Shown here one piece after another: positions 1-64,000 of a stretch of 64,000 nt of DNA; the stretch's first letter is position 1, and each line of letters opens with the position of its first letter. Position numbers and translations under genes: made by a program. This stretch comes from Dastarcus helophoroides (Eukaryota; Arthropoda; Insecta; Coleoptera; Bothrideridae): contig CM053327.1 in assembly GCA_028583605.1 (NCBI GenBank), positions 37,456,126-37,520,125 of the forward strand, given 5' to 3'. The notes below the pieces were generated by a model. That model was given only the letters and a program-made list of their open reading frames with translations. It did not search any database and had not been told where the DNA came from.

Positions 1-39
1 GCGGGTTTAAGTCTCTTAGGCTCACTGTCATTTTCGTAG

Positions 40-206
40 GGATCTATATAACAAATCGGATTAAAAATATACCTAAAGAGTTTAGCGGCCTGGGTATTAG
101 GATTGAAGATGATATACTGATAACGGAAGATGGCCCCATTGTCCTAACGAAAAAGTGCCCTAAATCGGTAGACGAAATTGAAGCACTTGCCAGTAAAAAC
201 ACTTGA
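40..206 (+). CDS. XPNPEP3: Xaa-Pro aminopeptidase 3, last exon (partial gene)
   Basis: The C-terminal exon of a mitochondrial Xaa-Pro aminopeptidase, which removes the N-terminal residue ahead of proline. A 3' splice site (ttttcgtag) ends at 39. The exon begins with two bases of a split glycine codon and reads about 54 codons to TGA at 204-206. The translation has IYITNRIKNIPKEF and then FSGLGIRIEDDILITEDGP. GLGIRIEDD is the conserved last metal-ligand segment of the pita-bread (M24B) fold; its Glu binds one of the two metal ions. The ending CPKSVDEIEALA resembles the tail of XPNPEP3 rather than cytosolic XPNPEP1. The rest of the gene lies upstream of the window. The family call is firm; the mitochondrial isoform is inferred from the tail. 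Confidence 0.85.
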
Positions 207-2050
207 TGATATATTATAGGGTTGTTTTTGTTAATGTATATAAATATATTTTATGACGAAATAAATTATACTTTTTATATTTGTTTTATTTTTCAAATTC
301 ACCTTGTAAACATTAATTATTTAACCGTAAATTTCGTAACTCTATTTAAACCAAATTGTACACTTCGTTATTAATGGATTGTTTTGAGAGATTTTTTTTT
401 ATGAGAAATAAAAGTCTCCAACAAACCTCAAAGTGGTCCAAATAGCAAATACCATCATTATCTGGTTACCAGTGACGACTGGTCCTGCAGAGCGCGCCCA
501 CCTCGTGAAATGAGTAATTGTTTTCTATTTAAGGTAAAATACTAGGATTATCACATTTTTAAGCACAAATAAATATCCTAATTAACTAGTACTTGTGTCA
601 AATACAACGGGCAACATAAATTTTTGCCTTGCGATATAAGGAAGTAATAAATTTATTTTTATTTGGGGGCTTAACTAGTCTTTGGTTATCTTCGAAAACT
701 GATATACAAATGTTGTCTCCTGAAACCAAGAATGATTAAAAAACACAACAACAGTTACTCAACTCGTTTCGATAGCCAAGAAACTGTTGTTTTTCAATTT
801 TTCTTGGTTTCGGGGGACAAGATTGGTATATCAGTTTTAGAATGTAATAAAAAACCAGTTAAAAAATAGAATATATATTTTGAACAATAATTCATTTCCT
901 AATTTGTAATACTAAACTTAACACTTTATCCTTAAACTAGAAGTTTAAATGATTCAAACCGAGATAAATTTAACTAAATAGTAAATGGCTCACAACCAAA
1001 CGCGTTGGCAGCAAAAATAGATAACTAACTACTCATCATCTGTCTTGATTCTATTTAGACTAATTTTATCCCTGCTGGATTCATTATATATAACTCATAC
1101 TCTATATATTGGCATAAAAACGAAAAGGTAACGTCCTACACTATCACAAATATTACACAAGCCTTCAACACTTAAAACTAGTGTGGTAGTAAAAATACGT
1201 TTTTGGTGTGAAAAAATGTCAGTTGCTCAGTCTCGGGATGTGGTTGAAGATCATTCATCCCACTTGATGTCCTTTAATCCTGATAAAAAGGATTAATGTA
1301 GCAAGCAACTTAAGCACACTAATAATCAGACTGATACATCTCTCTGAGTAATATACAAATTTTCAGGTTGTACTTATTTCATTGTACTTAAAACGAGGTT
1401 GTGTAACACTCCGTAAACATTACATATGTTTGGTATACTAATCAATGTATTCATATTTACAATACAATCATGAAAAATAGAAATATTTTAGATTTATTTA
1501 TTTTATAAATTTGCTCTGGAGCAGTAGAGAGAAAGACAGGAAATACATTATGGAGGAATTGAAAAATTTACATTTAATACTCGTTTGAAAGAAAAATGGT
1601 GTTAATAATGATGAACTACTAAAATAGTCGAAAGAGTAGGTTAACAGTTTTTTAAAAATAATACTCAGAATTAGAACGATTCAACAAAACACGAATTTGT
1701 TAAAACTTAATCGAAATTTCGCCCTAGCACCGTTAGAAAACTTGAACGTTTTCCAGATGTTAAACATACTCTAAGTGATTCAGTACAGAATTTCCTGGGG
1801 CCACATTTGATAAAAAAAAGGAAATATTATTGATGATAAACCATCAAAAGTCAGAAGTGGGATATCTAAAGCAATTTAAAATATTGGTAATATTTTATAA
1901 ACTAAACATATTGTAAAAAACAGGACAACTTAATTTATGCATATAAAGACAAGCCTTATCCTGTCTTGACACTGACATTCGAAAATCATAACCTAAGTTC
2001 TAAACAGACTGTCATAAAAACAAATCATGCTTCATTAAATTCTCCCTATT
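207..2050. other. Intergenic, AT-rich, one MITE
   Basis: The gap between the aminopeptidase stop and the PARP stop. The two genes converge here, so both 3' UTRs must lie in it. Apart from the inverted-repeat element at 695-838 no gene or repeat was recognised. Confidence 0.5.
695..838. mobile_element. Short inverted-repeat MITE
   Basis: About 144 bp bounded by imperfect terminal inverted repeats of about 38 bp. The left end reads AAAACTGATATACAAATG and the right end is its approximate reverse complement. An internal hairpin is built on CCAAGAA/TTCTTGG. A diverged left-half relative lies at 17443-17540 (ACAAATCTTGTCCTC, then GATTAGAAAACACAAC). No coding capacity, and no clear target-site duplication was found. 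Confidence 0.6.
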
Positions 2051-2626
2051 TCATCTGCCCAAATACAGACAAACGTACTGAGGATAAAATTCGTTATCAA
2101 AATATTTAATAAACGTTCCACTGCTCATCGCTTGCACGGTGTCGAACCCAGGATCGGGTAAGAACAAACCTTGATGAGCCTTTTGTATTCTACCTACTAA
2201 AACGTCAACCATAAACATTGCCCTATGAATCCCATTTCTGTTCGAATAAGCATTTGCCCTTTCCGCCGTCGCGGAAAAATACACCCCCGGCCCAAACTTA
2301 AACCTCTCCCCAAACCTCCAATCTAAATTATACGTCAAAATCGACTCCAAATTACTCCTACAAGTGTCATGGAACAAAGACAGTATATTGACTTCTCCTC
2401 GCGCCTGATATTCGAGCCCTCTCAAGTAATACTTCGTATATAAGTAGGGGTTCTGGATTCGATAAATACTTTCGATGCCTAAATTGAATTCACCGTCGAC
2501 TTGGTTTGCCAAATCTGAAAAAACCTGGGAGTATTTGGGTACTTCCACGAGTTCGTACTTTTTGTTTATTATGTCCATAGGATGCCAATCCTTGGGTAAA
2601 AACTGTTCCATGTTTTCAATATACAT
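2051..2626 (-). CDS. Small single-domain PARP-family ADP-ribosyltransferase
   Basis: About 191 residues that consist almost entirely of a PARP catalytic domain, like the C-terminal domain of PARP11/12/TIPARP. Visible motifs are YRIQNPYLYTKYYLRG (start of the domain), LFHDT (the NAD-binding His, normally HGT), GPGVYFSATAERANAYS (the second catalytic position, Tyr) and FYPQYVCLY near the C-terminus. The place of the PARP1 catalytic Glu appears to be Phe, so poly-ADP-ribose synthesis is unlikely; mono-ADP-ribosylation or loss of activity is inferred. The first ATG is at 2624-2626, with an in-frame second at 2609-2611. Just upstream on this strand are an acceptor (CTACAG, 2631-2636) and a donor (GTGAGT, 2681-2686), which predict a 56-nt intron and a noncoding first exon. 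No WWE or zinc-finger domain is seen. The coding part has no intron. Confidence 0.8.
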   Translation of the reverse strand: MYIENMEQFLPKDWHPMDIINKKYELVEVPKYSQVFSDLANQVDGEFNLGIESIYRIQNPYLYTKYYLRGLEYQARGEVNILSLFHDTCRSNLESILTYNLDWRFGERFKFGPGVYFSATAERANAYSNRNGIHRAMFMVDVLVGRIQKAHQGLFLPDPGFDTVQAMSSGTFIKYFDNEFYPQYVCLYLGR

Positions 2627-2686
2627 TTTCCTGTAGTTGATGCAACGATAGAACAATTACGGCATACGCTGTTGAATTGTACTCAC

Positions 2687-3129
2687 CAATTGTAAAAGAT
2701 TAAATATGAAATGATACGGGAAAAATAACTTGGGAATTGACAGAATGTATACAACTTGGGGTACTTAATGTCGAGGCATCGTTAAAATCTAAACCGTTGG
2801 AAGTTTTAATTAGTTTTTTCAAACTAGCTTTCATAAAACATAACCACTGTTTATTTTTGCGTTAACCTGTCAAATGTCAAGAAACATATGTTTGGTATGT
2901 TCAGAAATTCGGATTTATTCTGAATGTCAAAATCATTTTGAATCGAAATCTGTAGTTAATTTTGATTAGTGGAATAGCTTTTAGGCAGAATGCTGGATTT
3001 TTTTAATATATTGCATAGAAAAACTTCTTACTGCATGACTAAAGTTGCATTCACAATGACAAAAATAACGCCACAATTAGTAGACCCAACTGATATTCAA
3101 ATTTGAATTAGAATTAATCAGAACGAACA
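2687..3129. other. Intergenic stretch upstream of the PARP gene
   Basis: Probably holds the PARP first exon and promoter on the minus strand. No other gene or repeat was recognised. Confidence 0.35.
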
Positions 3130-3137
3130 TTCACAAT

Positions 3138-4342
3138 CAGTGTTGCCAGTGGTTCAATGCCAAATGTCGCTACCGGATCTCTAAAATTCCGCTACCGGCC
3201 GCTACCCACCACAGAAAGGGTAAAGAATTCTACAAAAAACTTGACCTTGAAAGATAAATACATATTTTTACCTTCGGGGGGTAATTAAAGCCGAAAATAT
3301 AAAAAACCTTTCGTTTACTTTTAAAATAAACATTGCTAACTAAGACTAAAAAACAACTACCGCCCTAGCTGCGAGCTATTTTAAATAGCTTCAAAGTCGT
3401 CGAGTAACATAGTATCTTCGGGAAAATACATATTTTTCCATAATGTAGGTTTAAATTTTGAATAGCCCGCCAATTGTTCGTTATTTGAAGTTGGCAGAAC
3501 AATGTCAACGTCAATTCGGGGTGACGCGAAGCATAGATGGCTCGACCGCGTCTTCGCGAAAAAGAAGAGTTAGTTGTTTTTGGAAATTAGAGTGTGTTGT
3601 TCGGGCTGGCTGAAGTTAGTCGCCAGTCCCGCGTTTTTTTGTATTTTCTTACATTAAAAAGTAATAAAGTTGTTGTAAAACCATTGGTGTTACGTTCGCT
3701 ACGACCTACCCCGTTTAAGCTCCCACAATAAGAAAAATAAAAATTAAATTTTCCAAAGATTTCTGCAATGATTGTGATTGACTTTCTACATGTATTGTGA
3801 TTGACTTTCTACACGTAAAATTGTTGTTACCTGCTCTCGGTCAGGTGACACCACTGAATAAATCGTCATGTAAGTTTTTTAACCTTGACTTGGTTTTTAA
3901 AATTAAAATGTAGAAATTTGGGCGCCCTCAAAATTCCGCTACTTTATCGTCGCCGCCGCTACGCATATATGTAATACTTCTATATGGCCAGCTCCCTATT
4001 CTCTTCAAGAGTTTGTTCCAACCAAATCCGATAAAGATGGAACATGGATAAATGGCGAGTATTGCGCATGAATTGAACAAAATGAACCAATCGCTACGCG
4101 CGGGTTAAAAGGGTGTTTTTGTTTGGCCGTGCACAGCTGAATTTGGCCATGCACAGATGATTTGTAACACCTGCGCATTGCGACTCATTAATTCGTGTGA
4201 AGGTCAGCGAGAAAGAGAAGTCTTTCCCATAAGAAACGAGGAACTGGCCATATAGAAGAAGTATTACATATATGCCGCTACGCCGCTAAATACTTCAAAA
4301 GTTGCTACCAATAGCGGAATTCCGCTACCACTGGCAACACAG
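3138..4342. mobile_element. Non-autonomous hAT-type element
   Basis: A 1205-bp element whose left end is CAGTGTTGCCAGTGG and whose right end is the reverse complement CCACTGGCAACACAG (one mismatch). It is flanked by a perfect 8-bp duplication, TTCACAAT, at 3130-3137 and 4343-4350. TIRs starting CAGTG with an 8-bp TSD are the hAT signature. CCGCTAC motifs lie just inside both ends (subterminal repeats). No long reading frame, so it depends on a transposase elsewhere. Another element is nested inside at 3964-4274. Confidence 0.9.
3964..4274. mobile_element. MITE nested in the hAT-type element
   Basis: A 311-bp insert with inverted ends CATATATGTAATACTTCT (left) and the matching reverse complement on the right, each continuing into TATATGGCCAG. 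An 8-bp duplication CCGCTACG flanks it at 3956-3963 and 4275-4282; the match can be read as up to 10 bp because the bases overlap. It interrupts the host element, so it is younger. Class uncertain: hAT- or Mutator-like. Confidence 0.8.
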
Positions 4343-4350
4343 TTCACAAT

Positions 4351-4861
4351 GCCTAAATTAATACATGAAATTAGTTTCTATAAAATGGTGCTGCCATCTG
4401 TTCGAATTCGCCCAAATAGTGAATAGAATTCTACTTTCATGTTTTGAGTTAGTAATTCTCGCCTGTCACAGAAATTTTATTTAATTGTTGATAAGATAAT
4501 CTCGTATAGTTAAAAAACATTAAAGGATCAGATAGGCGCATTTCTTGAATCAAATTGTAATAATCTCCTTGCATGCGTCTTTTTGATTTATAAGACGTAC
4601 CCACCATTTCCTTTTATTTTTGGTTTTCTTTTTTAAATAATAATAAGCACTTAATGCTAACGCCAGACGTGCTAAAGATGTTTTATTGATATTTATAATA
4701 ATTTATAAGAAATATCTAACCTATTTAATTTAGAGAACTAAAATATTTGTCAAGTTCCCACTTCCAATTAGTACGAAAAGTTTGGAGTTTATAACCTCTC
4801 GCGTGTAATTTCACATAGTAATTTTAATTTTCCATTATGAATGGTGCTGGTGATTTCCATA
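4351..4861. other. Intergenic, no gene seen
   Basis: AT-rich sequence between the hAT element and the tiny insert at 4870. No reading frame or repeat was recognised. Confidence 0.4.
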
Positions 4862-4869
4862 TGACAAAC

Positions 4870-4899
4870 CTTTGACTATACATATTTATATTATCTAAG
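4870..4899. mobile_element. 30-bp insert, copy 1
   Basis: Thirty bases beginning CTTTGACTATACATATTT and ending TTATCTAAG, identical to 41234-41263. The flanks are TGACAAAC (4862-4869) and TAACAAAC (4900-4907), a 7/8 match of the kind left by an 8-bp target duplication. The insert is an imperfect palindrome (CTTTGA.TATA against CTTAGATAATATA), so it may be two short inverted ends with nothing between. Confidence 0.55.
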
Positions 4900-4951
4900 T
4901 AACAAACTCGTGCATTAATTATCTGTACTAATTTCATGTATTAATTGAGAG

Positions 4952-7900
4952 CAAGAAGTCTATAATAAGGAGGATAAACTCTAATGGAGGGGGTATGTTC
5001 AAAAACAGGGCCCAATGATAAAAGTGGCGCGAAAAAGTTCACTGCGCAAAGCTAAAATTTAGTGTCTGCGCATCTTTCCATTTAGGAACTTTCTGCTTGC
5101 ATTTGCTACCAACTTATTACTGTTTTTGTTTACATTGTTGTGTCAACATGTCAACTTTGGAGGTTATTTGGTTTAAAAAACTGATTCTTTGAGATTTAAA
5201 TCCCGTGAAAATGACAGCAGCCTTATATTAGCTAGTGATACCTATTTATTTATGCAGAAACAAAACAGGTTTGGAACTTATACTTAACAAATTGAAGCTG
5301 GAAGGAAATGTGACATTACATAGAATATGGAATTTCAGCAGGTGATGATTTGGTAAAGTTTAATGTATTCTTTTCATGAACTGTTTCTTTACTCACGCAG
5401 GTGGCATATAGAGTTGTTTATAAAGGACTTTTTGATGGTTACATAAGGGTAAAATTCTTTTAGTACCTTTGAATTTTTAAAGTTCATTCTATCTTTTTAT
5501 AGGTACTTTGAACTGTAGCAGAATGGTTCGATACTTTTAAATCATTTGATATAGTGTGGAAATTGTCAATTTTTGATGAAAAAGATGTAGTCCAAGAACA
5601 GAGTTTCTGCACAAAATGATAAAAATATTTATGAATGATATACATTTAAGTATAAATCGACTCAACAAGGATTAAATTGGTCAAGAGATGTGTGTACTTC
5701 AAGTGCGCGAATTGAACTATATTGTTTATCGAATGGAAGCAGATCCTTGGCAAGAAGATATTAAAATATTTATAAATTATGAAAAACACTATTTTGGCAT
5801 AAAGATATTATATATTTTATCTATAAAACCAAAATAAAATAATCTCTGGCAGTTTCATTGTTAAAAATGTTAGGAAGCAAATAAATAGATAACGATCTCA
5901 GTATTTTAATGAAATATGATACGAAAAGCCAACTAAATGAAAAAGAGGATGTGTACTTTCTGTTGTGCTTTGATTTGTTGCACTTTTTTGATAAATAGTG
6001 CCCTTGTACAAAAAATGAGGCAATTTAAGTACTCGAAAAAATGAAAAAAGTTAACTTTGAGATTTTATTAATGAGTTTTAATACATCAAATTTCATTCAG
6101 TTGAACTGTCCCTCTATGTTGGTAAGATCACACAATTACTTAAAATTTTTAGCAATTAAGTAGGAAGTAGAGGCCTCTTAATAAACATTACATTACATAT
6201 TTTATATTTTTAGCTTAATGCAAGCAATTAATTTAAAAGAATAAACAGTCACTGCAATGTATATGATCGAAAGATGATCTTTGAATATTTATCTAAATAT
6301 TATTTAAATGACAAATATGGAAATAATTATATTTTATGGTATAATACTACAGGATTCAAGGTCCTTGGACAACAATAAAAAATCAAAATATAAGTAAACA
6401 TTTTTGATAAAAGCAAAAGTGTACGCCCCACGAATTTATTTTATGAATTCAATTCACATTTTTGGCTGTTTTTCTTTAAATTTTAAAAAAAAAGTAGAAC
6501 AAGACTACATTTGTTCAGATATAATTTTCAATTTAATCTCAAACTTTCTGAGAAACTCTACTGTAGCATAAGAATTTCTACTAAAATTTTTAAATTGGTC
6601 AAGTACAATATGAAAATAAATAAAGGATACTAAAAACGTTAGTGTTAATATAATATTGTTAATATCAGGAAGGGATTTACCAAGGAGCATTTATGTGATT
6701 TAACTAATATGCCACCAAACTGAAATTCCCTTAAGTCAACCTGTACATTTTAAGTGATATTGACATTAACCACAAACTACTCACATAGGGTAGAGCTGCT
6801 TACCCTCCGAGTTCGAGGCGAAAATTAACATAGATGGAGATAATTTACCATTTTAAAGGAGAGAAGAGTTGGAATGATAAGGGAAAAATCTGCTTGATAA
6901 CGAATTCAAAAGTTTGGAATTTCTATAGAAAAAAGTTGTCTTAAATAAAAGTCCCTACTGTTTCAAGTTAGACTGCGCAGGAATTTGCCACTACTACACT
7001 ATTTGCCTAAAGAATGTTATTCTTGAGCGCATCAGAGCTATCAATTCTAGTGAACATTTTCCATGAAAATATTTGTAGAAAAGAGGTCGACGATATTCGC
7101 CTGTGCTTTAGAATCATCAATTAGGCAAATTGGTTTCCTCTGAATTGAATCCAAGAGGCAATGTGTGTTGGGGCAGAACTCCAAACCCCAGAACATAATC
7201 CAGTGTTGGTTTAACTTGGGCTTTATGTAAAAAGAACAGTTGAAGCATACTAGAGTTGTTAAGGATATTATATTTCGGATACAGGTATCTTAAAATTATT
7301 GTTGTCAATCGAAAAGAAAAGAACCTCAAGTTATACATCATCAAACTCTAAACACTGACAGAAAACACATAGCCTAAACCGATCAGTTAAGAAGCATAAA
7401 ATTTCGCACTAACAAACGACTATTGAAAATTTATCCCGTAAGAGTGTCAAATAGGTGAAAAAAAATGTATTATTGTACAAAAGTTCCTCCTTTTTAAAAT
7501 TTCAAATATAAAAATTCGTGTTTAGACTTCAGTTTATGTAGAACAGTTAGTTTATCAGCGTTTTTGGGCAATTCCTCCCCTTAAGGTAATATAACGAATT
7601 TGCATCCGAAAGAGTATTGATATATCGCTTCTAATTTTCAGTACTTTTGCCTCCAATTCGCCTCCCACACATCTTTAATAGAATGGATTATAGTAAAACA
7701 ATTCGCATTTCAATTTTTATTTTTCCTATAAAAAACATAGCTTTAAAATATGTTGGAAGCTGTTGAGAGATATTTTTAATTCAACTAAACGTTTATGCAT
7801 CAATAAATTTGGATCTCTGCATCTTGATATATCATCTATTTATGTAACCAAAAGAAAATATAACTATTTTATTTGCTTTGAATTGCTTACTTGTTGTACC

Positions 7901-8837
7901 TCAATTGTAATTAAACTGAAAATCACATAATGTAATGTTTATTAGGAAGCCCTTATTTCCTACTTACTTGCTTAAAGCATCCAAGTATCGTCAGCTATCT
8001 ACTTAATGGAACAGTTGTTTTACAAAATAATTTGGGTGATGTTTGTTTTACCTATTTAGAAAATGCTAATTAGACATTATAATTAGTCATCAAAAATCAG
8101 TATTCAAAAGTTCCATCTTAGACCATCCTTTCATTTGTAATAAAAATCTGTTTTAGTGTATTTGAATCTTTGTCTTCTTATACAACAGCACTAAATCAAA
8201 GCACCAGTAGTATGTTTTTAGAAGTATTCCATGCTCTAACTCCACTTCATCGACTTTTCTTTTCATATTTTGTTAACATATTAAGTTCCTAATCCAATTA
8301 TTTTACATCCTAACGACTTCAACAATTAAATTCTTCAGGTTGGTTAAAGATTTTATTTAAAAAAAAAATAGATTTTGGACCTTGTTTAACTTGAATTAAA
8401 CTATCCTGAGATAGTTTTCGTATTCCTCAATAAAGTGTGTTGTCAATTCTGATGAAAATGCTATCTACAAAATTAAGGTATTTTACGAAATATATTCTAC
8501 ATATTGATATGTATGATAAAAAATGTCACCTTACAATGACCCACCTTACTTTTATTTTGTCTTAAATATATTTCAAATTACGTTAAACTAACCAAAGACC
8601 GACAGCGAAATCAAATAATGTTCTAAATGACATGAACTTCAAAAATCAAATAAACATAACCTACAAAGGAATTTTCAAATCTGGTTACTTTTAAAAGTGC
8701 ATGTGCACTGAGGATGCGCAGTGTCACATTGCGCACTGAACATAATAATAACCAATCAAGACAGGGGCACGGAATATGTCTCATTCTTTTTAATAGACAA
8801 GCATGTGAAGTTTTCTCTCCTTATTATAGACTTCTTG
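4952..8837. mobile_element. 3.9-kb DNA transposon with P-like ends, decayed inside
   Basis: Perfect terminal inverted repeats of 21 bp (starting CAAGAAGTCTATAATAAGGA) bound 3886 bp, flanked by an 8-bp duplication ATTGAGAG at 4944-4951 and 8838-8845. The length, the TIR shape (CA...ATAATAAGG.G) and the 8-bp TSD recall P elements, but this is inference. The inside is AT-rich and broken by stops on both strands, and no THAP domain or transposase motif could be recognised. The same TIRs form the 32-bp palindrome at 30512-30543. Confidence 0.7.
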
Positions 8838-8845
8838 ATTGAGAG

Positions 8846-9224
8846 GTTCTGAATGCAGCTTAACTTTTTATTAATTCTTAACTGACATTGACATTTAGCA
8901 AACATAGAACATAAACAACCTTCAGTGCCAACCTAAAGAAAGCAACAATTGAAATATTGATTTGGCATTTCACAACAAAATCTTTCTGTTATGGAAATGT
9001 GGACTAACTAGAAATATATAAAAATTAATTTTATCACATATTATATTTCCTTAATCCAAACATATCAAGTTTAACAACTATTTGATTTAAACTACAAGTT
9101 GGTTGTGAAGAGTCCTTTATATGACGAAAGTCATTGTTGGATAGTATTATAGAGGGCGCCACCATATCTAAACCAATATGGAGAATGTTGAGCAATATTT
9201 TTTATTACAAACTACAAAAGCAAA
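8846..9224. other. Intergenic, no gene seen
   Basis: AT-rich sequence with no recognisable gene. It lies between the P-like element and the first CGAAATTTCGACTTT block. Confidence 0.4.
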
Positions 9225-9800
9225 GAAAGAACATCGATTAAAACAAAAAAAAATTTATAAATTTCGTCTTTTTTCTCGAAATTTCGATTTTTTTTTTCGA
9301 AATTTCGACTTTTTCTCTCGAAATTACGACTTTAATCTCGTTTGAACTTCAAGCTCGAAATTTCAACTTTCTTCTCGAAATTTTGACTTTAATCTCGAGA
9401 TTTCCTCTTTACTCTCGAGATTTCCACTTTAAAATCTCGACTTGTTCTCGAAATTTCGACTTTATCTCGCAATTTCGACTTTAATCTCGAAATTTCGACT
9501 TTTTTTGTCGAAATTTGGACTGTTTTCTTAATCGAAATTAAAGTTTTTCTTCAAGATGCTGAAATTTGGATTTTTGTAGCAATTTTTGATGCAAAATTTC
9601 GGTATTTTTTAAATAAAAATTTCGGATTTTCTTAAAATGCATATTATTTACTTTTTTGCCTAATCTTTCGCTTTTAAACAAGAAATTTTAATATTTTTTA
9701 ACGATCTTGATCTTTTTTCAATATTTTGGCCCAAGTTTTATCGATTGTAAGTCGACTTTCTCTCTGGAATTTTCTAATTTTTTTGGTAACTTTCTAGAGA
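9225..9800. repeat. CGAAATTTCGACTTT-rich repeat block
   Basis: Dense irregular tandem of a motif of about 15-20 bp around CTCGAAATTTCGACTTTAAT. A degenerate terminal-repeat remnant (AAAGAACATCGATTA) lies near 9229. It belongs to the dispersed family better seen at 17352-18341 and 49648-50124. Confidence 0.65.
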
Positions 9801-10118
9801 GCGCGAAATTAAAATTATGTATTGGGCACCCATGACTCAAGCAACGATTCTGTGTACCTTCGTGAGGACATTAGATAAAAAACCGGATTAAATAAAAGTT
9901 TTTATTCCCATTTTTATAATAAATTACAAAATATTATACAAAATATTTTAATGGAAAAATTGAGGAACAGATTTAGTATAATATCATTTTCGTGTTAGCT
10001 TTTCACGTCTTATTTCTTTGTAAAGGAATTTAGCTTCTGAAGATTCTTTGGTGTTTTCGTTGTAAATTTATGATGTCACTTTCGAGTTTTCGGCCAAAAA
10101 ATTTGATAAATAGCAGTG

Positions 10119-13100
10119 CTACCATTCCAACTGCGTCGGTTCTCCACCGGGGTATTCCCCTGATAAACAAGCGGTGCAATGTCCGACTTTATGGGGGTTT
10201 TTAGTCTTAATATCACTCCTTACGGCTTTAACGAGCCCTTCGATGCTCAAGTAATGTAAACTGTCAGCCCCTAAACGAAAAATCGTGATCAAAACCTAAC
10301 AGTTGGATAAAATTACGAGACTTACCCACGTGCTTGGCTAATTCTTTGGCGTTGAGTTTGTTGGCAATTAATTCCTCTCTAGTCGGTATGTTTATGCCCA
10401 TATAGCAGGGGTACAGCAATGGAGGACTCGCTACTCTAATGTGGACCTCTAGGGCGCCCGCATTTCGTAGTAATTTGATGATAGGTCCAATCGTGTTCCC
10501 CCTTACTATCGAATCGTCGATTAAAATGATTCGTTTTCCTTTGGCCATGCCCGCGAGCGCTCCAAACTTCTTAGCAACACTCAACTGTCTGAGTCTGTTA
10601 CTGGGCTGTATAAACGACCTACCAACGTACCGATTCTTACATAAAACCTCGCAGAATTGTATCCCGCTTTGTCTGGAGTAACCGTGCGCGGCCGCATTCC
10701 CGGATTCGGGCACCGAACTGACCAGATCGGCTTCCACTGGATGTTCTATGGCTAGTTGTTTGCCGCATTGCATTCTGACGTTGTAGACCATCTGTCCCTC
10801 GAAAATACTATCGGCTCTAGCGAAATAAACGTATTCGAATATACAGAAAGCTTGGATTTTGTTCTCGGGTCGTTCCACGATGTCTATGGTGCGGATGCCG
10901 TGTCTGGTCATTTCTATGATTTCGCCGGGGAATACTTCTCGGACGTACTGGGCGCCGATGGAGAGAAAGCCGCAGGATTCGGAAGAGACAACCCAGCCGA
11001 GGGCTTGCCTCGTGTCATCGCAATCTCCGTCGAGAGCTAATCAAGAAATTTGGGGGTCAAACAAATTTATTACATTTTACAATGAATTTCAAGAGTTGAA
11101 CTATGTTGTCCAACATTCTGATGCATTAAGGTGTTCTAGAGTAAGAGTTTTAAGAAAAAAAGTTGCGTTTTCGCTTTCTCTCACTTTGTTCAGTAAATGG
11201 AGTGGCATAAAATTCTGGGTTCAGATTAAACTTCCTAGTTACGTATTGCAATCAATTCCAGGTGACACGATACAAATTTGAGTTAAATAATAATATTTAA
11301 AGCTGTTTAAGGGAAGAATACTTACGTTCATTTAGTGGTAATATTTTTCCTAAACATAAGGGGCGATTCCCGTATGGATCCCTTATGGCGTAGATTTTGT
11401 TTTTTAACATAATAACTAAACTGTAACTCAAAGGAGCCAATCCCATAAAATGCTTGATTCTGGCTGGCCAATCTGGTCCATTGCTTTCCCCTTCAGGTGG
11501 ATTTAAGCAAAGCGCTTGTGTGATGAGCTCGCTGTCCGAATGTGTCGACAATCCTACGCCTCTACCTAAAACCTACGATGACCAAATTTAACCTTCTACG
11601 ACTGCGCGGCTTTAAACAAGTACCATTTTTCTTAGACTGTCACAGTTGACTAATTCGCCATTGTGGGCCACGGCTAAAGCCCCATGGGCCGTGTGGACTA
11701 CGAAAGGTTGACAGTTAACTTCCTCAGAAGCTGCACTGGTTGAGTATCTAGTGTGTCCTATGCCTATACTTCCCTTGAGTTTCTTTATAGCTTCATCATT
11801 GAATATGCTACTAATCATGCCCATGCCTTTGACTATGTTGAACGATTTGGCGCATTTACCTTCGCTCGTCACTATGCCGGCCGATTCTTGACCTCTGAAA
11901 ACATCCTTTACTGAATTCAGACGGAAATTACAATAACTGTAACCAGATGACGCGACAGATATGGCGATCGTGACGTCTATTAGGTTTAGACTGCTTAAAG
12001 ATTGATCAAAAGAAATAAAGCACCACAGCAACAAGCACCAAAACAAAATGTAAAAAATGCAAATAATATTAAATTTTCATTTCTTGTACATATTGAATGA
12101 TTTAGAAAAAAACTGAATATTTAAATTACATGTCATTATTCTAGTTAAATACTTCCATGTCTAAGTACAAAATAGAAAGCCGAAAAAAAAAAGGATCATT
12201 ATCACATAAAAATTCCTTAATACAGCCCTGTTTTCTGCTTCAATTATTATAAGCCGAACCTGGTCTTCGACAAGACGTCGTATAAGGACGCGATAGAATC
12301 ACTACAGGAAGAGAAAAGTTCATTTTTGACAATTTCATGGTCAGACTTAGATGTATTTTGCAAAAAAAAACCTTCCAGCTCGCTTAACTACATAAGAGTG
12401 CTAGCGGAGAATAGGAAGGGGAGCTCAAGTGACCCACCAAAAAACCCAAAAACTTAAAAAGAGTAGAAATTTAGAAAAAAGAGAAAGCCAAATGTTTTGA
12501 AATTAAAAAAATTAAACGAGAAAAAAGTCGAAATTTCAAAAAAGAACAAATTTGGAGAACAAAACGAAATTTTGAGAAATAAAGTGGCAGAAAAACCCGA
12601 ATTGTGGAGACAAATTGTTAACAAAAACGAACTTTGAAAAAAAAAGATGCAATTTCTACGGAAAAGCACAATTTACGAAGACTTAGAAGCGACATCGATT
12701 TTAAGAAAAAATTAGAAATTTCGACTTTTTTTCTCGACTTTAGTCTCAAAATTTCTAATCTTTTTTCGAAATTTCGATTTTTTTTTCTCGAAACTTCGAC
12801 TTTATAGTCATGAAATTTCCACTCTAAACTCTAAATTTCGGTATTTTTCTCGAAATGTCTCGAAATCTCCGGATTTTAACTTTAATCTCGAATTTCGACT
12901 ACTTTCTCGCGAAATTTTAACTTTAATCTCGGAACTTCGACTTTAAATTCGAAATTTCGACTTTTTTGTCGAAATTACCAGATTAAAGATTTCGACTTCA
13001 ATCGCGAAATTTCGACAAAAAAGGTTTAATCTCGAAATTTCAAGAAAAAAGGCGAAATCGCGATAATTAAAAATAGAAATTACTGAACGCACCCTACTAC

Positions 13101-15757
13101 CAACTGTCAATATTGTTTGCAAAGGGGAGTGGTGCGACGCAACTGTGACACGCCAATTTAACCATAGAGTAGTGAAATTTCGACTTTAACCTCGAAATTT
13201 CGAGAAAAAGGTGGAACTTTCAAGTTTAAAGTTGCAATTTCAAGAAAAATGTCGGAATTTCAAAAAGAACAAATTTTGAGAACAAAACGAAATTTCTAGA
13301 AATAAAGTGGTAGAAAAACCCGAATTTTGGAGAAAAATTGTTAGCAAAAACGAACTTTGAACAAAAAAAAATGCAATTTCCACAGAAAAGCACAATTTAC
13401 GAAGACGTAGAAGCGACATTGATTTTTCGAAAAAAATTTCGAATTTTTTCTGGAATTTGCGACTTTAGTCTCGAAATTTCGACTCTTTTTTTCGACATTT
13501 CGACTGTTTTTCCCGAAACTTCGACTTTATAATCATGAAACTTCCACTGTAAACTCTAAATTTCGATATTTTTCTCGAAATGTCTCAAAATCTCCGGATT
13601 TCAACTTTAATCTCGAATTTCGACTACTTTCTCGCGAAATTTTAACTTTAATCTCGAAATTTCGACTTTAAATTCGAAATTTCGACTTTTTTTTCGAAAT
13701 TTCGGCTTTATTTTTTCGAAATTTCGAGATTAAAGTCGAAATCTCAAGTTTAATCTCGAAATTTTAAGAAAAAAAGATAAAATCCTGATAATTAAAAATA
13801 GAAATTACTGAACGCAGCCTACTACCAACTGTCAATATTGTTGGCAAAGGGGAGTGGTGCGACGCAACTGTCACACACCAATTTAACCATAGAGTAATGA
13901 AATTTCGACTTTAACCTCGAAATTTCGAGAAAAAGGTGGAACTTTCAAGTTTAAAGTTGCAATTTCGAGAAAAAAGTCGGAATTTCAAAAAAGAACAAAT
14001 TTTGAGAACAAAACGAAATTTCGAGAAATAAAGTGGTAGAAAAACCCTAATTTTGGAGAAAAATTGTTAACAAAAATGAACTTTGAACAAAAAAATGCAA
14101 TTTCCACAGAAAAGCACAATTTACGAAGACGTAGAAGCGACATCGATTTTTGGAAAAAATAGAAATTTCGACTTTTTTCTGGAATTTGCGACTTTAGTCT
14201 CGAAATTTGGACTCTTTTTTCGAAATTTCGACTTTTTTTCCCGAAACTTCGACTTTATAATCATGAAACTTTCACTGCAAACTCTAAATCTCGATATTTT
14301 TCTCGAAAGGTCTTGAAATCTCCGGAATTCAACTTTAATCTCGAATTTCGACTACTTTCTCGCGAAATTTTAACTTTAATCTCGAAATTTCGACTTTAAA
14401 TTAGAAATTTCGACTTTTTTTTCGAAATTTCGGCTTTTTTTTTTAAATTTCGACTTTTTTTTCGAAATTTCGGCTTTTTTTTTTAAATTTCGAGATTAAA
14501 GTCGAAATCTCAAGTTTAATCTCGAAATTTTAAGAAAAAAAAGATGAAATCCTGATAATTAAAAATAGAAATTACTGAACGCGCCCTACTACCAACTGTC
14601 AATATTGTTGGGGAAGAAGAGTCGTGTGACGCAACTGTCACACATCAATTTAACCACAGAGTAATGAAATTTCGACTTTAACCTCAAAATTTCGAGAAAA
14701 AAGTAGAATTTTTAAATTTAAAGTTGCAATTTCGGGAAAAAAGTCGGAATTTCGAGATTAAAGTCGAAATTTCGACTTTAACTTCGAAATTTTTGATTTT
14801 TTTAAATTAACGTCTTTTCTACGCCTTCGTACAAATTTTAAAAAAGTCGACGTTTAGAAAAAAGTGAGATAAAAACAATTAAACTTTAATAAAAAAAAAG
14901 GTAAGATTTCAAGAATAAAGTTAAAATTTCGAGAATAAAATTAAAATTTCGAGAATAAAATTAGAATTAAAAAAAAGACTTCTTTGAGAATAAGCCGAAA
15001 TTTTAAGAAATAAAGTGAACATTTTCAAAAAATGTCGAATTTTGAAAAAAAAAGTTAAATTTTCAAAAAATATTTATTTCAACCTAATTTTAAAAAGATA
15101 CACTGAGAAAATAAACCAATTCGGGGAAAAAAGACATTTCCAGAAAGTCAATTTAAAAAAAAGTCACAATTTACAGAAAAATCCGAATTTTGAAACAAAA
15201 ACACATTTTGAAAACAAAACTGAAAAAAGTCGAAATTTCTACAAAAAAGCACAATTTATAAAAGTGTAAATTTCGCAATAACAGTGACAATGACAAAATA
15301 ATAATTAAAGAAGAGAATTTTGAGTATAGGGTTTAAAGTTCGCGGCTGTACACTTTCGTTTAATTACATGAGCCAGTGAACAAGTGCACTTCCTCGCCAA
15401 ACCTACGCCTATGGTACTAGAGGACATAGATAAACGTAATCATACAAATGTGACACAGGTGACACAGAACAATAAATCGTGGTAAATGATTAACCTGCTT
15501 CTCTGGTTTCGGTGGTTTAGTAATTAAATTTTAATCACTTACCTGTGTTGAAGGGCTACCAATCCCCAGCAGACGATTTGGGCTATTTCCAATTCCGTAG
15601 GCCATTCCCCCGTGCCGATAGCCCCAAAAACGCCACATTCGTGAGTCAAACCCGAGCTGACGGCGCCTCTTCCTTTTCGTTTTTCTATGGCGAAATTCTT
15701 CATATCCTCCTCCAGCGAGTATTCGGAGTCGTACTCGCTTTTGACCGCTTCCGCCAT
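10119..15757 (-). CDS. Prat: Amidophosphoribosyltransferase (glutamine PRPP amidotransferase)
   Basis: The first committed enzyme of de novo purine synthesis (PRPP + glutamine to phosphoribosylamine), cytosolic. Five exons on the minus strand: 15543-15757, 11624-11894, 11326-11572, 10326-11036 and 10119-10270. All junctions are GT-AG and keep frame, giving 531 residues against about 517 in human PPAT. Exon 1 has a propeptide of about 40 residues followed by [11 protein letters not shown]; the Cys (residue 41) is the glutaminase nucleophile exposed after processing. Later motifs are [46 protein letters not shown], the PRPP-binding loop [13 protein letters not shown], and GHCTACLSG, which holds C-terminal iron-sulfur ligands. 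Intron 1 is 3648 nt of repeats; other introns are 51, 289 and 55 nt. A TTTATT (AATAAA on the minus strand) is at 9901-9906. Divergent partner: Paics. Confidence 0.96.
12440..15270. repeat. Three tandem CGAAATTTCGACTTT-family units in Prat intron 1
   Basis: The core CTACTACCAACTGTCAATAT recurs at about 13098, 13820 and 14590, so units of roughly 720-770 bp are repeated in tandem. Each has GAAATTTCGACTTT microrepeats, a segment ACGAAGACGTAGAAGCGACA (or a variant) and the core. The block ends near 14815-14845 with TTTCTACGCCTTCGTAC, the inverted form of the terminal sequence, and then degenerate GAAATTTTAA-type sequence. Short open frames here are by-products of the repeat. Confidence 0.75.
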
Positions 15758-16887
15758 TTTTCTACGACTCTGCGGCTTAAAATGAGCAGAATGCGTTCGT
15801 TACATTAGCCTCTTTTAAGATAATAATATAAAAACATGTTGCTTAATTTGAACGAAACCCGAACGTTGATAACCTCTTGGAATCTCGTGGTTATTACGTT
15901 TTGAAATAGTGTGGAAAGTTTCATCACGTTTAAAACTAGTTCCTGTCTTGTTACTTCTGCCCCATTTTATTGAAATGTGTTGAGGTTCGCTTAATTAAAT
16001 TTATAAAATACTCTATGCTTCCTAGTTCCAAAGTAGGAAATGCATGTGTGAAAATTTCCCCTAAGATTAGGTAATATTTGGGATTTATTTAAAGTTTAGA
16101 CTATTTTCAAAATTCTTGCAATATGTAAAATAAAAATTACATTTCATAAATTCTTCATACAGTTTCATAAACTCGCGTCAATCACAAGAATTCAAGCAAG
16201 GACAGGTCATGAGTTCAAATCTATTATTTAAACAACAAGTCGGTGATAAGCCACAAAAAAAGAAACATGATGTTTAATGACGTACTTGAATCAAAACGAA
16301 TAAAATTGATAAAATAATGTTCAAATGATGTAATTTTTTACGCAAAAACTCGCGGTCACCATAGCAACGTCCTCAAACAAATCACTGAAACTTACCGGTG
16401 ATATTCTGTGTTTATGTCAAAATCTATGTGTACGTTTTGTGTGGTTTTGTTTATTTCGCGATTATTATTATTAATCGCGGTCCCTCAAAAAGTATTCTTT
16501 ATAGCGTCAGCTTCTTTTTCACTAGTGGCAATTTTTGCCTATTAATGATTTTAATAAACAGCAATAATAGTTAATCTTTTATATAACCATGTGGTGCCCC
16601 CACCTAGCCCTCTTTCATTACGGTGTTAAGAAACGTCGAAAAATATTTTCCATCATATATTGAACCGTGTCGCAACGCGGCGCCCCAACCGTTGATAACT
16701 TATTTGGCGCGATAAAGTCAAACAATATTTGAACGGTGAGGAGAAGGCGCGTGCGTAAATAAGAAGTTGTGTTTTTATCAGGGTCGCCAATTTTAATCTA
16801 AAATCGGTTCGGAAAAGTTCAATTCGATTCGGTGCGTTTTCGAGTGATATAGTTTTAATTGTTCGACGTTTTTAAATTGTTATTGCG
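15758..16887. promoter_or_regulatory. Shared divergent promoter region of Prat and Paics
   Basis: 1130 bp between the two start codons, which point away from each other. It must contain both 5' UTRs and promoters. A GC-richer patch (CAACGCGGCGCCCC and GGCGCGATAAAG, about 16670-16715) stands out from the AT-rich surroundings and is the best core-promoter candidate for Paics. No TATA box could be assigned with confidence. Confidence 0.55.
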
Positions 16888-19800
16888 ATGTCGGTCACGC
16901 AAGGTAGGTTAATTATGTTTTAGTGTGTTTGTCCCATAACCTAAAAAAGTTTATTAACGATTAATTGCATTCAGTTGTTGAATCGCTCGACAACGCTATC
17001 AAATTAAATTTTATTTGTAGTAGTAGTAATAGTTCTTTCAATTTGTTTAGAGCGTGGCGGGTAATTTCTTCCTAAAAATCGTAAAATAGATGCTTTACAA
17101 TTTACAGCGTGTCTAGAATTAATCGCTATCGGCATTGAACGCAACTGATTCCAGTGGCGTAGCCGGTTTATTTAATCATGAATATTTGGAATTTTATCAG
17201 AATTCATTAGGAAATTCTAGTTTATCATAAGTTTTTTTATGCGTCCCCGGCTGTGGTTGTATTTGCAACATAAATTCGATTATTTTTAAAGTAATTAATT
17301 TAAACGTGAAGTTAATTTTAGCTAGTTTTTTATGAGAAAATATTCCTATATTACGAAGGCGTAGAAAGGGCATGAATTTAAAATAAAGTGAGAAATTTCG
17401 AGTTTAAAGTCGAAATATCGACCTTTTTCTCAAATTTGACCAACATTGAAATACAAATCTTGTCCTCTTGAAACCAATAAAGATTAGAAAACACAACAAA
17501 GGTTGCTCTAACGCGTTTCAATAGCCAAGCGTATCTTTCTGGAGATGATAGCTTGGCTGTCGAACCGCGTTAGAGCAACCTTCTAATTTTTCTCAAAATT
17601 TCGGTTTCAATTTTAAACTCGAAATTTCTACTTTTTTCTCAAAATTTCAATTTTTATCTCGAAACTTCGAATTGAATCTCGAAACTTCGAATGGAATCTT
17701 GAAATGTCGACTTTTTTCTTAAAATTCCGAGATGAAAGTCGGAAGTCCGAAATTTCGACTTTATTCTCGAAATGTCGACTTTAATCGCGAAATTTCGACT
17801 TTAAATTCGGAATTTCGGCTTTAATCTCGAAAATTCGACTTTTTTCTCGAAAGTGAGATTTCAATACTCTATGGTTAAGTTAGGCAGATGACAGTTGCGT
17901 CCTACCACGCTCCTTTCACAACAATATTGACAGTTGGTAGTAGGGTGCGTTCGGTAATTTCTATTTTTAATTACCAAAATTTTGTCTTTTTTTTCTCGAA
18001 ATCTCGAGATTAAAGTTGAAATGTCGAGAAAAAAAGTCGAAATTTTGAGTTTGAGGTCGAAATTTCTCGATTAAAAGTCGAAATTTCGAATTAAAATACA
18101 AAATTTCTAATTAAAAGTCGAAATTTTCAATTAAAAGTCGGTATTTCGAAAATAAAGTTGAAATTTCGAGAAAAAAAAGTCGAAATTTCGAGAAAAAAAG
18201 TCGAAATTTCGAGAGTAAAGTCAAAATTTCGAGTTCATAGTCGAAAAATCGGAATTACGAGAAAAGGAACTCGAAATTTCGAGAAAAAGTCGAAATTCCT
18301 AAACATATTTTTTTTTATTCGATGTTCTTTCTACGCCTTCATTCTATATCACCCAAGCACAAATATTCGCATTTTTAGGATAAGTTAAAACACTCAAGGT
18401 AAATCAGATTCGAACTTTCTTGGTTAACTTTACGCAACATCATACTGTTAGATAATAAACTGAACGTACCTTAAGAAATTAAAAAATGGGTAACTCGCAT
18501 ATTTAGTGCTGGTTAACGTTACACTTTGAGACACTTTTAGAGGAAAAGAATGTCATTCCTTTAGAATTATTACACTTTTCTTATTTATGAAAGCGAGTCA
18601 TAAACTGATGGGGATTTACCTATCACTACTCTTGTAAGAAAGGCATTATCGCACTGTCAGCACATTAATTGGATATCGGTGTTGTTTATCAGCAAAATCA
18701 ACAATTATTTAATGATGAGGTCGTTTACTGACTGAGTTAACAAACTTAAAAGAAATGAGGGATCCACGTTTGAGAACGATGTTTTATCCACAGTTTATTT
18801 CACTTTCCACGGAGCCAGATATCTTGAGTGTTTGAAAATGAAACATTTTGATACTGTGTTACAGTGACGAAATATTAAAATGATTAAATTTTAAATAATC
18901 CAGTCGAAAATGGTTCCATGTAAAATGAGAGCCAAAATTATTTACGAAATTATGTTTTTTCGTTGACAATTTTCAATTTTAAAACCGAAAATTTGAATAA
19001 TTGAATGCTTGGGAAAATTTCGAAACGTCTACCTCCCTTTTATTCTCAACTTTTCACTGTAACTTACTTCTATTTAGGAAATTCACTTTAATTCAATTTT
19101 TTAACTTTAATTCAAGAAAAAATGTGATCGCGGGTACACTCCAATGTAGACATCCAGTAGTGTATTAACGGGGTTCTGGATGGCAAAACGGCGGGAAATT
19201 CAAATTGTCCAGCAGTTGCTTTGCCCGTGGTCCTGAATCTCATTTGGTACACTACTAGAGCCGCTGACATATTACCTTTTGCAGTTGGCGGTTACAAACT
19301 CGGCAAATTAATCATCGAGGGCAAAACCAAGCAAGTGTACGAAGTCCCGTCCGAGCCAGACAACTGCATTCTACTCAGCAAAGACAGGATAACCGCCGGC
19401 GATGGCGTCAAAGCCCACGATCTTAAAGGAAAATCGATTATTTCCAACAAGACCACTTGCAAAGTCTTCCAAATTTTGAATGATGCCGGCGTTAAGACAT
19501 CGTTCGTAAAATCGGTGGCCGATAATGCGTTCCTCTCGAAAAAATGCGAAATGATCCCCATCGAATGGGTAACACGTCGATTGGCCACCGGATCTTTCCT
19601 GAAGAGACATCCAGGCGTCGAGGAAGGGTATAGATTTTATCCGCCCAAACACGAGACTTTCTTCAAGGATGATGCCAACCACGACCCCCAGTGGTCCGAG
19701 GAGCAGATCATTTCGGCCAAATTCAAGGTCAACGGACTGGAAATCGGTATGTTAACCTTCATTATCATGTTTTCCTTTAACGTTCTTATCATATTCATAG

Positions 19801-22800
19801 ATTTACACGAAATATATTTATATTTGCCGACATTTATGAAATTATTCAATATGTTGCGTCAATTTGTTTACGATTAGTTCGAAAATTTCCAAGTTTATAA
19901 ATTCTTATTGTTGCGCCAAATGAATTACAAAGTAAATATTATTAGTTGGTAATGTTCCAAATATCGACAACCGATCACGCGACGAGCTACTTTTAGAAAA
20001 TGTCAAAAACTCGAGATCGAGAATAGAAATTGTCAGAACTCTTTAATGGAGATGCTCACAGGAACTAATAGGATTGATCCCCCCAAGAGCCAACACTAGA
20101 ATACTGTTCTCATGTTTGGAATTCATCCCCAAAACAACCTTTAGCTCTCTTGGATTCAATTCAAAGAAGAACGATTCGCCTAATTGATGACGAGAGTCTG
20201 ACCGATTCTCTCGAAACACTAGAGCACAAGCGTATGGTTGGTGACTTGTCTCTTTTCTACAAGTACTATCATGGAAGATGCTCGCAGGAACCAATAGGAT
20301 TGATCCCCCCAAGGGCAAGATTCTTGAGGCATAGAAGACAGTCGAAGACAGCAAATTCCTGTGGGGTCCAGCTTGACACAGTGAGGACTTCTATCTAGGG
20401 AGGCTCTTTTTTCTATAGAATTTCCAAGCTGTGGAACTCGTTACCGAACGGAATTCCCCAAAAATTACAACCTATCCTTGCTTAAGAAGGTCATCTACCC
20501 TTGTTTCCGCATCCTACTCGCGGCGCTTTGAAGGCATAATAGGGTTATCCTTTGCGAGTGGATTGAACACAAAAAAAGGTTTCGTTTTGATTTGAAATTC
20601 ACAAAAAACTCGACTGTTTACTCGAAAATGTTACTTTATTCTCTAAATATTTTTAGTTTAGTTTCGAAATTTTGATATCTTGAATATTAGACATTTTGCT
20701 CAAACTTTCGAATCAGAATTTCGAGGTAAAACGAAATTTTGGATTTTTGTTTTAATAGTTTTCATTTGGATTTGAAATTTACACATTTTCTAAAGTTATT
20801 GACCTTCGTTTCTTGAACATTTCTTCTTTTTTTTCTCAAAATTTTCGTATTAAATGATTTTGTTGCCTCCGAATTATGAAAAAATCTCGAATATTGTACA
20901 TTTTTATTTAAAGTCAGCTGACTATTAAACAGGGCTTCGAACCGCTATGTTTTTCCTTCCGGTTTTCGGTTTTCGTTCTGGCAAAAAATTACATCGGTTC
21001 AGTTTCGGTTTTCGTTCCGACAAAAATAACGGTTTTTTCCGGTTTTCGGTTCAGTTCCAGGTGACTCATTTTTTGATTTTTAAAAGTCTTTAAAAATTGA
21101 TTTTTGGACATAATTTAGAAAATGTGATGTCTTTTTTACTTTAATATTACAACCTTGCCTAAAATTGAAGGAAAATATTTTATATTTTTCAAATTTAAAA
21201 TTTTCATGGTGAAACTCTGAATGTTTAGTTGAATTGAGTTCAAATTTCAAGAAAAACCTAAAGTTTATAAAAAACTAAATCGGAATTTCGGGTTTAGATA
21301 TTTCAAATTTAAACTCAGAATTTTCATAAAAATCTTAAATAGAGTTGAAAACTTCTAGAATATACGAACTTTGGCGATTAAAATCGAAAGTTGAGAGACT
21401 TTTTTCTTTCATAATTTTGGTTCTCTATCAAAGTTTTGACTTTGATTCGCTTTTTCTAATAAAATTTATTTTTACTGTTTCGATTGTGTTTTCTAGAAGT
21501 GTCGATTAAAAAAGATCGAATTAAAAAAATAAACGAAAATAAAAAAGACCAGCCACAATTCCAAAAAAAAGAACTTCAAATTTATTGCAAAAAAAGAGTT
21601 TAAATTTTCTACCCCAATTCAGTCTTGACTTTAAACCCAAATATTCGATTTTGTTCTTGGAAATGTTGCTGAAAACTTCAACATTTCTAAAAAAAGTAAA
21701 ATTTTTCGAAAGTTTTGTTTAATGTATTTAGCTTTTTTCGATATTTTAACTTTTTTCTTTTGAAATTTTAAATTTAAACTTGTAGATACTTTTAATTATT
21801 AATTTTTCTAAAATTTCGACTTTAAACAAAATTTAGTCTTTCTCTCCGATATTTTTTTTCGGTTTCGTTCCGGTTTTCGTTCCGGCGAAAATAACGGGTT
21901 TTTTTTCGGTTTCGGTTCAGTTCCGGTTCGAAGCCCTGCTATTAAAGGACCAGCAAATTCAAAACTCAAAAAATGATGTAAGTTTAAGCTTAATTTGAAG
22001 AGGTTTTTCATTTTGTAGCATCAAAATTAAATAGTAATTTTTTGAATACGTATAAAATTGTATTGTAATTATTCATCAAAAGCGTTTGAACCTTGAAAAA
22101 ATCTCGTGCATTTGCCGTCTTTTCCCACTTCTGATCTCTACTTTTTTAAGGACGATTACCTGAAGTTTATAAACATCAAAATGACCTTGAATAATATTAA
22201 ATTTACTTGATATCTTTCATAAATTTCAATTTCAGGGCCAACCGAAGTGGACATAATGACAAGGGCGTCGATTTTGGTCTTCGAAATATTGGAAAAAGCT
22301 TGGGCCACCAGAAACTGCGCTTTGATCGACATGAAAATCGAATTCGGTGTCGACAACAAAGGTTAGTGACGTCAGGCGAATTAACAACATTGGATCGTTT
22401 ATGTTATCATTTGTAAGAGAAGTTTTCGAAAACAGCAATGTCCTAATAGTGTTGAAAAGGGTAATAGGTTATCACCAACTTAAAAACATTTGTAATTGTT
22501 GCTTATTAAGGATCTGAAATGTGTTACTGTTTCATTATGACAACATATGATTCAGTAATAATATCAGTAATCTAAAAATTGAACTAAATATAAACTTTTG
22601 CAATCATCAACTATGGCTTAACTCAATTGGGAAATCAAAAGCAAAAACAACCTAAAAAACTATCCTATGATCAACAGTACTGGTATCAAAAAGTTTACAA
22701 ATTCCAAATTTATTTTTTCGAAATTCTTGAAATTTGGAATTCAGTCTCGAAATACAAGATTTATTTTTCAAAATTAAAATCGAAAATTCAAGACAAAACT

Positions 22801-23870
22801 CGAACTGCAAAATATTTGGTCGTGTTCAAACTCGAAATACGAACTGCAAAACTTTGAAAACTTTTAACCAGATACTTTCTATTTTAAGGTTAAAATTTCA
22901 ACTTGGATTATCAGGAGCCCTGACAATAAAGTCTCAATAATGTTGCTTTATAATCTGAATGCACCTAAAACATATTTTTGGGGAAAATCGCTGCTTAACT
23001 GCCAATTTAAACTAAATTATTAATTAAATTAAATTTAAATGTAATACTATTTAAAATTAGAGTACTTCACTATAATCGAAGGCGCCACAACGTACGTACT
23101 ATTTACTTTAAAAGGAATATCCAACCAAATTGGTTTAACGAATGAGATAAGACGCTTTCTGTGGTTGGCTTCATCAAATTTCAATTTTTTTTCAAGGTGA
23201 ACTCCTCGTCGCCGACGTCATAGATTCTGACAGTTGGCGCCTATGGCCCTCTGGCGACAAACGCCTAATGGTCGATAAGCAAGTCTACAGGAACCTCACC
23301 AACGTCACATCATCCGACTTAGACACGGTGAAACGCAACTTCGAATGGGTAGCCGAACAACTCGACCATCTAATACCAATCAACGACCACTTAATCGTCA
23401 TCCTTATGGGCAGCCCCTCCGACAAAGACCACTGTCTCTCCATCAAAAAACACTGCGAAGCTCTCGGCCTTAACGCCGTCCTGCGCGTGACCTCTGCTCA
23501 TAAAGGCACCGAAGAAACGCTCAAGATCGTGCGCTACTACGAATCCTTGCAGCTCAAAGTTGTCTTCATAGCAGTCGCCGGCCGTTCCAACGGTTTAGGG
23601 CCTGTCGTTTCGGGCAATTCCGCCTTCCCTGTTATTAACTGTCCGCCAGTTAAAGCCGATAATGTAGAACGGGACATTTGGTCGAGTTTGAGCGTTCCTT
23701 CTGGTCTCGGGTGCTCAACGGTGGTTTATCCGGAGGCTGCCGCTCTGAACGCAGCTCAAATCGTCGGTTTGACCAATTACTTGATTTGGAGCAAGTTGAG
23801 GTCCAAGCAGCTGGATAATTACGTCACTTTGGCCAAAGCCGATAAAGCAGTCAAAGCGGAAAAGCAATAG
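16888..23870 (+). CDS. Paics: Bifunctional SAICAR synthetase / AIR carboxylase
   Basis: A two-domain cytosolic enzyme of de novo purine synthesis that converts AIR to CAIR and then SAICAR. Four exons: 16888-16903 (MSVTQ only), 19285-19746, 22236-22361 and 23197-23870. All are GT-AG and in phase, giving 425 residues, the same as human PAICS. The N-terminal synthetase domain shows [63 protein letters not shown] and WRLWPSGD. The C-terminal carboxylase shows [20 protein letters not shown] and [22 protein letters not shown] lies at 23891-23896. Intron 1 (2381 nt) and intron 2 (2489 nt) are packed with transposons. The head-to-head pairing with Prat matches the known vertebrate PPAT/PAICS arrangement and suggests co-regulation. 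Confidence 0.97.
17352..18341. mobile_element. MITE-like element with CGAAATTTCGACTTT core, Paics intron 1
   Basis: The left end has ACGAAGGCGTAGAAAGGGCA. The right end has its inverted counterpart (CGATGTTCTTTCTACGCCTT, near 18320-18340). Inside are tandem GAAATTTCGACTTT microrepeats, the core CAATATTGACAGTTGGTAGT on the opposite orientation (about 17920), and a hairpin of a second MITE family at 17443-17590. Confidence 0.7.
17443..17590. repeat. Diverged relative of the MITE at 695-838, with hairpin
   Basis: The first about 95 bases resemble the left half of the element at 695-838 (ACAAATCTTGTCCTC, AAAACACAACAAAGG, AATAGCCAAG). A long imperfect hairpin follows, pairing GGTTGCTCTAACGCG with CGCGTTAGAGCAACC. 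It is nested inside the 17352-18341 element. Confidence 0.55.
18346..19284. other. Rest of Paics intron 1
   Basis: No feature recognised apart from the acceptor CTTTTGCAG at 19276-19284. Confidence 0.4.
20046..20530 (+). mobile_element. 3' fragment of a non-LTR retrotransposon reverse-transcriptase gene
   Basis: The frame from 20150 reads [40 protein letters not shown] and [15 protein letters not shown]. After a stop at 20396-20398 and a frameshift it reads [13 protein letters not shown]. This is the conserved segment near the end of the Jockey/RTE/CR1-type polyprotein (the LxSLExRR...LWNSLP region). It has stops and no start, so it is a 5'-truncated dead copy in Paics intron 2. About 47 bases of the same segment (GATGCTCACAGGAACTAATA) are repeated at its 5' side at 20046-20092. 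Confidence 0.75.
20930..21938. mobile_element. Non-autonomous hAT element in Paics intron 2
   Basis: 1009 bp with perfect 15-bp terminal inverted repeats CAGGGCTTCGAACCG and an exact 8-bp duplication CTATTAAA at 20922-20929 and 21939-21946. Just inside both ends are GGTTTTCGGTTTCGTTCCGG-like subterminal repeats. There is no transposase frame. A textbook hAT MITE. Confidence 0.92.
22362..23196. other. Paics intron 3, nothing recognised
   Basis: 835 nt of AT-rich sequence without identifiable genes or repeats, bounded by GTTAGT and TTTTTCAAG splice sites. Confidence 0.5.
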
Positions 23871-23890
23871 AAAGTTTCTAATATTTTGTT

Positions 23891-23896
23891 AATAAA
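23891..23896 (+). terminator. Paics polyadenylation signal
   Basis: Canonical AATAAA 20 nt after the Paics stop codon. Confidence 0.75.
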
Positions 23897-24259
23897 GATA
23901 AAAGCATTTTGGTAACATTTTATTTATTTTTAAAGTCACTCGATTTGAGGACAAAACACCTGAAATTTTTTCCTTAAGTTTTTTCTCTTTGCATCAAAAT
24001 GATAAGAAAAAAGTTAATTTTGTAAGGAAATTTTCGAGTTTAAAATCAGAATATAAAACAAAGTCAAAGTTTAATATAAAATCAATATCTTGGAAGAAAA
24101 AATCAAATTTCGGAGCATGAATTTGTAGTCTAGGTTGCATTCTTCTTGCATACGACATGGCGACATGGCGATGGCCATAGTTTCTCTATGGGCCAGTAGG
24201 TGGTAGTACTAAAGAGTCACTCGCTTGACGCTTGTGAATGCTTTAGTACTTACTTGTCG

Positions 24260-24359
24260 GAACATTTATTAGCATACGAGTTGGATATACCAAACTGACG
24301 AGATCTAACAAGATCGAAACCGGTATTTGGTTTCCAAACTTCGAATCTAATAAATGTTC
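24260..24359 (+). ncRNA. Hammerhead ribozyme, copy 1
   Basis: The parts occur in type I order: stem I 5' strand ACCAAA, core CTGACGA, stem II GATC-TAACAA-GATC, core GAAA, stem III AC-CG-GT, cleavage triplet GTA ending at 24325, stem I 3' strand TTTGGT. Stem I extends outward through GTTGG/CCAA to a perfect 13-bp outer helix (GAACATTTATTAG at 24260 with CTAATAAATGTTC ending at 24359). All invariant hammerhead residues are present. Stem III has only two pairs and a two-base loop, as in the newt satellite ribozyme, which works best as a dimer. Activity is untested. Confidence 0.82.
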
Positions 24360-24635
24360 AAACCTATTGGTCTGTGCATTATAGAATCCTTGTCCTCTGG
24401 GAACTCTCCTAGAGAGCAACCGTTTCGCTAGGTGGCAGTGTTTCAACTGTTGAGTAGTTCAGCTACCTATGATTCCACTATACACGCCTGGAGGGCTGCA
24501 TGAATTTGTAGTCTAGGTTGCATTCTTCTTGCATACATTGTTGGCGATGGCCATAGTTTCTCTATGGGCCAGTAGGTGGTAGTACTAAAGAGTCACTCGC
24601 TTGACGCTTGTGAATGCTTTAGTACTTACTTGTCG

Positions 24636-24735
24636 GAACATTTATTAGCATTCGAGTTGGATATACCAAACTGACGAGATCTAACAAGATCGAAACCGGT
24701 ATTTGGTTTCCAAACTTCGAATCTAATAAATGTTC
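24636..24735 (+). ncRNA. Hammerhead ribozyme, copy 2
   Basis: The same fold and core as copy 1; the only difference seen is one base in the stem I internal loop (AGCATTCGAG for AGCATACGAG). Predicted cleavage is after A24701. With copy 1 it would release a 376-nt linear RNA spanning 24326-24701. Confidence 0.82.
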
Positions 24736-24760
24736 AAACCTATTGGTCTGTGCATTATAG

Positions 24761-25036
24761 TGTTAGAAATATATAAGAAAATACAAGCGTACCGATATCA
24801 AATTATATTTCGCTTCAATAACTAATGAAATATCGCCAAATAACATATGAGCGGCGTGTTATCCGAGAGCCTCGAATTGAATGACAACATCAACTTTTTA
24901 ATCTGCTTGCAAAAAAGGTTCCAAAAGTACGCTTCAGCGATAACGTTGTTGTCCTCTTCAATTCAGGCGACCGGCGGCGGCTCTAGCAACACAAACATCC
25001 GATAACGAAACCATTATAATCGGCTCTTTTCTAACA
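24761..25036. repeat. LTR (3' LTR in coding orientation)
   Basis: 276 bp, TG...CA termini, identical by eye to 28551-28826. Confidence 0.93.
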
Positions 25037-25135
25037 CGGCCATACTGACAACGGCGACGATCTCGGCGACGCATGTCTCTCGAGTTGATTCTGTAAACAA
25101 AAATTTGGCCCAACAAATTGACCATAAGGTCTTCT

Positions 25136-26370
25136 CCATGGTGGAGTCCTCAGCCATCCACCTGGCTCTACCACTATCGGGACAGAGAACAAATAAACAA
25201 ACAATTGCATAAAAAAAAACATCGTGGAGACCGCAGCCATCCACTTGGCTCTACCACTATCGGGACAGAGACCAAATAAACAAACAATTGTACAAAAAAA
25301 AACATCGTGGAGACCGCAGCCATCCACTTGGCTCTACCACTATCGGGACAGAGACCAAACAAACAAACAATTGTACAAAAAAAAAAAACATCGTGGAGAC
25401 CGCAGCCATCCACTTGGCTCTACCACTATCGGGACAGAGACCAAATAAACAAACAATTGTACAAAAAAAAAACATCGTGGAGACCTCAGCCATCCACTTG
25501 GCTCTACCACTATCGGGACAGAGACCAAATAAATAAATAATTGCATAAAAAAAAACATCGTGGAGACCGCAGCCATCCACTTGGCTCTACCACTATCGGG
25601 ACAGAGACCAAATAAACAAACAATTGTACAAAAAAAAACATCGTGGAGACCGCAGCCATCCACTTGGCTCTACCACTATCGGGACAGAGACCAAATAAAT
25701 AAACAATTGTATAAAAAAAAACATCGTGGAGACCTCAGCCATCCACTTGGCTCTACCACTATCGGGACAGAGACCAAATAAATAAACAATTGTATAAAAA
25801 AAACATCGTGGAGACCTCAGCCATCCACTTGGCTCTACCACTATCGGGACAGAGACCAAATAAATAAATAATTGCATAAAAAAAAACATCGTGGAGACCT
25901 CAGCCATCCACTTGGCTCTACCACTATCGGGACAGAGACCAAATAAATAAATAATTGCATAAAAAAAAACATCGTGGAGACCGCAGCCATCCACTTGGCT
26001 CTACCACTATCGGGACAGAGACCAAATAAATAAATAATTGCATAAAAAAAAACATCGTGGAGACCGCAGCATCCACTTGGCTCTACCACTATCGGGACAG
26101 AGACCAAATAAATAAATAATTGCATAAAAAAAAACATCGTGGAGACCTCAGCCATCCACTTGGCTCTACCACTATCGGGACAGAGACCAAATAAATAAAT
26201 AATTGTATAAAAAAAAACATCGTGGAGACCTCAGCCATCCACTTGGCTCTACCACTATCGGGACAGAGACCAAATAAATAAATAATTGCATAAAAAAAAA
26301 CATCGTGGAGACCGCAGCCATCCACTTGGCTCTACCACTATCGGGACAGAGACCAAATAAACAAACAAAG
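25136..26370. repeat. Tandem array, about 15 copies of an 83-bp unit, inside the LTR element
   Basis: The unit contains ATCGTGGAGACC, CAGCCATCCACTTGGCTCTA, CCACTATCGGGACAGAGACC, AAATAAACAAACAATTG and a run of A. ATCGTGGAGA-type starts fall at 25221, 25304, 25390, 25474, 25557, 25640, 25723, 25805, 25888, 25971, 26054, 26136, 26219 and 26302, with a diverged first copy from 25136. Units differ mainly by the A-run length and AAACAAAC versus AAATAAAT. It lies between the integrase gene and the 3' LTR. Its many overlapping open frames are artefacts of the period. Confidence 0.93.
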
Positions 26371-26377
26371 ATTTTCA

Positions 26378-27370
26378 TCATTGTAACTCACCTAATACAT
26401 TCTGAGTTACATCATCGTCCTCTTCCAGAAACTCTAAAATATTCTTCATATCACAAGTTAGTGGCCACTGTGACGGCCTTAACTGCTCCTTAGCGGCTTT
26501 GGTGACTACATTTGTTCCAACCTTTTTAATCTCATAACGGCTTTGCGCCAAACATTTAACAATTTCGTAAGGGCCTAAGAACTCATAATCGCTCTTGCTT
26601 ATGTGCATTTGGGAATCTCGGTGCATCAGCACAAAGTCACCAACAGAGTAACTGACAGTATCCCTTCGCTTCCGATTAACGCCTTCTAGACTAGGCGCTG
26701 ATGATAACCTCTCAGCTACACGCTGCCTGTCTAATTTTCTGCTGCGTACTGGATTCATATTCAAACTAACTGTCTTCAATAGAGCTTGAATTAAAGACGT
26801 CCAGCTCTTGATTCCTAACAAAAGTTGCAAAGGTGCAGCTTGTGTGGATTTTTGTATTGTCGTATTCAGATCTAACTGAATCTTCCATAGTCCACTTGGC
26901 CATTCTGACTAAACTCTTGTCTCGATTCTCAAAAGATTTCTTATTGTTCTCATGTATCTCTCAACCTAGCCATTACCATCCGGCGTGACGAAATGATACT
27001 CAATTTTCCACTCACTCAAATATTTCGGAAATGTCGTGTTCTTGAAAGATGTCCCAGCATCCATAATTATTGTTTTTGGTGTACCAAACAAGGCTAATGC
27101 ATTTTGAAGCTTCTCACGAGTCTCGGAAGTTGTGACCGACTTCATGGGCAAAAGAATGCAATATTTGGTAAATGCATCTACTATGACCAGTATGTGCTCG
27201 TGACCATCAGATGAAAGAGGAAGGGGCCCTAGACAATCCATATGCAATGTATCGAAGGGATCAGTGGGTTTTTCTATGAGATTTATAAATCCTTGTAAGG
27301 GACATATCCTTGTTTTCTTTACTGCACACACCGCACAATGTTTGTTGTAGCGTTTTACAAAATTTCTCAT
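26378..27370 (-). pseudogene. Retrotransposon integrase, interrupted
   Basis: 26966-27370 reads NKHCAVCAVKKTRICPLQGF, then FDTLHMDCLGPLPLSSDGHE, FTKYCILLPMKS and TIIMDAGTSF: the second half of an HHCC zinc domain, followed by the core with the first two acidic residues (MDCLG, IMDAG). Just upstream HVGIEKT is followed by a TGA where the family has Trp. The frame stops after HFVTPDGNG and the C-terminal part continues at 26378-26830 (VSYSVGDFVLMHRDSQMH, FLGPYEIVKCLAQSRYEIKK). Two breaks are therefore visible. Confidence 0.8.
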
Positions 27371-27413
27371 ACGAGGGTATCAGAAGTGTTCGGCTATTGA
27401 TTCACAAGTTTTC

Positions 27414-28518
27414 TCAATTCCTACATGGCATTGCTCGTAGTGGAAAATCCTCAAAGTTTCCCAAACGACTCTGTCTTAGAACGTACCATTGTAAATTTTC
27501 AGTTCCGTCATCTGCGCAGGTGTCGACAAGTCCCCAAAATGGATGTCCATCTATGCAAATCTTAGCGGCTCCAAATGGCCTTAATGCAGAGCAAAAACTG
27601 ATGCTGCGTTTGTCAATCGCAGCTTTGGCAAGACAGTTCGAAATATTATGGCCTGGTTCAGCACAGAACGAGCATACATCACCTTGCCCTTGCGAGGTGA
27701 CAGCAGATGACAATTGCCGAGAGGATGACTCACCCAATTGGTTGCTTCCCGATAATGACGGAGCATCTGGAAGAAATCTGGATCCCTTCACTCGACAGCC
27801 TGCTCTGACATGCCCTAATTTACCACACTGAAAACATTGCTGATTCGATTTTCCCGGACTGTTTAATTGTCTCTGGCCGGCGAAAAACTTTCGTTAACGA
27901 ATCGAAATATCATCTATTTTATTAGGCATATCTTAAATACTCGTAACTAATGGTTTTACAAACGATGACAAAAACACAATAAGTTCAGAAACGCTTTGAC
28001 AATTGGCGTTCGTCGCGGCATTACGAACATCGAGCTCAGAAATACCGTGCACAATGAGTTCGACTAAATCGCTTTCTGACCACTTCGCCCGTAAACTTTT
28101 TAACTTGGTTAGTTTTTCATGAACGTAAGTTTCAAACGTGTTTACGCGCGAACTATTAAATCTTGCTGCGTCATCAAACAAACGGCCTAAATTTCTTTTA
28201 GCAAGAAATAATTCGAGAAAGTCTTTGCAAAAAGTGGCCCAGTCTCGAATTTCTGGATCCCATTGTTCGAACCATCTTTTTGCATCACCATTTGGCGGAT
28301 TCGTTCACTTCGGGCCGGAAAAATGGTAAGTCGACGTTTTCATTGGAACGCTGAGATTGCAAAGCTTTCACTAATTCACTTATAAGCACTTGACTCGGGT
28401 CACTCACATTCTCGGATGATGCCATGGTTAAAACGTAATCCAAATTCAGGCAACCGTTCAGTTTATTGTTTATTAAATCGACACAAAATAATGCCCTGCA
28501 CAATGGGCAATAGTCCAC
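27414..28518 (-). pseudogene. Retrotransposon gag and protease remnants
   Basis: In minus-strand order: a gag start with MASSENVSDPSQVLISELVK (28285-28518), gag core FETYVHEKLTKLKSLRAKWS and LVELIVHGISELDVRNAATN (27933-28181), then CFQCGKLGHVRAGC and CSFCAEPGHNISNC, both CX2CX4HX4C zinc knuckles, then GHPFWGLVDTCADDG, an aspartic protease site with DTC in place of DTG/DSG. Stops and frame changes separate the pieces. Integrase sequence follows directly, with no reverse transcriptase between. Confidence 0.78.
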
Positions 28519-28550
28519 AAATGCGGCGTCAGTACGATCCCGACTTCTGA

Positions 28551-28826
28551 TGTTAGAAATATATAAGAAAATACAAGCGTACCGATATCAAATTATATTT
28601 CGCTTCAATAACTAATGAAATATCGCCAAATAACATATGAGCGGCGTGTTATCCGAGAGCCTCGAATTGAATGACAACATCAACTTTTTAATCTGCTTGC
28701 AAAAAAGGTTCCAAAAGTACGCTTCAGCGATAACGTTGTTGTCCTCTTCAATTCAGGCGACCGGCGGCGGCTCTAGCAACACAAACATCCGATAACGAAA
28801 CCATTATAATCGGCTCTTTTCTAACA
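28551..28826. repeat. LTR (5' LTR in coding orientation)
   Basis: 276 bp, identical by eye to 24761-25036, followed by the ATAG duplication at 28827-28830. Confidence 0.93.
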
Positions 28827-28830
28827 ATAG

Positions 28831-29738
28831 AGTAAATTTTAGCTTTAATGTTGAAAAAAAGTAACTTCAAATTTAAATTCTAGATTCGGTTTTTTTAATT
28901 TTAACTTTTTAATTGAAATCTTGAGAAATCCCCATCTCTAAGAAAATGCAGTACTGAGCTTCTACCATTTTTTTTTTTTTTTTGAGAAATCTTCAACTTT
29001 CGTCTTAGTTCTGTTTTTAGTATTTTTGAACTTTAGATCTCAAAAATTGGGTCTCTGCGCTCGTTTTTTTTCAAAACTTCGGTTTTTGAGTTCAATTTAC
29101 CATTAATCAATATAGTCACATGGTACATGCCTATCATTCATATAGAAATAGAATACAATCAAATGTGAATTGAATTCGGGGACAATTTGTTGATGTTGAT
29201 AAAGAAATTAAAAATATTTGCAACCTTAACATCTATGTACAACTTTAAACATAACAATTTGGTTTATTTGTTAAGAGATTGTAAACTTTAACACACATTT
29301 TCACTCCTCCGGGGGTTAAATTTCGAAAAATCCATCCTTATCAGATGCTTACATCGCATAAGGAGTCTATTTGCCAAATTTTAGCGATAACCTATTCATT
29401 TGACAAAAAAAATGTCATGAAATGACATTTGGGAATTTTTAAACATCACATCGATCAATGCCTCGGTTCAAAACAATTTTGGTAATAATTTGTCAGTATT
29501 TCATTTATTTAAACAATTTGGAAGTTTTATTAAACTGTTCCATTTAAAAAACCAAAGTTGACTTTTTTTTCTGAAAAAAAGCAATCCCTATACATCGAAA
29601 ATTTATTTTAAATAAAAAATTTAGCAGTTTTTAGAAACTTTTGTATTTGATATTTTTTTACTTATTAAATTCCGTAATTGGGGTTTATGGTTACGCCACT
29701 GGTACAAGCTGCAGTCATAGATCACTAAAAAAAGAATG
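28831..29738. other. Intergenic, AT-rich, no gene seen
   Basis: Contains a poly-T run near 28969-28983 and no recognised gene. The ATTCTTTTTTTAG run on the minus strand at the end is the likely tRNA terminator. Confidence 0.45.
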
Positions 29739-29820
29739 CGCTGCGGACAGGATTCGAACCTGTGCGGGTAGAACCCAATGGATTTCAAGTCCATCTCCTT
29801 AACCACTCGGACACCGCAGC
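29739..29820 (-). tRNA. tRNA-Ser (anticodon TGA)
   Basis: 82 nt on the minus strand. Acceptor arms GCTGCGG and CCGCAGC pair fully, with discriminator G. The D-arm region starts TGTCCGAGTGGTTAAGG (A box). The anticodon arm ATGGACTTGAAATCCAT has loop CTTGAAA, giving anticodon TGA. A long variable arm (TGGGTTCTACCCGCA) marks a class II tRNA, and the T arm holds GGTTCGAATCC (B box). A T7 run about 6 nt downstream fits Pol III termination. No CCA is encoded and there is no intron. Confidence 0.95.
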
Positions 29821-30511
29821 TATAAAATAAGGTTGTCTACGCTCCTATTCTTTCTAATTAGTATATATTATTATAATAAAAATAAAATTTAATTATTTGT
29901 GAATTAATAATGCAGAAAAATATTATTTAATATGTAAAACTGCCTTAACTGTATTTAAAATATTAAAAATACTACTATAAAAAAAATTGAGACATTCCAT
30001 TCCTATCGAGTGGCATTTTCTTCACCATTTACTTCTTGGCGAAGAAACGATAGGATTGACAAAATTTCGCAAAGAAGATACAGAGAATATTTAAATATTG
30101 TACATATTACATTTCCCGTCAGAATCTAAATGAAATAAGAAAAATAAATGCATTACGTTTACTTAATTTTTAAATCTAGAAAACTATTAATTATTAAAAC
30201 TTGCGATTTATACGAAAGTATACATCGACGAAGACGTAAAACGGATATCAATTTAGGAAACTGTATTTTTTTATCAATTTAACAATTAAAATCGAACTTA
30301 ATCTCTAAATCTGTAAACAAATTTCTAAATTTTAACTCAAACTCGATATTTTGCCTTTTTCCTAGATATTTCGCCAAAAAAATTCGAAATTTTGGTTATT
30401 AAAGTTTACGATTACTGAACGTACTCTGCTACCAACATTGTTGAGTAACGGGTTTCGTGAAAGGGGCATTAAATATTAAGAACCTGTCAATTCTCTCAGC
30501 TAACCACAGAG

Positions 30512-30543
30512 CAAGAAGTCTATAATCTATTATAGACTTCTTG
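30512..30543. mobile_element. 32-bp TIR-only insertion with 8-bp target duplication
   Basis: Exactly CAAGAAGTCTATAAT, then CT, then the reverse complement ATTATAGACTTCTTG, flanked by perfect 8-bp duplications CCACAGAG at 30504-30511 and 30544-30551. The 15-bp arms match the first 15 bp of the TIRs of the 3.9-kb element at 4952-8837. It is therefore two transposon ends with nothing between, inserted into a CGAAATTTCGACTTT-family copy. The empty-site sequence is preserved in sister copies (for example TTTAACCACAGAGTAATG near 14650). Confidence 0.85.
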
Positions 30544-30715
30544 CCACAGAGCATAGAAATTTCGTACTCGAGTCAAAATTCCGAGTTCAAAGTTTAATCA
30601 AACTCGACATTTTGAGATCAAAGTCGAAAATTTGTCTTAAAATTCAAGATTTTGAAAAAAGTCAAGGTGAAAAGTGTATTCTTCATGGTGAACTCTTATT
30701 GACTGGAAATATTAT

Positions 30716-30873
30716 GTTTATTAATTTTATTTAACATTTCTTCGGCCCAGTTTGGAAATATTTAAATTTTTATTGTTTGTTGACAATATTCTAAACAGTT
30801 TTTGAAATATGACCACGTGATATTTAAATATTTCCAAACTGGGTCGAAGAAATGTTAAATAAAATTAATAAAC
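30716..30873. repeat. Near-perfect palindromic repeat
   Basis: The left arm includes AACATTTCTTCGGCCCAGTT and TGGAAATATTTAAAT. The right arm is the reverse complement with one or two changes (AACTGGGTCGAAGAAATGTT). The spacer is about 50 bp. A reverse-orientation relative with only one arm is at 41733-41880. Confidence 0.8.
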
Positions 30874-31159
30874 GTCAAAAGTGTAATTTCAACTTTAAAG
30901 TCGAAATTTTGAGATTGAAGCATCCAAACGTCCAAGACAATTATGATAAATTATTTAAAAAGACTAACTTATTCGGGTATTTTTAAGGAGTTTATAGTGA
31001 CATTACGGAGCAGTGTACGAACACAATGTAATTGTTTGTAAAAATATATTTCATATTATCATTTACATTATTATGCAAAATTATTCCCTAAATTGCACAA
31101 TTGTCAAATCTGCTGCGGTAAATCACTGAATTAAACGCACTATCACTGAGAATTTTCCT

Positions 31160-31690
31160 TCATTCTCTGGCGTCATTAATAGTTGCAGGTACTTTAACCT
31201 CCAATCCATTGAGCTTCTCGGACAATATAATCTGACAACCCAACCTCGAAGTGTCCGAAAGGTCATATGCCAAATCCAGCATATCTAGCTCCTCATCTGA
31301 GGGTTTTTCCGGTAAATTCTTGTAATCTTCGTCTTTGAAAATCAAATGACACGTTGAGCACGTCAAGGTACCTTCGCAGGCGCCAAAACCATCAAGATCC
31401 AAGTCATTATTCACTACAACGTCTAATAAAGAATCGCCTACTTTTCCTTTCGCTTTGATCCTTTGCCCGTTTGCTTTAATAAATGTGACTTCTATTCTAT
31501 AAGAATAAGGGGTTAGGAATCCCGAAAACATGACCAAATGATCTACTTACTCTTTTTTTGCTAGTTCCGGTTTCTGTTGCGTACTAAACAACCGAACTTT
31601 GTTATTAACTAAGTGGTGGGTCCTTCTGGTGATATTATAAGGGGATATATTTAGCGCTAAGCTGCTTTTAAGGACGTTTCTAAGGAGCAT
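31160..31690 (-). CDS. Fdx1: Adrenodoxin-type mitochondrial [2Fe-2S] ferredoxin
   Basis: Electron carrier between ferredoxin reductase and mitochondrial partners such as ecdysone-synthesis P450s. Two exons on the minus strand, 31551-31690 and 31160-31496, with a 54-nt intron (GTAAGT...TTATAG), give 158 residues. The N-terminus [14 protein letters not shown], followed by Arg-rich sequence without acidic residues, fits a mitochondrial presequence. The core reads [38 protein letters not shown] and [12 protein letters not shown], with the cluster Cys in CX5CX2C...C. The ending [12 protein letters not shown] resembles FDX1 (adrenodoxin) rather than FDX2, though insect paralogues can blur this. ATG at 31688-31690; TGA at 31160-31162. 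Confidence 0.93.
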
Positions 31691-32002
31691 TTTCTAATTA
31701 CGAAGAAATTAACGGGATGTACTGAAATTTCATAACATAATTGTATGTTTAACCTACTTTTAGTTTGGAATTTGACGTAGGTGTCAATGTCAACTTGACG
31801 TTAACGGGAGCACCAACTTAAGTACAATGAAAACGAAAGATTTTTTTTTATATTCAATCGTTGATTGAATTATTTCAATCAACGATTCAATTATCAGAAA
31901 ACGAGATAATAATGTCAAACAAGTTTTATCTGGGGATCAAAATATTAGCATGAGTTTGTTTAATTATTAGTAATTAGAAGTTCTTTTCGGTTGTAGCATC
32001 AT

Positions 32003-32407
32003 TCATATTAATTGGATCATAGAACATTTATTACTCCAGAAGAAGTGCAAGGTGTGCTCATTGCGCATTGGTCGAATTCTTATATCAATATACAAATAGC
32101 TGTTACATGAAAAATTAAATTTGGACAATTTAGAAGTTTTTTTTATCAGATCAGGATATGCTTTGAATGAAACAGTTCTCAAGTAAAACTGGCATTGACT
32201 AACGACGTCATCACCGTTGACATAGAACAGTAGATCTACATCGTTCGTTAGCATGCTATAATTCGTTTGGCTGAAGCTTTTGTAATCAACCACTGAGGCG
32301 CTGTTATGAAATCATGTCATTTATTCTTATAGATGTAGTTAATGAGATTTTACCCATTCGCTTACAATAAATTTCGCCATCAACTTTGATTTGGTATCCT
32401 CACCCAT
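32003..32407 (-). pseudogene. Possible small gene or remnant, function unknown
   Basis: The minus strand has an ATG at 32405-32407 (MGEDTKSKLMAKFIVSEW), then a possible intron, then an open frame of about 90 codons to TAA/TGA at 32003 that begins VVDYKSFSQTNYSMLTNDVD and LLFYVNGDDVV. The two parts do not join in phase with any GT-AG pair I could find. LLFYVNGDDVV faintly recalls the start of molybdo-flavoenzymes, but nothing that follows supports that. A related stretch lies at 36700-36800, so this may be a dispersed repeat or dead duplicate. Confidence 0.25.
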
Positions 32408-32419
32408 TTTCTATCTTCT

Positions 32420-33472
32420 TTGTATTCTTAAGAATTAAACAATTACTAGTTTTTGGGAAAAATTGATGCGATAATTTCGAGTTTATAGTTGACAAGGGTC
32501 AACTATAACCTCTATAAAGTGAACTCGAAGTTAAGGAGGTCGCCAGTAGAAATATAAACGCCTTATTCTTAAGATTTAGAATTTAAACTCGAAACTTGCC
32601 GTTTTTTTTTTAGATTTAAAATTCAAATTGAAATAGGACTATAACATTCAAATTTCAGACAAAAAATGTTACTAAATTAAACATTTGAAGAAATTATTTT
32701 TTAGAAATATTGACGAATCGAGATAATTCAATATTTTGAGTCTAATGTCAAAATGTTAAGATGAAATTTATAAAACAAAGCCGAAAATTGGACTCTATTT
32801 TTAAAATTACAAATCTAATAAAGAAATTTATTTTTTCTTAAAATCTATAATTTTTTGTAAAAACTTGACGACAATTACCTTTTGGACTTGTAAAGGAAGC
32901 AACTGGCTAAGAATATGCGAATTAATATGAATGGCATTACAATTTTCTTCAAAATTTTAATAAAAAAATTTTGCAAATGGTTTCGTAGAATTTTTACCTT
33001 AAAATTTTATCACACTTCCAGTTAACTAATCCAGTTACAGTCTTCTTTCCAATTAGTTGGCAGAACTTTGGCATAAAACTCTTGTAATTTTTATCTTCAT
33101 TTCAGTATGCAATCTGATTGTTACACTCACTTTTGCGGTTATTGTTGCATTGTTCTTTCTCTGCATAACCCCGTATTATAAAACAGCAATTACTGATAGT
33201 AATTCCAGTTACTCCAAGAATTCCAATTATGTTAATTTAAAGAGAATGTCCTCAATTCTTATTAAAAGGGACTGAAGAGGATCAATAGAACCAGTGGAAA
33301 CTTTAAAAAACTTAAGTATATTTTAGAATCAATATATTAACATAGGACCTACTAACATTTAATAGGCTTTACTGAACATAAAATGGTGATTTTTTTTTCG
33401 TAATAATTTAAAAACCTGTTTAATTTACAAATAATGCAAAGTTGTTTTCTAGATGTGGCAAATCTCGGCGAA
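32420..33472. other. Intergenic, no gene seen
   Basis: AT-rich. An 11-bp-arm palindrome (TTATAGTTGAC, AAGG, GTCAACTATAA) lies near 32485-32510. An open stretch near 33060-33275 has no ATG start and is dismissed. Confidence 0.4.
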
Positions 33473-36171
33473 TTACGAGGTAAAGAATGCACCGAATCCA
33501 AAAGTCTGCTTCATGGCATCCCAGTAATACCTCTGCCAATTTTCTTTAGTTATTTCCGCTTCCGCTGCTGGCACCCCCGTTTGCGTCAAACTAACTTCGG
33601 TGTGATCGCTCTGCAACAGAAAACCAATTACCATTTCTAACAAGGGCAACCTCAAGCTCTTACCTTCTCATTAATCGTGAATGTAACCTGCGAATAATGT
33701 CCTGCAGGCCATTGTTTCAGCCTCCACGTCTGGGAGATTTTCTTGCCGGGTTCCAATTCCGTGAACTCGCCTGTAAATATTTCCGCCAAACAGCTCGAAC
33801 TTCCCCCTTTTGGTGGCGTCCAATTTGACCGGCCCTCTGGTGAAAGCAGTAACCATTTCGATTCGCGTCATGGCATCGTAGAATTCTTGCGCGCGACATT
33901 GCAGTTTCTGTACTAGATTTATGGTGGATGTGTCTATTTTCGTGCCGCAGGTTTGCGTTTTGTTCTGGACGACTGGATCAATACTGAGCTTTTTGCTACA
34001 GACGTTGTTTACTGGTTTGGTGGATACTTCGTCTTTTTTGGGCAATATCATGCCTTTGGTGAATTCTTCTTTTAAGCCGGCTATGTATTTGGAGAGCTGC
34101 TGTCTAATAGCGTCAACTCCTTCTTTGTTCATTATGCTCTTTAGTTTCTCCCCTTCTTCATCATCATCTTTAACAGATACTTGAATCTAGCAAAATATCT
34201 TTGGTAAGCAATCTAATTTAATAATAAGAATTACGAACGCAAAACAGACATAAAAATCAAGAAGCATTCTTGTTAACTGTCATATTACATGTCAAATATT
34301 CTAATTCATTTGGATGCAAATAAATAAATTTAATGACCAATGGTTGACTTTGAAAATAAAGAATTTTTTAGTGAAGATAGCATAGATGAGTTCAAAGACG
34401 CCTTTGGTCTCTACGAAAACGAAGAACATTTAGTTTCTGCTAATGATCTCTGGCAGCTGTTGCGAACTTTAGGCCAAAATCCCACAGAAGCGGAGCTGCA
34501 CGATATGTTGAAAGAATTTGATCCTGATGACACCGGTTTTATGGATTTTGAGACTTTTGTAAAACTACTGGAGAAAAATCTAAAGGGACCAGAAACCGAG
34601 GAAGAGTTGAGGGAAACCTTTCAGATATTTGATAGAGAAGGTACTGGTTATATTACAACCGCAGATTTGAAACATATCATGAACAATTTGGGAGAACAGT
34701 ATACTAACGAAGAAGTTGATGACATGATGAAAGAAGGCGACATGGACGGAGACGGTAAAATGAGTTTTGAAGACTTTTTCTTATTAATGACTTTGAGCTA
34801 AATTATACCATTAAAATTTGAATAAAAGTTTCGAATTTTAGTTTTTTTTTATGACAGAATAATGTATCTGCTGTTCAAATGGAAAATTCATCAAATGTGT
34901 TGTGATTTGTTAATGAGGATGTAGCGAAAAAGACGTGCGATTACGTATCGTTTTGGTTGATCTATCAAGTAATTGACATTTTTAACCCTTACTGTGTGGA
35001 ATTCTTTAATATACATAACTATTGCAACTCTATTAACAAAAAAGATAACAAGAAATATTAAAAATTCCACGATCCCACGTAAATATTTAAAGCGGGTAAG
35101 CTCAGATCAAATATTTACAGAAACATGAAATTTTAATTATTTGTTTTTGTATTTATTGGTAATCGAGTTTGATAGTCCTAAACAAAATCACTAGGGTTTT
35201 TCATTAGTGGGTTTGTTGTGATAGTAGTTCAAATGTATGAACACTTTGCATTTGTCATCTACATATTTAAGATATACGTTAAAATGTAAGAAACTTTTGC
35301 AGCAAATTTGATGACTTTTTCAATTGAACACCCGATATATTCAATCATCACTATTTTAATTTTTCTATGGTTCCATGCTCTATGTAGGTACATATGCACT
35401 TTTATTAAAGACGTAGAATAATCCTTATAGATTTATCTATATCATATTGATTAAACTTCTTCCTTGTCAATTCTTTTGTACAAATGTTTGTTACACGATT
35501 CGAAATCACAAATAAATTAAAAATAAATGAATTCTGATGAATGACATTTAAAAAGATCTGTCAGACGCCACTTTGACATCTGTCAGAAAATAGGTTAACA
35601 ACATAGAACCCAAACAATCTATATCAGAATTAATATAATTTTTAATCGAAAATTTGCCAATTAACTACTGGAAATTATATAGAAAATGGAAATTAAATTC
35701 ATATCTAAAATAAGTCAAAAAAAAAGTGTCAACTGATATTTTTAAGAAAATATTTTAATGATTTATTTTCCAAAAAGTGGTTCAGAAATTTACAAAATGA
35801 AAAATACTTACATCATATTCGGACACATCGTTTTCTTCAGAGACATTTGGGATCTTCACCGTTCCCTTGTATTTTGTCCCTGACCCGTCCTTAAGAGTGC
35901 CACTCCACTTCAGGTGAATGTCCCATTCGTAAAAAAATATTAATTTCCCTTTTCTATTATTTGCTGAAGCTTCCCCTTCGCACTTTTCCACCTCTGTTAT
36001 CTTAAGGTCCGCTTTACCGGTTTTAATAACGTGATTATTGAATAATTCCCTAATTTTATCCTGCGACCAAGGACCCGCGTTTTTCTCAGTCCAATGCCAG
36101 TTATTTACGTTGGTGGCATCGGGTCGTTCTTCCACTATCCACCTAGGATCACCTTCACCCCACTTGGCCAT
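33473..36171 (-). CDS. Ahsa1: Activator of Hsp90 ATPase (Aha1)
   Basis: Cytosolic co-chaperone that binds Hsp90 and stimulates its ATPase. Three exons on the minus strand: 35812-36171, 33664-34186 and 33473-33610, with introns of 1625 and 53 nt. The N-terminal domain starts MAKWGEGDPRWIVEERPDA, NVNNWHWTEKNAGPWSQ. The C-terminal AHSA1 domain has RAQEFYDAMTRIEMVTAFTR and FELFGGNI. It continues in another frame as TGEFTELEPGKKISQTWRLK and QWPAGHYSQVTFTINEK, then exon 3 NWQRYYWDAMKQTFGFGAFF. A one-base insertion near 33773-33782 (exon 2 is 523 rather than 522 nt) is needed to explain this: an assembly error or a real frameshift. About 345 residues if corrected. Its large intron holds a calmodulin-like gene on the other strand. 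Confidence 0.92.
34340..34801 (+). CDS. Calmodulin-like EF-hand protein, nested in Ahsa1 intron 1
   Basis: Intronless, 153 residues, with four calmodulin-spaced EF-hands but clear divergence. Site 1 (ENEEHLVSAND) is one residue short and has lost its acidic ligands. Site 2 is DPDDTGFMDFET, site 3 DREGTGYITTAD and site 4 DMDGDGKMSFED. The invariant Glu at position 12 of the Ca2+ loop is Thr, Asp and Asp in sites 2-4, so affinity or ion preference should differ from calmodulin. Overall fold and length match calmodulin/troponin C. ATG at 34340 has an AATAAATTTAATGACCA context; AATAAA is at 34821-34826. Lack of introns and insertion in another gene's intron suggest a retrocopy. The frame is intact, so it is probably expressed, perhaps testis-biased like other such copies (inference). 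Confidence 0.88.
   Translation: MVDFENKEFFSEDSIDEFKDAFGLYENEEHLVSANDLWQLLRTLGQNPTEAELHDMLKEFDPDDTGFMDFETFVKLLEKNLKGPETEEELRETFQIFDREGTGYITTADLKHIMNNLGEQYTNEEVDDMMKEGDMDGDGKMSFEDFFLLMTLS
34821..34826 (+). terminator. Polyadenylation signal of the calmodulin-like gene
   Basis: AATAAA 20 nt after the stop codon. Confidence 0.7.
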
Positions 36172-37340
36172 TATAACTTAGTTCCTTTACCCAAAACAAG
36201 ACCCTTTACTAGGTTTGAAAACTTTCACGTGCAGGTTAACTTAATAATTAGGATTGAGATTAACTAGATTTTTAAATAAAACGCACGATATCACAGTCGT
36301 TTTAATGCGGGTTAGCTACTGATCCTTCGCGTTTAACGTTCAGCGAATTCGTTTCGATTTCCAGCCAAAACCGTACAGAAATTTATAGAATGTGCTAGAA
36401 CGTCAACTTGCGACTGATTGATTATTTTCTAGAAAATTTCTCAACAATCGGAAGTTAGCCGCGGACTTTGCATTGCCACCAACCTCTCGAACAGAAAAAC
36501 AAATTTCGAACATAGATATTTGCGCAACTCTGATCGAGTGAAGGTTTATAACAAGTAAGAAACATCAAAAAGCACTAAGCATCGTTTTATATACAATGCA
36601 CATAAATATTATCAAATAAAATTAGAATATATTGGCGATTTATGTAATCATCGTCGTCAGACTGGAGGTACTTCTCGCACTAGAGCACTACGTAATTGCT
36701 AGACATAATTTGGTTGGAGCTTTTACAATCAACCACTTGAAGCGCTGTTATTAAAAAATGCTATTTACTGGAATTTATGCGAGTTTTACCTTTTTATGCA
36801 TGTAATAAACAACCTATTCATCAGTTTATCGTAAAAATAAGAGATTAATGTGAAAATTCAAGTAAAATCTTTGTTAAATACAGTTAATGATTTATGAATA
36901 TTGAACAGTGTAACCAAGTAAGGATAAAAATATATAGATGGATGTTTTTTAGTAGTAACTTATTGAAATTAGGGATTTTCTCAGGTATTTTATTACCTTT
37001 TTAGGGGACGATAGCTCTGTATAACTCTGCCACAAACTAGCAGAGTGTCGATAATTTGATTAAATCCCAAATTATCAAAAATTTGAGTGCAAACTAGGAA
37101 TTTAGGGTTTAATACCATTTCCATCTTTTACATTCTAAATTTTGAAGTTGATACAGAATCGATTATGTTTAAATTAATTCCCATTTTAGGAATTTATGAA
37201 ACGCCTAAATTTCCCTTAATTTGTGAGGTGTACACATCGCAATTAGTGCTTAATTTAAAACATTTCATTAAAAAACTCAACATTTAAAAAAAATTATTTA
37301 TTTGAATATACAAACCATAAAAAATACAGCATCACTTCAG
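36172..37340. other. Ahsa1 upstream region and intergenic
   Basis: Ahsa1 promoter and 5' UTR are expected in the first few hundred bases. A segment at about 36700-36800 (GGTTGGAGCTTTTACAATCA, AAGCGCTGTTATT) is a diverged copy of 32255-32380. No gene was recognised. Confidence 0.4.
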
Positions 37341-37347
37341 TCAATAT

Positions 37348-37353
37348 TTTATT
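37348..37353 (-). terminator. fizzy polyadenylation signal
   Basis: TTTATT on the plus strand, AATAAA on the minus strand, about 54 nt past the fizzy stop. Confidence 0.6.
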
Positions 37354-37406
37354 GAAATAAAACATGTAAATATAAACATAGAACTAAAATACTTATAAGA
37401 ACAAGT

Positions 37407-39852
37407 TTATCGAATGGATTGTTTGAAAGCGCTCATTTTGGACTTAACTGGGGCAGATTCCTTAGTTTTAGCATGATCTTTGACAAAGCACTTCCACAAT
37501 CTCAAGGTTTCATCGGCCCCAGCTGACAACACAGTGCTGCCATCTGGCGACATGGCAAGATGCAAGACGCGCGCTGTATGCCCGACCAATTCGGTCACTT
37601 TAGTCATCCCAGGATACTTCCAAATGATCAGCTCATTCTTAGCAAAACCATGACCAGATATCAACTCTTTATAAGAGGTGGACCACAGCAGGGCGCAAAC
37701 TTGCGACTTCGTATCGACGGCGTTCACACATGCACCAGTGTTGCAATTCCAGAACCTTATATGGCGGTCGGCGGTGCCGCCGCCGCTGGCTAACAAATGC
37801 GACTGCCACGGGCACCAAGCCAAGGCTTTAACCGCCGCTTGGTGTGCCGTGAAAGTGTGTAGTGGTTGGTTGGCGGTGTGGAGTTCGCCGCCGCCCATTA
37901 CGGGCCAAATGTTTAGGACGTTGTCGTTGCCGCCGCTTGCGAGATATCTGCCGTCCGGTGACCACTTGAGGCCGCAGACTTCTTGAGTGTGACCCAGCAT
38001 TGATGCGACAAGGTGTTGGCGCTGGCGGACGTCGTGGTGGATTATCTGGCCGCTTCTGCAACCGCTAGTTAGAATGTGTTTGTTCCAGGAGAGACTGCCG
38101 ACTCTGGCAGAATGGCCATCCATGGTTCTGAGCTTCTTGGTGGCAGCGCAATCCCATAATTCCACTTGGCCTGTGGTGGTGCCTACGGCCAAGTAGTCGG
38201 AGTCTTGGACCCAAGCTAAGGAACAGATGTAATCGTTGCCTTGGACCTCCAGCAGCTCGTCGATGTTTCCAGTTCCTACAAAATACATAATCCAATGAAT
38301 CTTCGGTTTTTTAAATTAATAGCGCCCCAGCTAATGTGGGAGCTAAGTATTGAATAACCTTTCCTTCAGTAATCGCTTTTTTTTAACTTATACCAAAATA
38401 CTGCTGGAACGAAGTGTTGTTGTAAAATTTGTTTAGTAACTGTGTAGTGTACGGAAATTATCTACTGATTGCACTTTGACATGACCAAATTAGGTTTGTT
38501 AGGGATATATTTCGGATCTGGATACGGGTACGGATATATTTCAAGTATTGTTTCACTTACAGATGCAGATATTTTTTTTATTTCGGATATCAGACAGTTT
38601 CGGTTACGGTTACTGGAGCTCCATAACATCAATAGACCAAATCCTTAACTCTCTTGAATTTAATCATGAAGAATGAAAGTTGAATATGAAAATTACTTTT
38701 TTTAATTTCAACATAAAAATTGAAAAAAAAAAAGAAATTCCAAGTTTCATCCTAAAATTCTAAAAACAAAGTTAAGATTTTGAAAAAAATATCCAACGTT
38801 CTAAAAAAAATGTACTACAATAACGTAACGTTCCACTTTTTTTTAGAAATCTAAATTTTGCCTTTTTTTTCAAGTTTTTATTTCCTTTTGATTTTTTACT
38901 TTAATCTCGACATTAAGATCTAAAATTGGGAGTTCATTTCATTCAATTTTAAGTTCAATTTCAAAAGAACAGCTTTAAGGCACAAATTAAAATTAAAAGT
39001 CGAAATTTTGAAGGTAAAATCCAAAAATAATTCGATATTTCCAGATAAGTGCTTGTTTTATGGACTATTTAAAAATGGCGAAGGTTGAAAATGGGGATTC
39101 TGTACAGATAAATAGTACAGTACCTTAAAGCCATACTAAAACAACTTACCAGCATTCCATAAATAAACTCGAGTTCCCAAAGCTGCAGCCAGTATGTTAT
39201 TGTTTCCCCAATCCATTAAATTCAAATAGTAATCGTCCACTATATCAGGAGCGTCCAGTATCCTGTCGGGCGCCTGTGGTATATATCGCGAGCTTCCCTT
39301 AACGGTGGACGGGGGCCGAGTCTGCGTGTACACCACCCTCATAGGATTCTGATAACCCTCAGGTGGCGCCGGGGCCTTCTTCTGATAAGACAAAATCCTC
39401 TGCTTATTAATATCATCCCCATGCAAGTTCTCACACATATTCTTCTGCAACTCCTTCTTAGTGGGGCTGTCGGCGCTATTCTCATCCTGATTTAACTTGT
39501 AGTAAGCCAGATCGAAGTTGTTGGCGCTCCTTGACGGTATGAATCGATCACAGTTAGGGGTTTTGGATTTGTTCGGGGTCGGTGTCGTCGAATGAGTTTT
39601 GCTTCTCGACGGTGTTTTGCCTGGAGTTTTTCTCAATTGAATCATGTCACATCCTCCCGTCTTTTTTGGCGTTTTCGTAATGTTGGTCATAGAAGAGGAA
39701 AACGATTTCTGCTTCGACGAATTCAAGCTCAGGTTGCTCAAAGACAGCGTATTATCCTGATGTTTTCTCTGCCATCTCGGCGGGGGCCCCTTGACGGGAC
39801 CGTCCAGTTGAAACAAACTATTTATCTCGTTCACGTATTTAAACTGCGACAT
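37407..39852 (-). CDS. fzy: Cdc20/fizzy, activator of the anaphase-promoting complex
   Basis: WD40 substrate adaptor that activates APC/C at metaphase-anaphase and is the target of the spindle checkpoint. Two exons, 39150-39852 and 37407-38275 (intron 874 nt), give 523 residues. The N-terminal part holds CDRFIPSRS (the C-box, DRFIPSR) and a Mad2-binding-like stretch NKQRILSYQKKAPAPPEGYQ. Seven WD repeats follow (for example LAVGTTTGQVELWD, LASGGNDNVLNIW, LSAGADETLRLWK), and the protein ends KQSIR, the Ile-Arg tail that docks on APC3. The KEN box seen in mammalian CDC20 appears as DEN (NQDENSADSPTKKE). ATG at 39850-39852 is preferred because it starts MSQFKYVNEIN. Confidence 0.96.
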
Positions 39853-40320
39853 TTTACAATAATAGTACACTTAACTGGGAACCGTATTAGTTTATAACTT
39901 AACTACTATAAAACACGTCTGGTTTTTATGTCTTTCAGCTTGGGAATTCACTTTCTACTCCATAAAAATCGAACACTGGAAAAGCCGTTAAAATTTTAAA
40001 TATAATTGTTGCCAATATAAAGAAATTTAAAATTTGACAACAAACGTCAAAATTGTCAAGGTTCTTTTAGCAGGTTAGTTCGTGAATCACAGATACCAAT
40101 ATCTATGTCGTAATGACAGGCCAAAGCAACCTCGATACGCTAAGGGTAGACACACACGAACGATTTCTAATCGATGGCCCTCACCTGTTAATTCTGTGTC
40201 TGAATTTGGCTACAGATTTTAGCGGTTGATTTTAGGTTCGCAAATGCGCGGCACCATATACAGTTATTTCACGAGATGTGGAATAACATGGGTAACTCTG
40301 CTATTAGTGGTAGTTTTCCA
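39853..40320. other. fizzy upstream region
   Basis: Likely promoter and 5' UTR of fizzy. No other feature recognised. Confidence 0.4.
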
Positions 40321-41225
40321 TTTAAAGTTACAATGTCGACAGTTGAAATTTCGACTAATCTGGTAATTTTGATTTTTTTGTCTAAATTTCATTATTTCCC
40401 AAATTTTGGTTATTAAAATTTAATATTACTGTACGAATGTCACTACCAAATGTTAGTATTTTATGGAAAAAAAGCAACTAAGCAGAAAGAAACTGTCATT
40501 TTTCCTAACTTAATCGTAAAGTATAAAAATGTCAAGATTAAAACCCGAAATTCAAAGTTAAACTTTCAAGATTGAAGCCGAACTTTCGACTTTACATTCG
40601 AAATTTGTCGAAAAAAATTCCAACTTTTGGAATTAAAGTAAAAATTTCGACTTTAAACTTGAAAAAAAAATCGAAACTTCAGGATTAAAGTCGAAAGATC
40701 TAATTTTTTCAAATCCATTTTTGTTCTGTACGAAGGTGTAGAAAGGCATCGATTTAAAAAAAAACGCATTTAGAAGTTTGGATTTTTTTTTCGAAATTTC
40801 GACTTTAATCTCGAAATTTTGATTTCTTTTCTCAAAATTTCGTCTTTAATCTTGAAATTTCGTCTTTAATCTTGAAATTTCGACTTTAAAATCAAAATTT
40901 CGATTGCAAACTCAAGATTTCGAATTTTTTCTCGAAATTTTGTCTTTATTCTTGAAATTTCGACTTTAAACTCAAAATTTCAATTGCAAACTGTAGATTT
41001 CGAATTTTTTTCGAAATTTCGACTTTAATATCGAAATATCGACTTCAGACCCGAAATTTCGACTTCTTTCTCAAAATTTCCACTTTAATCTTGAAATTTC
41101 GACTTAAACTCTAAATTTCGACTTTTTTTTTTCGAAAAAAAGTTTGTATTTTGGTAATTAAAAATTGAAATTACTGAACGTACCCTACTGCCAACTGTCA
41201 ATATTGTTGGAAAGGAAAGTGGTGG
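40320..41225. repeat. CGAAATTTCGACTTT-family copies
   Basis: Microrepeats from about 40340, a diverged core near 40436, the terminal motif TACGAAGGTGTAGAAAGGCA at about 40733, then a second run ending in the core CTGCCAACTGTCAATATTGT at about 41190. At least two juxtaposed copies. Confidence 0.7.
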
Positions 41226-41233
41226 GATTCAAC

Positions 41234-41263
41234 CTTTGACTATACATATTTATATTATCTAAG
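41234..41263. mobile_element. 30-bp insert, copy 2, with perfect 8-bp target duplication
   Basis: Identical to 4870-4899 over all 30 bases (CTTTGACTATACATATTT ... TTATCTAAG). It is flanked by exact GATTCAAC at 41226-41233 and 41264-41271. Other copies of the host repeat read GTGGTGCGACGCAACTGTCA at this point, which is the empty site, so the insertion and its duplication can be seen directly. Confidence 0.75.
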
Positions 41264-41334
41264 GATTCAACCATATATGTATATAATATAATGGAATAAA
41301 ACATTTGCGTACTTTATTCCAAGTTACAAGTATT

Positions 41335-41722
41335 GTCACTTCATGACAGTTCACAAATTAAGAGGTTAGTTTATTTTACATAGAATAGGAATAATCAAAA
41401 ATAGAAGACCAAAAATTAGATATGGAAAAATAAAAATTTGTTATTTTGATAAATTAGGAAAATATAAAAAAATACATAAAAAAGGTTGTAGCACTGGACA
41501 TCGATGTTTCGCTCTCATTTGAGCTCGTCAGCAGTGCATAACATGGAAAGGGAACAATGAGGAAGAAATACTTAAAAATAAAAATTTTTTTAAAATATAA
41601 TAATTTATCAAAATAACAAATTTTTATTTTTCCATATCTAATTTTTGGTCTTCTATTTTTGATTATTCCTATTCTATGTAAAATAAACTAACCTCTTAAT
41701 TTGTGAACTGTCATGAAGTGAC
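41335..41722. repeat. Perfect 122-bp inverted repeat (foldback) with a 144-bp loop
   Basis: 41335-41456 (starting GTCACTTCATGACAGTTCAC) is the exact reverse complement of 41601-41722. The loop holds a hammerhead ribozyme on the minus strand. No target-site duplication was found at the outer ends. Perfect arms mean a young element, gene conversion between the arms, or an assembly hairpin artefact. Confidence 0.88.
41485..41542 (-). ncRNA. Hammerhead ribozyme (second type), minus strand
   Basis: Read on the minus strand: stem I GCACTG, core CTGACGA, stem II GCTC-AAATGA-GAGC, core GAAA, stem III ACAT-CG-ATGT, triplet GTC, stem I CAGTGC. All invariant residues are present and every helix pairs perfectly. 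The helix continues GTT/AAC beyond an internal loop. Cleavage is predicted between 41497 and 41496. Stems differ from those at 24 kb, so it is a separate family. Hammerheads of this kind are known in Penelope-like elements and animal retrozymes; no reverse transcriptase is seen here. Confidence 0.82.
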
Positions 41723-41732
41723 GTTTTCAATA

Positions 41733-41890
41733 AATTTAAATATCACGTAGTCGCATTTCAAAAACTGTTTAGAAAATTGTCAACAAACCATAAAAATTTA
41801 AATATTGCCAAACTGGGCCGAAGAAATGTTAAATAAATTGAAAAAAACATAATATTTCCGATCAATAAGGGTCTACCATGAAAAATATTA
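41733..41890. repeat. Reverse-orientation relative of the palindrome at 30.7 kb
   Basis: Contains AAACTGGGCCGAAGAAATGT, ATTTAAATATCACG and CAACAAACCATAAAAATTTA. These match the 30688-30825 sequence in reverse complement at roughly 85-90% by eye, without the second palindromic arm. Confidence 0.65.
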
Positions 41891-42368
41891 TTAGTTAATT
41901 AGTATATTATTATTTTGTGTTTAAAAATGTGATAGACCCAAGTCTTTTATATTAAACAGAAAAGAATAGATCACTCATTTCACGAGGATCACGCGCTCTT
42001 GCGCTCTTAAGACCAGCCGCCACTGAATAAATCACAGCCAGCGATAGTCAGGTATTGCAGTATCGGGGTTTCCGATTTTCCGATTTCTGTAAACAGAACT
42101 ACGATGTAAAATATGAAGCAGCGAAGTAGCAAAGCATCTGGAAGCAGCTATTTTTAAAATTGAGTAGCAGCTTGTAGCTGCCTCAGCCAAATAACTGCTA
42201 CAAAGTAGCAGCTTTTGAAACAGCAATCCATAGACGTCTGCAATCCATCTCTATTTTGAGCGGCGATCAGTTCTATGATGCGTAAACACGCACCTAACCT
42301 CAATTCAAAACATCGAAACTTTATCACCAATTTTTTTTAAAAAACACGAATGTTATCCAATAAAAAGC
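41891..42368. other. REV3L upstream region
   Basis: Likely promoter and 5' UTR of the polymerase gene. AGTAGCAGCTTGTAGCTGCC and similar GTAGCAGC-type sequence (about 42110-42220) is weakly repetitive. No gene recognised. Confidence 0.35.
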
Positions 42369-45300
42369 ATGTGTTCCACTTTAGTGAGGATAGTAGACAT
42401 AGATTACTACATAAGTTCACCTATTCAAGACATTGATGTTACATATTCGGAATTTCGCAGTTCTTCAATTTTGCATGTTCCAGTTTTGCGCGTTTTTGGC
42501 TCTACACAAACAGGTGAGTTGTTTTTTCCGACTTTTTTTTATAATATATATATATAATTTAAGGTAAACTATCGTTTAAATATCAGTACAGTTGGTCATT
42601 ATTCAATTAAAATGTGATAAGTCGTTACCATGGGCGCCTCGCCTGGGATAGCGTAGGGGTTTGAATTGGACAACATAATGTGCAAAAATAGCTCTATATC
42701 AAACGTATTTACTCAAAATGGTTTAAACTGTCTTGCGAATTTGGCTTTTTTAAAAGAAGCATGTTAAATTTTGAATTTGGAAATAAAATCTAAAAAAATA
42801 TTTGCCGGTTTTTGACATTAATATATTTTCAATTTTCGCTTGTTGAACTTCTTTGATATTCACATCTTATAAACTATACTCAACAATAGATGCAATAAAT
42901 TTATCAGTTGTTGTGTATCTGGTTAAGAGTTGTGCGAAATTTGATGTTTATTGATGTTTATTTCCGAAGTTATAGGTTATAATTAATAGCAAAAATAGTA
43001 AGTTAATTATGTCGATGATTGATTGAATGCTTGCTTTTCGTTAAAGGTCAAAAAATTTGTATACATGTCCATGGCGTTTTTCCATACATATATCTACCAT
43101 ACGATGGAGTTGAACATGCCAGCTCCCTGTCATATCAAATCGCTGCTAATATTGATAGGGCGCTTAATATCTCGATGGGACAAACGTCATCGAACTCGCA
43201 GCACGTGTACAAAGTCTCCCTAGTATCCGGAATGTAAGTATTTTCATACTTTTATAGCTCACCGTAAAATTCTAACTTTTTAGTCCATTCTATGGGTATC
43301 ACACTAAGCAACATCAATATTTTAAAATTTATTTATACAATCCCATGCTGGTTAAGCGAGTGACATCACTTCTGGAAAACAACTCAGTCCTGGGGGGCAA
43401 ACTTTACCAACCTCACGAAGCACATCTTAGTTTCGTTTTACAATTCATGATTGATTACAACCTTCACGGTATGAACTACATGGTTGTTTCTTCAGTAGCT
43501 TTTAGGTCTCCCAATACCGTCACCACTGATGCTAAAACCGGTTGGAACATGCCCCCTAAAGCGTCTTGTTGCGAACTGGAAGGCGACATTCTCGCTGAAC
43601 ATATTTTAAATCGCAAAGAAATCGAGAATGGAAATTTCGCCATAAATCCCGGCATAGCCGCCTTGTGGGCGGACGAGAAGCAGCGTAGACGAAACAACCG
43701 TGGAGACTCCCAGATGAAATCTCAATTTTTATCACTGGAGAACACCAACGTACCTCCGACAAAATCCCACGAGATTTTCAAGGCTATTTTACTGGCAAGA
43801 CTGGAAGAAACCTCCCAAGATGTTGATTCGAGCGGCGATTTCAACCAGTCGGTATACGCGGCGGAGACGCCCGCGGATGCGAACATCGCCAGCGCGTCGC
43901 AAACCGTTAACCACTTGACACCGTCACCGGGTGACCTGGATGCGTCGTTGATTGCGGATTTTGACGTTTCGACGCTGGACAGCACCCTGGACCCGGAAGC
44001 GAAGGGGATGCTCGAGATTTTGGAGAATTTGGCCCAAGATAACAGTCTGGGGGACCTAGAAAAGGACAGCATTTTATCACAACTCGAGGAGAATGAAGAA
44101 GGGAACGCGGACGAGTTGGATTTGAGTATATCCTTGGAGGCGTCACAGGATGTCACTTTGGTCCCCCAGTTTGACGGCGGAATGGAAACCGATTTAACAT
44201 CGGTATCACAAAGAGATGGGTTATCACAGGATGTTGACATGCTGACTTCCCGTGATTTGATCAGCCGTAACTTGGAATGTTTACCAGTTACTTGTGATTG
44301 CAAGAAGCAGAAATGTGTGAAGCACAAATATGAGTATTTGGGCAGAAAATTCGACGTCCACGACAAGCCGGAGAAAAATTTAGTTATTCCACAAGTCGAT
44401 GGAGCATTCCATTTGGACAGTGAGGAAGATAATGGGTTTTTAAAAGAATATGAAACTTGGAATTTCAAAGGCATACCATTACAAAACATGAATAAGGTTG
44501 ATTTTAGCGGCGATTATGCTAAAATTCCGCGAAATAATTTAAAACATAACGAGGTGGCATCATTTACTAGCGTCTACAGGAGACATAGGAAAATGAAAAA
44601 ACAGAAATTGAGGAGAAATCAGGAGATTTCTAATTATAAAAGAAATTCAACTAGGACTAAATTTGGCTCAGAAGATATTTTAAAGAGTCCTGTGAGTGGG
44701 GAAAATTTTTATGAAGCGGATCGAGTAAAAGTTTTCTGCAATGTGCACAACAAACCAAGCACAACAACTGAAGATTTCTATTCTTATACCCTAGGGAACT
44801 TAGACCCGAAAATTGTGGAAAAAGCGTCCCAATCAGCTTACACATAACTTCATTACAAACCACGCTTTCTTCCTCCAAGGAAACTTGCCACCAAGGGGGT
44901 TGAAACAAATACAGTAGAGTCGAAAACTGCGAGGCAAAAATTTCTGAAGCTGATACGCTTTTTCTTTCATCTCATATTAGCCAAATAGGAGTAAGGAAAA
45001 GTAGTACCAAGAGAGGAGAAGAGGAAGAATCTGCTGCAATGAAGAAAAATGATTTGAATGATAGGGTGCGAAGCAAACAGCTTGAAGATGCCAATTCATT
45101 ACGAACACCAACAAATTTTCACCACTAAGAGATGTGAAGAAGGTACGAACGAGTTAAAATTATTGAAAAAAAAATTCTACTGCTGATACACTTCTTTTTT
45201 CCGCTCATGTAAATCAAATTGGAATAAACAAAAATGACACCAAGAGAAAAGACAACGATATTGTTATGAATAAATATTTTTTAAATTATACAGCATTTGG

Positions 45301-48300
45301 CGTGGACAAAACTAAACAGTTTACAGATTCTACTTCCTTACGAATGAAGGTTTCTAAGCGAAGAAGTCTCCCCACCAAAGGGGTTGAAGGGAGTCCGGAA
45401 GAGTCGCAATTATTTGAAACGTTTCTAAAGCTGATATGCCTTCTTGGTCTCCGAAAACTCAAATTCTAAGTGACACGAAAAGCGAACGAGAGGAAGAAAT
45501 CTCAATGGATAAACATACTAGAGTAGAAAAATGTTCCTAAACAGCTTGCAAATTCAACTTTCTTACGAAAGGATCGTTGCGAGTTAAGGAATTCTCACCA
45601 CCAAGATGGTTGAAGAGAGTGCGGAAGGGTCGAACTTATTAGAAAACCTTTTTAAAGTTGATTCGCACTCCTCGCTTCCCGAATAATCAACTTCTAAGGA
45701 AAAGTGACGAACAGGAAGAATCCTTAACAAATAAACTTTTTTTTCAGTAATAAATCAGTTGGGGTGGACAATTACCCCAAACAACTTTACAGATTCAAAT
45801 TTCTTACTAACAGGATTTTCTGGGCCTAAGAAATCTTACAGCTAAAGATGTTTTGAATAATGAATCAGTCGGTAGAAAAAGTCAGGAGGAACTTAAAGGT
45901 TCCACTTTCTTACGAACGGACTTTTCAAAGCCAAGAAATGTCATCACCAAGAGGCTCAAAGAGTCGAAATCATCGGAAAAAAATCCTGACACCAATGCCC
46001 TTTTTACTTCCCCTCAGATGACTCGAATTCTAACAAGAAAAAGTGGCACCAAAAGCGAAAAAAACAAAACTGTGGTTGGTGCAAATTTTTTGAATAATAG
46101 ATCAGTTAGAGTTAGGAAATCATGCAATCAGCTAAAAGATCCTCGTTCATTAGAAGCGCAAAGAAATTTTGTCCCCAAAAGCATTGAAGAAGGATCAGAA
46201 AAACGTTCAACACCCGATGAACTTCTTTTTTCGCTTCTGAGAACTCAAATTAGGGAAAATCACGCCAAAAACGAAAAAGATGATTTTGGAGGCAAGAAAT
46301 CAGTTAGGGTGGAAAACATTTATCAAAGAACCAGCAATTTCATTGAAAACAATGTTTACTTCACATGGAAAATGCACCATGAAGACGGTTGAAAAGAGTC
46401 CAAAAGAGTCAGAATGGTGGGAAAAAAATTCTAAACCTGATGTGCCTCTTCCTGCGCCTCTCCACATTCAAATTCAGATTACAGGAAAATGACACCAAAA
46501 GCGATTTCGTAAACAGTAAATCAGTTAGGTTGGAAAAATGTGGCAAACAACTTGCAGATGTGACTTTATTACGAACGATGCTTATTCCGCAAGGAAAATG
46601 CACCACCAAGACGGTTGAAGAGTGTCTTGAAGAGTCAGAATGGTCGGGAAAAAATTCTAAATCTGATGCGCTTCTTCCTTCGCCTGTGAAAACTCAAATT
46701 CAGATTATGAAAGATGACACCAAAAACGATTTTGTAAACAGACCAGTCAGGATGGAAAAATGTGGCAAACGGACGGCAGATTCGGATTCACTAAGAACGA
46801 TGTCTACTTCGCAAAGAAAATGCACCACCAAGAGCGTTACAAGATAACCCCAAAAAGACCAAATGGTGGGAAAAAAATTCTACACCTCATACGCTTGTGT
46901 CTTTGCCTCTGAAATCTCAAATTCGAATTAGGGAAAATGGCACCAAAAGCGAAAACGATGATTTTGTAAACAATCAATCAGTTAGTTTGGAAAAATGTGG
47001 CAAACAGTTTGCAGATTCGACTTCACTAGGAATGATGTCTAGTTCGCAAAGAAAATGCACCACCAAGAGTGTTCAAAGTAACCCCAAAGAGACCAAATGG
47101 CGGGAAAAAAATTCTACATCTCATATGCTTGTGTCTTTGCCTCTGAAATCTCAAATTCGAATTAGGGAAAATAACACCAAAATGGAAAACGATGATTTTG
47201 TAAACAATGAATCAGTTAGTTTGGAAAAATGTGGCAAACAGCTTGCAAATTCGACTTCACTAGGAACGATGTCTACTTCGCAAAGAAAATGCACCACCAA
47301 GAGCGTTCAAGATAACCCCAAAGACACCAAATGGCGGGAAAAAAATTCTACACCTCATACGCTTGTGTCTTTGCCTCTGAAATCTCAAATTCGAATTAGG
47401 GAAAATGACACCAAAAGCGAAAACGATGATTTTATAAACAGTGAATCAGTTAGTTTGGAAAAATGTGGCAAACAGCTTATAGATTCGATTTCACTAGGAA
47501 CGATGTCTACTTCGCAAAGAAAATGCACCACCAAGAGCGTTCAAGATAACCCCAAAGAGACCAAATGGCGGGAAAAATATTCTACACCTCATATGCTTGG
47601 GTCTTTGCCTCTGAAATCTCAAATACGAATTAGAGAAAATGACACCAAAAGCGAAAACGATGATTTTGTAAACAATCAATCAGTTAGTTTGGAAAAATGT
47701 GGCAAACGGCTTGCAGATTCGACTTCACTAGGAACGATGTCTACTTCGCAAAGAAAATGCACTACCAAGAGCGTTCAAGATAACCCCAAAGAGACCAAAT
47801 GGCGGGAAAAAAAATCTACACCTCATACGCTTGTGTCTTTGCCTCTGAAATCTCAAATTCGAATTAGGGAAAATGACACCAAAAGCGAAAATAACGATTT
47901 TGTAAACAACAAAACAGTTAGTGAGGAAAAATGTGGCGAAACAGCTTGCAGATTCGACTTCATTACAAACGGTGCTTACTCTACCAAGAAAATGCACCAC
48001 CAAGAGGGTTGAAGAGAGTTATGAAGAGTCGGAATGGTGGGAAAAAAATTCGAAACCTGATACGCTTTCTTTTTCGCATCTGAAAACTCAAATTGGAATT
48101 AGGGAAAACGACACCAAAAGCGATTTTGTACACAGTGAAGAATCTGAAGTGGAGAAATGCAGCAAACAGTTACAAACAAAGCGGCGAAAGAAACCCACCA
48201 TCATAAAGGTTAAAAAAAGTGTGGAAGAGTCAACGTTTTTGGAAAAACATTCTGAAGCTGGTACTCTTCTTCCTTCGCAAGAAATAAGTCGAATTCGAAA

Positions 48301-51300
48301 GAGAAAAAGCGACACCAAAGGCTCAAGGAGTAAACCCGATCACTTGGATCGACAATCAGTTAGAAAGAGAATAAACTCAAATCACGGTTTCAATCCGAGG
48401 GCTAGCGCCGAAGGAAACCAAACTGTAGCTGATAAAACGACCAATTTTTATTTCCTACGAAATAGATCACTACCGGAAGAGAATGTTGGCCCTAAATTTG
48501 TACCCGATGAAAAAGATGCGTTCGTAGGTTCAAAAAACAGTTTAATAAAAGAAGAAGGTTCGCAAGTTGAGGTAGATTTGAACAGCGAAGTTAATTTGAA
48601 ACTTCAGGATGAACGACTGAATATTGAACTCGATAAAGGAAGCCCCAAGGTTTTTTTAAAACGACTGAATGTAAAATATGAACAAGGGGAATTGGCGTCT
48701 TTCAAAGTGAACGGGAATGGATGCGGCGACCTCATTAAGATAGAAAGCGAGATTTCGGATGCCAATAATTCTGTTGCGGTTCCCCAATTAATGACCTCCC
48801 AAAAATGCAAACAGTCTGACACAAAACTTCCAGCGCGTAAAGGGCACGAGAATGGCGAATTAAAATCCCGCCGCCTAAGGAATATGCCGTCCCTCAGTGG
48901 CCACTTTGACGAGGTGGTTGAAACTCCTCACGTTTCGCAAGCGAGAAGCGAACTAGCCAAGCGCGTTGTAAAACGACCAAAGATACGACGCTCGATTAAA
49001 AAGGAGAAAAAACCGAGTAGACTGTCGAAGTTTGTTGCAAAATTTTGCAAGGAGAGCACGCGACGATTCAATTTGGTAAATTCGGGAGTGCCACCTATTT
49101 TTAAAGTTTCCAGCGCTTGGCGGAAGTACGATTTTCTAGGTAGGTTTCGTTTTATCGATCACACTTTTTGCTTATGTGCATGTTTTCGGCTTTCCATTTT
49201 AGCGCCCAATCCCGCATGCAAATCAAATTCCCAGCCTCATACCCCGGTCGGACCGGTTTCGGCCGTTGAAACGCCAAAATGCGAGAAAAGTTTCGTCATA
49301 ACTTATAGTCCTCGAAGGAAAGTCGCTATGAATCCGACTTGGCCGTATTCCGTACGCGAAAGCAATGAAATTAAGCAGAAAAGATGTAGAACATGTAAAA
49401 TATTGACAGGTGATAGAAAGCTGATAATTGTAGGGAAGCGGCCACCAGCGCGAATTGAGTCGTTCAATATAAATGACGTGATCAGGGCACAGAAAAACAA
49501 TGAAAATAAGCTAAGGCAGTCTTATAAGTCTGTTATGGTCGATAGTACAATCAATGAAACCAAAGTATTAAAAATCAAAATAAAAAATAGGTTATTTTAA
49601 ATATAAACTAATAAGTTCTAAAATATAAGTTCAAAAGTGATTTAATACGAAGGCGTAGAACAGACACGGAAAAACAATTTCTAGAAATTACGAGATTCTT
49701 CTCGAAATTTCAACATTTTCTAGGTTGGAATTTAGAGTTTATTCTTGAAATTTCAACTGTTGTTTTATCGAGGTTTTATTTGTTTCTGGAAAATTTGTCT
49801 TTTTTTCTGAAAATTTCGATGCCAAATTTCGTTGTAAAATTTCGCAAATAAGCTCAAAATTTCGAGATTAAAGCGAAGTTTTTAAATCTGATTTTCTAAT
49901 TTCAAGTAAGATTTCGAACTTTGAGTCGAGATTTTAATTTTAAAATCGAGATTTCGACGTTAGGTTGCGATTTCGACAGTAAAAGTCAGATTTTGATTTT
50001 AGCCGCCAAATTTTGATTTACTTTAAAGTTGAACTTTCGAGAAAAATGTCGTAACTTCGAGAGAAATTTTCGATTTGATCAATTTAATTTTTTTTTAAAT
50101 TGACGTCCGTTCTCTACATCTTCGTACATTTATGACAGAATGATTTAAAAATTGTCTTAATGCTTTGATATTTAAAATTGTGATATTTTTAAAACTTGTA
50201 GAAGTTTTAAAGATCCTGATATTATTTTTTAGATCTGTTTATAATTTTCTATTGTTTAAATTTTGTTTATTTTATATCTTTGTTACTTTAAAGTTGGTAT
50301 TTAAAATGTAGGTAATTCACAGAATTTGTTTTAGTTCAATTTGTTTAATAAAAATTTTCACTATGAAGTTATTTCTTTCTAAATACTTTTTGTTCCACAT
50401 GCACTAAATGTTATTTTTTTTAATATATCGATCACTTTTTCTGTAGCGAAAGCTCAACTTTTTCGATATGAAAAATGTCAAATTTGAAACTGAATTAATC
50501 TGTAATCAGGTTTACAAATTATTTCGAGACACCAGACCAAGGTGACCATTAAAATATGGTTGCTTTAGAACAAAAAATAAATAAGTAATAAACAAAAATA
50601 GTAAAATTAATTAAAATGTCTTTCATTTTTTTAAACTTATCAATAATCGTGAATTGTATCGAGTTTTCATCCTATGCATAGTAACTTGGTGTTGGTGATC
50701 ATTTTCGGTTGCTGTCATTGCCAACTTGATTTATTTGGTAGGTCGCTGGAAATCGTTTTAGAACGACAGAAATTTATGTTCTTTTTAGATTTATCTTCGT
50801 TGGTTTCTATAGTCCATTTCCATAGTGAATTTCGAGGACCTTTACCCGTGGATGGAATAGACGATTGTTCCAGTTCATCCGATGATGACCGTGCTGGTTC
50901 AATTCAGGACGCTACTAGAACTCACTTGGACAGAAAACGTGTTTGGAGTCGTTCCTCTCAGTCGCCTTACAGCGCATTACCAATTGAGGTGTTTAGTGCA
51001 GAAGCTGGTAAGTACTAGAACAAAAAAACAATTGTCCTTAGCTCCCGACGTTCTGCCCCCAATCATTTATACGAAGACTTAGAATGAACATCAGTTTGTA
51101 AATTTCGAGATGTTCGAGACGAGTTTTTTCATGACTGCTTTGCCTTGTTAATGAAGAAGTTATTTTTTGTTTGTTCTTTTTGCTAAGGACAATATTTTGC
51201 ATCTGTGTGGAATATTTTAAGTACAAAAAACATGTTTTAGGTCCTTCAAACCTGAATGTAGCTGGGAGGTAAGTTTTTGTATCTTTGTACTGAATAGTTA

Positions 51301-54300
51301 AACTTCATTTTGAGAGCTCACTCTTCGGTTTAACTAACGAAGAAATGATCAAGAACAGAATTTACCCAATTTCAAGATTCGTGAAAATTTAAATTCAGGA
51401 TTGACACTCAAAACGATTTTGTAAACAGTAAATCAGAGTGGAAACTGTGACAAACGGGTTGCGGATTCGGCTTCATTAGAAACGATTCCTACTTCGTAGA
51501 GAAAGTCACACCAAGAAGGTTGAAGAGAGCCCCGAAGATTCAAAATGTTGAGAAAAAATTCTACATCGAATACACTTCTTTATTCGCCTCTGAAAATCCA
51601 AATTCGAATTGGGGAAAATGACACCAAAAGGGAAAAATGATTTTGTAAGCAAAGTGTGGAAAAAAGTGACAAACAGTTTGCACATTTGGCCTCTCCAAGA
51701 ACGACGTCTACTCGCCAAAGAAAATGCACCACCAAGAGGGTTGAAGCGTCTGGAAGAGTCAGTGTGGTGGGAAAAAAATTCTAAACCTGATAAGCTTCTT
51801 TCTTCACCTCTGAAAACTTCAAATTCGAGATTAGGGAAAACAACACCAAAAGCGATTTTGTAAAGAGTAAATCAATAAGGGTGGAAAAACGTGGCAAACA
51901 ACTTTCAGATGCGGTTTGATTACTTAGAACGCTTACTTCGCAAAGAAGATGCACCACCAAGAAGGTGGAAAAAAATTCTGAAGCTTCGCCTCTGAAAATT
52001 TAAATTCAGATTGACACTAAAAACCATTTTGTAAACAGTAAATCAGAGTGGAAACTGTGGCAAACGGGTTGCGGATTCAGTTTCATTAGAAACGATGCCT
52101 ATTTCGTAGAGAAAATGCACACCAAGAAGGTTGAAGAGAGCCCCGAAGACTCAAAATGTTGGGAAAAAGATTCTACATCGAATACGCTTCTTTATTCGCC
52201 TCTGAAAATCCAAATTCGAATTGGGGAAAATGACACCAAAAGGGAAAAATGATTTTATAAACAAAATGTGGAAAAAGGTGACAAACAGCTTGCAGATTTG
52301 GCCTCACCAAGAACGACGTCTACTCGCCAAAGAAAATGCACCACCAAGAGGGTTGAAGCGTCTGGAAGAGTCAGTGTGGTGGAAAAAAAATTCTAAACCT
52401 GATAAACTTCTTTATTCGCCTTTAAAAGCTAAAATTCGAATTGGGAAAAATGACACCAAATGCGGGAAAAAATAAACGATTTTGCAAACAAGGAATCGGT
52501 TAGTGTGGAAAAATGTGGCAAACAGCTTGCAGATTTAACTTCAGCACGAACTATATTTATTCCGCAAAGAAAATGCACCACCAAGAGGGTTGAATAGAAT
52601 TCCGAAGAGTCGGAATGGTGGGAAAAAAATTCTAAACCTGATATACTTCTTTCGTCACCCCTGAAAACTCAAATTCAGATTAGGGAAAATAACACCAAAA
52701 GCGCTTTTGTAAATAGTAAATCAATAAGGGTGGAACAACGTGGCAAACTACTTGGAGATGCGGTTTTATTACGTAGAACGCAAAGAAGATGCACGACCAA
52801 AAAGGTGGAAAAAATGCTCTGAAAATTTAAATTTAGATTAGGGAAAATGGCACTTAAAGCGATTTTGTAAATAGTAAATTAAAGTGGAACAATGTGGCAA
52901 ACAGCTTGTAGATTTGGCTTCATTAGAGACGATGTCCACTTCGCAAAGAAAATGCACACCAAGAGGATTTAACGGATCCCCGAAGACTTGGAATGTTGGG
53001 AAAAAAATTCCACATCTGATACGCTTCCTCATTCGCCTTTGAAAATTTAAATTCGAATTAGGAAAAATGACACCAAAAGAGAAAAAATGACACCAAAAGA
53101 GAAAAAATGACACCAAAAGAGAAAAAATGACACCAAAAGAGAAAAAAATGATTTTGTAAACAATCAAAGTGTGGAAAAATGTGACAAACAGCTTACAGTT
53201 TTGGCTTCACCACGAACAATGCTGACTCTACAAAGAAAATGCACCACCAAGAGGGTTGAAGAGAGCCCCGAAGACTCAAAATGCTGGCAAAAAATTTTAC
53301 ATCTGATACACTTCTTTATTCGCCTCTAAAAACTCAAATTCGAATTGGGAAAAATGACACCAAAAGCGGGAAAAAAACGATTTTGCAAACAAGGAATCGG
53401 TTAGTGTGGAAAAATGTGGCAAACAGCTTTCAGATTTAGCTTCACCACGAACTATACTTATTCCGCAAAGGAAATGCACCACCAAGAGGGTTGAATAGAA
53501 TTCCGAAGAGTCAGAATGGTGGGAAAAAAAATCTAAACCTGATATACTGCTTTCTTCACCTCTAAAAACTCAAATTCAGATTAGGGAAAATAACACCAAA
53601 AGCGCTTTTGTAAACAGTAAATCAATAAGGGTGGAACAACGTGGCAAACTACTTGGAGATGCGGTTTTATTACGTAGAACGCTTACTTCGCAAAGAAGAT
53701 GCACGACCAAGAAGGTGGAAAAAAATGCTCTGAAAATTTAAATTTAGATTAGGGAAAATGACATTAAAATCGATTCTGTTAGCAGTAAATCCAGGTGAAA
53801 AAATGTGACAAACAGCTTACAAATTCGGCTGCATTAGAAACGACGCCTACTTCGCGCAGAAAATGCACACCAAGAGGATTGATGGAGCTCCGAAGACTCA
53901 GAATGGTGAGAAAAAAATTCTACATGTGATACACTTCCTCATTCGTCTCTGAAAACTAAAATTCGAATTAGGAAAAATGACACCAGAAGAGAAAAAATGA
54001 CACCAAAAGAGAAAAAATGACACCAAAAGAGAAAAAAATGATTTTGTAAACAATCAAAGTGTGGAAAAATGTGGCAAACAGCTTGCAGATTTTGCTTCAT
54101 CACGAATAATGCTTACTCTCCAAAGAAAATGCACCACCAAGAAGATTGAAGAGAGCTCCAAAGACTCAAAATGCTGGGAAAAAAATTCTACATCTGATAT
54201 ACTTCTTTATTCGCCTCTGAAAACTCAAATTCGAATTGGGAAAAATGACACCAAAAGCGAAAACAAAAACGATTTTGCAAACAAGGTATCAGTTAGTGTG

Positions 54301-57300
54301 GAAAAATGTGGCAAACAGCTTGCAGATTTAGCTTCGGCACGAACTATACTTATTCCGCAAAGAAAATGCACCACCAAGAGGGTTGAATAGAATTCCGAAG
54401 AGTCGGAATGGTGGGAAAAAAATTCTAAACCTGATATACTTCTTTCGTCACCCCTGAAAACTCAAATTCAGATTAGGGAAAATAACACCAAAAGCGCTTT
54501 TGTAAACAGTAAATCAATAAGGGTGGAACAACGTGGCAAACTACTTGGAGATGCGGTTTTATTACGTAGAACGCTTACTTCGCCGCAAAGAAGATGCACG
54601 ACCAAGAAGGTGGAAAAAAATGCTCTGAAAATTTAAATTTAGATTAGGGAAAATGACATTAAAATCGATTCTGTTAGCAGTAAATCCAGGTGGAAAAATG
54701 TGACAAACAGCTTACAAATTCGGCTGCATTAGAAACGATGCCTACTTCGCGCAGAAAATGCTACACCAAGAGGATTGAAGGAGCTTCGAAGACTCAGAAT
54801 GATGAGAAAAAAATTCTACATCTGATACGCTTCCTCATTCGTCTCTGAAAACTTAAATTCGAATTTGGAAAAATGACACCAAAAGAGAAAAAAAGACATC
54901 CAAAAGAGAAAAAATGACACCAAAAGAGAAAAAAATGATTTTGTAAACAAAGTGTGGAAAAATGTGGCAAATAGCTTGCAGATTTGGCTTCACCACGAAC
55001 AATGCTGACTCTACAAAGAAAATGTACCACCAAGAGGGTTGAAGAGAGCCCTGAAGACTCAAAATGCTGGGAAAAAAATTCTACATCTGATACACTTCTT
55101 TATTCGCCTCTGAAAACTTAAATACGAATTAGGAAAAATGACACCAAAAGAGAAAAAATTACACCAAAAGAGAAAAAATAACACCAAAAGAGAAAAAAAT
55201 GATTTTGTAAACAATCAAAGTGTGGAAAAATGTGGCAAACAGCTTGCAGATTTGGCTTCACCACGAACAATGCTGACTCTACACAGAAAATGCATCACCA
55301 AGAAGGTTGAAGAGAGCCCCGAAGACTTAAAATGCTGGGAAAAAAATTCTACATCTGATACACTTCTTTATTCGCTTCTGAAAACTTAAATCCGAATTAG
55401 GAAAAATGACACCAAAAGCAAACATGATTTTGTAAACAATGAATCAATGTGGAAAAATGTGGCAACCACCTTGCAGATTCAACTTCATTACGAAAAATGC
55501 TTACTCTACAGAGAAAATGCACCACCAAGAGGGTTGAAAGGAGTTCCGAAGAGTCAGAATGGTGGGAAAAAATTTCTGAACCTGATAGGCTTCCATTTTT
55601 GCCTCTGAAAATTCGAATTCGAATTAGGAAAAACGACACCAAAAGCTAAAACAAATGATTTCGTAAACAATGAATCAGTGTGTAAAAATGTGGCGCCAAA
55701 AAACTGGCAGATTTGGCTCCACCAGAAACGATGCTTATTGGTAAAAAAATGTACCACCAAGAAGGTTGAAAAGGGTCCTGAAGAGTCGAAACGGTAGGAA
55801 AAAAAATCCATACCACTTTTTTCTTCTGAAACACCTTGCAGATTCGACTTCACTAAGAACGATGTCTACTTCGCAAAGAAAATGCACCACCAAGAGCGTT
55901 CAAGATAACCCCAAAGAGACCAAATGGCGGGAAAAAAATTCTACACCTCATACGTTTGTTTCTTTACTTCTGAAATCTCAAATTCGAATTAGGGAAAATG
56001 ACACCAAAAGCGAAAAAAATCATTTTGTAAACAGTGAATCAGTGTGGAAAAATGTGACAGCTTGCAGATTTGGCGTCACCACGAACGATGCTTACTCCAC
56101 AAGGAAAATGCACCACCAAGAGGCTTGAAAAGGGTTCCGAAGGTCAGAATGGTGGGAAAAAATTCTAAACGTAATACACTTCTTTTTTCACCTCCGAAAA
56201 CAGCCTGGCGCGCGTTGTTACCACGCGAAGACTCCTTAATCTGAGTGAAACATTGTGGTGACCAGTGATCTACTGAGTGTGTGTGATTTACTCTTAAGTG
56301 TGAAGGTTTACCCACAGTGATCGATTTAAATTCGAGCTTCTTTATTCATTTCCGATTTTTTTTCCAAATATTTGGAATTCTTACTTAAGTTTCCGAGGCT
56401 AAACTTAGAAATTGTCAATTTCTAAGTCTAAACTTAAAAATTGTCAATTTCTAAGTCTAAACTTAGAAATTGTCAATTTCGAATTTTACGTAACTGCGAA
56501 GTGATGATAATAAAAAATGTCACAAATATAAAATATTTTTTTCACTCATAGGAAATCCAGTATGAAGAAACTTCCCTCGTCAACTAAGAAAAATCAAGAG
56601 CGAAATCGCGAAATAGAAAAAATCAAAAGAAAAATTGGATTCCACGAAGACGTCACTTCGGAAACAGAACATTTGGAGTGCGCCTACGTTAGAAAAAAAT
56701 CTGTTAAAAGCGCCGTTTTGGCTGAAGCCCCAAAAGAGGATAAACAGTTTGTTACAAAGTTCGACGAAAATACGAAAACAATTAAACCGTTTTTGTCAGA
56801 CTTTGAAACGAACCAAGAAGCTCGAGAAGAGCTAAATGCAATTCAACATTTTAAGGGCGCTGTTCAAAACGACCAGAAAAGGGTCAATGTCAGTTTAGAT
56901 CTAGATGATGCAGCCACTCATAATGAAGCAAGACGAGTTGATCATCAATACCAGAACCTGAAAGAAAGTTGTGGTTTGTCTCAAGACAGTTACGAAAGAA
57001 CTGGGCTAGAGAGTAGAGAATGCGACGAGATAAGGTTACCTTTGGAGAAAACGGGGCAGCTTCCAGCGCGAACGGAAAAACTTTTGACGGGAAACAACAC
57101 AGAATTGAGCCATCTCTGTGCAGAACCAAACAAAGAACCTGATAAAATCAACAAATGTGCAGAGGTGGAAACTCTAGGAGACTTGAGTGGGCTTGTGGGT
57201 AATACGAAAAGACTTTTGGAAGCGGACGTGGTGCCGAACAAATCAGAACATTTCGGTCCAGAACCAAACTATGACGGATTTAAAAACAACGAATTTCCCG

Positions 57301-60300
57301 AGGGGGAATTGAATAGATTTCAGTACAAGGCCATCGAAGAAGAGGAAGGTGTTGATTACTTTCGCGCGCGAAACGTACTTGAAACCGACTGGAAGTGGTC
57401 AGAATTTTCGCCCAATATCAGAAATGAAGAACTCGGGAAGATTCAAAGGCGCAAACAAATCGAAGATCAGAAACTCGAGACTCGAGAACAAACACCAAAG
57501 AGCGGGAGGCCCTTTACAGATCAGCAAGCTTCGGTCGCTCAGCAATCAGAAATTCTCCAAGTGGCGACTTCGTCAAAATCTGATGATTTTTTAGATGTCA
57601 AAGACAACATATACGATATCTTATTCAACTCGCCGTCCCAAGGGGACCCAAGCTCGATTGCTGGGGATTCCCAGGGGCCCAAATTCCTAACTTGCACGCC
57701 TTTGATTAAACCGCCAAGTAGACGAGAAGTGGAACGAAGTTTCCCAAATGTTTCCGCCGTTAAACACCAGGAGGCGTTCTACGGTAAACCAGAGGATGTT
57801 ACCGGCATGGTAGAAATCGGTTACAACGTGTTAAAAATCGGTAGCAAGTCCGCCGTTCACGCCCAAGAATTCGTTAGCTCATTCAGCGGATTAAACGCGT
57901 ACAGGGAGCAATACTTGGAGAAAATCAACTTTGAAACTAAAAACACTTTGGCAATCAAGTTATCGTTTTGTCAAAACAACGAATGCGTTATCACACCACT
58001 AGGGGAACCCCCCAGTCGAACGGAAGCTGAACATTGGTTGAAAACCGAGCGCGATCAACCACCTGAGGATGATCTCTCTGAAGATCAGGTGATTGATAGT
58101 CAAGCTTCCGAAATTAGTATTAAAGAATGTTCCGGCGATTCTTTTCTGCAGTTGAGTCCGGTTTTGGCCAAACGCCGATTGAAACCGAGGAAGAGGAAAC
58201 GTGTCTCCAACTCTTACGAAATCACCGGAAAAACACTGAATAACACCTACGGCTTTGATGGTTCGATAGAGCAACTGCAAAACGCCCGAGCGCTGTCGGA
58301 TTGTCACGAACTGACCACGCTAACTATGGAGGTTCACGTTCAAACGCGCGGGGATTTCAATCCCGATCCCAAGCTGGATTCGATTAGGGCGATCTTCTAT
58401 TCGATACTGAACGACGTTTCCAGCGCCAGCGAGGAGAAACCGAAACGAAGGAGGGGATGCTTCGTCGTTGATTCAAGTTCATCGGGGCGACATCTGTTGG
58501 ATGGCATCGGAATTAATTGCGACGTAAAGTATTGTGCAAGCGAAGAAGATATGATTGGGGAGTTTGCCGACTTCGTTAGATTTTGGGATCCCGATATTTT
58601 AATAGGTGAGTAGATGCGCTAAAGCAGTCAGAGAATCGGTGGTAATTAGCAATAATTAAAAGTGTATTCGCATGCAGTATGGATTCAAATCCTAGTAGAT
58701 CAAGAGTTTGATTCTCTTTCTGATGAAATAGATTCGTAGCTTGTCAAATAAGCGATATTTCGATGGTGAAAAATGGGCACCCTGTGTATTTATATCTCTC
58801 CTGGGGGATTATAGGTTAATTCTTTGGGCAGCAAAACGCTCATTTTGATAAAAGTGTATTTAGATATTTTTCATTCTATTAAACAAATAAAAAATCTGTT
58901 AAATCTGTATTGCTAAAAGGGACTATTCACGTTGAGACAGTCGCAAGGACCATCTCACTGATTTTGGTCGTGTGCCACAATTCGTATATATATATGGTCG
59001 TATATCGGACCATACGATCGAGGACATGTTGGTGGTCCGTTGAATATTTCATCGAACCTACGATCGCAACGCCCATAAGGATTGCACATACTCTGCAGTA
59101 CCGTCCGTGCGACCGAATACAACTGTCGTCGCGACAGTCCGATCGACGGTCCCTAAGACAGTTCCAACGTGAATGGGCCCCTTAAGCGTCAATGATATTT
59201 GGTAAATAACTTTCTGTTGAATTTAAATTTTGCAACCAAAAAATTCCAAAGCAAACGGTTGTGATGCCTTGACAACTTGATTCTATCAAACTATCTGGTT
59301 TTTTTAGGTTATGAAATTGAAATGCTATCCTGGGGTTACCTTGTGGAGCGAAGCTACGTCATCGGAATCAATTTACCCCCGCTTCTGTCCAGAGTCCCCG
59401 ATAAAGTCGCTAAATCGAAAGATGGCGACAGAACCCGCGAAGAAAAATTCGTAGGTCGAATTCTGTTGGACTTTTGGCGCTTGCTCCGCCACGAAATCGC
59501 CTTGCAAAGTTACACCTTCGAAAACATCGTTTATCACCTCCTACATAAACGCATACCGCACTACGCTTTTAGAAATCTTTCGTTCTGGTGGGAGCACCCA
59601 ACTAATCACTATCGCCATCGCACCGTCGATTACTATTTCATTCGCGTGGATGGAATCCTCGAGTTGCTAGACAACTTGGATTTCATCGGGCGAACCACCG
59701 AACTCGCCAGACTTTTCGGCATCCTCTTCTTCGAGGTTCTCTCCAGAGGTTCCCAATTCCGAGTCGAATCAATGATGCTGCGATTGGCCAAACCGTTGAA
59801 TTACATCGCGGTTTCCCCCAGTGTCAAACAGAGGGCGCACATGCGCGCGCCCGAATACATAGCGTTAGTGTTGGAGCCCGAATCGAAATTCTACGTCGAT
59901 CCGGTTTTAGTTTTGGATTTTCAAAGTTTGTACCCGTCGCTGATTATCGCGTATAATTATTGTTTTTCGACGTGTTTGGGGCGAGTACAGTGTTTGGGGC
60001 AGGGGGCACCGTTCGAATTCGGGGCTACTATGTATAAGATCGCGAAGTCGAAGGTCGAGAAATTGGCGAAAAGCGATCGGTTGAATTATTCGCCTTGCGG
60101 GGTAGCCTTCGTGAAGAACAAGCGTCAGGGACGGCATACTACCGAGGATGTTGAGGGAAATTTTAGACACTAGATTAATGGTTAAAAACTCCATGAAGGA
60201 AAATAAGGTACAGTTCTGGTTTTTTAAATCACGCTTTTGAGTTTTTTCCAGTTATTTCAACAACAAGCTGAAATTTAAAAATTTCAATCTTTTCTTCATT

Positions 60301-62153
60301 CAAATTAATGTAATTTTTTTAATACCTGATTTAGAAAACCAAAAATTTTGTTTGAAAAACTTTTAACATTAAAAAGTAGAAATTATAGGTTAGAATTACG
60401 CGGTGTTGGAGATAGAGGGCAAAAGAGGAAATTGTTTAAAAACACGTATTTTAGGGGGACCCAATCCTGAGGAAAGTATTAGACAATCGCCAGTTGGGTC
60501 TGAAGTTAATCGCCAATGTTACCTACGGTTACACATCGGCCAATTTCAGCGGTAGGATGCCCTCTGTGGAAGTGGCCGATAGTGTCATCAGTAAAGGTCG
60601 GGAAACCCTCCACAGGGCTATCACCATGGTCGATAACACTCCCGAATGGGGTGCCAGAGTCGTTTATGGGGACACCGACTCTATATTTGTCCTTTTGGCC
60701 GGCAAAAGCAAAGAGGAAGCGTTCGATATCGGTCAGAAGATCGCCGAAGCTGTCACCAGGGACAATCCCGATCCGATCAAGTTAAAATTCGAGAAGGTTT
60801 ACTACCCTTGCATACTACAGACCAAGAAGAGGTATGTGGGGTATAAGTACGAGTCTTTGGATCAAAAGGAGCCCGTTTTTGACGCCAAGGGAATCGAAAC
60901 CGTTCGGAGGGATGGTTGCCCCGCCGTTTCCAAAGTTTGTACCTTTATTCCACTTGAAGTCGAACTTTCGAGATTGTAAACCAAATCGGTAATTCGACAA
61001 GAATAAGATAAGATATTTAAATAAAACTCTTATCTTATTTTTGTGGAATTATCGATTTCGTTCAATTTTTGTTAGTTGGATTGTTGGTTCAATATTTTGT
61101 TCTTAAATTTCAACTTTAAAATCGAAATTCTTAGATTAAAAAAGTCTTTTCAAATCCCAAATCTCAGTTTACTTGGAATCTCAAATAAAATTTCAGATGC
61201 TCGAAAAATGTCTCCGTCTTCTCTTTGACACCAAAGACGTGAGTCTGATAAAGTCTTACGTTTTGCGTCAGTTCGAGAAGATCATTTCCGGTCGTATAAG
61301 TATCCAAGATCTGACTTTCGCCAAAGAGTATCGCGGAGCTTCCGGATACAAACCGATCGCTTGTGTACCCGCTCTTGAATTAGCCAGGTAATAACATCGT
61401 TGATTGTCAAAGTTTTTTAAAACGCGGTGATTCCCCCGAAGGAAGTGGACCGCTGGTCGACAAAAGGAAAGAACCGAGGAGCGGAGAACGCGTCCCTTAC
61501 GTCATCGTTAACGGTCCACCGGGTCTACCGTTGATTAAACTGGTGAGGAGCCCCATGGAATTGCTACAGGACACCTCCTTAAGACCCAACGCTATATATT
61601 ACATCACGCACGTGATCATTCCCCCGATAAACAGATGCTTCAATCTCATTGGCGCCGACCTTCTCACTTGGTAAGTAACGAATACGATACTTCGATTCTC
61701 CTAAGAGGGTCGCGCCATTGTTTCATCTTCGTTATAGGTTCAGTAACATGCCGAGGAAGCAGCAGCAGTACCTTCCGGTGGCTTCCCCCGGAAAGAAGAA
61801 CTACAATCTCGCAGTATTTCGCTTCTAATATTTGCGCCGTGTGTGGGGTGCATACCCACAAGGGTTTGTGCGATAAGTGCGAGGGGTGTCCCCAATCGAG
61901 CGTTGCGCTTATGTTCGAGAAAATCAAACTGTGGGAGTCGTCGTATGATGATTGTAAAATGGTAAGTTTGTACCCCTGTGATTACAAATGTCTAACGATA
62001 TGTCTTTAGATTTGTCAAAGTTGTACACTAACGTTGGAGGAGCCTAAGTGTGTTTCTTTGGATTGTCCGGTGCTGTATCGATTATTCCAGACTCGCCAAG
62101 AGTTGCAACAATCTGACTACGTTCGTGGCGTCATTAAGCAATTCTTCGATTAA
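42369..62153 (+). CDS. REV3L: DNA polymerase zeta catalytic subunit, gene span
   Basis: B-family translesion polymerase of the nucleus. Supported exons: 42369-42513 ([16 protein letters not shown]), 43047-43233, 43284 to about 44800, 51241-51268 (28-nt microexon), 56552-58605, 59308-60207, 60455-60934, 61197-61387, 61446-61670, 61738-61961 and 62010-62153. 50826-51007 is a likely extra exon. Motifs: N-terminal [15 protein letters not shown] and [20 protein letters not shown]; exonuclease-like domain from 58.3 kb; motif [16 protein letters not shown]; motif [19 protein letters not shown]; motif [11 protein letters not shown]-terminal CAVC...CDKC and CQSC...CVSLDC (zinc and 4Fe-4S modules). One-base insertions near 60128-60137 and 61755-61765 break the frame. 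The middle (44.8-50.8 kb) is repeat-rich and its splicing is unresolved. Confidence 0.9.
44800..48200 (+). repeat. Coding-type tandem array, 78-residue unit, in the REV3L middle region
   Basis: From 46957 the segment GATGATTTTGTAAACAA recurs at 47191, 47425, 47659 and 47893, an exact 234-bp period (78 codons). Each unit encodes [59 protein letters not shown] and [18 protein letters not shown]. Units are nearly identical and one frame stays open from 46897 to 48012. From 44.8 to 46.9 kb there are older, diverged units (for example [20 protein letters not shown]) broken by stops and frame changes. The array grows directly out of the end of the third REV3L exon, where [10 protein letters not shown] aligns with [12 protein letters not shown] minus one base. 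Confidence 0.9.
47921..49600 (+). CDS. Long open frame after the array, probable REV3L middle segment
   Basis: 559 codons, open from inside the last 78-residue unit ([20 protein letters not shown]) and then non-repetitive, basic and Ser/Lys-rich ([37 protein letters not shown]). A 63-nt GT-AG stretch at 49140-49202 (multiple of three) could be a retained or skipped intron. Later [20 protein letters not shown] and [20 protein letters not shown]. It stops at 49598-49600, just after a possible donor AATAG|GTTATT that would join 50826 in phase. Low complexity and position suggest the disordered REV3L middle; no domain is recognised, so a separate gene cannot be excluded. Confidence 0.45.
   Translation: MRKNVAKQLADSTSLQTVLTLPRKCTTKRVEESYEESEWWEKNSKPDTLSFSHLKTQIGIRENDTKSDFVHSEESEVEKCSKQLQTKRRKKPTIIKVKKSVEESTFLEKHSEAGTLLPSQEISRIRKRKSDTKGSRSKPDHLDRQSVRKRINSNHGFNPRASAEGNQTVADKTTNFYFLRNRSLPEENVGPKFVPDEKDAFVGSKNSLIKEEGSQVEVDLNSEVNLKLQDERLNIELDKGSPKVFLKRLNVKYEQGELASFKVNGNGCGDLIKIESEISDANNSVAVPQLMTSQKCKQSDTKLPARKGHENGELKSRRLRNMPSLSGHFDEVVETPHVSQARSELAKRVVKRPKIRRSIKKEKKPSRLSKFVAKFCKESTRRFNLVNSGVPPIFKVSSAWRKYDFLGRFRFIDHTFCLCACFRLSILAPNPACKSNSQPHTPVGPVSAVETPKCEKSFVITYSPRRKVAMNPTWPYSVRESNEIKQKRCRTCKILTGDRKLIIVGKRPPARIESFNINDVIRAQKNNENKLRQSYKSVMVDSTINETKVLKIKIKNRLF
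49648..50124. mobile_element. CGAAATTTCGACTTT-family MITE with TA flanks
   Basis: The left end is TA|CGAAGGCGTAGAACAGACAC. The right end is GTCCGTTCTCTACATCTTCG|TA, its approximate reverse complement. TA at 49646-49647 and 50125-50126 fits the TA duplication of Tc1/mariner-type elements. The interior has GAAATTTCGA microrepeats. This is the cleanest pair of ends in the family. Confidence 0.65.
50826..51007 (+). other. Candidate REV3L exon before the microexon
   Basis: Acceptor TTTCCATAG and donor GCTG|GTAAGT bound 182 nt reading [40 protein letters not shown] and [20 protein letters not shown]. It joins 51241 in phase. Another acceptor upstream (TTTGGTAG) is possible. Confidence 0.5.
51241..51268 (+). 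other. 28-nt microexon of REV3L
   Basis: TGTTTTAG acceptor, then GPSNLNVAG in frame with the preceding exon, then GGGAG|GTAAGT donor. Its phase (AG left over) fits exactly the next exon at 56552, which starts G-AAA-TCC (giving Arg-Lys-Ser). The intron between them is 5.3 kb. Confidence 0.6.
51400..56200. repeat. Intronic array related to the REV3L coding repeat, with higher-order structure
   Basis: About 20 units share AAAATGCACCACCAAGAGGG, GTGGAAAAATGTGGCAAACA and TTCGAATTAGGGAAAATGAC with the exonic 234-bp unit, but carry stops in all frames. Units form larger blocks: 51401-51720 recurs at about 52010-52340 (612 bp), and a segment with TTTTATTACGTAGAACG recurs at 52763, 53660 and 54560 (about 0.9 kb). 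A short AAAAGAGAAAAAATGACACC microarray sits at 53060-53150 and again at 53990-54040 and 55140-55190. The unit at 55830-56040 is unusually close to the exonic array. Confidence 0.85.
56399..56480. repeat. Three tandem 29-bp palindromic units
   Basis: CTAAACTTAGAAATTGTC and AATTTCTAAGT make a unit repeated at 56399, 56428 and 56457; each unit is a near-perfect hairpin. It lies 72 nt before the 56552 REV3L exon. Confidence 0.8.
58917..59182. mobile_element. PIF/Harbinger-like MITE in a REV3L intron
   Basis: 266 bp with inverted ends AAGGGACTATTCACGTTG and CAACGTGAATGGGCCCCT (imperfect) and a TAA flank on both sides (58914-58916, 59183-59185). A GGGCC.GTTCACG-like end with a 3-bp TAA/TTA duplication is typical of PIF/Harbinger. 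It is GC-richer than its surroundings and its open frame is not coding. Confidence 0.75.
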
Positions 62154-63329
62154 ATGTTGTTTAACAATTATATTTATTTATGTATATGTAATTAAGAACT
62201 CAGGCTGTTTTGTATATTGTATTTTTATCTAATTTTTATGAAAATTTAATATATGCATCGATTTTAAAAAAGTTACTTTTAATTATATATCAGCCTCAAA
62301 TTTCTCTAAAACGTTTACTGGCTTTTTCTGATCGAAAATATCGATTTCCTTCTTGAAATTTCGAATTAAATAAAACTCCCAATTTGTAGTTATTATTACA
62401 TTCTTTATTTTTAACTTATATGAATTTCGAGTTTTTTTTTAATGTCGACTTTTATTGTCGAAATTACGAGGTTAAGTTCCAGATTTGAATTTTTTCATTT
62501 TTTAAATTTCGAATTCGTTCGTAATGTTCACTTTTCTTCAAAGTCTAAAGTTTACACTTATTTTTCCCCTAAAATTCTTATAAATTCGAACTTTTATTGA
62601 AATTGTGTTTATGTTCGTTAACTAGTACGTCGTTTAACGTCGAAAAAATCAATTTGTTCAAATGATTTTTTCGAATTTTCGATAGTCGACCTCGACTTTT
62701 GAAATTTCAAGAACTTCTTTCGACACGTCGACTTTTTTTTTCAAAATTCGAATTCCCCCTTTCAATGTTTACTTTCCTCAAACTTGATGACTTCATTTTT
62801 TTCTAATAGTTTAAATTTCTCTAAAATGTAAACTTAAATCCTGGTTTTGAATTTTATCTTTGATTCACAATTATTTTTATAGAAACTAGCTAGCCCTAGT
62901 ATACTTGGTACCGCCTCAGAATTAATAAATATTGTGTTAATTTATTAGCTGAATTAAATTTTACTTCTAAAATATTTACTATGCTCGCACATAGACTCTG
63001 ACGTTTCGCAACAAAGTAGGGATGTCGATCTGAGATCGATTAATCGAAAAATCGATCTTTCAAGTCTCAAGGTCGATTTTTTAGATCGATCTCAAATATA
63101 AGATCGATCTAATGAACGATTCAAAAATTCTAAGGAATCGGATCGATTTATCTTAGATGCAGGTCACTGTAAATTTAATAACAAAATTTTTTATTTTTTA
63201 TATAAGTGCATTTAGGTCGTTATGTTATTATCCACTTCCATCTACTAGTAATAGCTGCGTTAATAAGTCAACAGGTGGCAGCATTAACGTATCTTTTCAT
63301 TCATTATGTCGTTGACCGACTATAATGTC
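62154..63329. other. REV3L 3' side and intergenic
   Basis: No clear polyadenylation signal directly after the stop. 62330-62880 holds loose GAAATTTCGA-type sequence, and 63025-63165 is rich in GATCGAT (TTAATCGAAAAATCGATC), possibly the edge of another element. No gene seen. Confidence 0.4.
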
Positions 63330-64000
63330 AAAATTTCGAAAAAAAAAAGTCGGAATTTGAATTTGGAGATTAAAGTCGAAAATTATAGAAAAAAGTAGAA
63401 ATTTCAATTTTTAAATCGAAATTTAAATTATTGATAATAATAATGTTACAAAGGCTGTAGAAAGGACATCTATAAAAAAAATGTTATTTTTAGAATTTTC
63501 GACTTTTTTCTCAAACTTCCGCTTTTATTTCAAGTTTTGACTTTTTTCTCAAATTTCGACTTTTTTCTCAAATTTTCGACTTTTTCTGGAAATTTCGACT
63601 TTATCTCGGACTTTCAACTTTTTTCTTCATTTTAGACTCTTATTTGTTGGAAACATTATCATTTTAATTTTATTTAACTGTCATCGAAATGTTACAAAGA
63701 CCTAGAAATGAAATCGATTAAAAAAAGTGTTATCTTTAGACATTACGACTTTTTTTCTCAAATTTCAATTTTACGCTCGAAATTTTCACTTTTTTCTCGA
63801 AATTTCGACCTTTTTTTTCTCAAAATTTCTACTTTTTTCTCAAAATTTCTACTTTTTTCTCAAAATTTCGATTTTTTTCTCAAATCTCGATTTTTTCCCG
63901 AAATTTTGATCATTTTCTCGAAACTTCGTTTTTTTTCTCAAACTTCGACTTTTTTCTCGAAATTTTGACGTTAATATTGACATTTCGATATTTTTCTCAA
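63330..64000. repeat. CGAAATTTCGACTTT-family block at window edge
   Basis: Dense TTTTTTCTCAAATTTCGAC repeats with terminal-like motifs AAAGGCTGTAGAAAGGACAT (about 63450) and AAAGACCTAGAAATGAAATC (about 63697). It continues past the window. The F/S-rich open frames here are by-products. Confidence 0.65.

Follow-up and report, generated by a model that had tools for sequence, protein, structure and literature searches.

Two-armed insertions of a hammerhead retrozyme family in the beetle Dastarcus helophoroides suggest priming from both strands of a palindromic target

Introduction

The beetle Dastarcus helophoroides carries a young, high-copy family of tandem, hammerhead-bearing repeats with a unit of 379 nt, here called family A. 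Most of the copy clusters that we examined share one layout: two arms set head-to-head, ending at two fixed points of the unit and flanked as a whole by a single target duplication, in a target site whose consensus is palindromic. We read these inserts as the work of a non-autonomous retrozyme, in which an RNA circle would be the template, both overhangs of a staggered cut would act as primers and the enzyme would be of the Penelope type. We give this reading a probability of about 0.7.

Why does the layout matter? In the accessible sections of the account of animal (non-LTR) retrozymes by Cervera & de la Pena 2020 (PMC7229834), the mobilising enzyme is given as a candidate only. With its two fixed start sites, palindromic target and priming from both strands, the insert anatomy offers a concrete, testable answer on two points: the enzyme behind the movement of animal retrozymes, and the route from an RNA circle to a tandem in the chromosome. 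It also bears on the inverted copies and the one-sided tail of Penelope-like elements. The accessible parts of PMC7229834, PMC7761336 and PMC11722881 do not describe a two-armed layout. A literature search confined to main texts, few of them from subscription journals, found nothing that joins retrozymes with twin priming, or hammerhead ribozyme, head-to-head and retrotransposon. The two-armed retrozyme layout may be new to the literature.

The retrozyme locus and its hammerheads

The window (the whole 64,000-nt stretch of DNA analysed) holds a one-armed copy of family A, 1.7 units long, on the plus strand at 24115–24760. Its first unit (24115–24497, plus strand) measures 383 nt against the family consensus of 379 nt, and the second (24498–24760, plus strand) is partial. 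The left end lies at unit position 1, while the right end, at 24760, lies at unit 266, one of two fixed ends (p2) that recur throughout the family. The other fixed end (p1, unit 33–49) corresponds to 24147–24163 of the first unit on the same strand, a placement derived from the ends of other copies. Identity in the direct repeat is 100% over 219 nt and again over a block of 39 nt. No ORF of at least 150 aa overlaps 24115–24760, as befits an animal retrozyme, and no target duplication was found around this copy, which starts 245 bp past the end of an AIR-carboxylase ORF (23268–23870).

The initial annotation had described two identical hammerhead cores here, with every invariant base, three paired helices, a 13-bp outer stem and cleavage sites 376 nt apart. 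Most of this stands. The plus-strand cores at 24289–24331 and 24665–24707 are identical over 43 nt (ACCAAA / CTGACGA / GATC-TAACAA-GATC / GAAA / CCGG / TA / TTTGGT), and with their extended stems I they occupy 24260–24359 and 24636–24735. Cleavage is predicted after 24325 and 24701, a spacing of 376 nt. The outer stem is formed by pairing of 24260–24272 with 24347–24359, and again of 24636–24648 with 24723–24735. The invariant core, helices I and II, an open helix I and a NUH cleavage triplet are all present. What did not hold is the third helix: helix III of the monomer consists of one A–U pair closed by the palindromic loop CCGG, and is not a stable helix.

How secure is the assignment? The Rfam models to which the initial annotation had looked for confirmation gave it in part. 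In the whole window nothing hammerhead-like reached the gathering threshold, a tRNA being the sole match, but at E ≤ 10 within 24050–24820 RF02275 (Hammerhead_HH9) matched both cores with 34.4 bits (E 8.3e-7) against a gathering score of 52. A strict motif scan found three cores in the window and three in 150 Markov windows of equal length; the third (41531, minus strand) differs from the cores at 24 kb in its helix sequences. The predicted folding energy of the 106-nt hairpin is −38.1 kcal/mol (z −7.75), a value reached by 0 of 200 shuffles. Viral and prokaryote contigs, scanned for exact matches to the core, contained none (0 and 0).

Since ACCGGT is self-complementary, helix III can pair only with a second unit; with one pair and a CCGG loop in the monomer, the predicted cleavage would probably need a dimer of units. 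The same one-pair helix III and palindromic tetraloop occur in amphibian satellite-2 and in the axolotl HHR_Amex1, which cleaves well only as a dimer (PMC7229834). The axolotl ribozyme differs in sequence and host from the window core, for which cleavage is predicted from sequence. The best predicted folds of monomer and circle pair the core ACUG with CGGU, a non-catalytic arrangement that counts against activity of a lone unit. We infer type I hammerhead self-cleavage at this locus with that qualification.

A high-copy family

Is the locus at 24 kb one of many? The genome searched comprises 539 Mb in 50 contigs. Of 2017 first-look candidates found with the element as query, 40 were scored and yielded 121 matching stretches; with shorter queries the first-look candidates numbered 1116 and 1123. 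These three candidate numbers convey scale, not copy number. The consensus of 14 aligned monomers is 379 nt long with 42.7% GC, and several monomers lie 0–1 base from it. Of 140 laps, 132 have all 12 core positions scored intact. In four of the remaining eight the only change is to C at the cleavage base, a substitution tolerated by hammerheads.

These properties are those of an animal retrozyme. Published animal retrozymes are tandem units of 170–400 nt with low GC and a type I hammerhead, present in many copies with duplications longer than 4 bp, in genomes that also hold Penelope-like elements (PMC7229834). Family A falls inside that size range and below 50% GC, its copies are dispersed and near-identical, and 29 of 31 complete two-armed copies are flanked by duplications of 9–15 bp. 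The annotation of the locus as a retrozyme unit is thus supported, the locus being one copy of a young, high-copy family.

Anatomy of the insertions

The window copy has a single arm, and the two-armed layout is invisible from it. From L001–L050, ten overlapping or re-fetched loci (L004, L005, L014, L016 and L025–L030) were excluded, and the remaining 40 yielded 43 clusters of at least 100 bp, smaller clusters being uncounted. Head-to-head arms occur in 33 of the 43 and another order in 10; because the copies examined are the best-scoring ones, these proportions are not genome-wide. In the head-to-head clusters the left arm is antisense and the right arm sense, so that the 3′ side of the RNA faces outward on both. 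Each arm is a tandem run of up to nearly five laps. Omission of L041 (a 155-bp remnant) and L050 (whose right arm enters a run of N) leaves 31 complete copies.

In all 31, one outer end falls at unit 33–49 (p1) and the other at 266–274 (p2). Two further copies, L083 and L084, were obtained with a different query: L084 has the p1/p2 ends, bringing the count to 32 of 33, whereas L083 has its outer ends at 268 and, judged by eye, near unit 13, and is flanked by a duplication of 11 bp. The same site is used at both ends in none of the 33. The 10 clusters that are not head-to-head have their 3′ ends at p1 in three cases and at p2 in seven (L041 by eye). One locus, L049, has retrozyme pieces at 1871–2558 and 3056–3343 of the locus that stand tail-to-tail, about 500 bp apart, and end at p2 and p1; it does not fit the head-to-head rule.

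Twenty-nine of the 31 inserts are enclosed as a whole by a single duplication; the other two have none. The duplication measures 12 bp in 14 copies, 11 bp in six, 13 bp in four, 10 bp in two, and 9, 14 and 15 bp in one each. Mean arm lengths are 674 nt on the p1 side and 733 nt on the p2 side (range 84–1865), and the two are weakly anticorrelated (rho −0.37, p 0.04). At the inner joins, 1–6 nt are shared in 14 copies, none in five, extra bases intervene in eight and a longer overlap is found in four. The inner ends come within 20 nt of mirror points in 4 of 31, about what chance gives on a 379-nt circle. The two arms are joined at arbitrary points.

What does this say about priming? One duplication bounds two arms that began at their outer ends and were copied from the same RNA strand, which argues for priming of reverse transcription by both 3′ overhangs of a staggered cut. 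The overhang ends mostly share 1–3 bases with the unit at the start sites.

The consensus of the target site is TTnAAC-N12-GTTnAA. T at −5 occurs in 21 of 29 cases in each half-site taken separately (pooled 42 of 58, p 4e-9), and C at −1 in 13 of 29 in each (pooled 26 of 58, p 1e-7). The consensus is symmetric as a dimeric nuclease would make it.

Where on the template do p1 and p2 lie? Folded as a circle (−135 kcal/mol), the 379-nt unit places them along one interrupted helix (25–29/265–269 and 33–37/256–260), at its two 3′ edges. Among the 379 positions, the best partner of site 38 is 269; 1.4% of all position pairs score as well as 38/270. Each cDNA would thus start beside one strand of the same helix and read into it. 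The prediction is a single fold of a single sequence, and we regard it as supporting, not decisive.

One template, several times around

If both overhangs prime, do they copy the same molecule? Variants are shared between the arms of one insert in 183 of 480 comparisons and between the laps of one arm in 256 of 618; between inserts the figure is 6.3%. Of 205 private variants covered by at least two laps, 177 are confined to a single lap, as later mutations would be, and 16 recur in all laps that cover them. Both arms could have displayed 136 private variants, and eight do occur in both. Five of the eight are present in all laps that cover them: 7/7 laps in L031, 5/5 in L010 and 3/3 in each of L002, L034 and L042. 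Since laps and arms share private variants, both arms derive from a single template that was read several times. The simplest such template would be a circle, and a linear array of identical units could also serve.

The latter possibility, double priming by a Penelope-type enzyme on a linear multimer transcribed from an already homogeneous tandem, is the alternative that deserves most attention, although we consider it unlikely. A tandem left by an earlier rolling event would be homogeneous, which is compatible with private variants in every lap. Moreover, the Penelope-like system studied in vitro by Frangieh et al. 2024 (PMC11167929) used unprocessed RNA as its main substrate, and hammerhead mutants had no effect on insertion. 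On the other hand, the variants run through all laps and both arms of five inserts with total lengths of up to 2670 bp, for which one circle is the simplest template, and such units are known to form circles in coral, mussel and axolotl (PMC7229834).

The preferred reading, the doubly primed circle, would run as follows. Hammerheads would cut a tandem transcript, probably as dimers, into units of about 379 nt, which would be ligated into RNA circles. A Penelope-type enzyme, probably a dimer, would cut both strands of the AT-rich palindrome TTnAAC-N12-GTTnAA, so that a 3′ overhang of about 12 nt remains on each side. These would pair through a few bases with the circle at p1 (33–49) and p2 (266–274), and both would prime rolling reverse transcription on one circle. 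Joining of the two DNA arms at arbitrary points would give a head-to-head, multi-lap insert between target duplications, and failure of one arm would give a one-armed copy such as that of the window.

A more specific version can be put forward, for which we judge the chances about even: a dimeric Penelope-type reverse transcriptase-endonuclease, seated on the two-sided helix, would cut the palindrome about 12 bp apart and double-prime one retrozyme circle, the helix mirroring the symmetric target. If true, this would explain why Penelope elements optionally carry their tail on one end only.

Which enzyme?

The genome is well supplied with candidates. GIY-YIG endonuclease sequences gave 91 matches among 150 scored of 1070 candidates, and of 12 such loci compared, 11 fall into two related groups with L071 apart. 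At L077 an RVT_1 match (28.1 bits, E 1.9e-6, just below the cut-off of 29.6) lies about 600 nt before the GIY-YIG match, which contains a stop. Such Penelope-like elements are abundant here. Their own copies can be two-armed: L072 is head-to-head, with outer ends 38 nt apart (in the coordinates of L075) and a 9-bp duplication, and L074 is a less clean example. By eye, the sequence to the right of the L011 retrozyme looks like the 3′ terminus of the second Penelope-like group (L073, L079–L082), and the insert may therefore lie within such an element.

In the published work, both strands are cut and extended by purified Penelope-like protein, and extension begins at two neighbouring internal sites of the RNA, with no reported difference in start site between the strands. 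The protein has a preference for AT-rich DNA and has been modelled as a dimer (PMC11167929). Penelope inserts have an inverted pLTR, duplications of 8–10 bp and a tail that is optionally on one side (PMC3846280). Family A works in a similar mode, with inverted copies, a duplication and two alternative 3′ ends. The Penelope-like mobilisation that the initial annotation held probable is therefore favoured by the insertion anatomy and by the same-genome genes, short of proof. The retrozyme ends have no likeness to the 3′ end of the Penelope-like family to which L075 belongs; 366 and 305 of 500 shuffles scored as well.

Several observations count against the doubly primed circle as a whole. They are the non-catalytic best folds, L083, the duplications missing from 2 of 31 copies and from the window copy, L049, the lack of likeness to the Penelope end, the published hammerhead-mutant result, and a second hammerhead family (below) that lacks the target motif.

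Could a LINE-type reverse transcriptase have made the inverted arms by twin priming? Twin priming yields inverted 5′ pieces in LINE-1 inserts. LINEs are also listed as possible helpers by retrozyme authors (PMC7229834). However, both ends of a family A insert start at fixed internal sites of the RNA, with no involvement of a poly(A) or 3′ RNA end, and the symmetric palindrome and fixed stagger better suit a double-strand cutter. We consider a LINE origin very unlikely. Fold-back self-priming of a single cDNA, put forward in 2013 for Penelope elements of rotifers on the strength of palindromes where the inverted parts meet (PMC3846280), is more improbable still, because the inner ends are not mirror points beyond chance and the outer ends differ from each other while both abut one target duplication. 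An ordinary satellite whose hammerheads are inactive relics, and whose spread was due to recombination and inversion, would account for the tandem layout, the sub-gathering Rfam score and the non-catalytic best folds, but it is scarcely credible given a single duplication round the whole insert in nearly all complete copies, the fixed ends, the near-identity of monomers and the intact cores.

Comparison with known elements

How does family A stand beside the elements that it most resembles? The likeness to animal retrozymes has been set out above; head-to-head arms, paired fixed ends and a palindromic target are features of family A that the accessible text of PMC7229834 does not describe for them. 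With Penelope-like elements it shares head-to-head inverted copies, duplications and two start sites, of which theirs leave one end tailed, together with AT-rich targets, hammerheads and the cutting and extension of both strands (PMC11167929, PMC3846280). Unlike them, family A has no reverse transcriptase or GIY-YIG endonuclease of its own, its 379-nt unit lacking any ORF of 150 aa, and its inserts are multi-lap. Its start sites lie 230 nt apart on the unit and are adjacent only in the predicted fold, whereas those of Penelope-like elements are separated by 30–40 nt. Plant LTR retrozymes are likewise ribozyme-bearing noncoding repeats thought to move via circular RNA, but have type III hammerheads, LTRs with a PBS and PPT, 4-bp duplications and a proposed Gypsy-type helper (PMC7761336).

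A second hammerhead family

Another hammerhead-bearing sequence, family B, is also present in the window. A head-to-head copy on the minus strand (41335–41887) has arms of 122 bp, inverted and matching at 100% (41335–41456 and 41601–41722); its end at 41887 is its p2 and the other end is truncated. Its hammerhead (41474–41546, minus strand) matches RF02275 with 39.2 bits (E 1.6e-8), below the gathering score of 52. A short head-to-head fragment, with no strand assigned, lies at 30677–30875 and is bordered by a direct repeat of 9 bp (AAAAGTGTA). Two genome searches gave 2624 and 1595 first-look candidates.

We sampled 21 loci (L051–L070 and L019), 14 of which have both outer ends. L059 and L060, which lie 25 kb from each other, share one duplication and were counted once, giving 13 events. 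The paired ends (391–402 and 423–431 on the joined reference) stand opposite one another in 12 of the 13, the exception being L058, which has the same end twice; duplications of 9–17 bp are found in 10 of 13. The TTnAAC motif was not seen in this sample, T at −5 occurring in 9 of 22 and C at −1 in 5 of 22, and family B may therefore be served by another enzyme. Since multi-lap arms were not seen in family B, we do not claim it as a retrozyme. A MITE reading of the inverted repeat at 41.4 kb, suggested by its identical 122-bp arms, was dropped, as L019 and the fragment at 30.7 kb have unequal outer ends and duplications; the literature matches listed included none that combined hammerhead and MITE. 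A hairpin discerned by eye at the family B ends is no more stable than shuffled sequence, of which 105, 45 and 152 of 300 folded as low.

Other features of the window

Pfam domains in the window are PARP, SAICAR synthetase, AIR carboxylase, EF-hand, CDC20/Fizzy and DNA polymerase B. An 83-bp tandem array of about 15 copies with 96% matches (25137–26368) begins 376 bp to the right of the retrozyme. Next to it, a 150-aa ORF (26378–26830, minus strand) has no Pfam match and presumably resembles the tail of an LTR-retrotransposon integrase. A tRNA gene with a long variable arm lies at 29739–29820 (minus strand; Rfam 63.5 bits).

A degenerate repeat of 20 bp, centred on the palindrome GAAATTTC (AAATTTCGACTTTTTTCTCG and related forms), is dispersed in many arrays, at 9259–18297, 40791–41125, 63494–63998 and elsewhere in the window. 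Coding-looking long tandem repeats, with periods of 234–268 and 468, are found at 46503–48123 and 54058–55805, and the stretch that contains them leads to the DNA polymerase B domain at 60494–60979.
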